DNA from: Trueperaceae bacterium
Lineage (GTDB): Bacteria > Deinococcota > Deinococci > Deinococcales > Trueperaceae
DNA: 42,076 nt
Reading direction: 5' to 3'
NCBI GenBank assembly: GCA_036381035.1
Contig: DASVDQ010000079.1
Coordinates: forward strand, 1-42,076
Part shown: one piece after another, positions 1 to 42,076 of the stretch
Position numbering within the stretch: the first letter of the stretch is position 1
Layout: each line of letters opens with the position of its first letter
Notes under the pieces: generated by a model
What the model saw: the letters and a program-made list of their open reading frames with translations, nothing else
The model's database searches: none
What the model was told of the DNA's origin: nothing
Made by a program: the position numbers and the translations under genes

Positions 1-437
1 GAGCCGACCTCCGACCGGAACGCGATCGCCAGCCGGTTCCAGGTGTTGATGGTCGTGATGGCCAGCGTGAGGTCCACCAGCTCCTTCTCGCTGAAGTGCT
101 GCCTGACGCGCTCGTAGAGCTCGTCGGAGACGCCCTCCTGCGACACGAGCGTGAGGGCCTCCGTCCACTCCAGGGCGGCCCGCTCGCGCTCGGTGTAGAA
201 CGGCGCCTCGCGCCAGGCGGGCAGCACGTACAGCCGCTGCTCCGACTCGCCTGCCACCCGCGCGTCCTTGCTGTGCATGTCCAGGCAGTAGCCGCAGCGG
301 TTGATCTGCGAGGCCCGCATCCTCACCAGCTCGAGCAGAGACCGCTCGAGACCGCAGCGCCTCACGTAGGCCTCGACCCCGCGTAGCGCCGCGACGCCCT
401 CGCTGCTGACCTTCCCGAACGCGATCCGCACCTGCAT
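1..437 (-). CDS. AhpD-like carboxymuconolactone decarboxylase family protein (3' end beyond the window)
   Basis: Read on the minus strand from the ATG at 435-437, the protein begins MQVRIAFGKV and runs off the window edge after about 145 residues. A C-G-Y-C motif (C48, C51) followed by H55 gives the CxxCxxxH redox centre of the AhpD/CMD family, whose members act as peroxidase-type antioxidant enzymes or partners of peroxiredoxins. The downstream helices (ERAALEWTEALT, TLAITTINTWNRLAIAF) are also typical of the family. No peroxiredoxin gene is visible nearby, so the physiological partner is unknown. It is divergent from the flavodoxin gene across about 220 bases in which I see no clear feature. 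Confidence 0.85.
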   Translation of the reverse strand, partial: MQVRIAFGKVSSEGVAALRGVEAYVRRCGLERSLLELVRMRASQINRCGYCLDMHSKDARVAGESEQRLYVLPAWREAPFYTERERAALEWTEALTLVSQEGVSDELYERVRQHFSEKELVDLTLAITTINTWNRLAIAFRSEVG

Positions 438-657
438 CAGACCCACGCCTCCGGCACACACGCTAACCGGGAGCAGACGCGGCCGAAGCGGCTCGTCGCT
501 CGAGCCGTGCAACGTCGCCACAGCCCGATGTTCCACCCCGGGAGGGCTGGGCGCGGCCACGGTTCGCGCAGCGATGGGGACATTCGGCTGGTCCCAGCCG
601 CGCGCCGCCGCCCGATACTGGTCCTGGTCCGGGCGAGGCGGGAAGGGTGCGTGGCCC

Positions 658-1221
658 ATGAGCGTGCGAGCTGGAACGGTTGGGACGGCGCAGGACCGGG
701 CGCTGGTCGCCTACGCCACGCGTCTCGGCTCGACCCGTGAGGCCGCCAAGGCGGTGGCCGCGGGCCTGCGCGACGCCGGTCTCGAGGTGGACGTCGCGCC
801 GGCGCGGGACGTCCGCGGCCTCACGGGCTACGGGTTGGTCGTGCTTGGCACGGCGCTGTACGTGGGCCGCTGGCACAAGGACGTGCGCGGCCTCCTGAAG
901 CGCCACCGCGGCGAGCTGACGGGCCGGCATGTGGCCCTCTTCGTGCTCGGCCCCGTGAAGGTCCCGCGCGACGAGGACGAGTGGCGGAGCTCGCGGAGCC
1001 AGATGGAGGGGCAGCTCGCGCGCTACCCCTGGCTGCAGCCGGTGAGCTGCGAGCTGTTCGGCGGACGCTTCGACCCGAAGCTGCTGCCGTTCCCGCTCGA
1101 CCGCCTGGCCGGCGCGGCTCCCGCCTCCGACGCCTTGGACCTCGACGCGGTCCGGGCCTGGGCGAGGGAGCTGGCCGGGAGGCTCCAGACCGTGCAGAGC
1201 GCCGTGGCGAGCGCGCCGTAG
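658..1221 (+). CDS. Flavodoxin-domain protein (flavodoxin_5 / HemG-like)
   Basis: A 187-residue protein starting MSVRAGTVGT. The segment ALVAYATRLGSTREAAKAVA is the FMN phosphate-binding loop of flavodoxins (a T/S-rich turn after the first strand). It is followed by LVVLGTALYVGRWHKDVRGLL, the second FMN-contacting region seen in the protoporphyrinogen-oxidase (HemG)-like flavodoxin_5 group. I chose the ATG at 658 because it follows a purine-rich GGGAAGGG. The upstream in-frame extension to 574 is rich in Arg/Trp and does not look like protein. Role: probably a small FMN redox protein. A specific HemG role is not supported, since no haem genes are near. Confidence 0.75.
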   Translation: MSVRAGTVGTAQDRALVAYATRLGSTREAAKAVAAGLRDAGLEVDVAPARDVRGLTGYGLVVLGTALYVGRWHKDVRGLLKRHRGELTGRHVALFVLGPVKVPRDEDEWRSSRSQMEGQLARYPWLQPVSCELFGGRFDPKLLPFPLDRLAGAAPASDALDLDAVRAWARELAGRLQTVQSAVASAP

Positions 1222-1230
1222 CGTCGACCT

Positions 1231-1254
1231 GAGGGGGCCGACTGGAGGCCCCTC
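1231..1254. terminator. Hairpin between convergent genes
   Basis: GAGGGGGCC (1231-1239) can pair with GGCCCCTC (1247-1254), giving 8 bp with one bulged G and a 7-base loop. It lies between the stop of the flavodoxin gene and the stop of the opposing dehydrogenase gene, where a bidirectional terminator is expected. There is no clear T-run on either side. Confidence 0.4.
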
Positions 1255-1305
1255 GCCGGCGGTCGCCGCCTGGCGCTGGACCCGGGCGCCTCGACAGTCG
1301 GCCGG

Positions 1306-2292
1306 TCAGGAGCGGTCAGCCACGGGCCACGGCGTCTCGGGAACGGGCGTGAGGGGCTCTCCCGTTTCGAACCAGCTTCTCAGGTTCGCGACCAGCAGCT
1401 CGCCCATGGCGTCGTGCGTGGGCAGGGAGGCCGAGCCGACGTGCGGGAGCAGCACGACGTTGTCGAGCCCTAGGAAGCGAGGGTCAACGTGCGGCTCGTT
1501 GCGGAAGACGTCGAGGCCGGCGGCCATGATCGTCCCGTCCCGCAGGGCCGCGATGAGGGCGTCCTCGTCGACCGTCGACCCCCGCCCGACGTTGACGAAC
1601 ACCCCTTCGGGGCCGAGGGCGCGCAGCACGGCCGCGTCGACGAGCTCGTCCGTGGCAGCTCCCCCCGGTAGGACGGCGATGAGGGTGTCGACCGCCGCCG
1701 CCAGCTCGACGGCGCTAGCGACGTACTCGTACGGCGCGTCCGGGACCCGCCGCCTGTTGTGGTAGGCGACGGGCACTCCCATGGCCTCGAGGCGCCTGGC
1801 GATGGCCCTCCCGATGCGGCCCAGCCCGAGGATGCCCGCTTTGCGGCCCCGGAGCGACCCGCGCGTGGGTGGGAACTTCCCGAGCCGGGCCCAGTCGCCC
1901 GCGCGCACGTAGCGCTCGGCCCTGGCGAGCTCGCGCAAGGTCATGATCAGGAGGCCGATGGTGAGGTCGGCGACCTCCTCGCTCAGCACGTCGGGGGTGT
2001 TCGTGACGACGATGCCGCGCTCCCTGGCGTAGGCGAGGTCGATCCCGTCGTACCCGACGCCGAACACCGCCACGATCTCCAGCGCCGGCAGCCTCTCCAT
2101 GAGCCGGCGGTCGATGGCGGCCTGACCGCCGCGAGCGACCGCCCTGATCCGCGGACCCACCCTCCCCAGCAGCTCCTCCGGGTCGCTCGCCTCGTTCAGG
2201 AGGTGCAGCTCGAACAGGCTCTCGAGCCGTGCCCGCGTGCTGGGGTGGATGGCCTCCGGCAGGAGCACGTCGACCTTCGACGCGGGCCTCAT
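1306..2292 (-). CDS. D-isomer-specific 2-hydroxyacid dehydrogenase (NAD(P)-dependent)
   Basis: A 328-residue protein of the usual family length. It has the dinucleotide-binding GLGRIG at residues 156-161, followed after the second strand by YHNRRR. Basic residues there often go with NADP preference in glyoxylate/hydroxypyruvate reductases. The catalytic set is present: R237 (VNVGRGS), E266 (DVFRNEP) and H284 (LLPHVGS). It should reduce a 2-keto acid to a D-2-hydroxy acid or the reverse; the substrate cannot be read from sequence. The ATG at 2292 is preceded by GGAGGG. The GNAT gene lies 69 bases upstream on the same strand, so the two could be co-transcribed. Confidence 0.88.
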   Translation of the reverse strand: MRPASKVDVLLPEAIHPSTRARLESLFELHLLNEASDPEELLGRVGPRIRAVARGGQAAIDRRLMERLPALEIVAVFGVGYDGIDLAYARERGIVVTNTPDVLSEEVADLTIGLLIMTLRELARAERYVRAGDWARLGKFPPTRGSLRGRKAGILGLGRIGRAIARRLEAMGVPVAYHNRRRVPDAPYEYVASAVELAAAVDTLIAVLPGGAATDELVDAAVLRALGPEGVFVNVGRGSTVDEDALIAALRDGTIMAAGLDVFRNEPHVDPRFLGLDNVVLLPHVGSASLPTHDAMGELLVANLRSWFETGEPLTPVPETPWPVADRS

Positions 2293-2361
2293 CTACGACC
2301 CTCCACAGCCGGACGTCTTCGCGTCACGACACAGAAGGTTGTAACCCCGCTCGCGGCGAAC

Positions 2362-2901
2362 TCACACCGTCAACCTGACGATCGGCCGCGTGTCCTTGCG
2401 GCGCAGCACCTCCTCGAAGCCCGCGGCGGTGAACATGCCCATCGTGCCGGTGAAGTAGTCGCCAGCGGACCCCGGTCCGTCGACGGGGTAGCCCTCGACG
2501 ACCTTCGCGCCCATGAACCTCGCGTACTCCACGGCGGCGGCCAGCAGACCTGCGCCGACGCCCCTCCTCCTGTGGCCGACCCTCACGACGAAGCAGTTGA
2601 TGCACCACGGGTCCGTGTCGTCGACGGCCTTGAGGATCCGCGAACGACCCAGCCGCGGGAAGTCGCTGCGCGGGCCGATCTGGACCCAGCCTACCGGCGT
2701 CTCGTCCAGGTAGCCGATCAGCCCCGGCGGGCGGGCGTCGTCGACGAGGTCGTGGAACCTGTCGCAGTTGTCGCGCCTCTCCGGGTAGCCGCCGTCCGGC
2801 CGTCGCCAGTACATGCAGAAGCACTGGCGCGCCACGCCCTTCTCGCCGAAGACCGCCCGCATGTCGTCGAAGCGGGCGAGGGTGAGCGGCCGCACCGTCA
2901 T
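2362..2901 (-). CDS. GNAT-family N-acetyltransferase
   Basis: A 179-residue protein starting MTVRPLTLARFDDM. The core GNAT features are visible: a strand ending in CINCFVV, then the acetyl-CoA pyrophosphate-binding loop HRRRGVGAGLL (R/Q-x-x-G-x-G/A), then an AAGF motif near the C-terminus. The early segment RQCFCMYWRRPDG resembles a subgroup of GNAT proteins in environmental bacteria with no known substrate. I chose the ATG at 2901 over one 31 codons upstream because the extra residues are A/T/R-rich low-complexity sequence and the family begins with the MxVRPLT strand. The acceptor substrate is unknown. Confidence 0.8.
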   Translation of the reverse strand: MTVRPLTLARFDDMRAVFGEKGVARQCFCMYWRRPDGGYPERRDNCDRFHDLVDDARPPGLIGYLDETPVGWVQIGPRSDFPRLGRSRILKAVDDTDPWCINCFVVRVGHRRRGVGAGLLAAAVEYARFMGAKVVEGYPVDGPGSAGDYFTGTMGMFTAAGFEEVLRRKDTRPIVRLTV

Positions 2902-3026
2902 CGGCCCGGCCGCGGTGGGAGCGGTCGTGGACCAGTCCGCGGCCGCCGCCGCGTCGCGTCCCGACGCGCCTCTGCCTGTCCTCGAAGCCGTCATGCCGGG
3001 AACCTAGAACCCAACCCGGTCAGCGG

Positions 3027-3085
3027 CTGTCCGCGTTGGGGTCGGCGCCGACCGACGCCCCGCTCGGCGCCTGTCCTCGTTGGGG
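3027..3085. repeat. Pair of 15-bp direct repeats upstream of the ABC binding-protein gene
   Basis: CTGTCCGCGTTGGGG (3027-3041) recurs as CTGTCCTCGTTGGGG (3071-3085), with 14 of 15 bases identical and start-to-start spacing of 44 bases. The pair lies in the 293-base divergent space between the GNAT gene and the binding-protein gene. It may be a regulator site or just repeat residue. Confidence 0.35.
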
Positions 3086-3130
3086 CGCGGGCACGCGGCC
3101 TCGCTCGGCTCTCGCCCTCCACCGGAGTCA

Positions 3131-3160
3131 TGTCCGCCCGAGGGGGCCAAGTGTTAACCT
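3131..3160 (+). promoter_or_regulatory. Candidate promoter of the LIV-type ABC operon
   Basis: TAACCT (3155-3160) fits the TANNNT -10 consensus and lies 34 bases before the ATG of the binding-protein gene. The best -35 match at the right spacing (around 3131-3137) is weak. A similar GTTAACCT box precedes the lipoprotein gene on the other strand, and TAAGCT precedes the chemosensory operon. Confidence 0.3.
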
Positions 3161-3194
3161 CGGTCCCGAACTCCAACCGCTGCAGGGAGGACCC

Positions 3195-4421
3195 ATGAAG
3201 CGTCTGCTCATCTCGTTGCTCGTGGCCGTCGGGGGCGTCGCGCTGGCGCAGGAGACCCTGAACGTGGGCCTGCTGCTACCCTTCACGGGCCAGTACGACT
3301 GGGTGGGCGCGAACGTCCAGCCCGTGGCCCAGATGATCGCCGACGAGATCAACGAGAGCGGGGGGATCGACGGGGCGCAGGTACGGCTGGTCATCGGCGA
3401 CACCGAGGGCACGGTGGACGCCGGCTTCACCGCGGCCCAGAAGCTCATCAACGCCGACGGCGTCGTCGCCATCGTCGGCCCCACGTCGCTCTCGCTGGCG
3501 GGGAACCAGCAGCTCATCGTCGACACAGGCACGCCGATCGTCTCGCCCACGGCCGGCACCACGGCGCTGGACGCCTTCAACGACCAGTACGTCTTCCGGA
3601 CGGTGCCGTCCGACTCGCTCGGCGGTAGGGCGATCGCGCGCGCCGCGACCGACGGCCAGTACCTGGGGGGCGACGCCTTCGCGAGGCCGGTGCTCATGGT
3701 GGCGAACGCACCGGCGATGATCTCGTTCCAGGACCCCGTGGCCGCGGCTTTCGAGGAGTACGGCACGCCGGTCCTCGCGAACGTCCTCTTCACCCCGGGC
3801 AAGACGAGCTACCGCACCGAGGTGCAGGAGGTGCTGGCGAACGACCCCGACGTCATCGTGCTCGTCGCCACCCCCGAGGACTCCGCGCGCGTGATGCAGG
3901 CGGCGTTCCAGGCGGGCTACGAGGGCACCTGGTTCGTCACGCAGGACCAGACGACGAGCGACTACATCGAGCTGGCCACCCCCGAGCTCGTCGAGGGCAT
4001 CTACGGCCTCGAGGAGGTCGCGGCGCCGGAGAGCGCCGACCTGAACGCCGCCTTCCAGGAGCGGTACAAGGCCTACAGCGGCAACGACGTGCAGATCTTC
4101 GGCACCAACACCTACGACGCGATGAACGTCGTCGGCCTGGCCATGCTGCGCGCCGCGCTGAGGGACGGCGAGGTCACGCGCGAGACGATCACCGCCAACA
4201 TCCGCGCGGTCACCGACCCGGGCGAGGGCAAGGTCGTCGTGCACGACTACACCGCCGGCAAGGAGGCGCTCGAGGCCGGCCAGGAGGTCGACTACCAGGG
4301 CCTCGTGGGGCCGATCGACTTCGACCGGTACGGCAACATCACGGCGCCCTTCGCGATCAAGCGGGTCGTGAACGGCGAGTGGACGACCGTCACGATCCTC
4401 CCGGCCGAGGCGCTGGACTGA
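3195..4421 (+). CDS. Branched-chain amino acid-type ABC transporter substrate-binding protein (LivK/LivJ-like)
   Basis: A 408-residue exported protein that captures the ligand outside the membrane for the LivHMGF importer encoded downstream. Residues 1-19 are a signal peptide (MKRLLISLL, hydrophobic core, cleavage near ALA-Q). The mature start LNVGLLLPFTGQYDWVGANV and the pocket region IVSPTAGTTALD are typical of the periplasmic-binding-protein type-1 amino-acid receptors (Peripla_BP_6). The C-terminal lobe includes YDAMNVVGLAMLRAAL. The ATG at 3195 follows GGGAGG. Ligands of this family include Leu/Ile/Val, other amino acids, amides and urea, so the true substrate is open. A strong hairpin follows the stop codon. 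Confidence 0.9.
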   Translation: MKRLLISLLVAVGGVALAQETLNVGLLLPFTGQYDWVGANVQPVAQMIADEINESGGIDGAQVRLVIGDTEGTVDAGFTAAQKLINADGVVAIVGPTSLSLAGNQQLIVDTGTPIVSPTAGTTALDAFNDQYVFRTVPSDSLGGRAIARAATDGQYLGGDAFARPVLMVANAPAMISFQDPVAAAFEEYGTPVLANVLFTPGKTSYRTEVQEVLANDPDVIVLVATPEDSARVMQAAFQAGYEGTWFVTQDQTTSDYIELATPELVEGIYGLEEVAAPESADLNAAFQERYKAYSGNDVQIFGTNTYDAMNVVGLAMLRAALRDGEVTRETITANIRAVTDPGEGKVVVHDYTAGKEALEAGQEVDYQGLVGPIDFDRYGNITAPFAIKRVVNGEWTTVTILPAEALD

Positions 4422-4455
4422 GGGACGCGAGGTCCCGGCGACGTGCTGGTGGGAT

Positions 4456-4499
4456 GAGGCGAGCGGCGGCCCGGCCCGCACCGGCCCGCCGCCCGCCTC
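4456..4499. promoter_or_regulatory. GC-rich intercistronic stem-loop after the binding-protein gene
   Basis: Bases 4456-4474 pair with 4481-4499 in a 19-bp stem with two mismatches and a 6-base loop (CCCGCA). There is no T-run after it, so a partial terminator or mRNA-stabilising hairpin is more likely than a full stop. Such elements commonly raise binding-protein levels over membrane subunits in ABC operons. A similar hairpin follows the second binding-protein gene in this window. Confidence 0.5.
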
Positions 4500-4597
4500 G
4501 GCCGCGCCGCGCGGTCACGACCCGGTCGCCTTCTCCTTGCGCCCACCACCTTGCCGCCCTTCACGGTGGCGCCCCGCTTCCTCGCCCTCACCGCGGC

Positions 4598-4612
4598 TAG
4601 CGTGAACCGGTG
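4598..4612 (+). promoter_or_regulatory. Possible leaderless promoter directly before livH
   Basis: TAGCGT (4598-4603) matches TANNNT and is followed by exactly six bases and then the GTG start at 4610. Transcription from it would start at or near the first base of the start codon. No Shine-Dalgarno sequence precedes this GTG, and the 188 bases after the binding-protein gene hold only the hairpin. The -35 region is weak. Confidence 0.35.
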
Positions 4613-5470
4613 ACCGAGCTGCTGCAGACGCTGCTCTTCGGCCTGGCCACCGGGGCGGTGATAAGCCTGAGCGCCGTCGGCCTGTCGCTGTCGTACGGGG
4701 TCACGCGCTTCATCAACTTCTCCTACGGCGAGCTGCTGACGCTCGGCGCCTACCTGACCTTCGTCGCCGTCTCCCTCGGCCTGCCGGTGCCCCTCGCGGC
4801 CGCGGTCGGCATGGTCGTGGTGGGCGTCATCGGCGTCCTGCTGGCCCGCGCGTTCTTCGACCCGATCATCGAGCGCGGCTTCCTCGCGCTCCTCGTCACC
4901 AGCGTCGGCCTGGCCTTCGTGCTGCAGAACCTCGTGCGCATGGTCTTCGGCTCGAGCCCGACGCGCTTCCCGTTGCCGCTGATGCGCCCCTGGCGCGTCG
5001 GCGAGCTGATCGTCCCCAAGGTGCCCGTGCTGGTGATCGGCATCGCGCTCGTCACGATGCTCGGCGTGCACCTGATGCTGCGCTTCACGCGCATGGGCAA
5101 GATGATGCGCGCCACCAGCGACAACGGCCCGCTGGCCCGCGCCTCTGGCATCGCGACGGGCCGCGTCCTCTCGACCACGTGGTTCATCAGCGGGGCCATC
5201 GCCGCGCTGGGCGGCGTGCTGCTCGGCATCACTCAGCTCTCGCTGCAGCCGATCATGGGCTGGAGCTTCCTCCTCGTGGTCTTCGCGGCCGTGCTGCTGG
5301 GCGGGATCGGCAACCCCTACGGCGCGATGCTCGGCGCGCTGATCGTGGGCCTGGGGATCGAGCTCGGCGTCGCCTACGTCGCGCCCGACTACGGCCACGC
5401 CTTCGCCTTCCTGCTCCTCGTCGTCGTGCTCCTCGTGAGGCCGCAGGGCCTGTTGAAGGGGAGCTTCTGA
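4610..5470 (+). CDS. livH: Branched-chain amino acid ABC transporter permease LivH
   Basis: A 286-residue inner-membrane permease of the LivH family, about the standard length. It starts TELLQTLLFGLATGAVISLS. The segment GLSLSYGVTRFINFSYGELLTLGAYL is the well-conserved N-terminal LivH signature, and LGGIGNPYGAMLGALIVGLG near the C-terminus is the matching cytoplasmic/TM motif. About eight hydrophobic segments are visible. The start is GTG at 4610. A GTG eight bases upstream is closed by a stop after three codons. The stop codon overlaps the ATG of livM, indicating translational coupling. Confidence 0.93.
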   Translation: MTELLQTLLFGLATGAVISLSAVGLSLSYGVTRFINFSYGELLTLGAYLTFVAVSLGLPVPLAAAVGMVVVGVIGVLLARAFFDPIIERGFLALLVTSVGLAFVLQNLVRMVFGSSPTRFPLPLMRPWRVGELIVPKVPVLVIGIALVTMLGVHLMLRFTRMGKMMRATSDNGPLARASGIATGRVLSTTWFISGAIAALGGVLLGITQLSLQPIMGWSFLLVVFAAVLLGGIGNPYGAMLGALIVGLGIELGVAYVAPDYGHAFAFLLLVVVLLVRPQGLLKGSF

Positions 5471-6465
5471 TGGCGCTGACGGCGTTCCTCGCCGGCCTGC
5501 TCACGCTGGCGCTCATCTACGGCGTGCTCACGCTGGGGCTGCACCTCCAGTTCGGGCTCGCCGGGCTGCTCAACTTCGGCCACGTCGCGTTCTTCGCGGT
5601 CGGCGCGTTCACCAGCGCCCTGCTCTCGCTGCCGCCCAAGGGCAGCGAGGCGTACCTGGCGATCGGCGGGCGCTACGAGGTCGGGCTCGGCCTGCCCGTC
5701 CCCGTCGCGTTCCTCGCCGCCGGCGTGGCGAGCGGCCTGCTCGCGCTGCTCATCGGCGCCACCAGCGTCCGGCTCAGCTCCCACTACCTCGCCGTCGCGA
5801 CCTTCGCGATGGCCGAGATCGTGCGCAGCGTGCTCAACAACGAGTCGTGGCTCACGCGCGGGCAGTTCGGCATCTCCGGCGTCCCCCAGCCGCTCAGGGG
5901 CGCCTTCGCGACCGGCGACTATCCGTTCGTCTACCTGGCCGTCACCGCGGTGGTCGTGGGGCTGCTGCTGGTCGTGGCCGTGCGGCTCACCGCCTCGCCG
6001 TTCGGCCGGGCGCTGCGGGCGGTCCGCGAGGACGAGCCGGCGGCGCGCTCGCTGGGGAAGCCCGCCCCCGGCCTGAAGCTGCGGGCCTTCGCGCTCGGCG
6101 GGGTGCTGGCCGGGTTCGCCGGCAGCCTCTGGACCCACTCGCTCGGCATCGTCCACATCGGCCAGTTCGTGCCCATCATCACGTTCCAGGTCTGGCTCGC
6201 GCTGCTGCTGGGCGGGCGCGGCAACCCGTTCGGCGCCGTGCTGGGCGCGGTCGTGCTCATGGCGATCACCGAGGGCACCCGCTTCCTCGACGGCCTGCGG
6301 TTCCTCGAGCCGCTCACGCGCCGCAACCCCAGCTTCGTGCCGTCCTTGCGCTACGTGGTCATCGGGCTGCTGCTCATCGCGGTGGTGCGCTTCTTCCCGC
6401 GCGGCATCATGCCCGAGCGCCTGCGGCGGCCGCCGCGGAGCGTCGAGAGCGGTGAGGCCGGGTGA
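5470..6465 (+). CDS. livM: Branched-chain amino acid ABC transporter permease LivM
   Basis: A 331-residue inner-membrane permease that pairs with LivH. It contains the LivM signatures LQFGLAGLLNFGHVAFFAVGAF near the N-terminus, LSSHYLAVATFAMAEIVRSVLNN in the middle, and LLLGGRGNPFGAVLGAVVLM towards the end. The loop ALRAVREDEPAARSLG is the ATPase-contacting region typical of the family. The ATG at 5470 overlaps the livH stop (TGATG). A longer in-frame reading from 5179 lies inside livH and is rejected. Confidence 0.93.
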   Translation: MALTAFLAGLLTLALIYGVLTLGLHLQFGLAGLLNFGHVAFFAVGAFTSALLSLPPKGSEAYLAIGGRYEVGLGLPVPVAFLAAGVASGLLALLIGATSVRLSSHYLAVATFAMAEIVRSVLNNESWLTRGQFGISGVPQPLRGAFATGDYPFVYLAVTAVVVGLLLVVAVRLTASPFGRALRAVREDEPAARSLGKPAPGLKLRAFALGGVLAGFAGSLWTHSLGIVHIGQFVPIITFQVWLALLLGGRGNPFGAVLGAVVLMAITEGTRFLDGLRFLEPLTRRNPSFVPSLRYVVIGLLLIAVVRFFPRGIMPERLRRPPRSVESGEAG

Positions 6466-7319
6466 GGGCGGGCTTCGCCGCGACGAGCGCCGGCGGGGCC
6501 GCGGGCACGAGCGCGACCGCGGCGGCCGGCGCGGTCGCCACTGAGGTCAGGCCAGGCGAGCCGCTGCTCCGCCTGCGCGGCCTGTCGCGGTCGTTCGGCG
6601 GCCTCAGGGCCGTCGACGGCGTCAGCTTCGACGTCCTGCGCGGCAGCATCACGGGGCTCATCGGCCCGAACGGGGCCGGCAAGTCCACGCTCTTCGACCT
6701 CGTCACCGGCGTGACCAGGCCCGACGCCGGCAGCGCGCTCCTCGGCGGGACGGAGCTGGTGGGCAGGAGCCCCGACGCCATCGCGAGGGCGGGCCTCGGC
6801 CGCACGTTCCAGACGCCCCGCATCTTCGCCGGCATGTCGGTGTGGGAGAACCTCATGGCGGGCGGCCAGCGGCACCCCGGCGAGGGCGTCCTCGGGAGCC
6901 TGCTGCCCGGCCCTGCCGCCCGCGCGCGCGAGCGCGAGCTGGCGGAGCGCGCCGCCGAGCTCCTGCGCTTCCTCGGTCTGGAGCGCCTGGCCGCGGCTCC
7001 CGCCGAGGAGCTCTCGGGCGGCCAGCGCAAGCTGCTGACCCTCGGCCGCGCCCTGATGACCGACCCCACGCTCCTGCTGCTCGACGAGCCGGCGGCCGGC
7101 GTGAACCAGACGCTCACGCGGACGCTGATGGCGAGGATCTCCGACCTCCGGGACGGCGGCGTGACCGTGCTGGTCGTGGAGCACGACATGGACCTCGTGA
7201 TGCGCCTGTGCGACCACGTGGTCGTGATGCACCAGGGCCGCGTCCTCGCCCAGGGCGCCCCCGCCGCCGTGCAGCGCGACGAGCGCGTGATCGACGCCTA
7301 CCTGGGAGGGGCGCTGTGA
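6462..7319 (+). CDS. livG: Branched-chain amino acid ABC transporter ATP-binding protein LivG
   Basis: A 285-residue ABC ATPase of the importer. Walker A is GPNGAGKST, the signature is LSGGQRK, Walker B is LLLLDEPAAG and the switch His is in VVEHDMD. The LivG-type insert GRTFQTPRIFAGMSVWENLMAG is present. The GTG at 6462 overlaps the livM stop (GTGA). The first 30 or so residues are an Ala/Gly/Thr-rich extension before the usual LLRLRGLSRSFGG start. No better start lies inside it, so it is either a true extension or the ORF begins at a less usual codon. Confidence 0.92.
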   Translation: MRAGFAATSAGGAAGTSATAAAGAVATEVRPGEPLLRLRGLSRSFGGLRAVDGVSFDVLRGSITGLIGPNGAGKSTLFDLVTGVTRPDAGSALLGGTELVGRSPDAIARAGLGRTFQTPRIFAGMSVWENLMAGGQRHPGEGVLGSLLPGPAARARERELAERAAELLRFLGLERLAAAPAEELSGGQRKLLTLGRALMTDPTLLLLDEPAAGVNQTLTRTLMARISDLRDGGVTVLVVEHDMDLVMRLCDHVVVMHQGRVLAQGAPAAVQRDERVIDAYLGGAL

Positions 7320-8050
7320 GCGACCGGCCCGCCCCCTTGCTCGTCGTCGAGGGGCTCGACGCCGGCTACGGGCCGCTCCAGATCCTCTTCGGCGTGTCGC
7401 TGCAGGTGGGCGAGGGCGAGCAGGTGCTGGTGTTCGGCCCGAACGGCGCCGGCAAGAGCACGCTGATGAAGGCCCTCCTCGGCCTGGTCACCCCGACCGC
7501 CGGCAGGCTCACGTTCCGCGGGGAGTCGATCGCCGGGCTCCCGACCGAGGCGATCGTCAGGCGCGGGGTGGGCTACGTGCCGCAGCTCGACAACGTCTTC
7601 GGGTCGATGACCGTGGCCGAGAACCTCGAGATGGGCGGCGCCACGCTGAGCCGGCGGCGCGTCCGGCGGCGCGTCCGGGAGCTCGAGGAGCGCTTCCCCC
7701 TGCTCGGCGAGCGCCGCGGCCAGCTCGCGCACACGCTCTCCGGCGGGCAGAGGCAGCTGCTGGCGATGGCCCGCGCCCTGATGCGGGAGCCGAGCCTGCT
7801 GCTCGTCGACGAGCCGACGGCCGGCCTCGCCCCCCAGGCCGTGCGCGAGGTCTTCGAGACGATCCGCGCGATCAGCGCGGAAGGTACCGCGGTCCTGATG
7901 GTCGAGCAGAACGCGCGCCAGGCGCTCGAGTTCGTCGACCGCGGGGTCGTGCTCGAGAACGGCTCGGTGCGCCTCAGCGGCCCGGCCGCGGAGCTAAGAG
8001 GGCGCGACGACATCGCGGCGCTCTACCTCGGCGTGGCGCGGGGGCGATAG
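7316..8050 (+). CDS. livF: Branched-chain amino acid ABC transporter ATP-binding protein LivF
   Basis: A 244-residue second ATPase of the importer, of standard LivF length. Walker A is GPNGAGKST, the Q-loop is VGYVPQ, the signature is LSGGQRQ and Walker B is LLLVDEPTAG. The switch position reads MVEQNA with Gln in place of His, which is normal for LivF. The GTG at 7316 overlaps the livG stop (GTGA). It is the last gene of the operon, and an opposing gene ends 88 bases downstream. Confidence 0.92.
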   Translation: MSDRPAPLLVVEGLDAGYGPLQILFGVSLQVGEGEQVLVFGPNGAGKSTLMKALLGLVTPTAGRLTFRGESIAGLPTEAIVRRGVGYVPQLDNVFGSMTVAENLEMGGATLSRRRVRRRVRELEERFPLLGERRGQLAHTLSGGQRQLLAMARALMREPSLLLVDEPTAGLAPQAVREVFETIRAISAEGTAVLMVEQNARQALEFVDRGVVLENGSVRLSGPAAELRGRDDIAALYLGVARGR

Positions 8051-8138
8051 CTCCTCGGTCCGCGGGCCCACGTCGACCTCTCCGACCCAAGGCTGGCCGG
8101 GGACGCCAGAGCATCACGCGTCTAGCGGGTTCGCGCCC

Positions 8139-9302
8139 TCACTGGCCCCCGGCGCGCCTCAGCTCCCAGGTCACCGTGGTGGTGACGACCGTGTAGCCGT
8201 CGTCCTCCACCGTGGTCTCGCTGCCGCTCAGCACGCCCGGGTCCTCCGGGTCGACGGTCTCGTGGCCGTAGGCCGCGAAGAGGTCCGGTGAGTAAGCTTC
8301 GGTGTAGGTACTCGAGCCGTCCTCGTACTCGCCGACGCAATCGGGGCCCGTCCGCGAGGTGGACTCGTAGCTCTGCATCCCCGTCGTCTCGATGTTGGGG
8401 GGCTGTGCGTTCACCTGGTAGCTGCCGTCGTCCGCCACCTGGACGTACACGACGGTGGACCCCGAGCCCGTGGCCGAACCGCTCTCCGTGGTCGTGGTGA
8501 CGGACTCGTGCGCCTGCCAATCCTCGCCGCAGTTCAGCCACGAGGCGATGACGGTGTGCGCGCTGCGGTCGAAGTCCACCTCGCCCTCGAACTGAGCCGT
8601 GTAGCTGTACGCCAGGCCGGCGCCCGTGACGGTCCAGGTCTCGTTGGTGGTCGTCACGAAGTCGAGCGTGCCGTCCGTCGTCTTCACGCGGCCGTCGCAG
8701 CAGGGGGTCTCCTCGTGATACGCGTCGTGGATCGCGCTCTCCCTGGTGAGCGTAATGGTCCCGGTCCACTCCGGCTCGCAGGCGAGCTCCGGGTCGTAGG
8801 GGTCGTAGACGCTGGGGTCGCCGCCGAGGAGCTGGTTGAGGCGCGCCGCCGCCAGGACCTCCGGGAACCGCACCGGGTCCGCCTGGTTCACGCACGGCTC
8901 GGTCGCCTCCCGCCAGCAGTTCTCGGCGCCCTCCACGACGGCGCCGAGCACCTCCGCCGTCTCGGCCGAGAACACGTCCTCCTTGCCGACCAGCGCGACG
9001 GCGCGGTTCCAGCCCAGCACCTTCGACGCGTTCTCCTTGGCGTAGGCGCAGTCGAGCCTGATCTGCTGCAGCATCGGCTGGACCACCTTCTGGAAGTAGG
9101 TGCGGAGGACCGCCTCGAGCTTCCGGTCGAGGTCGGGGTCGCCGGGCAGGCCGGCGAGCTGCGCCTCGCGCTCGGTCTGCAGGAGCTCGGCGAGCATCTG
9201 GTTCAGCCCGCTCTCCCAGTCGGCGGGCATGAACTCGACCGGGTCCTCGACCAAGATGGGACCGACCTCGCTGAAGAACGCGCCGTGCTCGGAGAAGTGC
9301 AT
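8139..9302 (-). CDS. C-terminal part of a frameshifted secreted/lipoprotein gene (unknown function)
   Basis: A 387-residue open frame starting MHFSEHGAFF, with no family I recognise. The first half is helical (LNQMLAELLQTEREAQL, LEAVLRTYFQKVVQPMLQQI). The second half is Thr/Ser-rich beta-type sequence (TTTNETWTVTGAGLAYSYTA, TVVTTTVTWELRR) with scattered Cys residues (for instance PCCDG, LNCGED), suggesting an extracytoplasmic protein. The frame stays open upstream of this ATG, reading HVAGFGTLGGGQEF and HLQPLVPGEGVRLSL. That continues the sense of the preceding lipoprotein gene, so the two are most likely one gene of about 555 codons broken near 9396-9409. Confidence 0.6.
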   Translation of the reverse strand: MHFSEHGAFFSEVGPILVEDPVEFMPADWESGLNQMLAELLQTEREAQLAGLPGDPDLDRKLEAVLRTYFQKVVQPMLQQIRLDCAYAKENASKVLGWNRAVALVGKEDVFSAETAEVLGAVVEGAENCWREATEPCVNQADPVRFPEVLAAARLNQLLGGDPSVYDPYDPELACEPEWTGTITLTRESAIHDAYHEETPCCDGRVKTTDGTLDFVTTTNETWTVTGAGLAYSYTAQFEGEVDFDRSAHTVIASWLNCGEDWQAHESVTTTTESGSATGSGSTVVYVQVADDGSYQVNAQPPNIETTGMQSYESTSRTGPDCVGEYEDGSSTYTEAYSPDLFAAYGHETVDPEDPGVLSGSETTVEDDGYTVVTTTVTWELRRAGGQ

Positions 9303-9307
9303 CAGGC

Positions 9308-9811
9308 TCAGCCTGACCCCCTCGCCCGGGACCAGCGGCTGGAGGTGGAACTCCTGGCCGCCCCCGAGCGTGCCGAAGCCCGCGACGTGCTCGCCGGCGC
9401 CCGCGGAGGCACGATCTCGAGGGTCGCGGTGTCGTAGAGCCTCAGGCCGTCGGGCTCCAGGGCGACCCCGCGCGCGGCGCCCGCGAGCGGCGCGCCGTCG
9501 ACAGACGACAGCGGCGTCATCGTGATCGTCGTGTCCGCGAGCAGGGCCGTCGCGGGGACGGTGAGGCGGTACTGGGTCCCGTCGGCAACGGTGACGCTCA
9601 GGGTCCCGCCGTCGGTGGGCACGGTCTGGGTGACCGCCAGGGCGTCGTCCGCCACGACCGTCACGTCGAGCGGCTGCGCCGGCGGGATGGGGACGGTGTC
9701 GCGGGGGTCGTCGCCGCCCGGCGTCGGCCCGCCGCAGGCTGCGAGCGAGGCGCCCAGCAGCGCCGCGGCGGCGAGTCCCAGGAACGGAACGTGCCTACCT
9801 CTCACGGTCAT
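9308..9811 (-). CDS. N-terminal part of a frameshifted lipoprotein gene (ZU5-like domain)
   Basis: Starts MTVRGRHVPFLGLAAAALLG with a lipobox-like LAAC at about residue 26, so a lipoprotein signal is likely. It is followed by a Pro/Asp-rich linker and a beta domain: GGTLSVTVADGTQYRLTVPATALLADTTITMTPLS in two overlapping parts. Together these resemble ZU5-type domains, which carry the 'VPAGAL..DTTI' pattern. After EIVPP the frame degenerates into Ser/Arg/Ala low-complexity sequence. One missing base in the Gly/Pro codons near 9396-9409 would restore PPAGAGEHVAGFG and join it to the next open frame. ATG 9811 has GGAGG five bases upstream. Confidence 0.6.
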   Translation of the reverse strand: MTVRGRHVPFLGLAAAALLGASLAACGGPTPGGDDPRDTVPIPPAQPLDVTVVADDALAVTQTVPTDGGTLSVTVADGTQYRLTVPATALLADTTITMTPLSSVDGAPLAGAARGVALEPDGLRLYDTATLEIVPPRAPASTSRASARSGAARSSTSSRWSRARGSG

Positions 9812-9831
9812 CCGGACCTCCGATGGCGGGG

Positions 9832-9854
9832 AGGTTAACCGAACGACCGTTAAC
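9832..9854. promoter_or_regulatory. Twin GTTAAC elements upstream of the lipoprotein gene
   Basis: GTTAAC occurs at 9834-9839 and 9849-9854, 15 bases apart, inside larger palindromes (GGTTAACC and CCGTTAACGG). On the minus strand the nearer copy reads TAACCT, a possible -10 box about 20 bases before the ATG at 9811. They could be a promoter and operator; nothing more can be supported. Confidence 0.3.
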
Positions 9855-9911
9855 GGGGCGCGAACGGGTCACGCCCGGGGGAGCCGGGCCGCGCCGCCAG
9901 AGGCCTCGCCG

Positions 9912-10607
9912 TCAGCCGCTCTCAGCCCGGCTCAGCCACCGCGCCACGGACGCGACCCAGAGGAGCCCGAGGTAGATGGCGAGGCGCTCGGCCGCGCCGC
10001 TCCAACGCGCCCACGCGACGCCCGCGTAGTCGAGCGAGACGAGCACCGCCGTCAGGACGAAGGCCAGCGCGATCGCGATCCCGGCGGCCGGGCCGAAGCG
10101 CGCCCACTGGGGCGAGTCGCCCAGCGCGCGCAGGAACCTCGGGCTGAGGAACGCGCTCACCGCCATGGCGAGGACGAAGACGGGGCCCGCCACGTCGTGC
10201 ACCCGGCCGGCCAGCGTCGGCGCGTCGGGCTGCGGCGTCGCGGGCGGGTAGCCGAGCGACGGGTCCATGGGGAAGACCGCGGCGACCAGGAGGGCGACCG
10301 CGGCGACGACGAGGGCCGTAGCGTAGCCGCTCCTGCTCTCTGCGCGGCGGGCGGCCGCGAACAGGGACGCCCCGTGCGCGAGCAGCAGGGCGGCGGCCGC
10401 CAGGAGCGAGACCGTCCCGATCCAGCCCAGGTCGCCGAGCGCGCGGTGGCTCACCCAATGACGCAGCGGCGAGTAGCCGGGCCGCAGGAGCGCGTCGGCG
10501 AGGTCGACGAGGACGAACCCGACCGCGGCGACGACGCCGGCGCCGAGCCCGAGGCGGGCCGCCGGGGCGTCGGGGAGGGCCGTTCTGCTAGATGTGGTCA
10601 GCGTCAT
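9912..10607 (-). CDS. DUF998 family integral membrane protein
   Basis: A 231-residue membrane protein with six or seven hydrophobic segments. It carries the DUF998 landmarks: a first TM, then the loop YSPLRHWVSHRALGDLGW, and later VFPMDPSLG (the FPxD motif), followed by the HDVAGPVFVLAMAVSAFL helix. The family's function is unknown. I chose the ATG at 10607 because GGAGGAGG lies just upstream (10612-10619) and the predicted transcription start is at about 10630. A longer start at 10637 would fall outside the transcript. It is divergent from a MarR gene, which probably controls it. Confidence 0.85.
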   Translation of the reverse strand: MTLTTSSRTALPDAPAARLGLGAGVVAAVGFVLVDLADALLRPGYSPLRHWVSHRALGDLGWIGTVSLLAAAALLLAHGASLFAAARRAESRSGYATALVVAAVALLVAAVFPMDPSLGYPPATPQPDAPTLAGRVHDVAGPVFVLAMAVSAFLSPRFLRALGDSPQWARFGPAAGIAIALAFVLTAVLVSLDYAGVAWARWSGAAERLAIYLGLLWVASVARWLSRAESG

Positions 10608-10630
10608 GTGACCTCCTCCATTCATCTGCG

Positions 10631-10665
10631 TTGACACAGATACTGCGTATACTCAGACATGTCAA
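10631..10665. promoter_or_regulatory. Divergent promoters with a MarR-type operator palindrome
   Basis: On the minus strand, TTGACA (10665-10660), a 17-base spacer and TATCTG (10642-10637) form a good promoter for the DUF998 gene. The palindrome CTGnGTATACnCAG (10643-10656) fills most of that spacer. On the plus strand, TATACT (10648-10653) could be the -10 for marR, whose Shine-Dalgarno AAGGAGG begins at 10664. A regulator bound to the palindrome would block both promoters, the usual MarR arrangement. Confidence 0.55.
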
Positions 10666-10677
10666 GGAGGTACGAAC

Positions 10678-11127
10678 GTGCAAGCCCACCCGCTCGAGGC
10701 GTTGACCCCCGTCTACCGGCGCTACCTGGCGGCCGTCGTGCTGTTCCACCAGCGGGCGGCGAGCGTCGCGGGGATCGGCACGACCGACTACCAGGCGAGC
10801 AGCCTGCTGGCGCTGCGGCCGTCCTGGACGACCGGTGAGCTGGGTGCCGCGCTAGGGCTGACCAGCGGCGCCGCCACGCGCCTCGTCGACAGGCTGGTGG
10901 AGTCGGGCGTCGCCCGGCGCGTGGCCGACGAGGGGGACAGGCGGAAGGTCCGCATCGAGCACACGGGCCGCATCGACCCCGGTCTGCGGGCGGCGCTAGA
11001 GCGGGTGCGCGAGCCCATAGCGGACGCGATCTCCGGGCTCGACGAGCACCAGCGGGACGGCCTGCGCCTCTACTTCGAGGCGGCCGCCGAGGCCTTCGAG
11101 GCCGCCGCGGGTGAGATGGGAGAGTGA
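10678..11127 (+). CDS. MarR-family transcriptional regulator
   Basis: A 149-residue winged-helix repressor. The recognition-helix region reads WTTGELGAALGLTSGAATRLVDRLVESGVARRV, given here as one MarR landmark spanning about residues 50-82. It is followed by the wing DEGDRRKVRIEHT with the conserved D-x-R. Helices at both ends form the dimer interface. The GTG at 10678 lies seven bases after AAGGAGG. It is divergent from the DUF998 membrane gene with an operator-like palindrome between them, so it probably represses itself and that gene. No ligand can be inferred. Confidence 0.87.
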   Translation: MQAHPLEALTPVYRRYLAAVVLFHQRAASVAGIGTTDYQASSLLALRPSWTTGELGAALGLTSGAATRLVDRLVESGVARRVADEGDRRKVRIEHTGRIDPGLRAALERVREPIADAISGLDEHQRDGLRLYFEAAAEAFEAAAGEMGE

Positions 11128-11160
11128 GAGACGCCCGCCGGCACGCGCCGCCCCTCGGGT

Positions 11161-12678
11161 TCAGCCCCGGTAGGCGTCGCGCCGCGGCAGGCGCCACCAG
11201 TCGCGGGTGAACAGCGCGAAGACGGTGACGACCTCCAGGCGACCGGCGTACATGTCGAACGTGAGCAGCCCGCGGGCGACGGGGTGGAGCTCGGCGAAGC
11301 TGAGCATCGGGCCGACGTCCTCGAGGCCCGGCCCGATGTTGCCGATGCAGGCGATGCTGGCGGTGAAGGCCGTGACGTAGTCGGCGCCCAGCAGCACCAG
11401 CGCGGCCGTGCTGACCGCGAAGAGCAGCACGTAGAGTGTCATGAACGCCGCCACGGACCTCACGACCTCCTCGGGCACGATGCCGCGCCCCAGCCGCACG
11501 GGCAGGACGGCGCGCGGGTGGAGGGTGCGGAAGACCTCCTGGCCGGTCTGGCGCAGGACGATCAGCCACCTCACGACCTTGATGCCGCCCGAGGCGCTGC
11601 CCGCGCTGCCGCCTATGAACATCAGCGCGATGAGGATCACCTGGGCGGGGGCGGCCCACAGGGCGAAGTCGACGCTGGCGAAGCCCGTGGTCGTGATGAT
11701 CGACACGGTCTGGAACAGCGCGTGCCTCACCGAGTCGCCGAAGGCGTACTGGCCGCGCAGCAGGTAGACGAGGCAGGCGGAGGCGGCGAGGACGGTCAGC
11801 AGGTAGGCGCGGAACTCGGGGTCCTTGAGCAGCGCGCCGGAGCGGCGCACGTAGAGCCGGTACTGCAGGGCGAAGTTGGCGCCGGCCAGGAACATGAACA
11901 CCACCGCGACCCAGTGCACCGCCTCGGGCTCGAACGCCTGGAACGACAGCGCCCGGGTGCTGAAGCCCCCGGCGGCCAGCGTCGAGAAGGCGTGCGCGAC
12001 GGCGTCGAAGAGGCTCATGCCGGCGGCCCGGAAGGCCAGGACGCAGGCCAAGGTGAGGCCGCCGTACACGCCCAGCAGCATCATCGCGGTGTCGCGGAGC
12101 CTAGGCGTCAGGCGCTCGTCGGTGGGCCCCGGCGCCTCCGCGGTGAAGACCTGCCGGCCGGCGATGGCGAGCTGCGGGAACACCGCGATGAAGACGAGGA
12201 TGATGCCGATGCCGCCCACCCAGTTCATGAACGCCCGCCACATGAACATGGAGAGCGGGAAGGTGGCGAAGTCCTGCAGGACCGTGGCGCCGGTCGTGGT
12301 GAAGCCGCTCATCGCCTCGAAGAGCGCGTTCACGGGCGTGAAGTACCCGGACACGTAGAGCGGGACCGCGCCGAAGGCGGGGACGACGAGCCAGGTGAGG
12401 ATCACGGTCAGCAGCGCCTCGCGGCGCGACGGCTCGCCGCGGGCGCTGCCCAGCCGCCTGAGCGCGTAGCCGGCGAGCAGGGCGAGGAGGGCCGTGGCGA
12501 GGAAGCCGCCGGGAGGCTCGTGGAGGACCCGGGCGTAGGCGACGAAGCCGAGCTGGACGGCCGCGAGGCCGAGCAGCACGGTGCCCAGGGCGTAGGGGGC
12601 GAAGCGCCCCCGGTAGCGCCTCGGGCCGATCAGGTCGGGCGGTCGGCTGAGCATCGCGCGCGAGGGCGACGAGTGCAC
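11161..12678 (-). CDS. trkH: TrkH/KtrB-family potassium uptake protein
   Basis: A 505-residue inner-membrane protein built from four M1-P-M2 repeats. All four selectivity-filter loops can be seen: GFTTTGATV, TLAAGGFST, IITTTGFASV and CIGNIGPG. Each carries the central Gly that lines the K+ pore. The N-terminal 25 residues are a short basic tail. The start is GTG at 12678 after GGGAG; an ATG eight codons later is an alternative without a Shine-Dalgarno. It lies 40 bases after pdxT on the same strand. Its cytoplasmic NAD/ATP-gating partner (TrkA or KtrA) is not in the window. Confidence 0.9.
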   Translation of the reverse strand: MHSSPSRAMLSRPPDLIGPRRYRGRFAPYALGTVLLGLAAVQLGFVAYARVLHEPPGGFLATALLALLAGYALRRLGSARGEPSRREALLTVILTWLVVPAFGAVPLYVSGYFTPVNALFEAMSGFTTTGATVLQDFATFPLSMFMWRAFMNWVGGIGIILVFIAVFPQLAIAGRQVFTAEAPGPTDERLTPRLRDTAMMLLGVYGGLTLACVLAFRAAGMSLFDAVAHAFSTLAAGGFSTRALSFQAFEPEAVHWVAVVFMFLAGANFALQYRLYVRRSGALLKDPEFRAYLLTVLAASACLVYLLRGQYAFGDSVRHALFQTVSIITTTGFASVDFALWAAPAQVILIALMFIGGSAGSASGGIKVVRWLIVLRQTGQEVFRTLHPRAVLPVRLGRGIVPEEVVRSVAAFMTLYVLLFAVSTAALVLLGADYVTAFTASIACIGNIGPGLEDVGPMLSFAELHPVARGLLTFDMYAGRLEVVTVFALFTRDWWRLPRRDAYRG

Positions 12679-12718
12679 GCGCCAACATACTCCCGCGGCG
12701 GCTCGGGAGGGCCCGGCC

Positions 12719-13300
12719 TCAGGCCGGGGCGAGGGCGAGGCTCTCGAGGAAGAGGCGGTGCAGCCTGTCGTCGCCCGAGAGCTCGGGGTGGAACACGCCG
12801 GCCCAGACGCGTCCCTGGCGCACCAGCACGGGGTCGCCGTCGAGCCTCGCGAGCACCTCGACGCCCTGCCCCACCCGCACGATCCGCGGCGCCCTGATGA
12901 ACGGCACGCAGACCGGGGAGGCGAGGCCGGCCACTGCGAGCTCGGCCTCGAACGAGGCGACCTGCCGACCGTAGTCGTTGCGGGCGACGGCGATGTCGAT
13001 GAGCCCCAGCCGGGGCTGCTCCGGGTAGCCGACGACCTCCTTGGCGAGCACGATCGCGCCGGCGCAGGTGCCCCACAGGGACCCGCCGGCGGAGGCGAAG
13101 CCGGAGAGCGCCTCGTCGAGGCCGTAGGTGACCAGCAGCTTGGCGATCGTGCTCGACTCGCCCCCCGGCATGACGACGCCCGACAGGCCCGCTAGGTGGC
13201 CCGGCAGGCGCACCTCGACGACCTCCGCCCCCAGCCTCTCGAGGGCCTGGCGGTGCTCGCGGAAGGCGCCCTGCAGCGCCAGCACGCCGACGCGGGTCAT
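12719..13300 (-). CDS. pdxT: Pyridoxal 5'-phosphate synthase glutaminase subunit PdxT
   Basis: A 193-residue class-I glutamine amidotransferase that releases ammonia from glutamine for PdxS. It begins RVGVLALQGAFREH, the typical PdxT start. The catalytic triad is C79 (WGTCAGA), H171 and E173 (FHPEL), and the glutamine-pocket motif MPGGESST is at about residues 44-51. It starts 25 bases after pdxS, on the same strand, so the two are co-expressed for the 12-subunit:12-subunit synthase complex. Confidence 0.95.
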   Translation of the reverse strand: MTRVGVLALQGAFREHRQALERLGAEVVEVRLPGHLAGLSGVVMPGGESSTIAKLLVTYGLDEALSGFASAGGSLWGTCAGAIVLAKEVVGYPEQPRLGLIDIAVARNDYGRQVASFEAELAVAGLASPVCVPFIRAPRIVRVGQGVEVLARLDGDPVLVRQGRVWAGVFHPELSGDDRLHRLFLESLALAPA

Positions 13301-13325
13301 GGTCGCGCTTCCCTGCTTGCGCGCC

Positions 13326-14279
13326 TCACCAGCCGCGGCTCGCGAGCAGCTCCTCCTCGGCGAGCTTGTCGATCTCGATGCCCACCATCGCCTCGCCCAG
13401 GCCCTTGGAGACCTCGGCGATGATCGCGGGGTCCTGGTAGTGGGTGACGGCCTTGACGATCGCCTCGGCGCGCCGGAACCAGGCCTGGCGGCGCTTGGCC
13501 TCGTCGACCTCGCCGGGCGCCGACTTGAAGATGCCAGAGCCGACGAACACGCCCTCGACGCCGAGCTGCATGAGAAGCGCCGCGTCGGCGGGCGTGGCGA
13601 CGCCGCCGGCGGCGAAGTTCACGACCGGCAGCTTGCCGTGCTCGTGCACGTAGACGACGAGGTCGTAGGGCGCGCCGATCTGCTTGGCGTAGGACATGAG
13701 CTCCTCGCGCGGCATGGCCTGCACCGCGCGGATCTCACCGAGGACGGCACGTGCGTGCCTGACGGCCTCGACGACGTTGCCCGTGCCGGCCTCGCCCTTG
13801 GTGCGGATCATCGCGGCGCCCTCGCCGATGCGCCTGAGCGCCTCGCCGAGGTTCGTGGCGCCGCAGACGAACGGCACCGTGAACGCGTGCTTGTCGATGT
13901 GGTGGGCCTCGTCGGCGGGGGTGAGGACCTCGGACTCGTCGATGAAGTCCACGCCGATGGCCTGCAGCACCTGCGCCTCGACGAAGTGGCCGATGCGCAC
14001 CTTCGCCATGACGGGTATCGAGACGGCCGCCATGATCTCCTCGATCAGGGCCGGGTCCGACATGCGGGCGACGCCGCCCTGCGCGCGGATGTCGGCGGGG
14101 ACGCGCTCCAGCGCCATGACGGCGACGGCGCCGGCCTGCTCGGCGATGCGCGCCTGGTCGGCGGTGACGACGTCCATGATCACGCCGCCCTTGAACATCT
14201 CCGCGAAGCCGGTCTTCACCCGCGGCGTGCCGGTCTGCCGCAGGGGCTGGTCCTGGTTATCGCCCGCTGTGCCGCTCAT
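13326..14279 (-). CDS. pdxS: Pyridoxal 5'-phosphate synthase lyase subunit PdxS
   Basis: A 317-residue (beta/alpha)8 enzyme that makes PLP from ribose 5-phosphate, glyceraldehyde 3-phosphate and ammonia. The near-invariant segments [27 protein letters not shown] and [13 protein letters not shown] (with the Schiff-base lysine) are present, as is [15 protein letters not shown]. An extra 20 or so residues precede the usual start. ATG 14279 is preferred over a GTG three codons upstream, since AAGGAG lies eight bases before the ATG and overlaps the GTG. Confidence 0.96.
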
Positions 14280-14361
14280 CCCTCGCACTCCTTACCGCCC
14301 CGTGCCGCCGGCGCAAGGGTACGCGCGAACGTCGCCGGCGGACGCCCCGGGAGCCGTGCCA

Positions 14362-14367
14362 CTTATA
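14362..14367 (-). promoter_or_regulatory. Candidate -10 box of the pdxS-pdxT operon
   Basis: Read on the minus strand this is TATAAG, about 80 bases before the pdxS ATG, in a 196-base gap after the PP-loop gene. No convincing -35 accompanies it. Confidence 0.3.
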
Positions 14368-14475
14368 CCGCCGCCGGAGCCGTCGGTCCGCATCGCCTGC
14401 GCTGGAGGACGAGAGGGGCATGCGGCGACGGGCCCGGTCACAGGGGCGGGCCTCGCCCACGAGGGCCCCGAACGC

Positions 14476-15816
14476 CTAGCTAGGCCGCGCTCGCTGGCCG
14501 CTCCACGCGACGGCGTCGCGCTGCGCGTCGGGCGACGACCTGTCGGCGTCGGGCTCGCGCCGCTGCGCGGTGAAGGCTCCCTTCAGCCGGCGCCAGGCGA
14601 ACCTGACCGCCGGGTTCTGCGACCGGGCGTACCACTCCTTCAGCCGCAGCACGTTCCTGGTCCAGGCGTACCAGCCGAGGAGCCCCGCCAGGGACGGGAA
14701 GAAGCCCCTGCCCTCGCAGTAGGCCTCGGCCTCGGAGGCCAGGACGAGGCGCTCGAGCGTGCGGACGACCCGGCGGTCCGCGCCGACGCGGCGGGCGAGC
14801 TCCAGGTTCTCCCTGATGAAGCTGACGTCGTTCTCGTCGTCGTGCCTCAGCCGCCGCGCGTAGTCGGGCGGCAGCTCGGGCGGGAAGGTCGGGGCCGAGC
14901 TCAGGCGCCCCAGCAGTTGCAGCGTCAGCATCGTCCTCACGCACTTGCTGCACCGACCGCAGTTGTCTGGACCCCCGTCGTTCTCGGTGCACACCCGCAG
15001 GTGCTGGACCGCCAGCGGCTCGTCGACGAGGAGCCCCGCGATCTTGTCGACGCGCGCGGCCTCCGCCCCGTCGTGGACGATCCGCACTAGCTCGGAGGAC
15101 CACAGGCGGTCCGTGAGGGGCGTGCTCCCCCAGGGGAGCATGTCGCGGTAGGGGTGCGTCGAGGGGACCAGCGCCGCCCCGAGGCCCCGACCGAGCGAGT
15201 GGGCCACGCTCGCCAGCCCCGCGCCGTGGAGGTGGCGGCTCCAGTCGAGGGGGAAGACGTCGCGCAGGTTCGTCCAGCCGATGATGGTCTTCTTGCCCGT
15301 CGCCGCGGCGACCTGCTCGACGCGCCGCACGACGGGCTCGTGCTGCCCCCTGCCGTAGGTGGAGAGCGGCTTCTCCACGCCGAGGACGTAGATCAGGTAG
15401 CCGAGCATCGCGTCGTTGGCCGGCTTGAGGAGGGTGTAGAAGGAGTCGACGCCGAGCGAGAAGAAGCTGGCGCTGGCGCCGGCATCCACGCGCGACGGCG
15501 ACGCCTCCTCGGCGGTCACCTCGACCTCGGAGAGCTCCTCCGGGTACCACTGCGAGAAGACGGCCTGGAGCTCCCGGGCGCCGCGCAGCAGGTCGGCCGA
15601 GACGGGCGCGTCGAGCCTCAGGGGCTCGGCGTAGAGCATCGACGCCACGAGCAGGACCGGGAAGAACGCGTCGGCCGACTCCCGCACGAACGGCCGGAGG
15701 TCCTCGCCGTACTCGAAGTACACCTCGACCGTCCCGGGTCGCCCGCGCCGCTCGACCCAGCCGGACAGCCGCACGCGGCCGTCCCTCGAGGCCGTCTCCA
15801 GGCCGACAAGCCGCAT
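14476..15816 (-). CDS. QueC-like PP-loop protein of unknown function
   Basis: A 446-residue cytoplasmic protein. FFSLGVDSFYTLL carries S120-L-G-V-D-S125, a variant of the PP-loop SGGxDS that binds ATP in QueC, asparagine synthetase and related adenylating enzymes. C276, C286, C289 and C292 (C-x9-C-x2-C-x2-C, ending CGRCSKC) match the zinc site that follows the PP-loop domain in QueC-type proteins. The first 110 residues look like a separate beta-rich domain, and the C-terminal 130 are helical and basic. QueC proper is about 230 residues and makes preQ0. The extra domains, the altered loop and the absence of queC/queD/queE neighbours argue against that role. The ATG at 15816 follows GGGGAGGAG. 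Confidence 0.65.
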   Translation of the reverse strand: MRLVGLETASRDGRVRLSGWVERRGRPGTVEVYFEYGEDLRPFVRESADAFFPVLLVASMLYAEPLRLDAPVSADLLRGARELQAVFSQWYPEELSEVEVTAEEASPSRVDAGASASFFSLGVDSFYTLLKPANDAMLGYLIYVLGVEKPLSTYGRGQHEPVVRRVEQVAAATGKKTIIGWTNLRDVFPLDWSRHLHGAGLASVAHSLGRGLGAALVPSTHPYRDMLPWGSTPLTDRLWSSELVRIVHDGAEAARVDKIAGLLVDEPLAVQHLRVCTENDGGPDNCGRCSKCVRTMLTLQLLGRLSSAPTFPPELPPDYARRLRHDDENDVSFIRENLELARRVGADRRVVRTLERLVLASEAEAYCEGRGFFPSLAGLLGWYAWTRNVLRLKEWYARSQNPAVRFAWRRLKGAFTAQRREPDADRSSPDAQRDAVAWSGQRARPS

Positions 15817-15934
15817 CGCGATCTCCTCCCCATGGCCCGAGCCGCGCTGAAGGGTCGCGGCGCCACCTTCCGGCGCCGCCAGCGCGGCGACGGGCCACCG
15901 AACGCCTTCGTCGGGGGCGAGGCTAGCAGCGGGT

Positions 15935-15952
15935 CGTTACCGTTCTGTAACG
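15935..15952. promoter_or_regulatory. Perfect inverted repeat upstream of the QueC-like gene
   Basis: CGTTAC (15935-15940) and GTAACG (15947-15952) flank CGTTCT. The repeat sits about 120 bases before the start of the QueC-like gene, in a 213-base gap after the histidine kinase gene. It may be an operator. The stem is short for a terminator and has no T-run. Confidence 0.35.
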
Positions 15953-16029
15953 CGGGCGGCTGAGTTGAGGAGGGGCGGCCGAACGGCCGGCGGCGTCCTG
16001 CGACCTCACGGCGGCGAGGGACGGGCGGC

Positions 16030-17136
16030 TCACGCGGCCGAGCGGGTGGCCGCGTCCGGCAGGGGCAGGGTCATGTAGAAGGAGCTCCCCGAGCCCAGCG
16101 CGCTCTCGAAGCCGATCCGCCCGCCCATCGCCTCGACGAGGCCCTTCGCCACGGTGAGGCCCAGCCCGCTGCCGTGGCCGCGGCGGCTGCGCGCCGCGTC
16201 GGCCTGGTAGAAGCGCTCGAAGACGAACGGCTTGTGCTCCTCGGCGATCCCCTCGCCGGTGTCGGTCACGTAGAGCCTGACCTCGCCCCCGTCCGCCCTC
16301 GCGCCCAGCGTCACGCTGCCGCCCGCGGGCGTGTGGCGCAGGGCGTTCGAGAGGAGGTTGGAGAGGACCTGGATCATGCGGTCGCGGTCCACGTAGACCT
16401 CGGTCCGCGGGCCCGCGTCCTCGAGCCTCAGGTCCACGCCCTTGTCCTCGAAGACCGTCGTGAAGCGGTCGTAGGCGTCGAACAGGAGGTCGCCGGTGCC
16501 GCAGAGGGTGGGCCGCAGACCGACAGCGCGGGCGTCGAGCCTCGCCACCAGGAACAGGTCCTCCACGACGCGGCGCATCGCCTTCACCTCGCGGTTGATC
16601 GCCGCCGAGCCGGCCTGCGGTGACAGCACCCCGTCCGACATCGCCTCCCCGTAGCCCTGCAGGGCCGAGAGGGGCGTGCGCAGCTCGTGAGCGATGCTGG
16701 CGACCAGCTCGTTCCTCGACCGCTCGTGGCGCTCCAGCGCCTCGGCGAGCTGGTTGAAGTGCCGCGCGATCTCCGCCAGCTCGTCGCTCCCCGTCACCTT
16801 GAGGCGCTTGTCGTAGCGCCCCTCGGCCAGCTCACGGCTGGCGCGCGCCGTCCTGTCCACCACCTTGGCGATGCGCCGCGCCTCCAGGTAGGCCGTCGCG
16901 GCGGCCAGCAGGAGCGCCAGCGGCAGCGACGAGAGGAAGGCGCGGACCATCGTGCGCTGGTGCCCGTAGCTGAGCTGCTGGCGCAGCGCGATGCCGTCCT
17001 CCGTCGGCTCGACGAGGAGCTCGACGTGGTCGCGGTAGAAGAACGGTGACACGACGCCGGCCAGGACGATCAGCGACACGCTCACGACCAGGACGACGAG
17101 CAGGTGGCTCAGGAGGATGCGGGTGAACAGCCGCAT
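16030..17136 (-). CDS. Two-component sensor histidine kinase
   Basis: A 368-residue membrane kinase. TM1 spans about residues 6-28, and TM2 (LPLALLLAAATAYLEA) about 72-88, with a short periplasmic loop between. A HAMP domain follows, including the DELAEIARHFNQLAE helix. The HisKA motif SIAHELRTPLSALQGYG has the phospho-His near residue 150. The ATPase domain has the N box LSNLLSNALRHTPAGG, the G1 box DTGEGI, the F box VFERFYQ and the G2 box GSGLGLTVAKGLVE. The start at 17136 overlaps the regulator stop by one base (TGATG). The short loop suggests sensing of membrane or envelope state. Confidence 0.92.
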   Translation of the reverse strand: MRLFTRILLSHLLVVLVVSVSLIVLAGVVSPFFYRDHVELLVEPTEDGIALRQQLSYGHQRTMVRAFLSSLPLALLLAAATAYLEARRIAKVVDRTARASRELAEGRYDKRLKVTGSDELAEIARHFNQLAEALERHERSRNELVASIAHELRTPLSALQGYGEAMSDGVLSPQAGSAAINREVKAMRRVVEDLFLVARLDARAVGLRPTLCGTGDLLFDAYDRFTTVFEDKGVDLRLEDAGPRTEVYVDRDRMIQVLSNLLSNALRHTPAGGSVTLGARADGGEVRLYVTDTGEGIAEEHKPFVFERFYQADAARSRRGHGSGLGLTVAKGLVEAMGGRIGFESALGSGSSFYMTLPLPDAATRSAA

Positions 17137-17801
17137 CAGGCCTCCTTGAAGCGGTAGCCCACGCCGTGGACCGTCTCGATGAACGTGGGCCGCTCGGCCT
17201 CGTCGCCCAGCTTCCTGCGCAGGGCGGCGATGCGGACGTCCACCACCCGGGTCACGCCGGGGAAGTCCGGCCCCCACACCTTCTCGAGGAGCCGCTCGCG
17301 GTGCCAGACCATGCCGGGGTGCCGCGCCAGGACCAGCAGCAGGTCGAACTCGAGCCGCGTGAGCGGGACGGGCTGACCGTCGCGGTGGACCTCGCGGCTG
17401 GCGGAGCGGATCACCAGGCCGCCGTGGCGCAGCTCGTCGCTGGCCCCGCTGCGCCTCAGCAGCGCCTTCACGCGCGCCACGACCTCGCGCGGGCTGAACG
17501 GCTTGACCACGTAGTCGTCGGCGCCGATCTCGAGGCCGCGCACGCGGTCCTCCTCGCCGCCGCGCGCGCTGAGCATGAGGATCGGCAGCGACGGGCGCTC
17601 CTGCCTCAGGACGTCGGCGACGCGCCAGCCGTCAGTGCCGGGCAGCATCAGGTCGAGGATCACCAGCTCGGAGCCGGCGGCGAGGTCGAGCGCGCCGTCG
17701 CCCGTGGCCGCCTCGGCGACCTCGAAGCGCTCGTGCCGCAGGTACGACCTCAGCACCTCGCGGGTCGCCGGGTCGTCGTCGACGATCAGGATCCTGTGCA
17801 T
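17136..17801 (-). CDS. OmpR/PhoB-family response regulator
   Basis: A 221-residue DNA-binding regulator. The receiver domain starts MHRILIVDDDPATREVL. The phospho-acceptor is D50 (VILDLMLPG), with the switch Thr/Ser in MLSARG and the Lys in VVKPFSPRE. The C-terminal winged helix (about residues 128-221) has LTRLEFDLLLVLARHPGMV and the recognition region TRVVDVRIAALRRKLGDE. The ATG at 17801 follows GGAGG. An upstream in-frame stretch to 17957 is Arg-rich and rejected. It is the partner of the kinase that overlaps its stop codon. Confidence 0.93.
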   Translation of the reverse strand: MHRILIVDDDPATREVLRSYLRHERFEVAEAATGDGALDLAAGSELVILDLMLPGTDGWRVADVLRQERPSLPILMLSARGGEEDRVRGLEIGADDYVVKPFSPREVVARVKALLRRSGASDELRHGGLVIRSASREVHRDGQPVPLTRLEFDLLLVLARHPGMVWHRERLLEKVWGPDFPGVTRVVDVRIAALRRKLGDEAERPTFIETVHGVGYRFKEA

Positions 17802-17904
17802 GAGGCCTCCGCCCCGACCCTCCCGGTCACGCCCCCATGAGCGACGCGCAACGCCTCTCCTCCGCGCTCCCCGGATTCTAGAGGCGCTCGGCCGATGCGG
17901 CGGT

Positions 17905-18252
17905 CTACGCGTCACTCGGAGGCGGCGATGCCCGGACGCGGGGCGCGACGCTCTCACCTCCGCACTCCCGCAGCTCGTTGATCCACAGGCTCATGCCCTC
18001 GCTGTCGGCCTCGCGGTAGCACAGCGACTCGCTGAACCTGGGGAGGCCCGTCACCTCGTCGAAGCGCACGACAGGAACACCGAACGAGGTCAGCTCGAAG
18101 TAGTGGCGGTAGGCGCGTCCGGCGTCGTGGGTGAAGCGGAACCGGGCAGGGAACGCGATGCCGCCGACCGTCATCCGCCCGCGGCCGCTGGTCACGGCCG
18201 ACGTGCGCACGGGGACGGCGTCGCCGTAGAGGGCCGCGTAGAAGCGGGCCAC
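17905..18252 (-). pseudogene. Fragment of a DUF6544-like gene
   Basis: From the only available start (GTG at 18252), 115 residues can be read. Similarity to the DUF6544-type family (pattern LPxPVxRYY, then RFTHDAGRAYRHYFEL) begins upstream of that GTG, as LPPPAGLPTPVARFYAAL, where no start codon exists. The C-terminal half of the usual 250-plus residues is missing: the sequence ends soon after SLWINELRE in Pro/Ser/Arg-rich residues. Both ends thus look truncated, so I call it a remnant. The family assignment is from memory of the motif. It is divergent from the chemosensory operon. Confidence 0.4.
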
Positions 18253-18369
18253 CGGCGTGGGGAGCCCCGCGGGCGGGGGCAGCGTCTCGGTAGCGCCGGC
18301 GGACGCGCGCCCCCGGGGGCAACGCAGGCGACCCGTGCCGTTCGTTAGTACTCGGTGAGACGCGCCTGT

Positions 18370-18375
18370 TAAGCT
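18370..18375 (+). promoter_or_regulatory. Candidate -10 box of the chemosensory operon
   Basis: TAAGCT fits TANNNT and lies 10 bases before the TTG start of the first gene, so the transcript would be almost leaderless. No Shine-Dalgarno precedes that start, and no clear -35 is visible. Confidence 0.33.
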
Positions 18376-18385
18376 GGTGTGAGCC

Positions 18386-18907
18386 TTGACTCCGCACGCC
18401 GACCCTCAGAGCCAGGCTGCGCAGGGGGAAGCCTCGCTCGTCGTCTTCGAGCTCGACGGTGACAGGTACGCCCTCGACGCCGCCATCGTCGACCGCGCCA
18501 CGCGGGCGGCGCGCCCGACCGCCTTGCCGGGCGCTCCGCCCGTCGTCCTCGGCATCGTCGACGTCCACGGGGACGTGGTGCCGGTGCTCGACGTGAGGCA
18601 GAGGTTCGGCAAGCCGCGGCGCCCCATCGCCGCCGACGACGTCCTGGTCCTCGCCAGGACCGAGCGGCGGCCGGTCGCTCTGCTCGTCGACGCCGTCGAC
18701 GGCGTCGAGTCGGTGCCGCGGGCGGCGATCGAGGTCGCCCGCGAGGTCCTGCCGGGGACGGACCTCGTCGCGGGCGTCGCGACCCTCGGAGACGGGCTGG
18801 TCCTCGTGCACGACCTCGAGAGGTTCCTGTCTCTGGACGAGCAGGCGGAGCTGGACCGCGCGCTGAACGAGCTTGGGGGACGCCGGGATGACGCGCGCGC
18901 TGACTGA
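18386..18907 (+). CDS. cheW: CheW-like coupling protein (WspB position)
   Basis: A 173-residue CheW-domain protein that should link the chemoreceptor to CheA. CheW features: VVFELDGDRYALDAAIV, LPGAPPVVLGIVDVHGDVVPVLDV (read in two parts), and the second half VALLVDAVDGVESVP. The start is TTG at 18386, since an in-frame stop lies just upstream and no ATG/GTG occurs before the domain. It is the first gene of a seven-gene cluster, and its end overlaps the CheR gene by 20 bases. Confidence 0.87.
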   Translation: MTPHADPQSQAAQGEASLVVFELDGDRYALDAAIVDRATRAARPTALPGAPPVVLGIVDVHGDVVPVLDVRQRFGKPRRPIAADDVLVLARTERRPVALLVDAVDGVESVPRAAIEVAREVLPGTDLVAGVATLGDGLVLVHDLERFLSLDEQAELDRALNELGGRRDDARAD

Positions 18908-20447
18908 GGACCTCGCCGCCGGCGTCAGCTCCCTCGTCGCCGCGCGGCTGGGCCTGGCCTTCCCGCCCAACCGCACGCGCGAGCTGGAGCAGGGCCTCAG
19001 CGAGGCCGCGCGCGAGTCGGGCAGCCGGAGCGTGGCCGCGTTCGCCGAGCGGTTGCTCGCCGCGCCGGTGGGCGCCGCCGAGCTGCGCCGCCTCGGACGG
19101 CACCTCACGATCGGCGAGACGTACTTCTTCAGGGACGCCGAGCTGTTCCGCGCCCTCGAGACCCAGGCGCTCCCGCGGCTGATCCGCGAGCGCGCCGGCA
19201 CGACGCGCCGCCTGCGGCTCTGGAGCGCCGGCTGCTCGACGGGCGAGGAGGCCTACTCGCTGGCGATCCTCCTGGCGCGCCTGCTGCCGGTCCAGGACGG
19301 CTGGTCGGTCTCGATCGTGGGGAGCGACGTGAACCCCGCGGCCGTCCGCGTCGCCGAGGCGGGCGTGTACGGCGAGTGGTCGTTCCGGGCGACGCCCGAC
19401 TGGGTGAGGCGTCGCTACTTCGTCGCCGTGGGGCGGAACGAGGTCCAGGTGGCGCCCTGGCTGCGCGAGCGCGTGAGGTTCACGGTCCACAACCTCGCCG
19501 AGGACCCGTACCCGGCGGGCGGGCCCGGGGCCGTCGACCTCGTCCTCTGCCGCAACGTGCTCATGTACTTCGCGCCCGGTCAGGCCCGGCGCGTCGTCCA
19601 GCTCTTCGGCTCCGTGCTGGCCGCGGACGGCTGGCTCGTCCCGAGCCCCTACGAGGCCTCCCCGGAGCTCTTCCGCGGCCTCGAGCGCGACAGGTCGGTC
19701 GACGTGCCCATGTACCGGCTTCCCGGGCGGGCCGAGCGCGCGCGGACCTCGCCGGCCGAGCGGGCGCGTACAGCGCTGGCCGACCGCGCGGGACCGGGCG
19801 CGGCCGCGCGCCCTACGCCGCCGCGACCCGCCGCTCCGGACACCGAGCCGCCGCGGTCGGGGACCGCCCCGCGCCCTCCGCGCCGCGCGGCCCCCGCGGG
19901 CGCCCGTCGCCTGCCCGCCGCGCCGAGGAGGGCCGCGAGCGGGGCCCGGCGGCCCGCCGCGCCCGAACGGCCCGTGAGCGGGGTCCCGCGTACCGCACCG
20001 ACCGCGGACGGCGCCGCGCTGCTACGCCTGGCCAAGGAGGCGGCCGACAGGGGGAGCGTCGACCGCGCGGCCGACCTCTGTGCCGCGGCCATCGCGTCCG
20101 CCCGGGGCGACCCCAGGGCGCGCTACCTGCTGGCGACAGTCGAGCTCGAGCGCGGCAGCCCCGAGCGGGCGGCGCGCGCCCTGAGCGAGGCGATCTACCT
20201 GGACCCCGACTTCGTCCTCGCCCACGTCGCGCTGGCCTGCCTGCGGAGCGCGCAGGGCCGCCGCGCCGACGCGCGCCGCTCCTACGCCGCCGCCCTCGCC
20301 CTGCTGCACGCCAGGCCGCCGCACGAGGAGGTCGAGGGGTCCGAGGGCCTGACCGTCCTCGACCTCATCACCCTCGTCGACGTCGCCATGTCCGAGCTGG
20401 ACGGCCGCGCACCGACGGCCCGCGCCGCCGTGGGCCCGGCCGGATGA
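18888..20447 (+). CDS. cheR: CheR methyltransferase with C-terminal TPR repeats (WspC-like)
   Basis: A 519-residue protein that should methylate receptor glutamates using SAM. Residues 1-75 are the helical CheR N-domain. The catalytic domain to about residue 275 has LTIGETYFFRD, the SAM motif LWSAGCSTGEEAYSLAI and DLVLCRNVLMYF. Residues about 277-378 are an Arg/Ala/Pro low-complexity linker with short repeats (AERART). Residues 380-480 hold TPR-like helical pairs (ARYLLATVELERGSPERAAR, YLDPDFVLAHVALACL). CheR-TPR architecture is the WspC hallmark. ATG 18888 is seven bases after GGGGGA. Its stop overlaps the next start (ATGA). Confidence 0.9.
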   Translation: MTRALTEDLAAGVSSLVAARLGLAFPPNRTRELEQGLSEAARESGSRSVAAFAERLLAAPVGAAELRRLGRHLTIGETYFFRDAELFRALETQALPRLIRERAGTTRRLRLWSAGCSTGEEAYSLAILLARLLPVQDGWSVSIVGSDVNPAAVRVAEAGVYGEWSFRATPDWVRRRYFVAVGRNEVQVAPWLRERVRFTVHNLAEDPYPAGGPGAVDLVLCRNVLMYFAPGQARRVVQLFGSVLAADGWLVPSPYEASPELFRGLERDRSVDVPMYRLPGRAERARTSPAERARTALADRAGPGAAARPTPPRPAAPDTEPPRSGTAPRPPRRAAPAGARRLPAAPRRAASGARRPAAPERPVSGVPRTAPTADGAALLRLAKEAADRGSVDRAADLCAAAIASARGDPRARYLLATVELERGSPERAARALSEAIYLDPDFVLAHVALACLRSAQGRRADARRSYAAALALLHARPPHEEVEGSEGLTVLDLITLVDVAMSELDGRAPTARAAVGPAG

Positions 20448-21091
20448 GCCGCCCCGGGCGCACGGGAGGCGCGGAGGCGAGCCAGAGCCGCGCGGAGTGG
20501 TGGGACTCCGTCAAGGCCCGCCTGGCCGCGGCGACGAGGGAGCCGACCCCAGAAGAGGTGGGCAGGCTGCTGGCCGCGCGGGCGCGCGAGCTCGCCGCGC
20601 CGCTGGAGCCGGAGCGGGCGACCGGCGAGCTGCTTGACCACCTGGTGGTGGCGGTGGCCGGCGGCAGGTTCGCCGTCCCCGCCGCGTACGTGGGAGCCGT
20701 GCTGCCGCTCGGCCGCGTGACGCGCCTGCCCGGGACGCCGCCGTTCGTCCTGGGGCTCGCTCACCACCGCGGCGACGTGGTCTCTGTCCTCGACGCCGGG
20801 CGCCTCCTGGGCGTCTCCGGGGCGCGTCCCCCGGAGGGCGGCTTCCTCGTGCTGCTGCAGGAGGGAGAGATGCGCTTCGGCCTGGCCGTCGAGGACGTCC
20901 CCGGCGTGGAGGCGCTGGGGCGGGACGAGGTCGAGCCCGTACCGGCCGGCTCGGGCTGGGGCGGCGCCTACGCCTCCGGGGTCGCGCCCGGCGGCCTCGT
21001 CGTGCTCGACGCCGCGCGCCTGCTGGGCGACGAGGCCCTGATCGTCGGACATGACACCTTCCACCCTGCCCAGGAGGAGCAGACGACATGA
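20444..21091 (+). CDS. cheW: Second CheW-like coupling protein (WspD position)
   Basis: A 215-residue protein. The first 60 residues are a helical extension (EWWDSVKARLAAATREPT), followed by a CheW domain: LVVAVAGGRFAVPAAYVGAV, LPGTPPFVLGLAHHRGDVVS, then FGLAVEDVPGVEAL. The extended N-terminus fits WspD, which is also longer than WspB. The ATG at 20444 overlaps the CheR stop, and its own stop overlaps the receptor start. Having two CheW proteins in one cluster is normal for Wsp-type systems. Confidence 0.85.
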   Translation: MSRPGRTGGAEASQSRAEWWDSVKARLAAATREPTPEEVGRLLAARARELAAPLEPERATGELLDHLVVAVAGGRFAVPAAYVGAVLPLGRVTRLPGTPPFVLGLAHHRGDVVSVLDAGRLLGVSGARPPEGGFLVLLQEGEMRFGLAVEDVPGVEALGRDEVEPVPAGSGWGGAYASGVAPGGLVVLDAARLLGDEALIVGHDTFHPAQEEQTT

Positions 21092-22545
21092 CCATCAGCC
21101 GCAGGTTGTTCCTCGGGTACGCCGTCGTGCTCGCGGTCTTCGCCCTCGTCACGGCGATCGCGATCTACAGCGTCAACGGCATACGCGCGCAGTACGAGGA
21201 GCTGAGCACGCGCGCCGAGCGCGCCGCCGACGTCGCGAACACCCTGGCGCTGCGCGTGCGCGACCAGGTGATCGACTTCCGCGGCGTCCTCCTCTACCCC
21301 TCCCTCGCCGCAGAGTTCCGGGAGGGCCTGGCGACGGCTCGCGCCGAGTTCGACGCCGCCCTGGAGTCGCTCCGCCAGCTCGGCCTGACGCCGCAGGAGG
21401 AGGCCCTCCTCGAGGAGATCGCCGCCCGCGAGCGGGAGCTGGCAGAGGGCCAGGACCGCTTCCTCGCGGAGGCGGTGACCGGCGACGACGGCGGGGTCGA
21501 GCGCTCGGAGGTGGAGCTCGCGGGACCCACCTCTGCCGTGCTCGACCTGGTCGGCGAGCTCCGTTCGCTGCAGGCCCAGGAGGTGGGCGACGCGCGCGTG
21601 GCGACGGCGCGGGCGGTCCGGTCGATCACCATCACGATGCTCGTCGTGGGCGGCATCGCCATCGTCGTGGGCCTGGCCACGGCCTTCTACCTCGGCCGGG
21701 CGATCACGAGGCCATTGAGGGAGGGCGTACTGCAGCTCACCGCCGCGGCCTCGCAGATCCTGGCCACGACCGCCGAGGTCGCCGCCGCCACGGCCGAGAG
21801 CGCCGGAGCCGTGAGCGAGACGACGGCGACGGTCGAGGAGGTGAAGCAGACCTCCCAGGTCGCGACGGACAAGGCCAAGCAGGTCGCCGACAGCGCGCGC
21901 CGCATGTCGGAGGTCGCGCAGGCCGGGCGGGACTCCATCGAGCGGACGATCGACGGCATGCACGACATCCAGGAGCAGATGAGCCTGATCGCCAGCACGA
22001 TCGTGCAGCTCGCCGAGCAGAGCCAGGCCATCGGCGAGATCGTCGCCACCGTCAACGACCTGGCCGAGCAGTCCAACCTGCTGGCCGTGAACGCGGCGAT
22101 CGAGGCGACGCGGGCGGGCGAGCACGGCAAGGGCTTCGCGGTCGTGGCGCAGGAGGTCAAGAGCCTGGCCGTCCAGTCGAAGCAGGCCACGGCCCAGGTG
22201 CGCACGCTGCTCGCCGACGTGCAGAAGGCGACCAACGCGGCGGTACTCGCCGCCGAGCAGGGCGACAAGGCCGTCGAGACCGGCGTCAAGCAGACGCTGG
22301 CGACCGGCGAGGTCATCAACACCCTGGCCGAGACCGTCGCCGCGGCGGCCGACGCGGCCACGCAGATCGTCGGCTCGAACCAGCAGCAGATGGTCGGCAT
22401 GGACCAGGTCGCGCTGGCCATGGAGAACATCAAGCAGGCGAGCTCCCAGAACGTCGCGGGGACGCGCCAGGCCGAGGCCGCGGCGCGCGACCTGCAGGAG
22501 CTCGCCAAGAGCATCCGCAGGCTCATCTCGACAGAGGAGGCCTGA
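21088..22545 (+). CDS. Methyl-accepting chemotaxis protein (WspA-like receptor)
   Basis: A 485-residue transmembrane receptor. TM1 is at residues 6-28, an acidic helical periplasmic domain at about 29-175 and TM2 at about 178-202. The cytoplasmic part leads directly from ITRPLREGVLQL into the coiled-coil signalling domain, so a full HAMP domain is not evident. The hairpin tip (EIVATVNDLAEQSNLLAVNA, IEATRAGEHGKGFAVVAQEV) at about 315-360 is standard and is where CheA and CheW dock. There is no C-terminal CheR-tether pentapeptide. Its placement inside the operon, with CheR-TPR and CheB, points to methylation-controlled sensing. Confidence 0.92.
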   Translation: MTISRRLFLGYAVVLAVFALVTAIAIYSVNGIRAQYEELSTRAERAADVANTLALRVRDQVIDFRGVLLYPSLAAEFREGLATARAEFDAALESLRQLGLTPQEEALLEEIAARERELAEGQDRFLAEAVTGDDGGVERSEVELAGPTSAVLDLVGELRSLQAQEVGDARVATARAVRSITITMLVVGGIAIVVGLATAFYLGRAITRPLREGVLQLTAAASQILATTAEVAAATAESAGAVSETTATVEEVKQTSQVATDKAKQVADSARRMSEVAQAGRDSIERTIDGMHDIQEQMSLIASTIVQLAEQSQAIGEIVATVNDLAEQSNLLAVNAAIEATRAGEHGKGFAVVAQEVKSLAVQSKQATAQVRTLLADVQKATNAAVLAAEQGDKAVETGVKQTLATGEVINTLAETVAAAADAATQIVGSNQQQMVGMDQVALAMENIKQASSQNVAGTRQAEAAARDLQELAKSIRRLISTEEA

Positions 22546-22569
22546 CCCCGCCGAGGCGGCGGTAGCGAG

Positions 22570-24825
22570 ATGAGCGACGCGGAGCTACTGAGGCGCCTCC
22601 TGGCGACCTTCTCCGCCGAGGCGGAGGAGAGGCTCGCCGCGATGTCAGCCGGCCTGTCGGCCCTGGCGGCCGGGGACCGCGATGCCGTCGAGTCCCTGTT
22701 CAGGGAGGCCCACAACCTCAAGGGCGCCGCGCGCGCCGTGAACATGACCGGCTTCGAGGCGGTCTGCCAGGCGCTCGAGAGCGTCCTCTCCGACGTCAAG
22801 CGCGACCGCCTGGCCGTCACGGCGGAGCTGACCGCCCTGCTGCAGCAGTCCGTCGACGAGCTGACGGCGATGCTCGCGGCCGGCGACACGGACACGCAGG
22901 CGGTCGAGCGCCTCGTGGGACGCCTCGAGGGAGCCGTCACGGGCGCCTGGGTCGAGCCCGCGGTCGGCGCCGTCGACGCGGCGCACGCCCTCGTGCCGCT
23001 CGCGCCCGAGCCGAGCGCGCCGGCGGCGGCGAGCGAGGCGCGGCGGGGCGGCGCGTCGCGCACGACCCAGGGCTCGGTGCGGGTCTCCACCGCGAAGCTC
23101 GACGAGGTGCTGTCGGACGTCGAGGCCCTCATGGAGCCCCGCCTGGAGGCCGAGCGCCTGGCCGCCCAGCTGGGGGAGGCGGTAGCTGCGGCCGTCGCCG
23201 CGGACGAGGAGCGGGCGCGGGCGCGCGCCGTGCTCCGCGACCTCGAGCGCCGGCTGCCCCCGGACGGCGAGGGCCTGGCGGCAGCGCTGCGCCGGGCCGC
23301 GGCGCTCCTCGAGCCGCCGCGCGGACGCGACCGGCTGGGTGCGCGGCTGGCGCAGCTCGCGCACGCGGCCGAGGACCACGCCCGCACCCTCCGCCGGCTC
23401 GGCACCAGCCTCTACGCCGACGTCAGGGAGCTCCAGGCCGTCGCCTTCTCGACCGTCCTCCAGCCGCTGGCGCGCACGGTCCGCGAGATGGCCCGCGCCC
23501 GGGGCAAGGACGTGAGGCTGGCGTTGGAGGGGGCGGACATCAGGGTCGACCGCGGGGTCCTCGAGGCGGTTAGGGACCCCCTGCTGCACCTGCTGCGCAA
23601 CGCCGTCGACCACGGCATCGAGGCGCCCGAGGTCCGCGCCGCCGCCGGCAAGCCGCGGCAGGGCACGGTCCGCGTCGGCGTGGCGCCCAGGGACGGCGCG
23701 ACGGTCGAGGTCGTCGTCGCCGACGACGGCGCCGGCATCGACCTGGACGCGCTGCGCCGGGCCGCCGCCGACCTCCTGGGCGTAGCTGACCGGGCCGACC
23801 TCACGGAGCGCGACCTCATCGAGCTCGCCTTCCGCTCCGGCGTCACGACCAGCCCGGTCATCACCGACCTCTCGGGCCGCGGCCTGGGGCTCGCGATCGT
23901 CCGCGAGCGCGTCGAGCAGGTAGGGGGGCGCGTGGAGGTCGAGACGAGGGCCGGCCGGGGCACGGAGTTCAGGCTCACGCTGCCGCTGGTGCTCGCCACG
24001 TTCAGGGGCGTGGTGGTCCGCCTCGGCGAGGACGCGTTCGTGGTCCCGTCCGCCGGCGTGGACCGGGTCCTGAGGGTGCGCCCCGACGACCTGCACGGCG
24101 CCGGCGACCGCCGGACCGTCGAGGTTGACGGCGCGCAGGTCGGCTGGGCGAGGCTCGACCAGCTGCTCGGCCTGCCGGCGACCGAGGCGGCGGGGGCGGA
24201 GTGGTCCGTCGCCGTCGTGGTCGCTGGTCCGCCGCGGGTGGCGCTCGAGGTCGACGAGGTCATCGAAGAGCGCGAGGTGGTCGTGAAGCCCCTGGGCCCG
24301 CAGCTGAGGCGCGTCAGGCACCTCGCCGGTGCCACCGTCCTGCCCGACGGTCGGGTGGCTCCGGTCCTGAACGTCCCGGACGTCCTCCAGGCGCTGAGCA
24401 CGGCCGTCAGGGCGACCGGCCGGCCGGAGCGCGCGGGCCGGGACGACGCCGACGGGGCGCCCCGGCGCGTGCTCGTGGTCGAGGACTCGATCACCTCGCG
24501 CTCGCTGTTCAAGGGGATACTGGAGGCCGCCGGGTACAGGGTCACCACGGCCGTCGACGGGATCGACGCGTTCCTGAAGCTGGAAGCGGAGCCGATAGAC
24601 CTGATCGTCACCGACGTCGACATGCCGAGGCTCAACGGCCTCGAGCTCACCGCCCGCGTCCGCGCCGACAAGCGCTTCGCCGAGCTGCCCGTCATCCTCA
24701 TCACGAGCCTGGGCTCCCCGCTCGACGTCGAGCGGGGCGTCGAGGCCGGCGCGAACGCGTACATCGTCAAGAGCGAGTTCGACCAGCGCGGCATGCTCGA
24801 CACGGTGCGGCGGCTGATCGGATGA
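22570..24825 (+). CDS. cheA: Hybrid CheA histidine kinase with C-terminal receiver (WspE-like)
   Basis: A 751-residue kinase. The HPt domain has the phospho-acceptor H48 (EAHNLKGAARA). The coiled dimerisation part covers about 170-320. The ATPase region has LLHLLRNAVDHGIEAP, the G1 box VADDGAGID and the G2 box LSGRGLGLAIVRERVEQ. A CheW-like regulatory domain covers about 475-610 (LVLATFRGVVVRLGEDAFVV). The receiver domain covers 632-751 (RVLVVEDSITSRSLFK), with D682 in VTDVDMPR and K in YIVKSEF. CheA-REC without a separate CheY is the WspE/FrzE architecture. The start is ATG 22570 with a weak Shine-Dalgarno, and its end overlaps cheB (GATGA). Confidence 0.92.
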   Translation: MSDAELLRRLLATFSAEAEERLAAMSAGLSALAAGDRDAVESLFREAHNLKGAARAVNMTGFEAVCQALESVLSDVKRDRLAVTAELTALLQQSVDELTAMLAAGDTDTQAVERLVGRLEGAVTGAWVEPAVGAVDAAHALVPLAPEPSAPAAASEARRGGASRTTQGSVRVSTAKLDEVLSDVEALMEPRLEAERLAAQLGEAVAAAVAADEERARARAVLRDLERRLPPDGEGLAAALRRAAALLEPPRGRDRLGARLAQLAHAAEDHARTLRRLGTSLYADVRELQAVAFSTVLQPLARTVREMARARGKDVRLALEGADIRVDRGVLEAVRDPLLHLLRNAVDHGIEAPEVRAAAGKPRQGTVRVGVAPRDGATVEVVVADDGAGIDLDALRRAAADLLGVADRADLTERDLIELAFRSGVTTSPVITDLSGRGLGLAIVRERVEQVGGRVEVETRAGRGTEFRLTLPLVLATFRGVVVRLGEDAFVVPSAGVDRVLRVRPDDLHGAGDRRTVEVDGAQVGWARLDQLLGLPATEAAGAEWSVAVVVAGPPRVALEVDEVIEEREVVVKPLGPQLRRVRHLAGATVLPDGRVAPVLNVPDVLQALSTAVRATGRPERAGRDDADGAPRRVLVVEDSITSRSLFKGILEAAGYRVTTAVDGIDAFLKLEAEPIDLIVTDVDMPRLNGLELTARVRADKRFAELPVILITSLGSPLDVERGVEAGANAYIVKSEFDQRGMLDTVRRLIG

Positions 24826-25898
24826 ACGGGCGGCTCAGGGTGCTGGTGGTCGAGGACTCGCCGGTGGCGCGCGAGCTGCTCGTGCACGTGCTGGGCGCGG
24901 ACCCGCGGCTCACGGTCGTGGGCACCGCCGCCGACGGCGAGCAGGCCGTGGACGCCGTGCGCCGCCTGCGGCCCGACGTCGTCACGATGGACCTGCACAT
25001 GCCGCGGATGAACGGCGTGCAGGCGACGAAGCGGATCATGGAGACGCAGCCCACCCCGATCGTCGTCGTGAGCGGGAGCGTGGAGCCGGTGGAGGTGGCC
25101 ACGGCGATGGCCGCGATCGAGGCCGGCGCCCTCGTCGCCGTGCCCCGCCCGCCGGGCCCCGGTCACCCGGACCACCGCGCCTCGGCCGAGTCGCTCCGCA
25201 GGACCGTGAGGCTGATGGCGGAGGTCAAGCCGGTGCGTCGCTGGCCGGAGGAGCGCAGGTCCCGCGCGGCCGCTCGCGCCGCCGGCCCGGCGGGCGCCCT
25301 CGCCAGGGGAGCGCGCGTGCGCGCGGTGGGCATCGGTGCGTCGACTGGCGGCCCGCCGGCGCTGCGCACCGTCCTCGCCGCGCTGGGCTCGGGGCTCCCC
25401 GTGCCGGTCCTCGTCGTGCAGCACATGTCGCCCGGGTTCATCGAGGGGCTCGCCAGGTGGCTGGAGGACGCGACCGGCCTGCCGGTCCGCGTCGCGTCCG
25501 ACGGCGACAGGCTCGTCGCCGGGCACGTCTACCTCGCCCCCGACGAGCGGGAGATGGGCGTGACCCCGGAGGGTCGCGTCGCCCTCACGTCGAGCGCGGC
25601 GCGCCCGGGCCTCAGGCCCTCTGTGGGCCACCTGTTCCGCTCGCTGAGGGACGTGTACGGGGCCGGGGTCGTGGGCGTGCTGCTCACGGGCATGGGCAGG
25701 GACGGCGCCGCGGAGCTCAGGGAGCTGAGGGAGGCGGGCGCCGTCACCATCGCGCAGGACCAGGCGTCGTCGGTGGTCCACGGGATGCCGGGGGAGGCGA
25801 TCCGCCTCGATGGGGCCAGCCACGTGCTGCCACTCGAGGAGATCGGGCCGGCCGTGAGGCGCCTCGCGACGGCGACGGGACCGGGAAGGCAGGGGTAG
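24822..25898 (+). CDS. cheB: CheB methylesterase response regulator (WspF-like)
   Basis: A 358-residue protein that removes receptor methyl groups when phosphorylated, opposing CheR. The receiver domain (residues 4-120) has D57 in VTMDLHMPR. The basic linker is followed by the esterase domain, with S174 (GIGASTGGP), H201 (VVQHM) and D294 (TGMGRDGA) as the catalytic triad. The ATG at 24822 overlaps the cheA stop. In Pseudomonas the homologue WspF resets the receptor, and losing it locks the output on. The same logic is expected here. Confidence 0.94.
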   Translation: MNGRLRVLVVEDSPVARELLVHVLGADPRLTVVGTAADGEQAVDAVRRLRPDVVTMDLHMPRMNGVQATKRIMETQPTPIVVVSGSVEPVEVATAMAAIEAGALVAVPRPPGPGHPDHRASAESLRRTVRLMAEVKPVRRWPEERRSRAAARAAGPAGALARGARVRAVGIGASTGGPPALRTVLAALGSGLPVPVLVVQHMSPGFIEGLARWLEDATGLPVRVASDGDRLVAGHVYLAPDEREMGVTPEGRVALTSSAARPGLRPSVGHLFRSLRDVYGAGVVGVLLTGMGRDGAAELRELREAGAVTIAQDQASSVVHGMPGEAIRLDGASHVLPLEEIGPAVRRLATATGPGRQG

Positions 25899-25900
25899 GG

Positions 25901-28741
25901 ATGGAGGAGATGGCAAGCGGAGGACCGGGGGGCCGCCTGATCCTCGTGGCCGAGGACAGCCGCACCGAGGCGGAGGGCCTGCGCGTCCTGCTCGAGCAGG
26001 AGGGCTACGAGGTGGTGTGGGCGGCCGACGGGCGTCAGGCGCTGGAACTGGCGCGGAAACGCCGCCCCGACGTGATCATCAGCGACATCGTCATGCCCGA
26101 GCTGGACGGCTACGGGCTGTGCCGGTCCGTGAAGGACGACCCCCGGCTCTCCGACGTGCCCGTCATGCTGGTCACCACGCTGTCCGAGCCCTCCGACGTG
26201 ATCAAGGGCCTCGAGGCCGGCGCCGACCACTTCATCCGCAAGCCGTACCGCGCCCGCTACCTCCTGTCGCGGCTCAACTACCTGATGGCCAACAGGGCGC
26301 TCCGCGAGGACCAGCGCATGCAGATGGGCCTCGAGCTGCGCCTGGGGGGCAAGACGCACTTCATAAGCGCTCAGCGCCAGCAGATCCTCGACCTGCTGAT
26401 CTCGACGTTCGAGCAGGCGGTGGACCTCAACGCCGAGCTGGTGCGCAAGCAGCGCGAGGTGACGCAGGCGAACCTCGTGCTCGCCCGCCTCTACGGCCTG
26501 GCCAGGGCCCTGAACCAGGCCGCCTCGACCTCGGAGGTCGTGGAGGTCGCGCGGCGACGGCTGTCCGAGATGCCGGGCGTCGCGGCGGTCGACGTGGCCG
26601 TGAGGGGCGGCGAAGGCGACGCGCCGGACGCCGGCGCCGGGGGACCGGCGTCCGCCGCGGGCGTGCCCATCAGGCTGCCGCTGGTGTCGCGCGGGCAGGA
26701 GGTCGCGTCGATCTCGCTGACGTGGACGGGCGGGGAGCTCGACCCGGCCACGCGCGCTCGCCTCGCCGCCCTGGCCGACCAGGTGGCGGTGGCTCTCGAC
26801 CGCGCGACGCTCTACGAGGGGCTCGAGAGGCTGGTGGACGAGCGCACGGCGGCGCTCACGGCCGAGGTCGAGGAGCGCCAGAGGCAGGAGGCCAGGGTCG
26901 CCAGGCTGAACCGGTACTACTCCGTCCTCAGCCAGATCAACACGACGATCGTGAGGGTGCGGACCCGGCGCGAGCTCTTCGAGCGCGCGTGCGCCACCGC
27001 GGTCGAGAAGGGCGGCTTCGCCTTCGCGTGGATCGGCACGTACGCGGCCGACGGCGGCGCGCTGGTGCCGGAGGCCAGCGCGGGCGGCGACGACCGCTTC
27101 CGAAGCCTCATCGACCTGGGCGCGGCGGAGCCGGCGGGCACGGGCTTCGCGCCGGGCACCGAGCGCGAGGTCGAGCCGCTGGTATGGGACGACACCGGCG
27201 CGGGTCGCCCCGAGGTGCCGTGGTCCGACGCCGCCCTCGCGCTGGGGTGCCGCTCCGCGGTGGTCCTGCCGCTGCGCTCGGAGTCCCGCCTGGTGGGCGC
27301 CTTCACGCTGTTCGCCGCCGAGACCGGCGTGTTCGACGACAGGGAGATGGGCCTGCTGACGGAGATCGCGGCCGACGTCTCCTTCGCGCTCGACTACATC
27401 AGGAACGAGGAGAAGATCCGCGAGCTCGCCTACTTCGACAGCGTCTCGGGGCTGCCGAACGCCGCCTACCTCGCGGAGTGGCTCGGGTCGGCCCACGACC
27501 CCTCCGAGCCGGGCCACCACCCCCCGCGGACAGCGCCGGCCGGCGTGGTCGTCGTGGGCCTCGACCGCTTCCAGGCCATCAACTACAGCCTCGGCAAGGA
27601 CGTGGGCGACGAGCTGCTGCGCGCCGTGGGCGAGCGCATGCGCGAGGTGGCTCCCTTCGGGGCGGTCGTCGCCCGGCTGCGGGGGGACAAGTTCGCCCTG
27701 GCGGTGCGGGGCGGCGACGCCGACGCCGCCGACGCCTACGCGCGCCGCCTGATCGCCGCGCTGTCGCTCCCGTTCACGGTGGGTCAGCACGAGGACCTGT
27801 TCGTGGGCGCGAGCGCCGGGGTCGCCGTCTGCGGCGAGGCCGACGCCGGCGCCGAGGAGCTCGTGCAGCGCGCGGAGATCGCGATGTACCGCGCCAGGCA
27901 GGACCGCCCCGGCGGCTACCTGAAGCACTCGGCCGCGATGAGCGCCGAGGCCGAGGAGCGCCTCGAGCTGGAGAACGCCCTGCGCAACGCCGTGGCGGCG
28001 CGCGAGCTGACGCTGCACTACCAGCCCGTCGTCGACCTCGCCACGAGGCGCCTCGACGCCGTCGAGGCGCTCGTCAGGTGGGAGCGGCCCGGCGTCGGCC
28101 CGGTGTCGCCGGCGAGGTTCATCCCGCTGGCCGAGGAGACGGGCATCATCACGGCCCTGGGGGCGTGGGTGATCGAGGCGGCCAGCGCCCAGGCGAGGGC
28201 CTGGAGCGAGGACGGCCGCACCCCGCCCCGCGTGGCCATCAACCTCTCCGCCCGCCAGTTCCACCAGCCGGACCTCTACGAGCAGGTCATGGAGACCATC
28301 GCACGCACCGGCGTCGACCCGCGCCTGCTGACGTTCGAGATCACCGAGAGCCACCTCATGCACGACGTGGAGGCGTCGCGCACCGTGATGGCCCGGCTCG
28401 TCGAGAAGGGGCTGCGGTTCTCGCTCGACGACTTCGGCACCGGCTACTCGAGCCTCGCCTACATCTCGGGGCTCCCGATCACCAGCCTGAAGATCGACCG
28501 CTCCTTCGTGCGGGACCTCGGCGCCGGCACCAAGCAGCGAGCGATCGTGGAGGCGATGATCTCGATGGCCAAGAGCCTCGGCCTCAAGGTCATAGCGGAG
28601 GGCGTGGAGACGAGGGAGCAGCTCGAGTTCCTCGAGGCGCTCGGCTGCGACGCCGTGCAGGGCTACTACTTCGCGCGTCCGCTGCCGGCAGCGGACCTCG
28701 ATCGCTACCGCGAGGGCCGGCTCGGCCCCGCGGCGGTCTGA
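25901..28741 (+). CDS. REC-GAF-GAF-GGDEF(degenerate)-EAL response regulator, predicted c-di-GMP phosphodiesterase
   Basis: A 946-residue output protein of the cluster. The receiver (residues 12-130) has D62 (IISDIVMPEL) and K in FIRKPYRA. GAF-like domains are at about 190-305 and 351-500, separated by a coiled coil. The GGDEF domain is at about 506-670: its signature reads R594-G-D-K-F598, and the upstream motif reads FQAINYSLGKDVGDELL (N-D to N-Y, GH to GK), so cyclase activity is unlikely. The EAL domain (702-940) is complete: E722-A-L, NLSARQF, FEITES, DDFGTGYSSL, LKIDRSFV, IAEGVET and QGYYFARP. Start ATG 25901 is two bases after cheB with AGGGG upstream. It replaces the WspR cyclase. Confidence 0.9.
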   Translation: MEEMASGGPGGRLILVAEDSRTEAEGLRVLLEQEGYEVVWAADGRQALELARKRRPDVIISDIVMPELDGYGLCRSVKDDPRLSDVPVMLVTTLSEPSDVIKGLEAGADHFIRKPYRARYLLSRLNYLMANRALREDQRMQMGLELRLGGKTHFISAQRQQILDLLISTFEQAVDLNAELVRKQREVTQANLVLARLYGLARALNQAASTSEVVEVARRRLSEMPGVAAVDVAVRGGEGDAPDAGAGGPASAAGVPIRLPLVSRGQEVASISLTWTGGELDPATRARLAALADQVAVALDRATLYEGLERLVDERTAALTAEVEERQRQEARVARLNRYYSVLSQINTTIVRVRTRRELFERACATAVEKGGFAFAWIGTYAADGGALVPEASAGGDDRFRSLIDLGAAEPAGTGFAPGTEREVEPLVWDDTGAGRPEVPWSDAALALGCRSAVVLPLRSESRLVGAFTLFAAETGVFDDREMGLLTEIAADVSFALDYIRNEEKIRELAYFDSVSGLPNAAYLAEWLGSAHDPSEPGHHPPRTAPAGVVVVGLDRFQAINYSLGKDVGDELLRAVGERMREVAPFGAVVARLRGDKFALAVRGGDADAADAYARRLIAALSLPFTVGQHEDLFVGASAGVAVCGEADAGAEELVQRAEIAMYRARQDRPGGYLKHSAAMSAEAEERLELENALRNAVAARELTLHYQPVVDLATRRLDAVEALVRWERPGVGPVSPARFIPLAEETGIITALGAWVIEAASAQARAWSEDGRTPPRVAINLSARQFHQPDLYEQVMETIARTGVDPRLLTFEITESHLMHDVEASRTVMARLVEKGLRFSLDDFGTGYSSLAYISGLPITSLKIDRSFVRDLGAGTKQRAIVEAMISMAKSLGLKVIAEGVETREQLEFLEALGCDAVQGYYFARPLPAADLDRYREGRLGPAAV

Positions 28742-28798
28742 AGGGCTCGGGACCCGCGGCGGGCACCTCGCGGCCGTGACGCCGCGTGGAGCGGGAAC

Positions 28799-28831
28799 CG
28801 GCGGCGCGGGCGTCTCGCACCCGCGGCGCCG
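28799..28831. terminator. Hairpin between convergent genes
   Basis: Bases 28799-28810 pair with 28820-28831 (12 bp, one mismatch, 9-base loop) between the chemosensory operon and the opposing amidohydrolase gene. It is a likely bidirectional terminator, although no T-run follows. Confidence 0.45.
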
Positions 28832-28839
28832 TGAGAGGC

Positions 28840-30015
28840 TCAAGCCCCGACCAGGCGCACCTCGGGGCTCGCGAACGCGACCTCGCCGGACCTGACCGTG
28901 AGCAGGCAGGCGAACCGCCGCTCGGCGACCCTCTCGATCCCGCGCGAGTCCCAGACCCTCAGCGGGCGGTCCTCGAGCCGCAGCACGGCGATGTCGGCCG
29001 GCGCGCCCACGTCTAGAGCGCCCGAGACCCCGGGAGGCTGCGAGCGCCCCGTGGCTCCCCGCAGCACGCCGGACGGCAGCGCGGTGACCGCGCGCAGGAC
29101 CCGCTCGAGCGTCTCGCCCGCGGCGAGCGCCTTCGCCATCACGGTGGTCATGTCGAAGGCCGGCCCCAGCACGGACCGCCGGTGCAGGTCGGTGCTGATG
29201 ACGGCCGGCGGGAGGCCGGAGCGCGCCCACGCCTCGGCGGCCGGGAACGAGAAGCTGCCGCTGCCGTGCCCCACGTCCAGCACGACGCCCCGCTCGACCG
29301 CCGCGACGGCCTCGGGGCGCGGGCGCCCGTCCTCGCCGACCACGCAGTTGTCGTAGGGGGTGAAGCAGTGGGTGAGGACGTCGCCGGCGCGCAGGTGGTC
29401 GAGCACGGTGGCCAGGTCGGGCGGCGCCTCGCTCACGTGGACCATGACCTTGAGGCCGGTCTCGTCGGCGGCGCGGCGGACGGCGGCCAGCGCCGCGGCG
29501 GCGTTGGGGCCGACCGTGTTCGGCGAGGCCCGCAGCTTGAAGCCCACGACGAGGTCGGGGTGCTCGCGCGCCACGCGCACGGCGGCCTCGACGTCGAGGG
29601 CCGCTGGCGACAGCAGCTCGCCGGATGGAGCGGCCAGCCCGCCGGCGGCGACGTTCAGGAACGCGAGCGCCCTGACCCGGGCGGCGCGCAGCCGCGGGGC
29701 CAGGCCGGCGAACGTGTACGGCCCGGCGCTGCCGGCGTCCACGACGGTCGTGACGCCGCTCCGCAGGCTGACCTCGTCGACGTCGATGCCCCAGTAGGTG
29801 GCGCCGGGGTAGGCGTGCACGTGCAGGTCCACCAGGCCGGGCAGCGCCAGCGCGCCCGCCAGGTCGGCGGACCGCGGCGCCAGCGCCGGGTCGATGCGGT
29901 CCTCCACGGCGGCGATCACCCCGCCCGCGACGCCCACGTCGGCGCGTCGCCACGCGCCGTCCGGCCCCGGCACGCGGCCCCCGTGCAGGACGAGGTCGTA
30001 GGCGCGGGTCGTCAC
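28840..30015 (-). CDS. Amidohydrolase/deacetylase family metallohydrolase
   Basis: A 391-residue amidohydrolase-superfamily enzyme with a two-metal site. H65 and H67 are in LVDLHVHAYPG, the probable carboxylated K160 is in VVGFKLRAS, H193 in MVHVSE, H216 in LTHCFTP and D276 in VISTDLHRR. A small beta domain surrounds the barrel (the N-terminal strands and the C-terminal LLTVRSGEV). The sequence fits the dihydroorotase-like 'amidohydrolase/deacetylase' subgroup that includes N-acyl and carbamoyl-type hydrolases; the substrate is unknown. The start is GTG at 30015, four bases after the amidase stop, so both enzymes probably act in one pathway. Confidence 0.85.
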   Translation of the reverse strand: MTTRAYDLVLHGGRVPGPDGAWRRADVGVAGGVIAAVEDRIDPALAPRSADLAGALALPGLVDLHVHAYPGATYWGIDVDEVSLRSGVTTVVDAGSAGPYTFAGLAPRLRAARVRALAFLNVAAGGLAAPSGELLSPAALDVEAAVRVAREHPDLVVGFKLRASPNTVGPNAAAALAAVRRAADETGLKVMVHVSEAPPDLATVLDHLRAGDVLTHCFTPYDNCVVGEDGRPRPEAVAAVERGVVLDVGHGSGSFSFPAAEAWARSGLPPAVISTDLHRRSVLGPAFDMTTVMAKALAAGETLERVLRAVTALPSGVLRGATGRSQPPGVSGALDVGAPADIAVLRLEDRPLRVWDSRGIERVAERRFACLLTVRSGEVAFASPEVRLVGA

Positions 30016-30019
30016 GGGC

Positions 30020-31711
30020 TCAACCCGCTACCAGGCTCGCCATCCGGTCCAGGTCGGGGAAGGCCGGCAGCGCGAAGGCGCCGGAGAGCTGCCGCGCCGC
30101 GCGCAGCAGCTCGAACTCGCCGCCCACGGACCCGACGAGCTGCATGCCGATCGGCAGGCCCTCGTCGCTCAGGCCGACCGGCAGCGACACGCCCGGGTGG
30201 CCGGAGATGTTGAAGGGCGAGGTGTAGGCGGCGTTGCCGCCGCGGCGGTGCGTCTCGGGGTTCCGCGCTGTCGAGGTCCGCGTCACCGGGCTGGTGGGCG
30301 TGAGGATGACGTCTACGTCCGCGAGCACCGCGTCCACCTCCCGGCGCACCAGCTCGCCGACGCGCAGGGCGTGGAGGTAGTCGGCGGCGGTGAGGCAGGC
30401 GCCGGGCAGGTTGTAGAAGGCGGCGCTGGCGCCGTAGCGGCCGCGGTCCTTGGCGGGCCCCTCGTGGTCGAAGTAGTGCTCGGCCGCGATGACGACGAAG
30501 TTCGCCCTGACGCCGTCGCGGAGGATGCTCAAGGTGGGCGGCGGCAGGCGTACCACCTCGTGGCCGAGGTCCTCCACGGCGCGCACCGTGGCGTCGAACG
30601 CCGCCCGCACCGAGTCCTCCATGCCCACCTCGGCGACGTAGCCCTCGGGCACGGCCACGCGCAGCCCGCGCGGAGAGGAGCGCACGTGCTCGACCCAGGC
30701 GGCCGGCTCCAGGCGCAGGCGCTCGGCGGCGCCGTCCTCGTCTGGGTCGATCAGCAGGGCGGCCAGTACCGCCGCCGCGTCCTCGGCGGCGCGGGCGAGC
30801 ACGCTGACCTCGGAGACGCGCCCCTCCGAGACGCCCGCCGACGGCACCCGTCCGTGGCCCGGCTTGAGCCCGAACAGCAGGTGCTGCCCGGCGGGCAGGC
30901 GTGCCGAGCCGCCGCCGTCGGTGCCGAGGGCGAACATCGCCAGGCCGGACGCCAGCGCCGCGCCGCCGCCGCTGCTCGAGCCGACCGAGTACTCCTCGGG
31001 CAGCCAGGGGTTCCGCGGCGGCGGGTTGAGGTCGTCCTCGCGCGGCAGGCTCCAGCCGAACTCGTTGAGGTTGTGCTTCCCGACCAGCACGGCGCCGGCG
31101 GCGCGGAGGCGGCGCACGGCCTCGGCGTCGCGTCGCGGGCGCCAGTCGCGCGTGAGCGGAGAGTTGTACGTGCAGCGCAGGCCCGCGGCCGGGATGCTGT
31201 CCTTGGCGCCGAACGGTACGCCGTGCAGCAGGCTGCGCAGCCCTTGCGTCGCCAGCTCGTCGGTGAGCCTGGCGGACGCGGCCAGGGCGCCCTGCCCGTC
31301 CACGGTGACGTAGCTGCGCACGGCACCGTCGTAGCGGGCGATCCGCTCGAGCTGGGCGTGCACGAGGTCGAGCGGGGTGAGGTCGCCCCGGGCCAGCGCG
31401 CTCGCGGCGTCGGTGAGGCTGCCGAGGAGGACTTCGTCGGGCACGGGCCGCGGCCGGCCGGGTCCCGGCGGCGGCGCGAGCTCCTCCGCGCGTTCCCGAC
31501 CTGGGCGGTTCGCGTAGGCGGCCCGCAGGGGCAGGGCCTCTCGCAGCCCCTCGAGGCCGGGCGTCGCGACCTCGCGCAGGCGGTCGGCGAGGTCCCACGT
31601 GTCCCTCACGTACTCCACCAACCGCGCCCGCTCGTCGGCGCTCAGGTCCAGCTTGGCTCGCGCGGCGAACGCGGCGACGATCGCGTGCGGGTCGGGAACC
31701 TGGTCGGACAT
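30020..31711 (-). CDS. Amidase-signature enzyme with fused AtzG/GatC-like N-terminal domain
   Basis: A 563-residue protein. Residues 1-75 (IVAAFAARAKLDLSADERAR, YVRDTWDLADRLREVA) resemble the small AtzG/GatC-type subunit that normally partners an amidase. Residues about 95-560 form an amidase-signature domain with the Ser-cisSer-Lys triad: K170 (FGAKDSI), the cis-Ser in VGSSSGGG (245-247) and the nucleophile S269 (GTDGGGSARLPAG). Related AtzE enzymes act in ureido/biuret breakdown. The fusion suggests a similar small-amide substrate, but GatA-like or other amides are possible. The ATG at 31711 uses a Shine-Dalgarno (TAGGAGG) that overlaps the stop codon of the short upstream ORF. Confidence 0.85.
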   Translation of the reverse strand: MSDQVPDPHAIVAAFAARAKLDLSADERARLVEYVRDTWDLADRLREVATPGLEGLREALPLRAAYANRPGRERAEELAPPPGPGRPRPVPDEVLLGSLTDAASALARGDLTPLDLVHAQLERIARYDGAVRSYVTVDGQGALAASARLTDELATQGLRSLLHGVPFGAKDSIPAAGLRCTYNSPLTRDWRPRRDAEAVRRLRAAGAVLVGKHNLNEFGWSLPREDDLNPPPRNPWLPEEYSVGSSSGGGAALASGLAMFALGTDGGGSARLPAGQHLLFGLKPGHGRVPSAGVSEGRVSEVSVLARAAEDAAAVLAALLIDPDEDGAAERLRLEPAAWVEHVRSSPRGLRVAVPEGYVAEVGMEDSVRAAFDATVRAVEDLGHEVVRLPPPTLSILRDGVRANFVVIAAEHYFDHEGPAKDRGRYGASAAFYNLPGACLTAADYLHALRVGELVRREVDAVLADVDVILTPTSPVTRTSTARNPETHRRGGNAAYTSPFNISGHPGVSLPVGLSDEGLPIGMQLVGSVGGEFELLRAARQLSGAFALPAFPDLDRMASLVAG

Positions 31712-31720
31712 CGCTGCCTC

Positions 31721-31882
31721 CTACCGGACCGTGCTCGGCCACGGTCGCTCTGCCTGCGGGGCCGCCGGCCTCGGACGCTGCGCTTGCGGCGCCGCCGGCT
31801 TCGGTCGCTCTGCCTGCGGGGCCCTAACCGGCCGCTCCACTGCGGGGCCGTACTTGACGCCGTAGAAGCTGATATGTAACAT
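31721..31882 (-). CDS. Short proline-rich leader ORF upstream of the amidase gene (53 aa)
   Basis: The ATG at 31882 lies five bases after TAATAT, the -10 box of the minus-strand promoter, so translation could be leaderless. It reads MLHISFYGVKYGPAVERP, then a run of near-identical ten-residue units (APQAERPKPA, APQAQRPRPA, APQAERPWPS) encoded by 30-bp DNA repeats at 31742-31831. It ends in TAG at 31721-31723, which overlaps the TAGGAGG of the amidase. This layout suggests translational coupling or a regulatory leader peptide, where proline runs could slow ribosomes. No homologue is known to me, and its expression is unproven. Confidence 0.42.
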   Translation of the reverse strand: MLHISFYGVKYGPAVERPVRAPQAERPKPAAPQAQRPRPAAPQAERPWPSTVR

Positions 31883-31915
31883 TTCAGATATTACAGCACA
31901 AGTCAGGCTCGTCAA
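31854..31915. promoter_or_regulatory. Overlapping divergent promoters sharing a GntR-operator-like palindrome
   Basis: Plus strand: TTGACG (31854-31859), 17 bases, TAACAT (31877-31882), directed at gntR. Minus strand: TTGACG (31915-31910), 16 bases, TAATAT (31893-31888), directed at the amidase unit. Both -10 boxes lie in an imperfect 21-base palindrome at 31875-31895, with TGTAA and TTACA at its ends and 16 of 20 arm positions matching. One bound dimer would cover both. The two RNA start points overlap, so polymerases would compete. Confidence 0.6.
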
Positions 31916-31949
31916 GCCGAGAGGCCCGGCCAGGGGCCGGTAGCGAACG

Positions 31950-32054
31950 AGGAGCTCGGCGAGAAGCCAGCGAGGGTCGAAGAGCTGAGAAGCCAGCGAG
32001 GGTGGAGGAGCTCGGCGAGAAGCCACGAGGGTCGAGGAGCCCGCGAGAAGCCGG
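31950..32054. repeat. Imperfect tandem repeat in the gntR leader
   Basis: Four units of 30, 26, 29 and 20 bases start at 31950, 31980, 32006 and 32035. The shared core is GAGAAGCCA then CGAGGGT, with AGGAGCTCGGC ahead of it. They lie in the predicted roughly 255-base untranslated leader of gntR. The rest of that leader is purine-rich with no other structure I can support. Confidence 0.6.
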
Positions 32055-32145
32055 TACGAGAGAAGGAGCCGAGCGAGCGGCCGAGACGAGGAGACGAGCC
32101 GTGCCGAGCCGCCGCCGGCGCGGCGGGGCCCAGGAGGCGAGGGCG

Positions 32146-32886
32146 ATGGAGCAGCCCCTCACAGCGATCCGCACCGAGCGCGTCACGGACACCGTCTACC
32201 AGGTCCTGCGCGAGCGCATCGTCGAGCAGCAGTTCCCGCCGGGGAGCAAGATCAACGTCGACGAGATCGCCAGGCAGCTCGACGTCAGCCGCACCCCGGT
32301 CCACGAGGCGCTGGCCATGCTGGCCACCGACGGCCTCGTGGAGGTGCGCCCGCGCCGCGGCACCTTCGTCACCGAGTTCACCACCACCGACTACGCCGAG
32401 ACCCTCGACATCAGGCGGGCCCTCGAGGTGCTCGCCTGCGAGACCGCCTGCGCCAACGCGACCGACGCCGACATCGCCGAGCTGCAGGCGCTCGTCGACG
32501 GGATGCCGGAGACGGTCAGGAACGCCTCCAGCCCGGCCGAGGCCGCGCGCGTGCACGACGCGAAGAACCTCGAGTTCCACCTCAAGCTCGTCGGGCTCTC
32601 GAAGAACCGCCGCCTCATCGCCCTCTACGCCGACCTGCGCGCCCACCTGAAGATCGCCAGGGCGCACGTCGACGCCACGGGGTGGCTGGCGCGCGTGCCC
32701 CAGGAGACGCGCGAGCACCGGGAGATCGTGAGGGCCCTGGCCCGGCGCGACGCCGAGGCCCTGAAGGCCGCCCTGGACGCCCACCTCAGGCGCTCCGCCG
32801 CCTCGCTGATAGGTGACATCACGCGCGCCGAAGGGAGGGAACCAGCCAGCAAGGAAGCCCCGGTCTCCCCCGACGCAACCCACTAA
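32146..32886 (+). CDS. GntR-family (FCD/FadR-type) transcriptional regulator
   Basis: A 246-residue regulator. The N-terminal winged helix (about 10-75) reads VYQVLRERIVEQQFPPGSKI, then LDVSRTPVHEALAMLATDGL and VRPRRGTFV. The FCD ligand domain (about 80-225) is all helical, with FHLKLVGLSKN and REHREIVRALARRDAEA carrying the His/Asp residues that usually bind a metal and an organic acid. ATG 32146 follows AGGAGG (the longer reading from 32002 is tandem-repeat DNA). It is first in the sugar-acid operon and divergent from the amidase unit; FCD members often respond to sugar acids. A palindrome in the shared promoter is its probable site. Confidence 0.9.
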   Translation: MEQPLTAIRTERVTDTVYQVLRERIVEQQFPPGSKINVDEIARQLDVSRTPVHEALAMLATDGLVEVRPRRGTFVTEFTTTDYAETLDIRRALEVLACETACANATDADIAELQALVDGMPETVRNASSPAEAARVHDAKNLEFHLKLVGLSKNRRLIALYADLRAHLKIARAHVDATGWLARVPQETREHREIVRALARRDAEALKAALDAHLRRSAASLIGDITRAEGREPASKEAPVSPDATH

Positions 32887-32895
32887 GGAGGAAGC

Positions 32896-34167
32896 ATGTA
32901 CAGACCACGCTTCAGTCGCGCAGTGGCGGCCGCGCTCGTCGCCGGCGCCCTCGCCATGGGCTCCGCGACCGCGCAGAACATCACGCTCGACATGCCGTCG
33001 TGGCAGGTGACCGAGCCCGGCACCTCGGACTGGTGGAACGCGCTCATCGACGAGTTCGAGGCGCAGCACCCCGGCGTCACGATCGCGTTCACCCACGAGC
33101 CGTTCGCCAGCTACAACGACAAGATGGTCACCCGCTTCGCGGCCGGCGACCCGCCCGACATCCTCCACCTGCCCGCCGCGAACTTCATGATCTACGCCCA
33201 GGAGGGCTGGCTCACCCCGCTCGACGACCGGCTCGCCGAGTCCGGCAGCCCCGTCCTCGACGAGTGGACCCCGGTCCAGGCCTCCTGCCAGTACGAGGGC
33301 CAGACCCTGTGCGTGATCGTCCTCGGCTACGGCTACGTGCTCGGCTGGAACCAGGCCGCGTTCGAGGAGGCTGGCCTCGACGGTCCCCCCACCAACAGCC
33401 AGGAGCTGATCGAGTACGCCAGGCGGCTCACCGTCGACAAGGACGGCGACGGCACGATCGACCAGTACGGCATCGCGTTCCCCACCGTCACGCACGCCGG
33501 GGTCGAGTCCTACGCCACCGCGTTCCTGTTCGAGGCGGACCCCGACGGCCACTGGGTCGACGCCGACGGCCAGCTCAACCGCGACGCCGCCAAGGCGGCC
33601 TGGGCCGTGATGAAGCAGCTCGTCGACGACGGCTCGGTGCCGCTCGGCCTCGACAACAACGGCAAGCGCCAGTACTTCGTCGAGGGACGCGCCGCGATGA
33701 TGTTCGAGGGCCCGTGGATCCAGGGCAACATCGACAGCGCCGCGCCCGAGGTCCGCGAGGGCCTGCGCGTGGCCCAGCTGCCGCTGAACGGCCAGGTCTA
33801 CGGCGGGGCCTCCAACGTCCTCGCCATCCCCGCCGGCCTCGACCCCGAGCGCGAGCAGCTCGCCTGGGAGTTCATCGAGCTGTTCACCTCCCAGGAGTGG
33901 CAGGAGAGGTACGCGACGATCGCCGGCCAGCCGCCGGCCCGGGCGGGCGTGCTCTCGGACGAGATCCTCGCCGAGAACCCCAACATGCAGCAGTACGTCC
34001 AGGCCGCCGACAACGCCCGCGACTACGTCCCGCCGGGCCTGGAGGAGGAGTACACCCGCTTCCGCGACCTCGTCGTCGAGTCGACCCTGGCGGTCGTGGT
34101 GCAGGGCCAGGACCCCGACGCCGTGCTCGACGACATGCAGGCCGAGATCGACCGCATGCTCAGGTAG
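32896..34167 (+). CDS. Carbohydrate ABC transporter substrate-binding protein (CUT1 family)
   Basis: A 423-residue exported binding protein. Signal peptide 1-27 ends ATA-Q. The mature protein shows the family-1 solute-binding features: WWNALIDEFEAQHPGVTIAF, VTRFAAGDPPDILHLPA, GYGYVLGWNQAAFEEAG, VDKDGDGTIDQYGIAFP and GRAAMMFEGPWIQ. It should bind a mono- or oligosaccharide, or a glycoside, outside the cell. The ATG at 32896 follows AAGGAGGA, ten bases after the gntR stop. The two permeases follow, but no ATPase gene does, so a shared MsiK/MalK-type ATPase from elsewhere is expected. Confidence 0.9.
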   Translation: MYRPRFSRAVAAALVAGALAMGSATAQNITLDMPSWQVTEPGTSDWWNALIDEFEAQHPGVTIAFTHEPFASYNDKMVTRFAAGDPPDILHLPAANFMIYAQEGWLTPLDDRLAESGSPVLDEWTPVQASCQYEGQTLCVIVLGYGYVLGWNQAAFEEAGLDGPPTNSQELIEYARRLTVDKDGDGTIDQYGIAFPTVTHAGVESYATAFLFEADPDGHWVDADGQLNRDAAKAAWAVMKQLVDDGSVPLGLDNNGKRQYFVEGRAAMMFEGPWIQGNIDSAAPEVREGLRVAQLPLNGQVYGGASNVLAIPAGLDPEREQLAWEFIELFTSQEWQERYATIAGQPPARAGVLSDEILAENPNMQQYVQAADNARDYVPPGLEEEYTRFRDLVVESTLAVVVQGQDPDAVLDDMQAEIDRMLR

Positions 34168-34179
34168 TCGCCGCTCGCC

Positions 34180-34212
34180 CCCGGGGCGCCGCGCTCAGGC
34201 GGGCGCCCCGGG
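34180..34212. promoter_or_regulatory. Intercistronic stem-loop after the sugar-binding-protein gene
   Basis: CCCGGGGCGCC (34180-34190) and GGCGCCCCGGG (34202-34212) form a perfect 11-bp stem with an 11-base loop, 13 bases after the stop codon. No T-run follows. It probably protects or attenuates the message so the binding protein is made in excess over the permeases. Confidence 0.5.
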
Positions 34213-34314
34213 CGGTCCCACCGCGACGCACCCGAGGCGCCGACGGAGACCGCTCGTGACCGCATCCGAGCCCCTCGTGACGCTCGCCCACGACCACGCC
34301 GGAGGCCCGACCAC

Positions 34315-35250
34315 GTGACGATGAGCCCCATCAGCCTGGGCGCCGCGCGCCGGCGCCGGCCGACCCGCAGCGCGCTCCGCAGCCGCGTCTACGCGTTCGC
34401 GCTGCTGGCGCCGGCGATCCTCGTCGTCCTGCTCGTGATCGTCTACCCGCTCTTCATGGCGGCGCGGATGAGCCTCCACGACATCGAGATCTTCAGGGTG
34501 GACCGCGGCATCACGGGCGAGGTGAGCCTCGACAACTTCCGGTCGATGTTCGGCGACAGGGCGTTCTGGCGGTCGCTGCGCGTCACGCTCTACTACGTCT
34601 TCTTCGGGGTGGCCGGCTCGTTCGGCGTCGGCCTCTTCACCGCCGTGCTGCTCAACCAGCCGTTCCGCGGTCGCACCCTGGCGCGCGTGCTCATGGTCCT
34701 GCCCTGGCCCGTCCCGGGCGTGGTCGCCGCGACCATCTTCATCTGGCTCTTCGACTCGTCGTTCGGCGTCGTCAACTACCTCCTGCTGCGCGGCGGCCTG
34801 GTCGACCGGCCCGTGCAGTGGCTCACGCAGCCGGTCCCGGCGCTGGCGGCCGTGACCGCGGCCACGATCTGGAAGGGCTACCCGTTCTTCACGATCTCGC
34901 TGCTGGCCGGCATGCAGTCGGTGCCCAAGGAGCTCTACGAGGCCGCGCGCGTCGACGGCGCCAGCCCCCTGCAGCAGTTCCGGTTCATCACCGTGCCCGC
35001 GCTGCGGTCGGTCATAGGTATCTCGCTCGTCATCGCCACCCTGTGGCAGTTCAGGGTGTTCGACATCATCTTCGTCATGACCGGCGGCGGGCCCTCGGGG
35101 GCCACCGAGACCCTGGCCGTCCAGATCTACCGCGAGGCCTTCCAGTACTTCGAGATGAGCTACGCCGCCGCCGTCGGCATGGTGACGCTGGCGCTCTCCG
35201 TGATCAGCACGTTCTTCTACCTGCGCCTGACGTCGAGGTCGTTCTACTGA
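34315..35250 (+). CDS. Sugar ABC transporter permease (MalF/UgpA-like)
   Basis: A 311-residue inner-membrane permease with six hydrophobic segments. It starts near SLGAARRRRPTRSALRSRVY (cytoplasmic, basic). The EAA loop that docks the ATPase reads ELYEAARVDGASPLQQFRFI, followed by VPALRSVIG. The GTG at 34315 lies nine bases after GGAGG; an ATG two codons later is too far from it. Its stop overlaps the next permease start (TGATG). Preceded by a 147-base gap containing a hairpin. Confidence 0.9.
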   Translation: MTMSPISLGAARRRRPTRSALRSRVYAFALLAPAILVVLLVIVYPLFMAARMSLHDIEIFRVDRGITGEVSLDNFRSMFGDRAFWRSLRVTLYYVFFGVAGSFGVGLFTAVLLNQPFRGRTLARVLMVLPWPVPGVVAATIFIWLFDSSFGVVNYLLLRGGLVDRPVQWLTQPVPALAAVTAATIWKGYPFFTISLLAGMQSVPKELYEAARVDGASPLQQFRFITVPALRSVIGISLVIATLWQFRVFDIIFVMTGGGPSGATETLAVQIYREAFQYFEMSYAAAVGMVTLALSVISTFFYLRLTSRSFY

Positions 35251-36080
35251 TGCCGCGCCGCCGAGCGACCACCGTACTGATCTACGCGCTGGTCATCGCC
35301 ACCCTGGTGGTCCTGCTCTTCCCCTTCTACTGGATGTTCATCACGGCCATCAGGCCGGGCAACCAGCTCCTGTCCTACCCGCCGCGGTTCTTCCCCGACG
35401 ACGGCACGTTCGCCGCCTTCGCCAGGGTGCTGCGCGAGGGCGACATCTTCGTCTGGTTCAAGAACTCCGCCATCGTCACGGTCCTCACGATCCTCGTCGC
35501 CGTGCCCGTGTCGTCGCTGGCCGGCTACGCGATGTCGCGCTTCTCCTTCCGCGGCGTCCGCGAGACCGGCTACCTGCTGCTGACCGCGCGCATGCTGCCC
35601 GCCAGCCTGCTGATCATCCCCCTCTACGCGATCTTCGGTCAGCTCGGCCTCATCAACAGCTTCGCCGCGCTGATCATCGCCAACACCACGTTCATCGTCC
35701 CGTTCGGCGCGTGGATGATGAAGGGCTTCTTCGACAGCATCCCCCGCGACCTCGAGGACGCCGCGATGATCGACGGGACCTCGGCGTTCATGGCCCTGGC
35801 CCGCGTCGTCGTGCCCCTCTCGCTGCCCGGCCTGGCGGCCACCACGATCTACTGCGCGATCCTCACCTGGGGCGAGTTCGTGTTCGCCGCGACCCTCATG
35901 TCGGGCGAGTCGCGCTGGACGGGCCCCATCGGCATCGCCTCGTTCAACCAGCAGTACCAGGTGCAGTGGGACGAGATAATGGCCGCTTCACTCGTGTTCG
36001 TCGTGCCCGTGATCCTGCTCTTCTCGTTCCTCGAGCGGTTCCTGGTGCAGGGCATCGCGGCCGGAGGTGTCAAGCAATGA
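35250..36080 (+). CDS. Sugar ABC transporter permease (MalG/UgpE-like)
   Basis: A 276-residue second permease of the CUT1 importer. It starts MPRRRATTVLIYALVIATLV, with the LFPFYWMFITAIRP segment typical of MalG-type proteins. The EAA loop reads DLEDAAMIDGTSAFMALARV, then VPLSLPGLA. Six hydrophobic segments are visible. The ATG overlaps the previous stop, and its own stop overlaps the DapA-family gene (ATGA), so the whole block is translated together. Confidence 0.9.
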   Translation: MPRRRATTVLIYALVIATLVVLLFPFYWMFITAIRPGNQLLSYPPRFFPDDGTFAAFARVLREGDIFVWFKNSAIVTVLTILVAVPVSSLAGYAMSRFSFRGVRETGYLLLTARMLPASLLIIPLYAIFGQLGLINSFAALIIANTTFIVPFGAWMMKGFFDSIPRDLEDAAMIDGTSAFMALARVVVPLSLPGLAATTIYCAILTWGEFVFAATLMSGESRWTGPIGIASFNQQYQVQWDEIMAASLVFVVPVILLFSFLERFLVQGIAAGGVKQ

Positions 36081-36985
36081 GTCGCTTACGAGGCATCATC
36101 CCCATCCTGCCAACGCCCTTCACCGACGACGGCGCCGTCGACGAGGCCGGGATGCGACGGGTGGTGAGCTACGTCCTCGCGGCCGGCGCGCACGGCGTGG
36201 CGTTCCCGGCCATGGCCAGCGAGTTCTACGCCCTCACGGAGGCCGAGCGCCTCCGCCTCACGGAGCTGATCGTCACCGAGGTGGGCGGCGCCGTGCCCGT
36301 CGTCGGCACCGCCACCGCGACGAGCCCGCAGGGGGCCGTCGAGCTGGCGCGGGCGGTGGAGAGGGCCGGTGTCGACGCCGTCATGGTGATGCCCCCGTAC
36401 GTCGTGCGCGACGGTCTGCCCGCCACGATCAGGCTGTTCGAGCGCCTGGCCGCGGCGGTGGACCTGCCACTGATCGTCCAGAACGCCCCGCCGCCCCTCG
36501 GCTCCGCCTACGCGCCGGACACGATCAGGGACCTCATCGAGAAGGTGCCCCAGGTCCGCTACGTGAAGGAGGAGACGGCCCCCGGCGGCCAGCGGATCAC
36601 GCGCCTGCTCACGGACCCGCCGCCCGCCCTCGAGGGCGTGTTCGGCGGCGCCGGCGGACGCTACATCGTCGACGAGCTCAACCGCGGCGCCCTGGGGGCG
36701 ATGCCCGCCTGCGAGCTCACCGAGGTCCACGTGAGGATCTACGAGCTGCACCGCGCCGGCGACGTGGCCGCCGCCAGGGCGCTCTACAACCGCAGCCTCC
36801 CGCTGCTCACGTTCCAGGCCGTGTTCCGCATGGACATGACCAAGGAGGTGCTGAGGCGGCGCGGCGTGCTGCGCTCGAGCCACGTCAGGGTGGGCGCGAT
36901 CCCGCTCGACGCCGTCGACCACGCCGAGCTGGACGCCCTGCTCGCCGAGGTCGAGGACCTGCTCATCGCCCCGGTGCCGGCCTGA
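36077..36985 (+). CDS. Dihydrodipicolinate synthase/N-acetylneuraminate lyase (DapA) family protein
   Basis: A 302-residue (beta/alpha)8 class-I aldolase-type enzyme. The Schiff-base lysine is K164 in VRYVKEETAPGG, preceded by the usual strand. The position of the proton-relay Tyr (Y-N-x-P in DapA) is Gln here: LIVQNAPPPLG, Q135. The substrate-binding loop after strand 2 reads FPAMASEFYALT instead of the common TGE. These changes and the operon argue against lysine biosynthesis. A lyase or dehydratase for a 2-keto-3-deoxy sugar acid is more likely. The start overlaps the permease stop. Confidence 0.85.
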   Translation: MSRLRGIIPILPTPFTDDGAVDEAGMRRVVSYVLAAGAHGVAFPAMASEFYALTEAERLRLTELIVTEVGGAVPVVGTATATSPQGAVELARAVERAGVDAVMVMPPYVVRDGLPATIRLFERLAAAVDLPLIVQNAPPPLGSAYAPDTIRDLIEKVPQVRYVKEETAPGGQRITRLLTDPPPALEGVFGGAGGRYIVDELNRGALGAMPACELTEVHVRIYELHRAGDVAAARALYNRSLPLLTFQAVFRMDMTKEVLRRRGVLRSSHVRVGAIPLDAVDHAELDALLAEVEDLLIAPVPA

Positions 36986-36993
36986 GGCCCGCC

Positions 36994-38064
36994 GTGGACG
37001 CTGCCGCAGCGGCGCGGGTGATGCGGGCGGCCGCCGAGAGGGCGATGGCCTACCCGTACAAGGTGTGGGGCTTCGGCGAGGACGTCTGCCTCCGCGCCCT
37101 GCTCGAGGTGGGGAGGGCGACGGGCGACGCGCGCCCCCGCGAGTTCGTCGCCGGCCTGGTGCGTCCGTGGTGCGAGGCCAGGACGGCTCCCGGCTCGCCC
37201 GACCCCCTGCCGTACGCCGACCACGTGGCCCCCGGCGTCGTGGTCCTGGAGCTCTACGAGGCCAGCGGCGACGCCGTCTACCTGGAGGCCGCCCTGAGGC
37301 TGGGCGAGCTCCACCTGAGCTTCCCGGCGGCGAGCGGCGTGAGGGTCCATCGCCCCGACCTGCCCGGGCTCAGTGACCTGATCTGGGTGGACTGCCTCGC
37401 CCTGGACGGGCCGTTCCTCGCGCGCCTCGCGAACGTCACGGGCGACGGCAGGTGGCGCGCCCTGGCCATCGAGACGACGCTCGCCTACGCCCACACCCTG
37501 CTCGACGAGGACGAGGGCCTCTTCAGGCACGGCTACGACACGCGGCGCCGGGAGCGGAGCGAGTGCTGCTGGGCGCGGGGCAACGGCTGGGCGATGCACG
37601 GCCTGCTCGACACGATCGTCGAGCTGCCCGACGCGCACCCGGGCCGCGGGGTGCTCGGGGCGCTGCTGGAGCGGCAGCTGCGCACGGTCGCGTCCCTCCA
37701 GCACCCCTCGGGCCACTGGCACACGGTGCTCGACGACCCCTCCACGCCCCTGGAGTCCTCCGCTGCCGCCTTCTACGCCTCGGCCGCGCTGAAGGCCCGT
37801 CGGCACGGTCTGCTGGGCTCGGTGCCCGGCCTGGACGCGATGGTCGAGGCGGCCGTAGGGGCGCTCCTCGCCGTGGTCGACCCGGCCGAGGGAAGGGGCG
37901 AGCCGGGGGCGCTGCCCGTCTCCCACGCCACGCCCGTCGGCGGGCGCGACACCTACGCGAACGCCCCCGTCGGCGTCTTCCCCTGGGGCCAGGGGCCGCT
38001 GCTGCTCACCCTCCTCGAGGTGACGGCAGCGGCGCGCGGACGACCCGGAGGGGTCGCGGCATGA
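36994..38064 (+). CDS. GH105/GH88-like glycoside hydrolase (unsaturated uronyl hydrolase-like)
   Basis: A 356-residue (alpha/alpha)6-barrel type protein. WARGNGWAMHGLLD (193-206) is the landmark of the YteR/RhiN-type family, and D133 in LIWVDCLALDGPFLARL sits where the catalytic Asp that hydrates the unsaturated uronic acid is found. HWHTVLDDPSTPLESSAAAF is the matching C-terminal motif. Such enzymes release unsaturated galacturonic or glucuronic acid from oligosaccharides made by polysaccharide lyases. No signal peptide, so it acts inside the cell on imported sugar. The start is GTG at 36994, eight bases after the preceding stop; an ATG at 37021 is possible. Confidence 0.75.
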   Translation: MDAAAAARVMRAAAERAMAYPYKVWGFGEDVCLRALLEVGRATGDARPREFVAGLVRPWCEARTAPGSPDPLPYADHVAPGVVVLELYEASGDAVYLEAALRLGELHLSFPAASGVRVHRPDLPGLSDLIWVDCLALDGPFLARLANVTGDGRWRALAIETTLAYAHTLLDEDEGLFRHGYDTRRRERSECCWARGNGWAMHGLLDTIVELPDAHPGRGVLGALLERQLRTVASLQHPSGHWHTVLDDPSTPLESSAAAFYASAALKARRHGLLGSVPGLDAMVEAAVGALLAVVDPAEGRGEPGALPVSHATPVGGRDTYANAPVGVFPWGQGPLLLTLLEVTAAARGRPGGVAA

Positions 38065-38152
38065 GCCCCGGCGGCGAGGCGGCGGGAGGCCCGGTGGGGT
38101 CGCCGCGTGCGTGCCGGAGGGACGGCCGCATGGAGACCGGAGGAGTCACGTC

Positions 38153-39274
38153 ATGAAGATCGCCAGCATCGAGGCCATGGTCCTGAAGGCGCCCGTGCCG
38201 GGGATCGGCACCTGGAGGGCCGCCAGCTTCGCCGTGCCGTTCCGGTTCGCCGAGACGACGCTGGTGCGGGTGACCAGCGACGAGGGCCTCGTCGGTTGGG
38301 GCGAGGTGCACGCGCCCGTCGCCCCCGAGGTCTCGAAGGCCGCGATCGACGCGCTGATCGCGCCGCACCTCCTCGGGAAGGACCCTCTCGACCCGGCGGT
38401 GCTGTGGGACCAGCAGTACGCGCTGATGCGCCCGCGGGGGCACGCCCTCGGCTTCATGCAGGAGGCGATGAGCGGGGTGGACATCGCCCTCTGGGACCTG
38501 GCGGGGAAGGCCCTCGGCGTGCCGGTCTACACCCTGCTCGGCGGCAGGCGCCGCGAGAGCGTGCGCACCTACGCCAGCGTGCTGCAGTGGCTCGAGCCGG
38601 GGGACCTCGCCGAGGCGGCCGTCCGCTACCGCGACCTGGGCTTCACCGCCCTGAAGCTGAAGGTGGGGCAGGACCCGCGCGTCGACAGGCTCAAGGCCGA
38701 GAGGGCCCGCGCCGCGGTGGGGGACGCGATGGACCTGATGGCCGACGCGAACTGCCGCTACAGCGCGTCCGAGGCCGTGGCGATGGCGCGGGTGCTCGAG
38801 GACAACGGCTTCGCGTGGCTCGAGGAGCCCGTGCCGCCCGAGGACGTGGCCGGCTACCGGCTCCTGCGCGAGAAGCTCGACATCGCCGTCGCCGGCGGGG
38901 AGTGCGAGTGCACGCACTACCGCTTCGCGCACCTCATCGCCGCGGGTACCTACGACGTGCTGCAGCCCGACGTCTGCCGCGCCGGCGGTCTCACGGCCTG
39001 CCACCGCATCGGCGTGCTGGCCGACGCGCACAACCTGCGGGTGGCTCCCCACGTCAGCATCGGCTCGGCCGTACACATCGCGGCGTCCCTGCACTGGGCG
39101 GTGAGCGAGGCGAGCGTGTTCATCCACGAGTTCCCCGTGTTCGAGAACCCCCTCGTCGACGACCTGCTGGCCGAGCCGCTCGACTGGCGCGACGGCCGCC
39201 TGCACGTCTCCGACCGGCCGGGCCTGGGCGTGGAGGTGCGCGAGGACGTCGTGGCCGCGCACCGGGTGGCGTGA
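38153..39274 (+). CDS. Mandelate racemase/muconate lactonizing enzyme family protein (probable sugar-acid dehydratase)
   Basis: A 373-residue enolase-superfamily enzyme. The acid/base pair K168-x-K170 (ALKLKVG), metal ligands D198 (MADANCRY), E224 (WLEEP) and E250 (AGGE), and H300 (APHVSIGS) are all present. The set fits sugar-acid dehydratases of the mandelate racemase group, which turn aldonates such as galactonate into 2-keto-3-deoxy acids. That product would feed the kinase and aldolase encoded downstream. ATG 38153 has GGAGGA eight bases upstream. Its stop overlaps the next gene's ATG. Confidence 0.87.
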   Translation: MKIASIEAMVLKAPVPGIGTWRAASFAVPFRFAETTLVRVTSDEGLVGWGEVHAPVAPEVSKAAIDALIAPHLLGKDPLDPAVLWDQQYALMRPRGHALGFMQEAMSGVDIALWDLAGKALGVPVYTLLGGRRRESVRTYASVLQWLEPGDLAEAAVRYRDLGFTALKLKVGQDPRVDRLKAERARAAVGDAMDLMADANCRYSASEAVAMARVLEDNGFAWLEEPVPPEDVAGYRLLREKLDIAVAGGECECTHYRFAHLIAAGTYDVLQPDVCRAGGLTACHRIGVLADAHNLRVAPHVSIGSAVHIAASLHWAVSEASVFIHEFPVFENPLVDDLLAEPLDWRDGRLHVSDRPGLGVEVREDVVAAHRVA

Positions 39275-40503
39275 TGCGCATCGTCGACGTCGAGGCCATC
39301 GCGATCAGCGCGCCCAGCCCCGCCGGGGCGTACTGGGGCAAGGCGTCGTGGGGCGCCGCGGACGCCGCGTCCTCAGTGCCCGACCCCCTGGCTCATTGGA
39401 ACCAGACGCGCGTGCCGCACCCGGCCCGCATGCGCCCGTCGTACGCCGCCGGCATAGACACCTGCCTCGTGCGCATCGAGTCCGACGACGGCCTCGTGGG
39501 CTGGGGCGAGGCGAAGGCGCCCGTGGCCCCGCGCGTGGCCCAGGCGATCGTCCACGACCTGCTGCGCGAGCTGCTCATCGGCGCCGACCCGAGGAACGTC
39601 GAGGTCATCTGGGAGACCATGTACGCCTCGATGCGCCTGCGCGGCCACGAGGGCGGGTTCCTCCTCGAGGCCATGAGCGGCGTGGACATCGCCCTGTGGG
39701 ACATCATCGGCAAGGCCACCGGCGAGCCGGTGCACAGGCTCCTCGGCGGCGCCTACCGCGACAGGGTGCTGGTGTACGCCTCCGGCGTGCCAGCCACCAG
39801 GGCAGCGCGCGGCGGCGAGGACCACACGCGCATGCTCGCGGCGGCCCAGCGCGCCGTCGACCGCGGCTTCCGCGGGCTGAAGATGGCCATCGGCCTCGAC
39901 CCCGAGGCGGACGTCGCCTCGGTGGCGGCGGTGCGCGAGCTGGTGGGCCCGGACGTGCGGGTCTTCGTGGACGCCGCCGGCAACTACGATGTCGGCACCG
40001 CGGTGCGGGTGGGCCGCGAGCTGGAGGCGCTGCGGGTGGGCTTCCTCGAGGCGCCGCTGCCGCCGGAGGACGTCGAGGGCTACGCGCAGGTCGCTCACGC
40101 GTTGGCCCTGCCGGTGGCGAACGACCTCATCTACAGCCGCTACCAGGTGCTGCGCTTCCTGCGCGCCGGCGCCCTCGACCTCGTCCAGCCCGACGTCTGC
40201 CGCGCCGGCGGCATCACCGAGCTCAAGCGCATCGCCGTGCTCACCGACGCCTTCGGGGTCGCGTTCACCCCGCACGTGAGCATCGGCTCGGCCATCCACT
40301 TCGTGGCCAGCGCCCACTGCGCCGCCGCCGCGCCCAACCTCCACATGATGGAGTACTGGTTCGGCGAGAACCCGCTCGGCGACGCGATCCTCGTGGAGCC
40401 CGCGCTGGGCCTCGTCGACGGGCACCTGCCCGTCCCGCAGGGACCGGGGCTCGGCATCGAGGTCGACGAGGAGAAGGTCAGGTCGCTGGCGGTGGCGCCG
40501 TGA
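39274..40503 (+). CDS. Second enolase-superfamily (mandelate racemase-like) protein with altered active site
   Basis: A 409-residue paralogue of the preceding enzyme (both contain LEAMSGVDIALWD- or QEAMSGVDIALWD-type, QPDVCRAGG and PHVSIGSA segments). The active site differs: K203 is kept but the KxK partner is A205 (LKMAIG). The metal ligands are D233 (FVDAAGN), E259 (FLEAP) and probably D284 (VANDL) instead of Glu; H334 is kept. A different reaction or stereochemistry is likely. The N-terminus has about 30 extra residues (YWGKASWGAADAASS) that could form the substrate-capping loop. Its stop starts a chain of GTGA overlaps leading to dgoK. Confidence 0.85.
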   Translation: MRIVDVEAIAISAPSPAGAYWGKASWGAADAASSVPDPLAHWNQTRVPHPARMRPSYAAGIDTCLVRIESDDGLVGWGEAKAPVAPRVAQAIVHDLLRELLIGADPRNVEVIWETMYASMRLRGHEGGFLLEAMSGVDIALWDIIGKATGEPVHRLLGGAYRDRVLVYASGVPATRAARGGEDHTRMLAAAQRAVDRGFRGLKMAIGLDPEADVASVAAVRELVGPDVRVFVDAAGNYDVGTAVRVGRELEALRVGFLEAPLPPEDVEGYAQVAHALALPVANDLIYSRYQVLRFLRAGALDLVQPDVCRAGGITELKRIAVLTDAFGVAFTPHVSIGSAIHFVASAHCAAAAPNLHMMEYWFGENPLGDAILVEPALGLVDGHLPVPQGPGLGIEVDEEKVRSLAVAP

Positions 40504-40575
40504 GCGCCGCGGCCGAGACGCGGGTGGGCGCGCCGTGAGCCCCGCTCCCATCGCGCCCCGGGGAGCGCCGTGAGC
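40495..40575 (+). repeat. 35-base-period GCGCCGTGAGC repeats forming two 12-codon mini-ORFs
   Basis: GCGCCGTGAGC occurs at 40495-40505, 40530-40540 and 40565-40575, exactly 35 bases apart. Each copy contains a stop (TGA) overlapping a start (GTG). This creates ORFs at 40500-40538 (MSAAAETRVGAP) and 40535-40573 (MSPAPIAPRGAP) that link the previous gene to dgoK by successive GTGA overlaps. They may be duplication scars or a translational relay. Confidence 0.5.
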
Positions 40576-41535
40576 GCCTACGCGGTCGTCGACTCGGGGA
40601 CCACTACGACGCGCTTGCGCGTGTGGCGGGACGGCCGCGTGGCGTGGAGCGGCAGCCGCCAGGCCGGCGCGCGCGACACGGCGATCGACGGGCACACCGG
40701 CAAGGTGGTGGCCGCCCTCCGCTCGCTCCTGGACGAGTGCGGCACCGCGCCGGCGGCCATCGTCTGCTCGGGCATGATCACCTCGAACCTGGGCCTCTAC
40801 GAGCTGCCGCACCTGCCGGCACCGGCCGGCCTCGACGACCTGGCCGCGGGCATCAGGCAGCGCGCGTTCCCGGAGGTCGGCCCGGTGACGCTCTCGTTCG
40901 TGCCGGGCGTGAAGACGCCGCCCTCGGGCGGTCTCGAGGGACTCGTCACGGGCGACGTGCTGCGGGGCGAGGAGGCCGAGGTGGCGGGGCTGCACCCTCG
41001 GCTCGCGCTCGGCCGCGACAGCGTCTACCTGCACGTGGGCTCGCACCACAAGGCCATCGACGTCGACGCCGAGGGGCGCATCCTCGCCTCGCGCACCGCC
41101 ATCACCGGCGAGCTGCTGGCCGCGGTCACGGGCCACACGGTCCTGAGGAGCAGCGTCGTGCCGCTGGAGGACTTGGAGCTCGACCTGGAGGCGGCTCTCG
41201 CGGGCGCGTCCGCGGCCCGCGAGCACGGCGTGGGGCGCGCCCTGTTCCTCGTCAGGGTCGGGGAACAGCTCGCGGGCGAGCCCCGGGACCGCATGACCGG
41301 CTACCTCCTGGGCGCGCTGGCGTCCCTCGACCTCGACCTGCTCGCTGCGGCCGAGCCGGACACGCCCGTGGTGCTCTACGGCGGCGGGCTCTTCGTGCGC
41401 GTGCTGGCGGCGCTGCTGCCGGAGCACGGCCACGCCGACGTGCGCGTGGTCGAGCCTGAGGCGGCCGACGAGGCGGCCGCCAGGGGAGCGGTCAGGCTGT
41501 ACGAGCGGGCGCGCGAGCTGGGGGTCGCGGCGTGA
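40570..41535 (+). CDS. dgoK: 2-dehydro-3-deoxygalactonokinase
   Basis: A 321-residue cytoplasmic kinase of the DgoK family, which phosphorylates 2-keto-3-deoxygalactonate at O6. It starts with the phosphate-binding loop AVVDSGTTTTRLRVW, followed by ICSGMITSNLGLYELPH-type sequence (read IVCSGMITSNLGLYELPH), FVPGVKTPP and the RGEEAEV motif, all typical of DgoK. The C-terminal half has VVLYGGGLFVRVL. The start is GTG at 40570, overlapping the stop of a mini-ORF. Its stop overlaps the aldolase GTG. Together with the aldolase it forms the De Ley-Doudoroff branch. Confidence 0.92.
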   Translation: MSAYAVVDSGTTTTRLRVWRDGRVAWSGSRQAGARDTAIDGHTGKVVAALRSLLDECGTAPAAIVCSGMITSNLGLYELPHLPAPAGLDDLAAGIRQRAFPEVGPVTLSFVPGVKTPPSGGLEGLVTGDVLRGEEAEVAGLHPRLALGRDSVYLHVGSHHKAIDVDAEGRILASRTAITGELLAAVTGHTVLRSSVVPLEDLELDLEAALAGASAAREHGVGRALFLVRVGEQLAGEPRDRMTGYLLGALASLDLDLLAAAEPDTPVVLYGGGLFVRVLAALLPEHGHADVRVVEPEAADEAAARGAVRLYERARELGVAA

Positions 41536-42076
41536 GCGGCGCCGCGGCGTTCGCCGGCGCCATGCGTCGCCACCGCCTCGTCGCGATCCTGCGGGGCGTA
41601 GCGGACGACGAGCTCCCCGGCCTCGCCGACGCCCTCGTCGAGAGCGGCGTGCGCCTCATCGAGGTCTCGCTGTCCGACCCGGCGGCGCTGGGCCAGGTGG
41701 GCGCCCTGCGCCGGCGCGCGCCGCCGGACGTCCTCGTGGGCGCCGGGACCGTCACCTCCGCGGAGGCGGCCGCCGCCGCCCGCGACCGGGGGGCGGCGTT
41801 CCTCGTCACGCCCCACCTGGCCCTGGACGTCGTGCGCTTCGCCCGCGAGGCCGACCTCGGGGTCCTCTGCGGCGTCATGACCCCGACCGAGGTCGCCCAG
41901 GCCCGGGCCGCCGGCGCCACGTTCCTGAAGCTCTTCCCGGCCGGGGTCCTGGGCCCGGCCTACGTGAGGCAGCTCCTCGGCCCCTACCCCGACCTCGAGC
42001 TCTTCGCCGTGGGCGGCATCAGCAGCGCCAACGCCGCCGAGTTCATGTCCGCCGGGGCGGCGGGGGTCGGCGTGGG
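41532..42076 (+). CDS. 2-dehydro-3-deoxy-6-phosphogalactonate/-gluconate aldolase (3' end beyond the window)
   Basis: 181 residues of a KDPG/KDPGal aldolase (usual length about 205) are in the window. The family residues are visible: E44 (RLIEVSLS), the GAGTVTS motif at 70-76, VTPH at 92-95 and the Schiff-base lysine K133 (FLKLFPAG). The enzyme splits the phosphorylated 2-keto-3-deoxy acid into pyruvate and glyceraldehyde 3-phosphate. Pairing with DgoK favours the galactonate isomer (DgoA), but Eda cannot be excluded. The GTG at 41532 overlaps the dgoK stop (GTGA). Confidence 0.9.
   Translation, partial: MSGAAAFAGAMRRHRLVAILRGVADDELPGLADALVESGVRLIEVSLSDPAALGQVGALRRRAPPDVLVGAGTVTSAEAAAAARDRGAAFLVTPHLALDVVRFAREADLGVLCGVMTPTEVAQARAAGATFLKLFPAGVLGPAYVRQLLGPYPDLELFAVGGISSANAAEFMSAGAAGVGV

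Follow-up and report, generated by a model that had tools for sequence, protein, structure and literature searches.

We identified seven co-directional genes on the forward strand at positions 18386-28741 of the window (the whole 42,076-nucleotide stretch of Trueperaceae DNA that was analysed). In order, they encode CheW, CheR-TPR, CheW, a chemoreceptor (MCP), CheA-REC, CheB and an output response regulator (REC-GAF-GGDEF-EAL). All seven lie where the original prediction had placed them, each with a Pfam match. The first CheW coupling protein (18386..18907; Pfam CheW 6.9e-26) has a TTG start and is followed by a CheR methyltransferase with a C-terminal TPR part (18888..20447; ATG start; Pfam CheR 2.5e-41). 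The TPR matches (e.g., TPR_16/TPR_19) are weak and below curated cut-offs, yet several TPR families concur. The second CheW (20444..21091; Pfam CheW 5.3e-25) precedes the receptor gene (21088..22545; Pfam MCPsignal 3.6e-35, 4HB_MCP borderline). From AlphaFold, alignment and hydropathy, the receptor has two membrane helices, a periplasmic four-helix bundle (helices at 30-175, pLDDT about 60-92) and a signalling domain whose helix comes directly after the second membrane helix. The kinase, CheA (22570..24825), comprises Hpt (His48), ATPase and CheW domains and a C-terminal REC, as identified from Pfam, motif positions and trees. It is followed by the CheB methylesterase with REC (24822..25898; Pfam CheB 3.5e-59). 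The Hpt histidine and ATP-site boxes of CheA and the Ser-His-Asp residues of CheB are present, and the receivers in the cluster keep the phospho-acceptor Asp. At the first three junctions neighbouring genes overlap by 20, 4 and 4 bases; 24 bases then separate the receptor gene from cheA, cheA and cheB overlap by 4, and 2 bases lie between cheB and the output gene. The tight packing that had been described was thus found, with gaps of 2-24 bases as given, and overlaps of 4-20 rather than 1-20.

A CheA scan over 84,980 species genomes returned at least 80 loci, and their neighbourhoods were annotated with profiles built for this analysis. Loci from Pseudomonas, the Burkholderia group and similar organisms have the order receptor, CheW, CheR, CheW, CheA, CheB, REC-GGDEF and are Wsp systems. 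The best CheA matches listed (42-49% identity) occur in the order CheW, CheR, CheW, receptor, CheA, CheB, output. In L002, L025, L188 and L190 the gene order is the same and the output is REC-GAF-GAF-GGDEF-EAL; L004, on a contig that begins at cheA, has part of this order and the same output. In L005, L189 and L191 the output is instead a receiver fused to a histidine kinase. Two of these are 42-46% identical to the Trueperaceae output at the front end (receiver and linker in L005; receiver, linker and first GAF, residues 8-332, in L189). Given a conserved front end and a different effector, we conclude that the effector was exchanged behind it. As some members of the lineage end in a histidine kinase, the output is evidently swappable.

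The output protein and its predicted activity

The output regulator (25901..28741) was characterized using Pfam, alignment, a structure model and fold matches. Its translation starts at ATG 25901, and residues are numbered from this Met. The REC domain (25934..26275; Pfam Response_reg 1.2e-26) carries the phospho-acceptor Asp62, and S61 and D62 are invariant. Two GAF domains had been predicted. Pfam finds only the second; the first is seen in alignment with relatives, as a remnant shortened by ~45 residues. The relatives' outputs, with two GAF domains, align over the full length of the Trueperaceae protein (42-43% identity across ~930 residues). At the GGDEF signature position (27680..27694) the output reads RGDKF and so lacks the GG(D/E)EF diguanylate cyclase signature. 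In the EAL domain (27974..28681; Pfam 6.3e-79), motif positions and alignment show the full set of catalytic and metal-binding residues (E722, N781, E813, E816, D843, D844, K864, E900 and Q920). The combination of an intact EAL and a degenerate GGDEF was therefore correctly recognized at the outset.

The same combination is found in relatives. The GGDEF is degenerate in six of six outputs aligned (RGDKF, SADSY, SADYF, STDHF, ADDRF and SADYF), and the EAL catalytic residues are retained in all of them (and invariant among four homologues). This is expected under selection for phosphodiesterase-only function. The EAL domain is about 38-48% identical to solved EAL phosphodiesterases, and the fold matches of the output model include the EAL phosphodiesterases MorA, MucR, BifA and PdeA. 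In the AlphaFold models of the output and receptor the single domains are confident; the domain arrangement is not claimed because overall pTM is low (0.36). The output is a predicted c-di-GMP phosphodiesterase, an enzyme that appears built to destroy, rather than make, the biofilm signal c-di-GMP. A complete EAL site is not in itself proof of activity, and members of this lineage are known from sequence alone.

CheA would phosphorylate both CheB and the output receiver. Phosphorylation of the output would alter EAL activity, most likely upward, with the consequence that kinase activation would lower c-di-GMP. The original prediction that the system lowers c-di-GMP fits the type of enzyme; the sign of the response upon kinase activation is not readable from sequence. 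Control through the receiver, GAF and dead GGDEF is possible in either direction, and phosphorylation might instead inhibit the EAL domain, so that kinase activation raises c-di-GMP as in Wsp. We consider this opposite sign unlikely, given that CheA phosphorylation in Pseudomonas promotes the Pch phosphodiesterase, one precedent in which an active kinase means less c-di-GMP (PMC3861689). Phosphorylation could alternatively control localisation.

It is improbable that the EAL domain is a c-di-GMP sensor of the LapD/FimX type, through which the output would act by binding a partner. GGDEF-EAL tandem receptors of such shape are known, and LapD and FimX are among the sequence and fold matches. However, they score far lower than the nearest solved relatives, which are described as phosphodiesterases, and the catalytic residues are all retained in the Trueperaceae output and its relatives.

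Relationship to the Wsp system

The original prediction equated the gene set with that of Wsp, and indeed all seven component types are present (MCP, two CheW, CheR-TPR, CheA-REC, CheB and a multidomain regulator). The order differs from wspA-B-C-D-E-F-R, in which the receptor is first; here it is fourth, as in the cluster's own lineage. The output is neither WspR (a REC-GGDEF cyclase) nor WspH.

Kinase trees were calculated for two samplings (89 and 52 kinases). In the 89-kinase tree, the WspE clade, which includes relatives from other phyla, is supported at 100/100 and the Trueperaceae kinase falls outside it. The 52-kinase tree also places it outside. It groups with the lineage of phosphodiesterase-output clusters and with L005, L006 and L029 (85/93 to 93/91), with support of 93/89 for its placement in the lineage. 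Its branch within the group is long (0.7-0.8) and support for the deeper group is moderate (84-93). L006 comes from an archaeal bin titled Methanoculleus, may be a misbinned contig and was excluded from the argument. A tree constrained to hold the Trueperaceae kinase inside the Wsp clade is worse by 44 log-likelihood units (AU test, p = 0.029, only modestly under 0.05, for a group named after tree inspection). Flagellar (Fla) and Chp kinases, and those of the Deinococcota pilus type, fall into other clades. The kinase thus did not group with flagellar CheA, the outcome set beforehand as counting against the prediction.

All comparable proteins of the cluster are closer to the receptor-fourth lineage than to Wsp. 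In its signalling domain the receptor shares 63-68% identity with receptors of phosphodiesterase-output clusters vs 26-31% with WspA, and the sensor region is 36% identical to its nearest relative (L188) vs 14-17% to WspA. The receptor shares the four-helix bundle expected of a WspA-type receptor, but not the HAMP domain. By Pfam, HAMP is present in WspA and in some receptors of the lineage, and absent from the Trueperaceae receptor, L188_8128, L002_7732 and L025. A search by sequence for solved relatives of the periplasmic sensor gave no meaningful match. Sensor domains vary inside the lineage (4HB or CHASE3); members thus do not share one stimulus, and that of Wsp cannot be carried over. The surface or envelope sensing that had been proposed finds no support in so divergent a sensor region and a receptor that lacks HAMP.

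Wsp and phosphodiesterase-output clusters also occur together. In both Dyella subtropica and Massilia phosphatilytica, a second kinase falls inside the WspE clade, and the genes around it make up a canonical Wsp cluster with a REC-GGEEF protein at its end. The same genomes hold an EAL-output cluster (L025 and L029, respectively). Thus, the two are parallel systems whose output enzymes are of opposite type. Dyella offers the clearer example, because the Massilia output differs (REC-GAF-GGDEF-EAL-REC) and the L029 kinase is on a long branch.

It could still be argued that the cluster is a true Wsp system, sensing surface contact, in which the receptor gene moved and a phosphodiesterase replaced WspR. 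The identical seven-component set, including two CheW and CheR-TPR, would fit, as would CheA identity to WspE of about 33-36%. We regard this as very improbable in view of the position of the kinase, the divergent receptor and the coexistence of both systems in two genomes. That the receptor "moved to fourth place" is not established, and any move was probably in the other direction, since most of the non-Wsp relatives listed have the receptor fourth. Wsp membership was rejected on the two kinase trees, the AU test, receptor and whole-cluster identities and gene order. Kinase, receptor, CheB and output are of a different lineage, and the cluster, as judged from its genes, is separate from Wsp and resembles it in parts.

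Host genome and proposed function

The window makes up an entire contig of a 3.43 Mb genome that is 96% complete and 0.44% contaminated. The RpoB best match is Thermus RpoB (1568 bits, the next group reaching 1192). For PilB, the match is to T. thermophilus PilF over the full length (1055 bits vs 462). These matches uphold, at the phylum level, the prediction of a Deinococcota-like genome. Proteobacterial contamination, which might be suspected because the closest relatives listed are proteobacterial and the cluster is present in 1 of the 111 Deinococcota genomes searched, is most improbable and was rejected on composition and a contig marker: the cluster has a tetranucleotide correlation of 0.99 with the genome's other contigs (vs 0.79-0.84 for the proteobacterial loci), a GC of 75% (vs 60% in those loci) and a GC3 of 0.92-0.97, pdxS on the same contig best matches PDB 2zbt (T. 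thermophilus), and genome contamination is so low.

With so few occurrences, the cluster is an exception in the Deinococcota rather than a trait of the phylum. In the tree, families f2 and f5, the ACF-like kinases found elsewhere in the Deinococcota, form a different group; within this sampling, the cluster thus does not appear to descend from an ancestor in the phylum. Outputs of these other ACF-like clusters were sought beside cheB, and none was recognised there. The likeliest reading is lateral acquisition by the host, long enough ago for composition to adapt.

The cluster is the only chemosensory system of the genome: genome searches found no other MCP and no other CheB. The genome encodes 13 GGDEF domains, about seven EAL genes and type IV pilus ATPases; searches of it for FliG and PilZ gave no match. 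Given a sole MCP and CheB and no match to FliG, it is very unlikely that flagella are steered by this array, and a role in flagellar chemotaxis was rejected. PilB is PilF-like and has three MshEN domains, an arrangement that has so far been reported from no phylum other than Deinococcus-Thermus (PMC11731258). In Thermus, c-di-GMP is bound by GSPII-B of PilF, which has effects on both twitching and adhesion (PMC11731258).

We propose that the HAMP-less four-helix-bundle receptor, arrayed with two CheW and CheA, would set kinase activity, and that methylation by CheR-TPR and demethylation by CheB would provide adaptation. Given that no FliG was found, a likely target of the c-di-GMP change is the MshEN-bearing ATPase of the type IV pilus, so that pilus-based attachment or twitching may be tuned. 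The pilus link is drawn solely from the presence of the PilB gene in the genome. Overall, the cluster is probably a complete adaptive system of the ACF class, separate from Wsp, in which kinase activation lowers c-di-GMP and the pilus ATPase is a likely target.

A broader idea, which we put forward tentatively and hold to be somewhat doubtful, is that of a "counter-Wsp": a conserved ACF lineage in which the kinase of an adapting array activates a dedicated phosphodiesterase. It would operate beside Wsp in Dyella subtropica and Massilia phosphatilytica, the two having opposite outputs on a shared pool of c-di-GMP. One lineage of Deinococcota would have gained it without Wsp and linked it to type IV pili.

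The model example of a chemoreceptor array that feeds into c-di-GMP is Wsp, which does so via a cyclase. A conserved related system with a predicted phosphodiesterase output would mean that evolution fitted the opposite enzyme into the same machinery, keeping the receiver-linker-GAF front end and exchanging the effector (kinase or phosphodiesterase). With both systems present in two named bacteria, the push-pull idea can be tested directly there. The Deinococcota host has one array and a PilF-type c-di-GMP receptor, and neither FliG nor PilZ was found in it, which makes it an uncomplicated background for identifying the target.

Comparison with known systems

The cluster is real, and is a variant of the ACF class rather than a Wsp system of reversed sign. 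Its domain content is that of the class: a CheR-TPR fusion (CheR strong, TPR weak), CheA-REC and a multidomain response regulator in the cluster, the last of these an ACF criterion (PMC3447774). As noted, the kinase also lies apart from flagellar and Chp kinases. A 2012 census of CheR-TPR clusters recorded a regulator with EAL in one case and with GGDEF and EAL in two, some regulators additionally having GAF or PAS (PMC3447774). Since EAL-bearing outputs were already tallied there, the Trueperaceae cluster is best described as a variant of a recognized class. The census contained no functional work on EAL outputs and defined no lineage, and "Deinococc" is absent from its main text (PMC3447774). 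In a 2021 study, all Wsp systems in the set use WspR or WspH only (PMC8552884). A search of the open-access literature found no functional study of such clusters.

The closest counterparts are the Pseudomonadota ACF clusters (L025 of Dyella subtropica; L002, L004, L188 and L190). They share the gene order, where complete, and the output architecture with degenerate GGDEF. Besides the receptor identity of 63-68% in the signalling domain, CheA is 42-49% and CheB 53-60% identical to the Trueperaceae proteins. Some have two receptors, HAMP or CHASE3 receptors or a PAS insert in the output, all of which are lacking in the Trueperaceae cluster, and in L002 and L004 GGDEF cyclase genes lie between cheA and cheB, where the window has none. 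The shortened first GAF, in turn, distinguishes the Trueperaceae output from theirs.

Wsp (WspA-F and WspR of Pseudomonas, and the WspH variant of Burkholderia) has the same component set, but a separate kinase clade, a receptor that comes first and has HAMP, and a REC-GGDEF cyclase or hybrid kinase as output. The CheA-Pch (DipA) system of Pseudomonas aeruginosa likewise has a chemotaxis kinase that promotes a degenerate-GGDEF phosphodiesterase, and c-di-GMP is lowered (PMC3861689). Unlike the Trueperaceae output, Pch has no receiver and is recruited via a complex with the flagellar chemotaxis machinery. RocR and PvrR resemble the output in being phosphodiesterase regulators with receiver and EAL, but they have no GAF or GGDEF part, and they are served by classical sensor kinases rather than by a chemoreceptor array.

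Receptor and cyclase genes of the chemosensory clusters

The chemoreceptor in the window (21088-22545) lacks HAMP, and its signalling helix continues directly from the second membrane helix. This absence is shared with several other receptors of the lineage of receptor-fourth, ACF-class clusters, and HAMP is present in receptor paralogues of the same clusters. In two proteobacterial members of the lineage, one or two genes for GGDEF cyclases (HAMP-GGDEF and PAS-GGDEF architectures) lie between cheA and cheB (L002, 12372-15340; L004, 2507-4195). Given this placement, an opposing cyclase may be part of the chemosensory system in these two loci.

Genes flanking the cluster

A sensor kinase gene and a gene for an OmpR-type response regulator form a two-component pair (16030-17957, minus strand) that is divergent relative to the chemosensory cluster. 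Also on the minus strand are pdxS (pyridoxal phosphate synthase, SOR/SNZ family; 13329-14291; top PDB match 2zbt) and, convergent with the cluster, an amidohydrolase-family gene with a neighbouring amidase gene (28840-31720). Genes for a solute-binding protein, a mandelate racemase/enolase-family protein and 2-keto-3-deoxygalactonokinase (32887-42074) likely form an operon for sugar acid (galactonate-type) catabolism.

Other Deinococcota and a candidate c-di-GMP receptor

Other Deinococcota encode an ACF-like cluster of a different kind (L125, L126 and L128; gene order in L126: CheW, CheR, CheW, MCP, CheA, CheB), beside which no output regulator was recognised within the regions read. A search of the window's own genome found no PilZ domain. 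Another of its contigs (L171, 1-2664; G000:C109) encodes PilB, adjoined by a pilT-like gene. With three MshEN domains, this PilB is a candidate c-di-GMP receptor, and it is homologous to Thermus PilF over its entire length.
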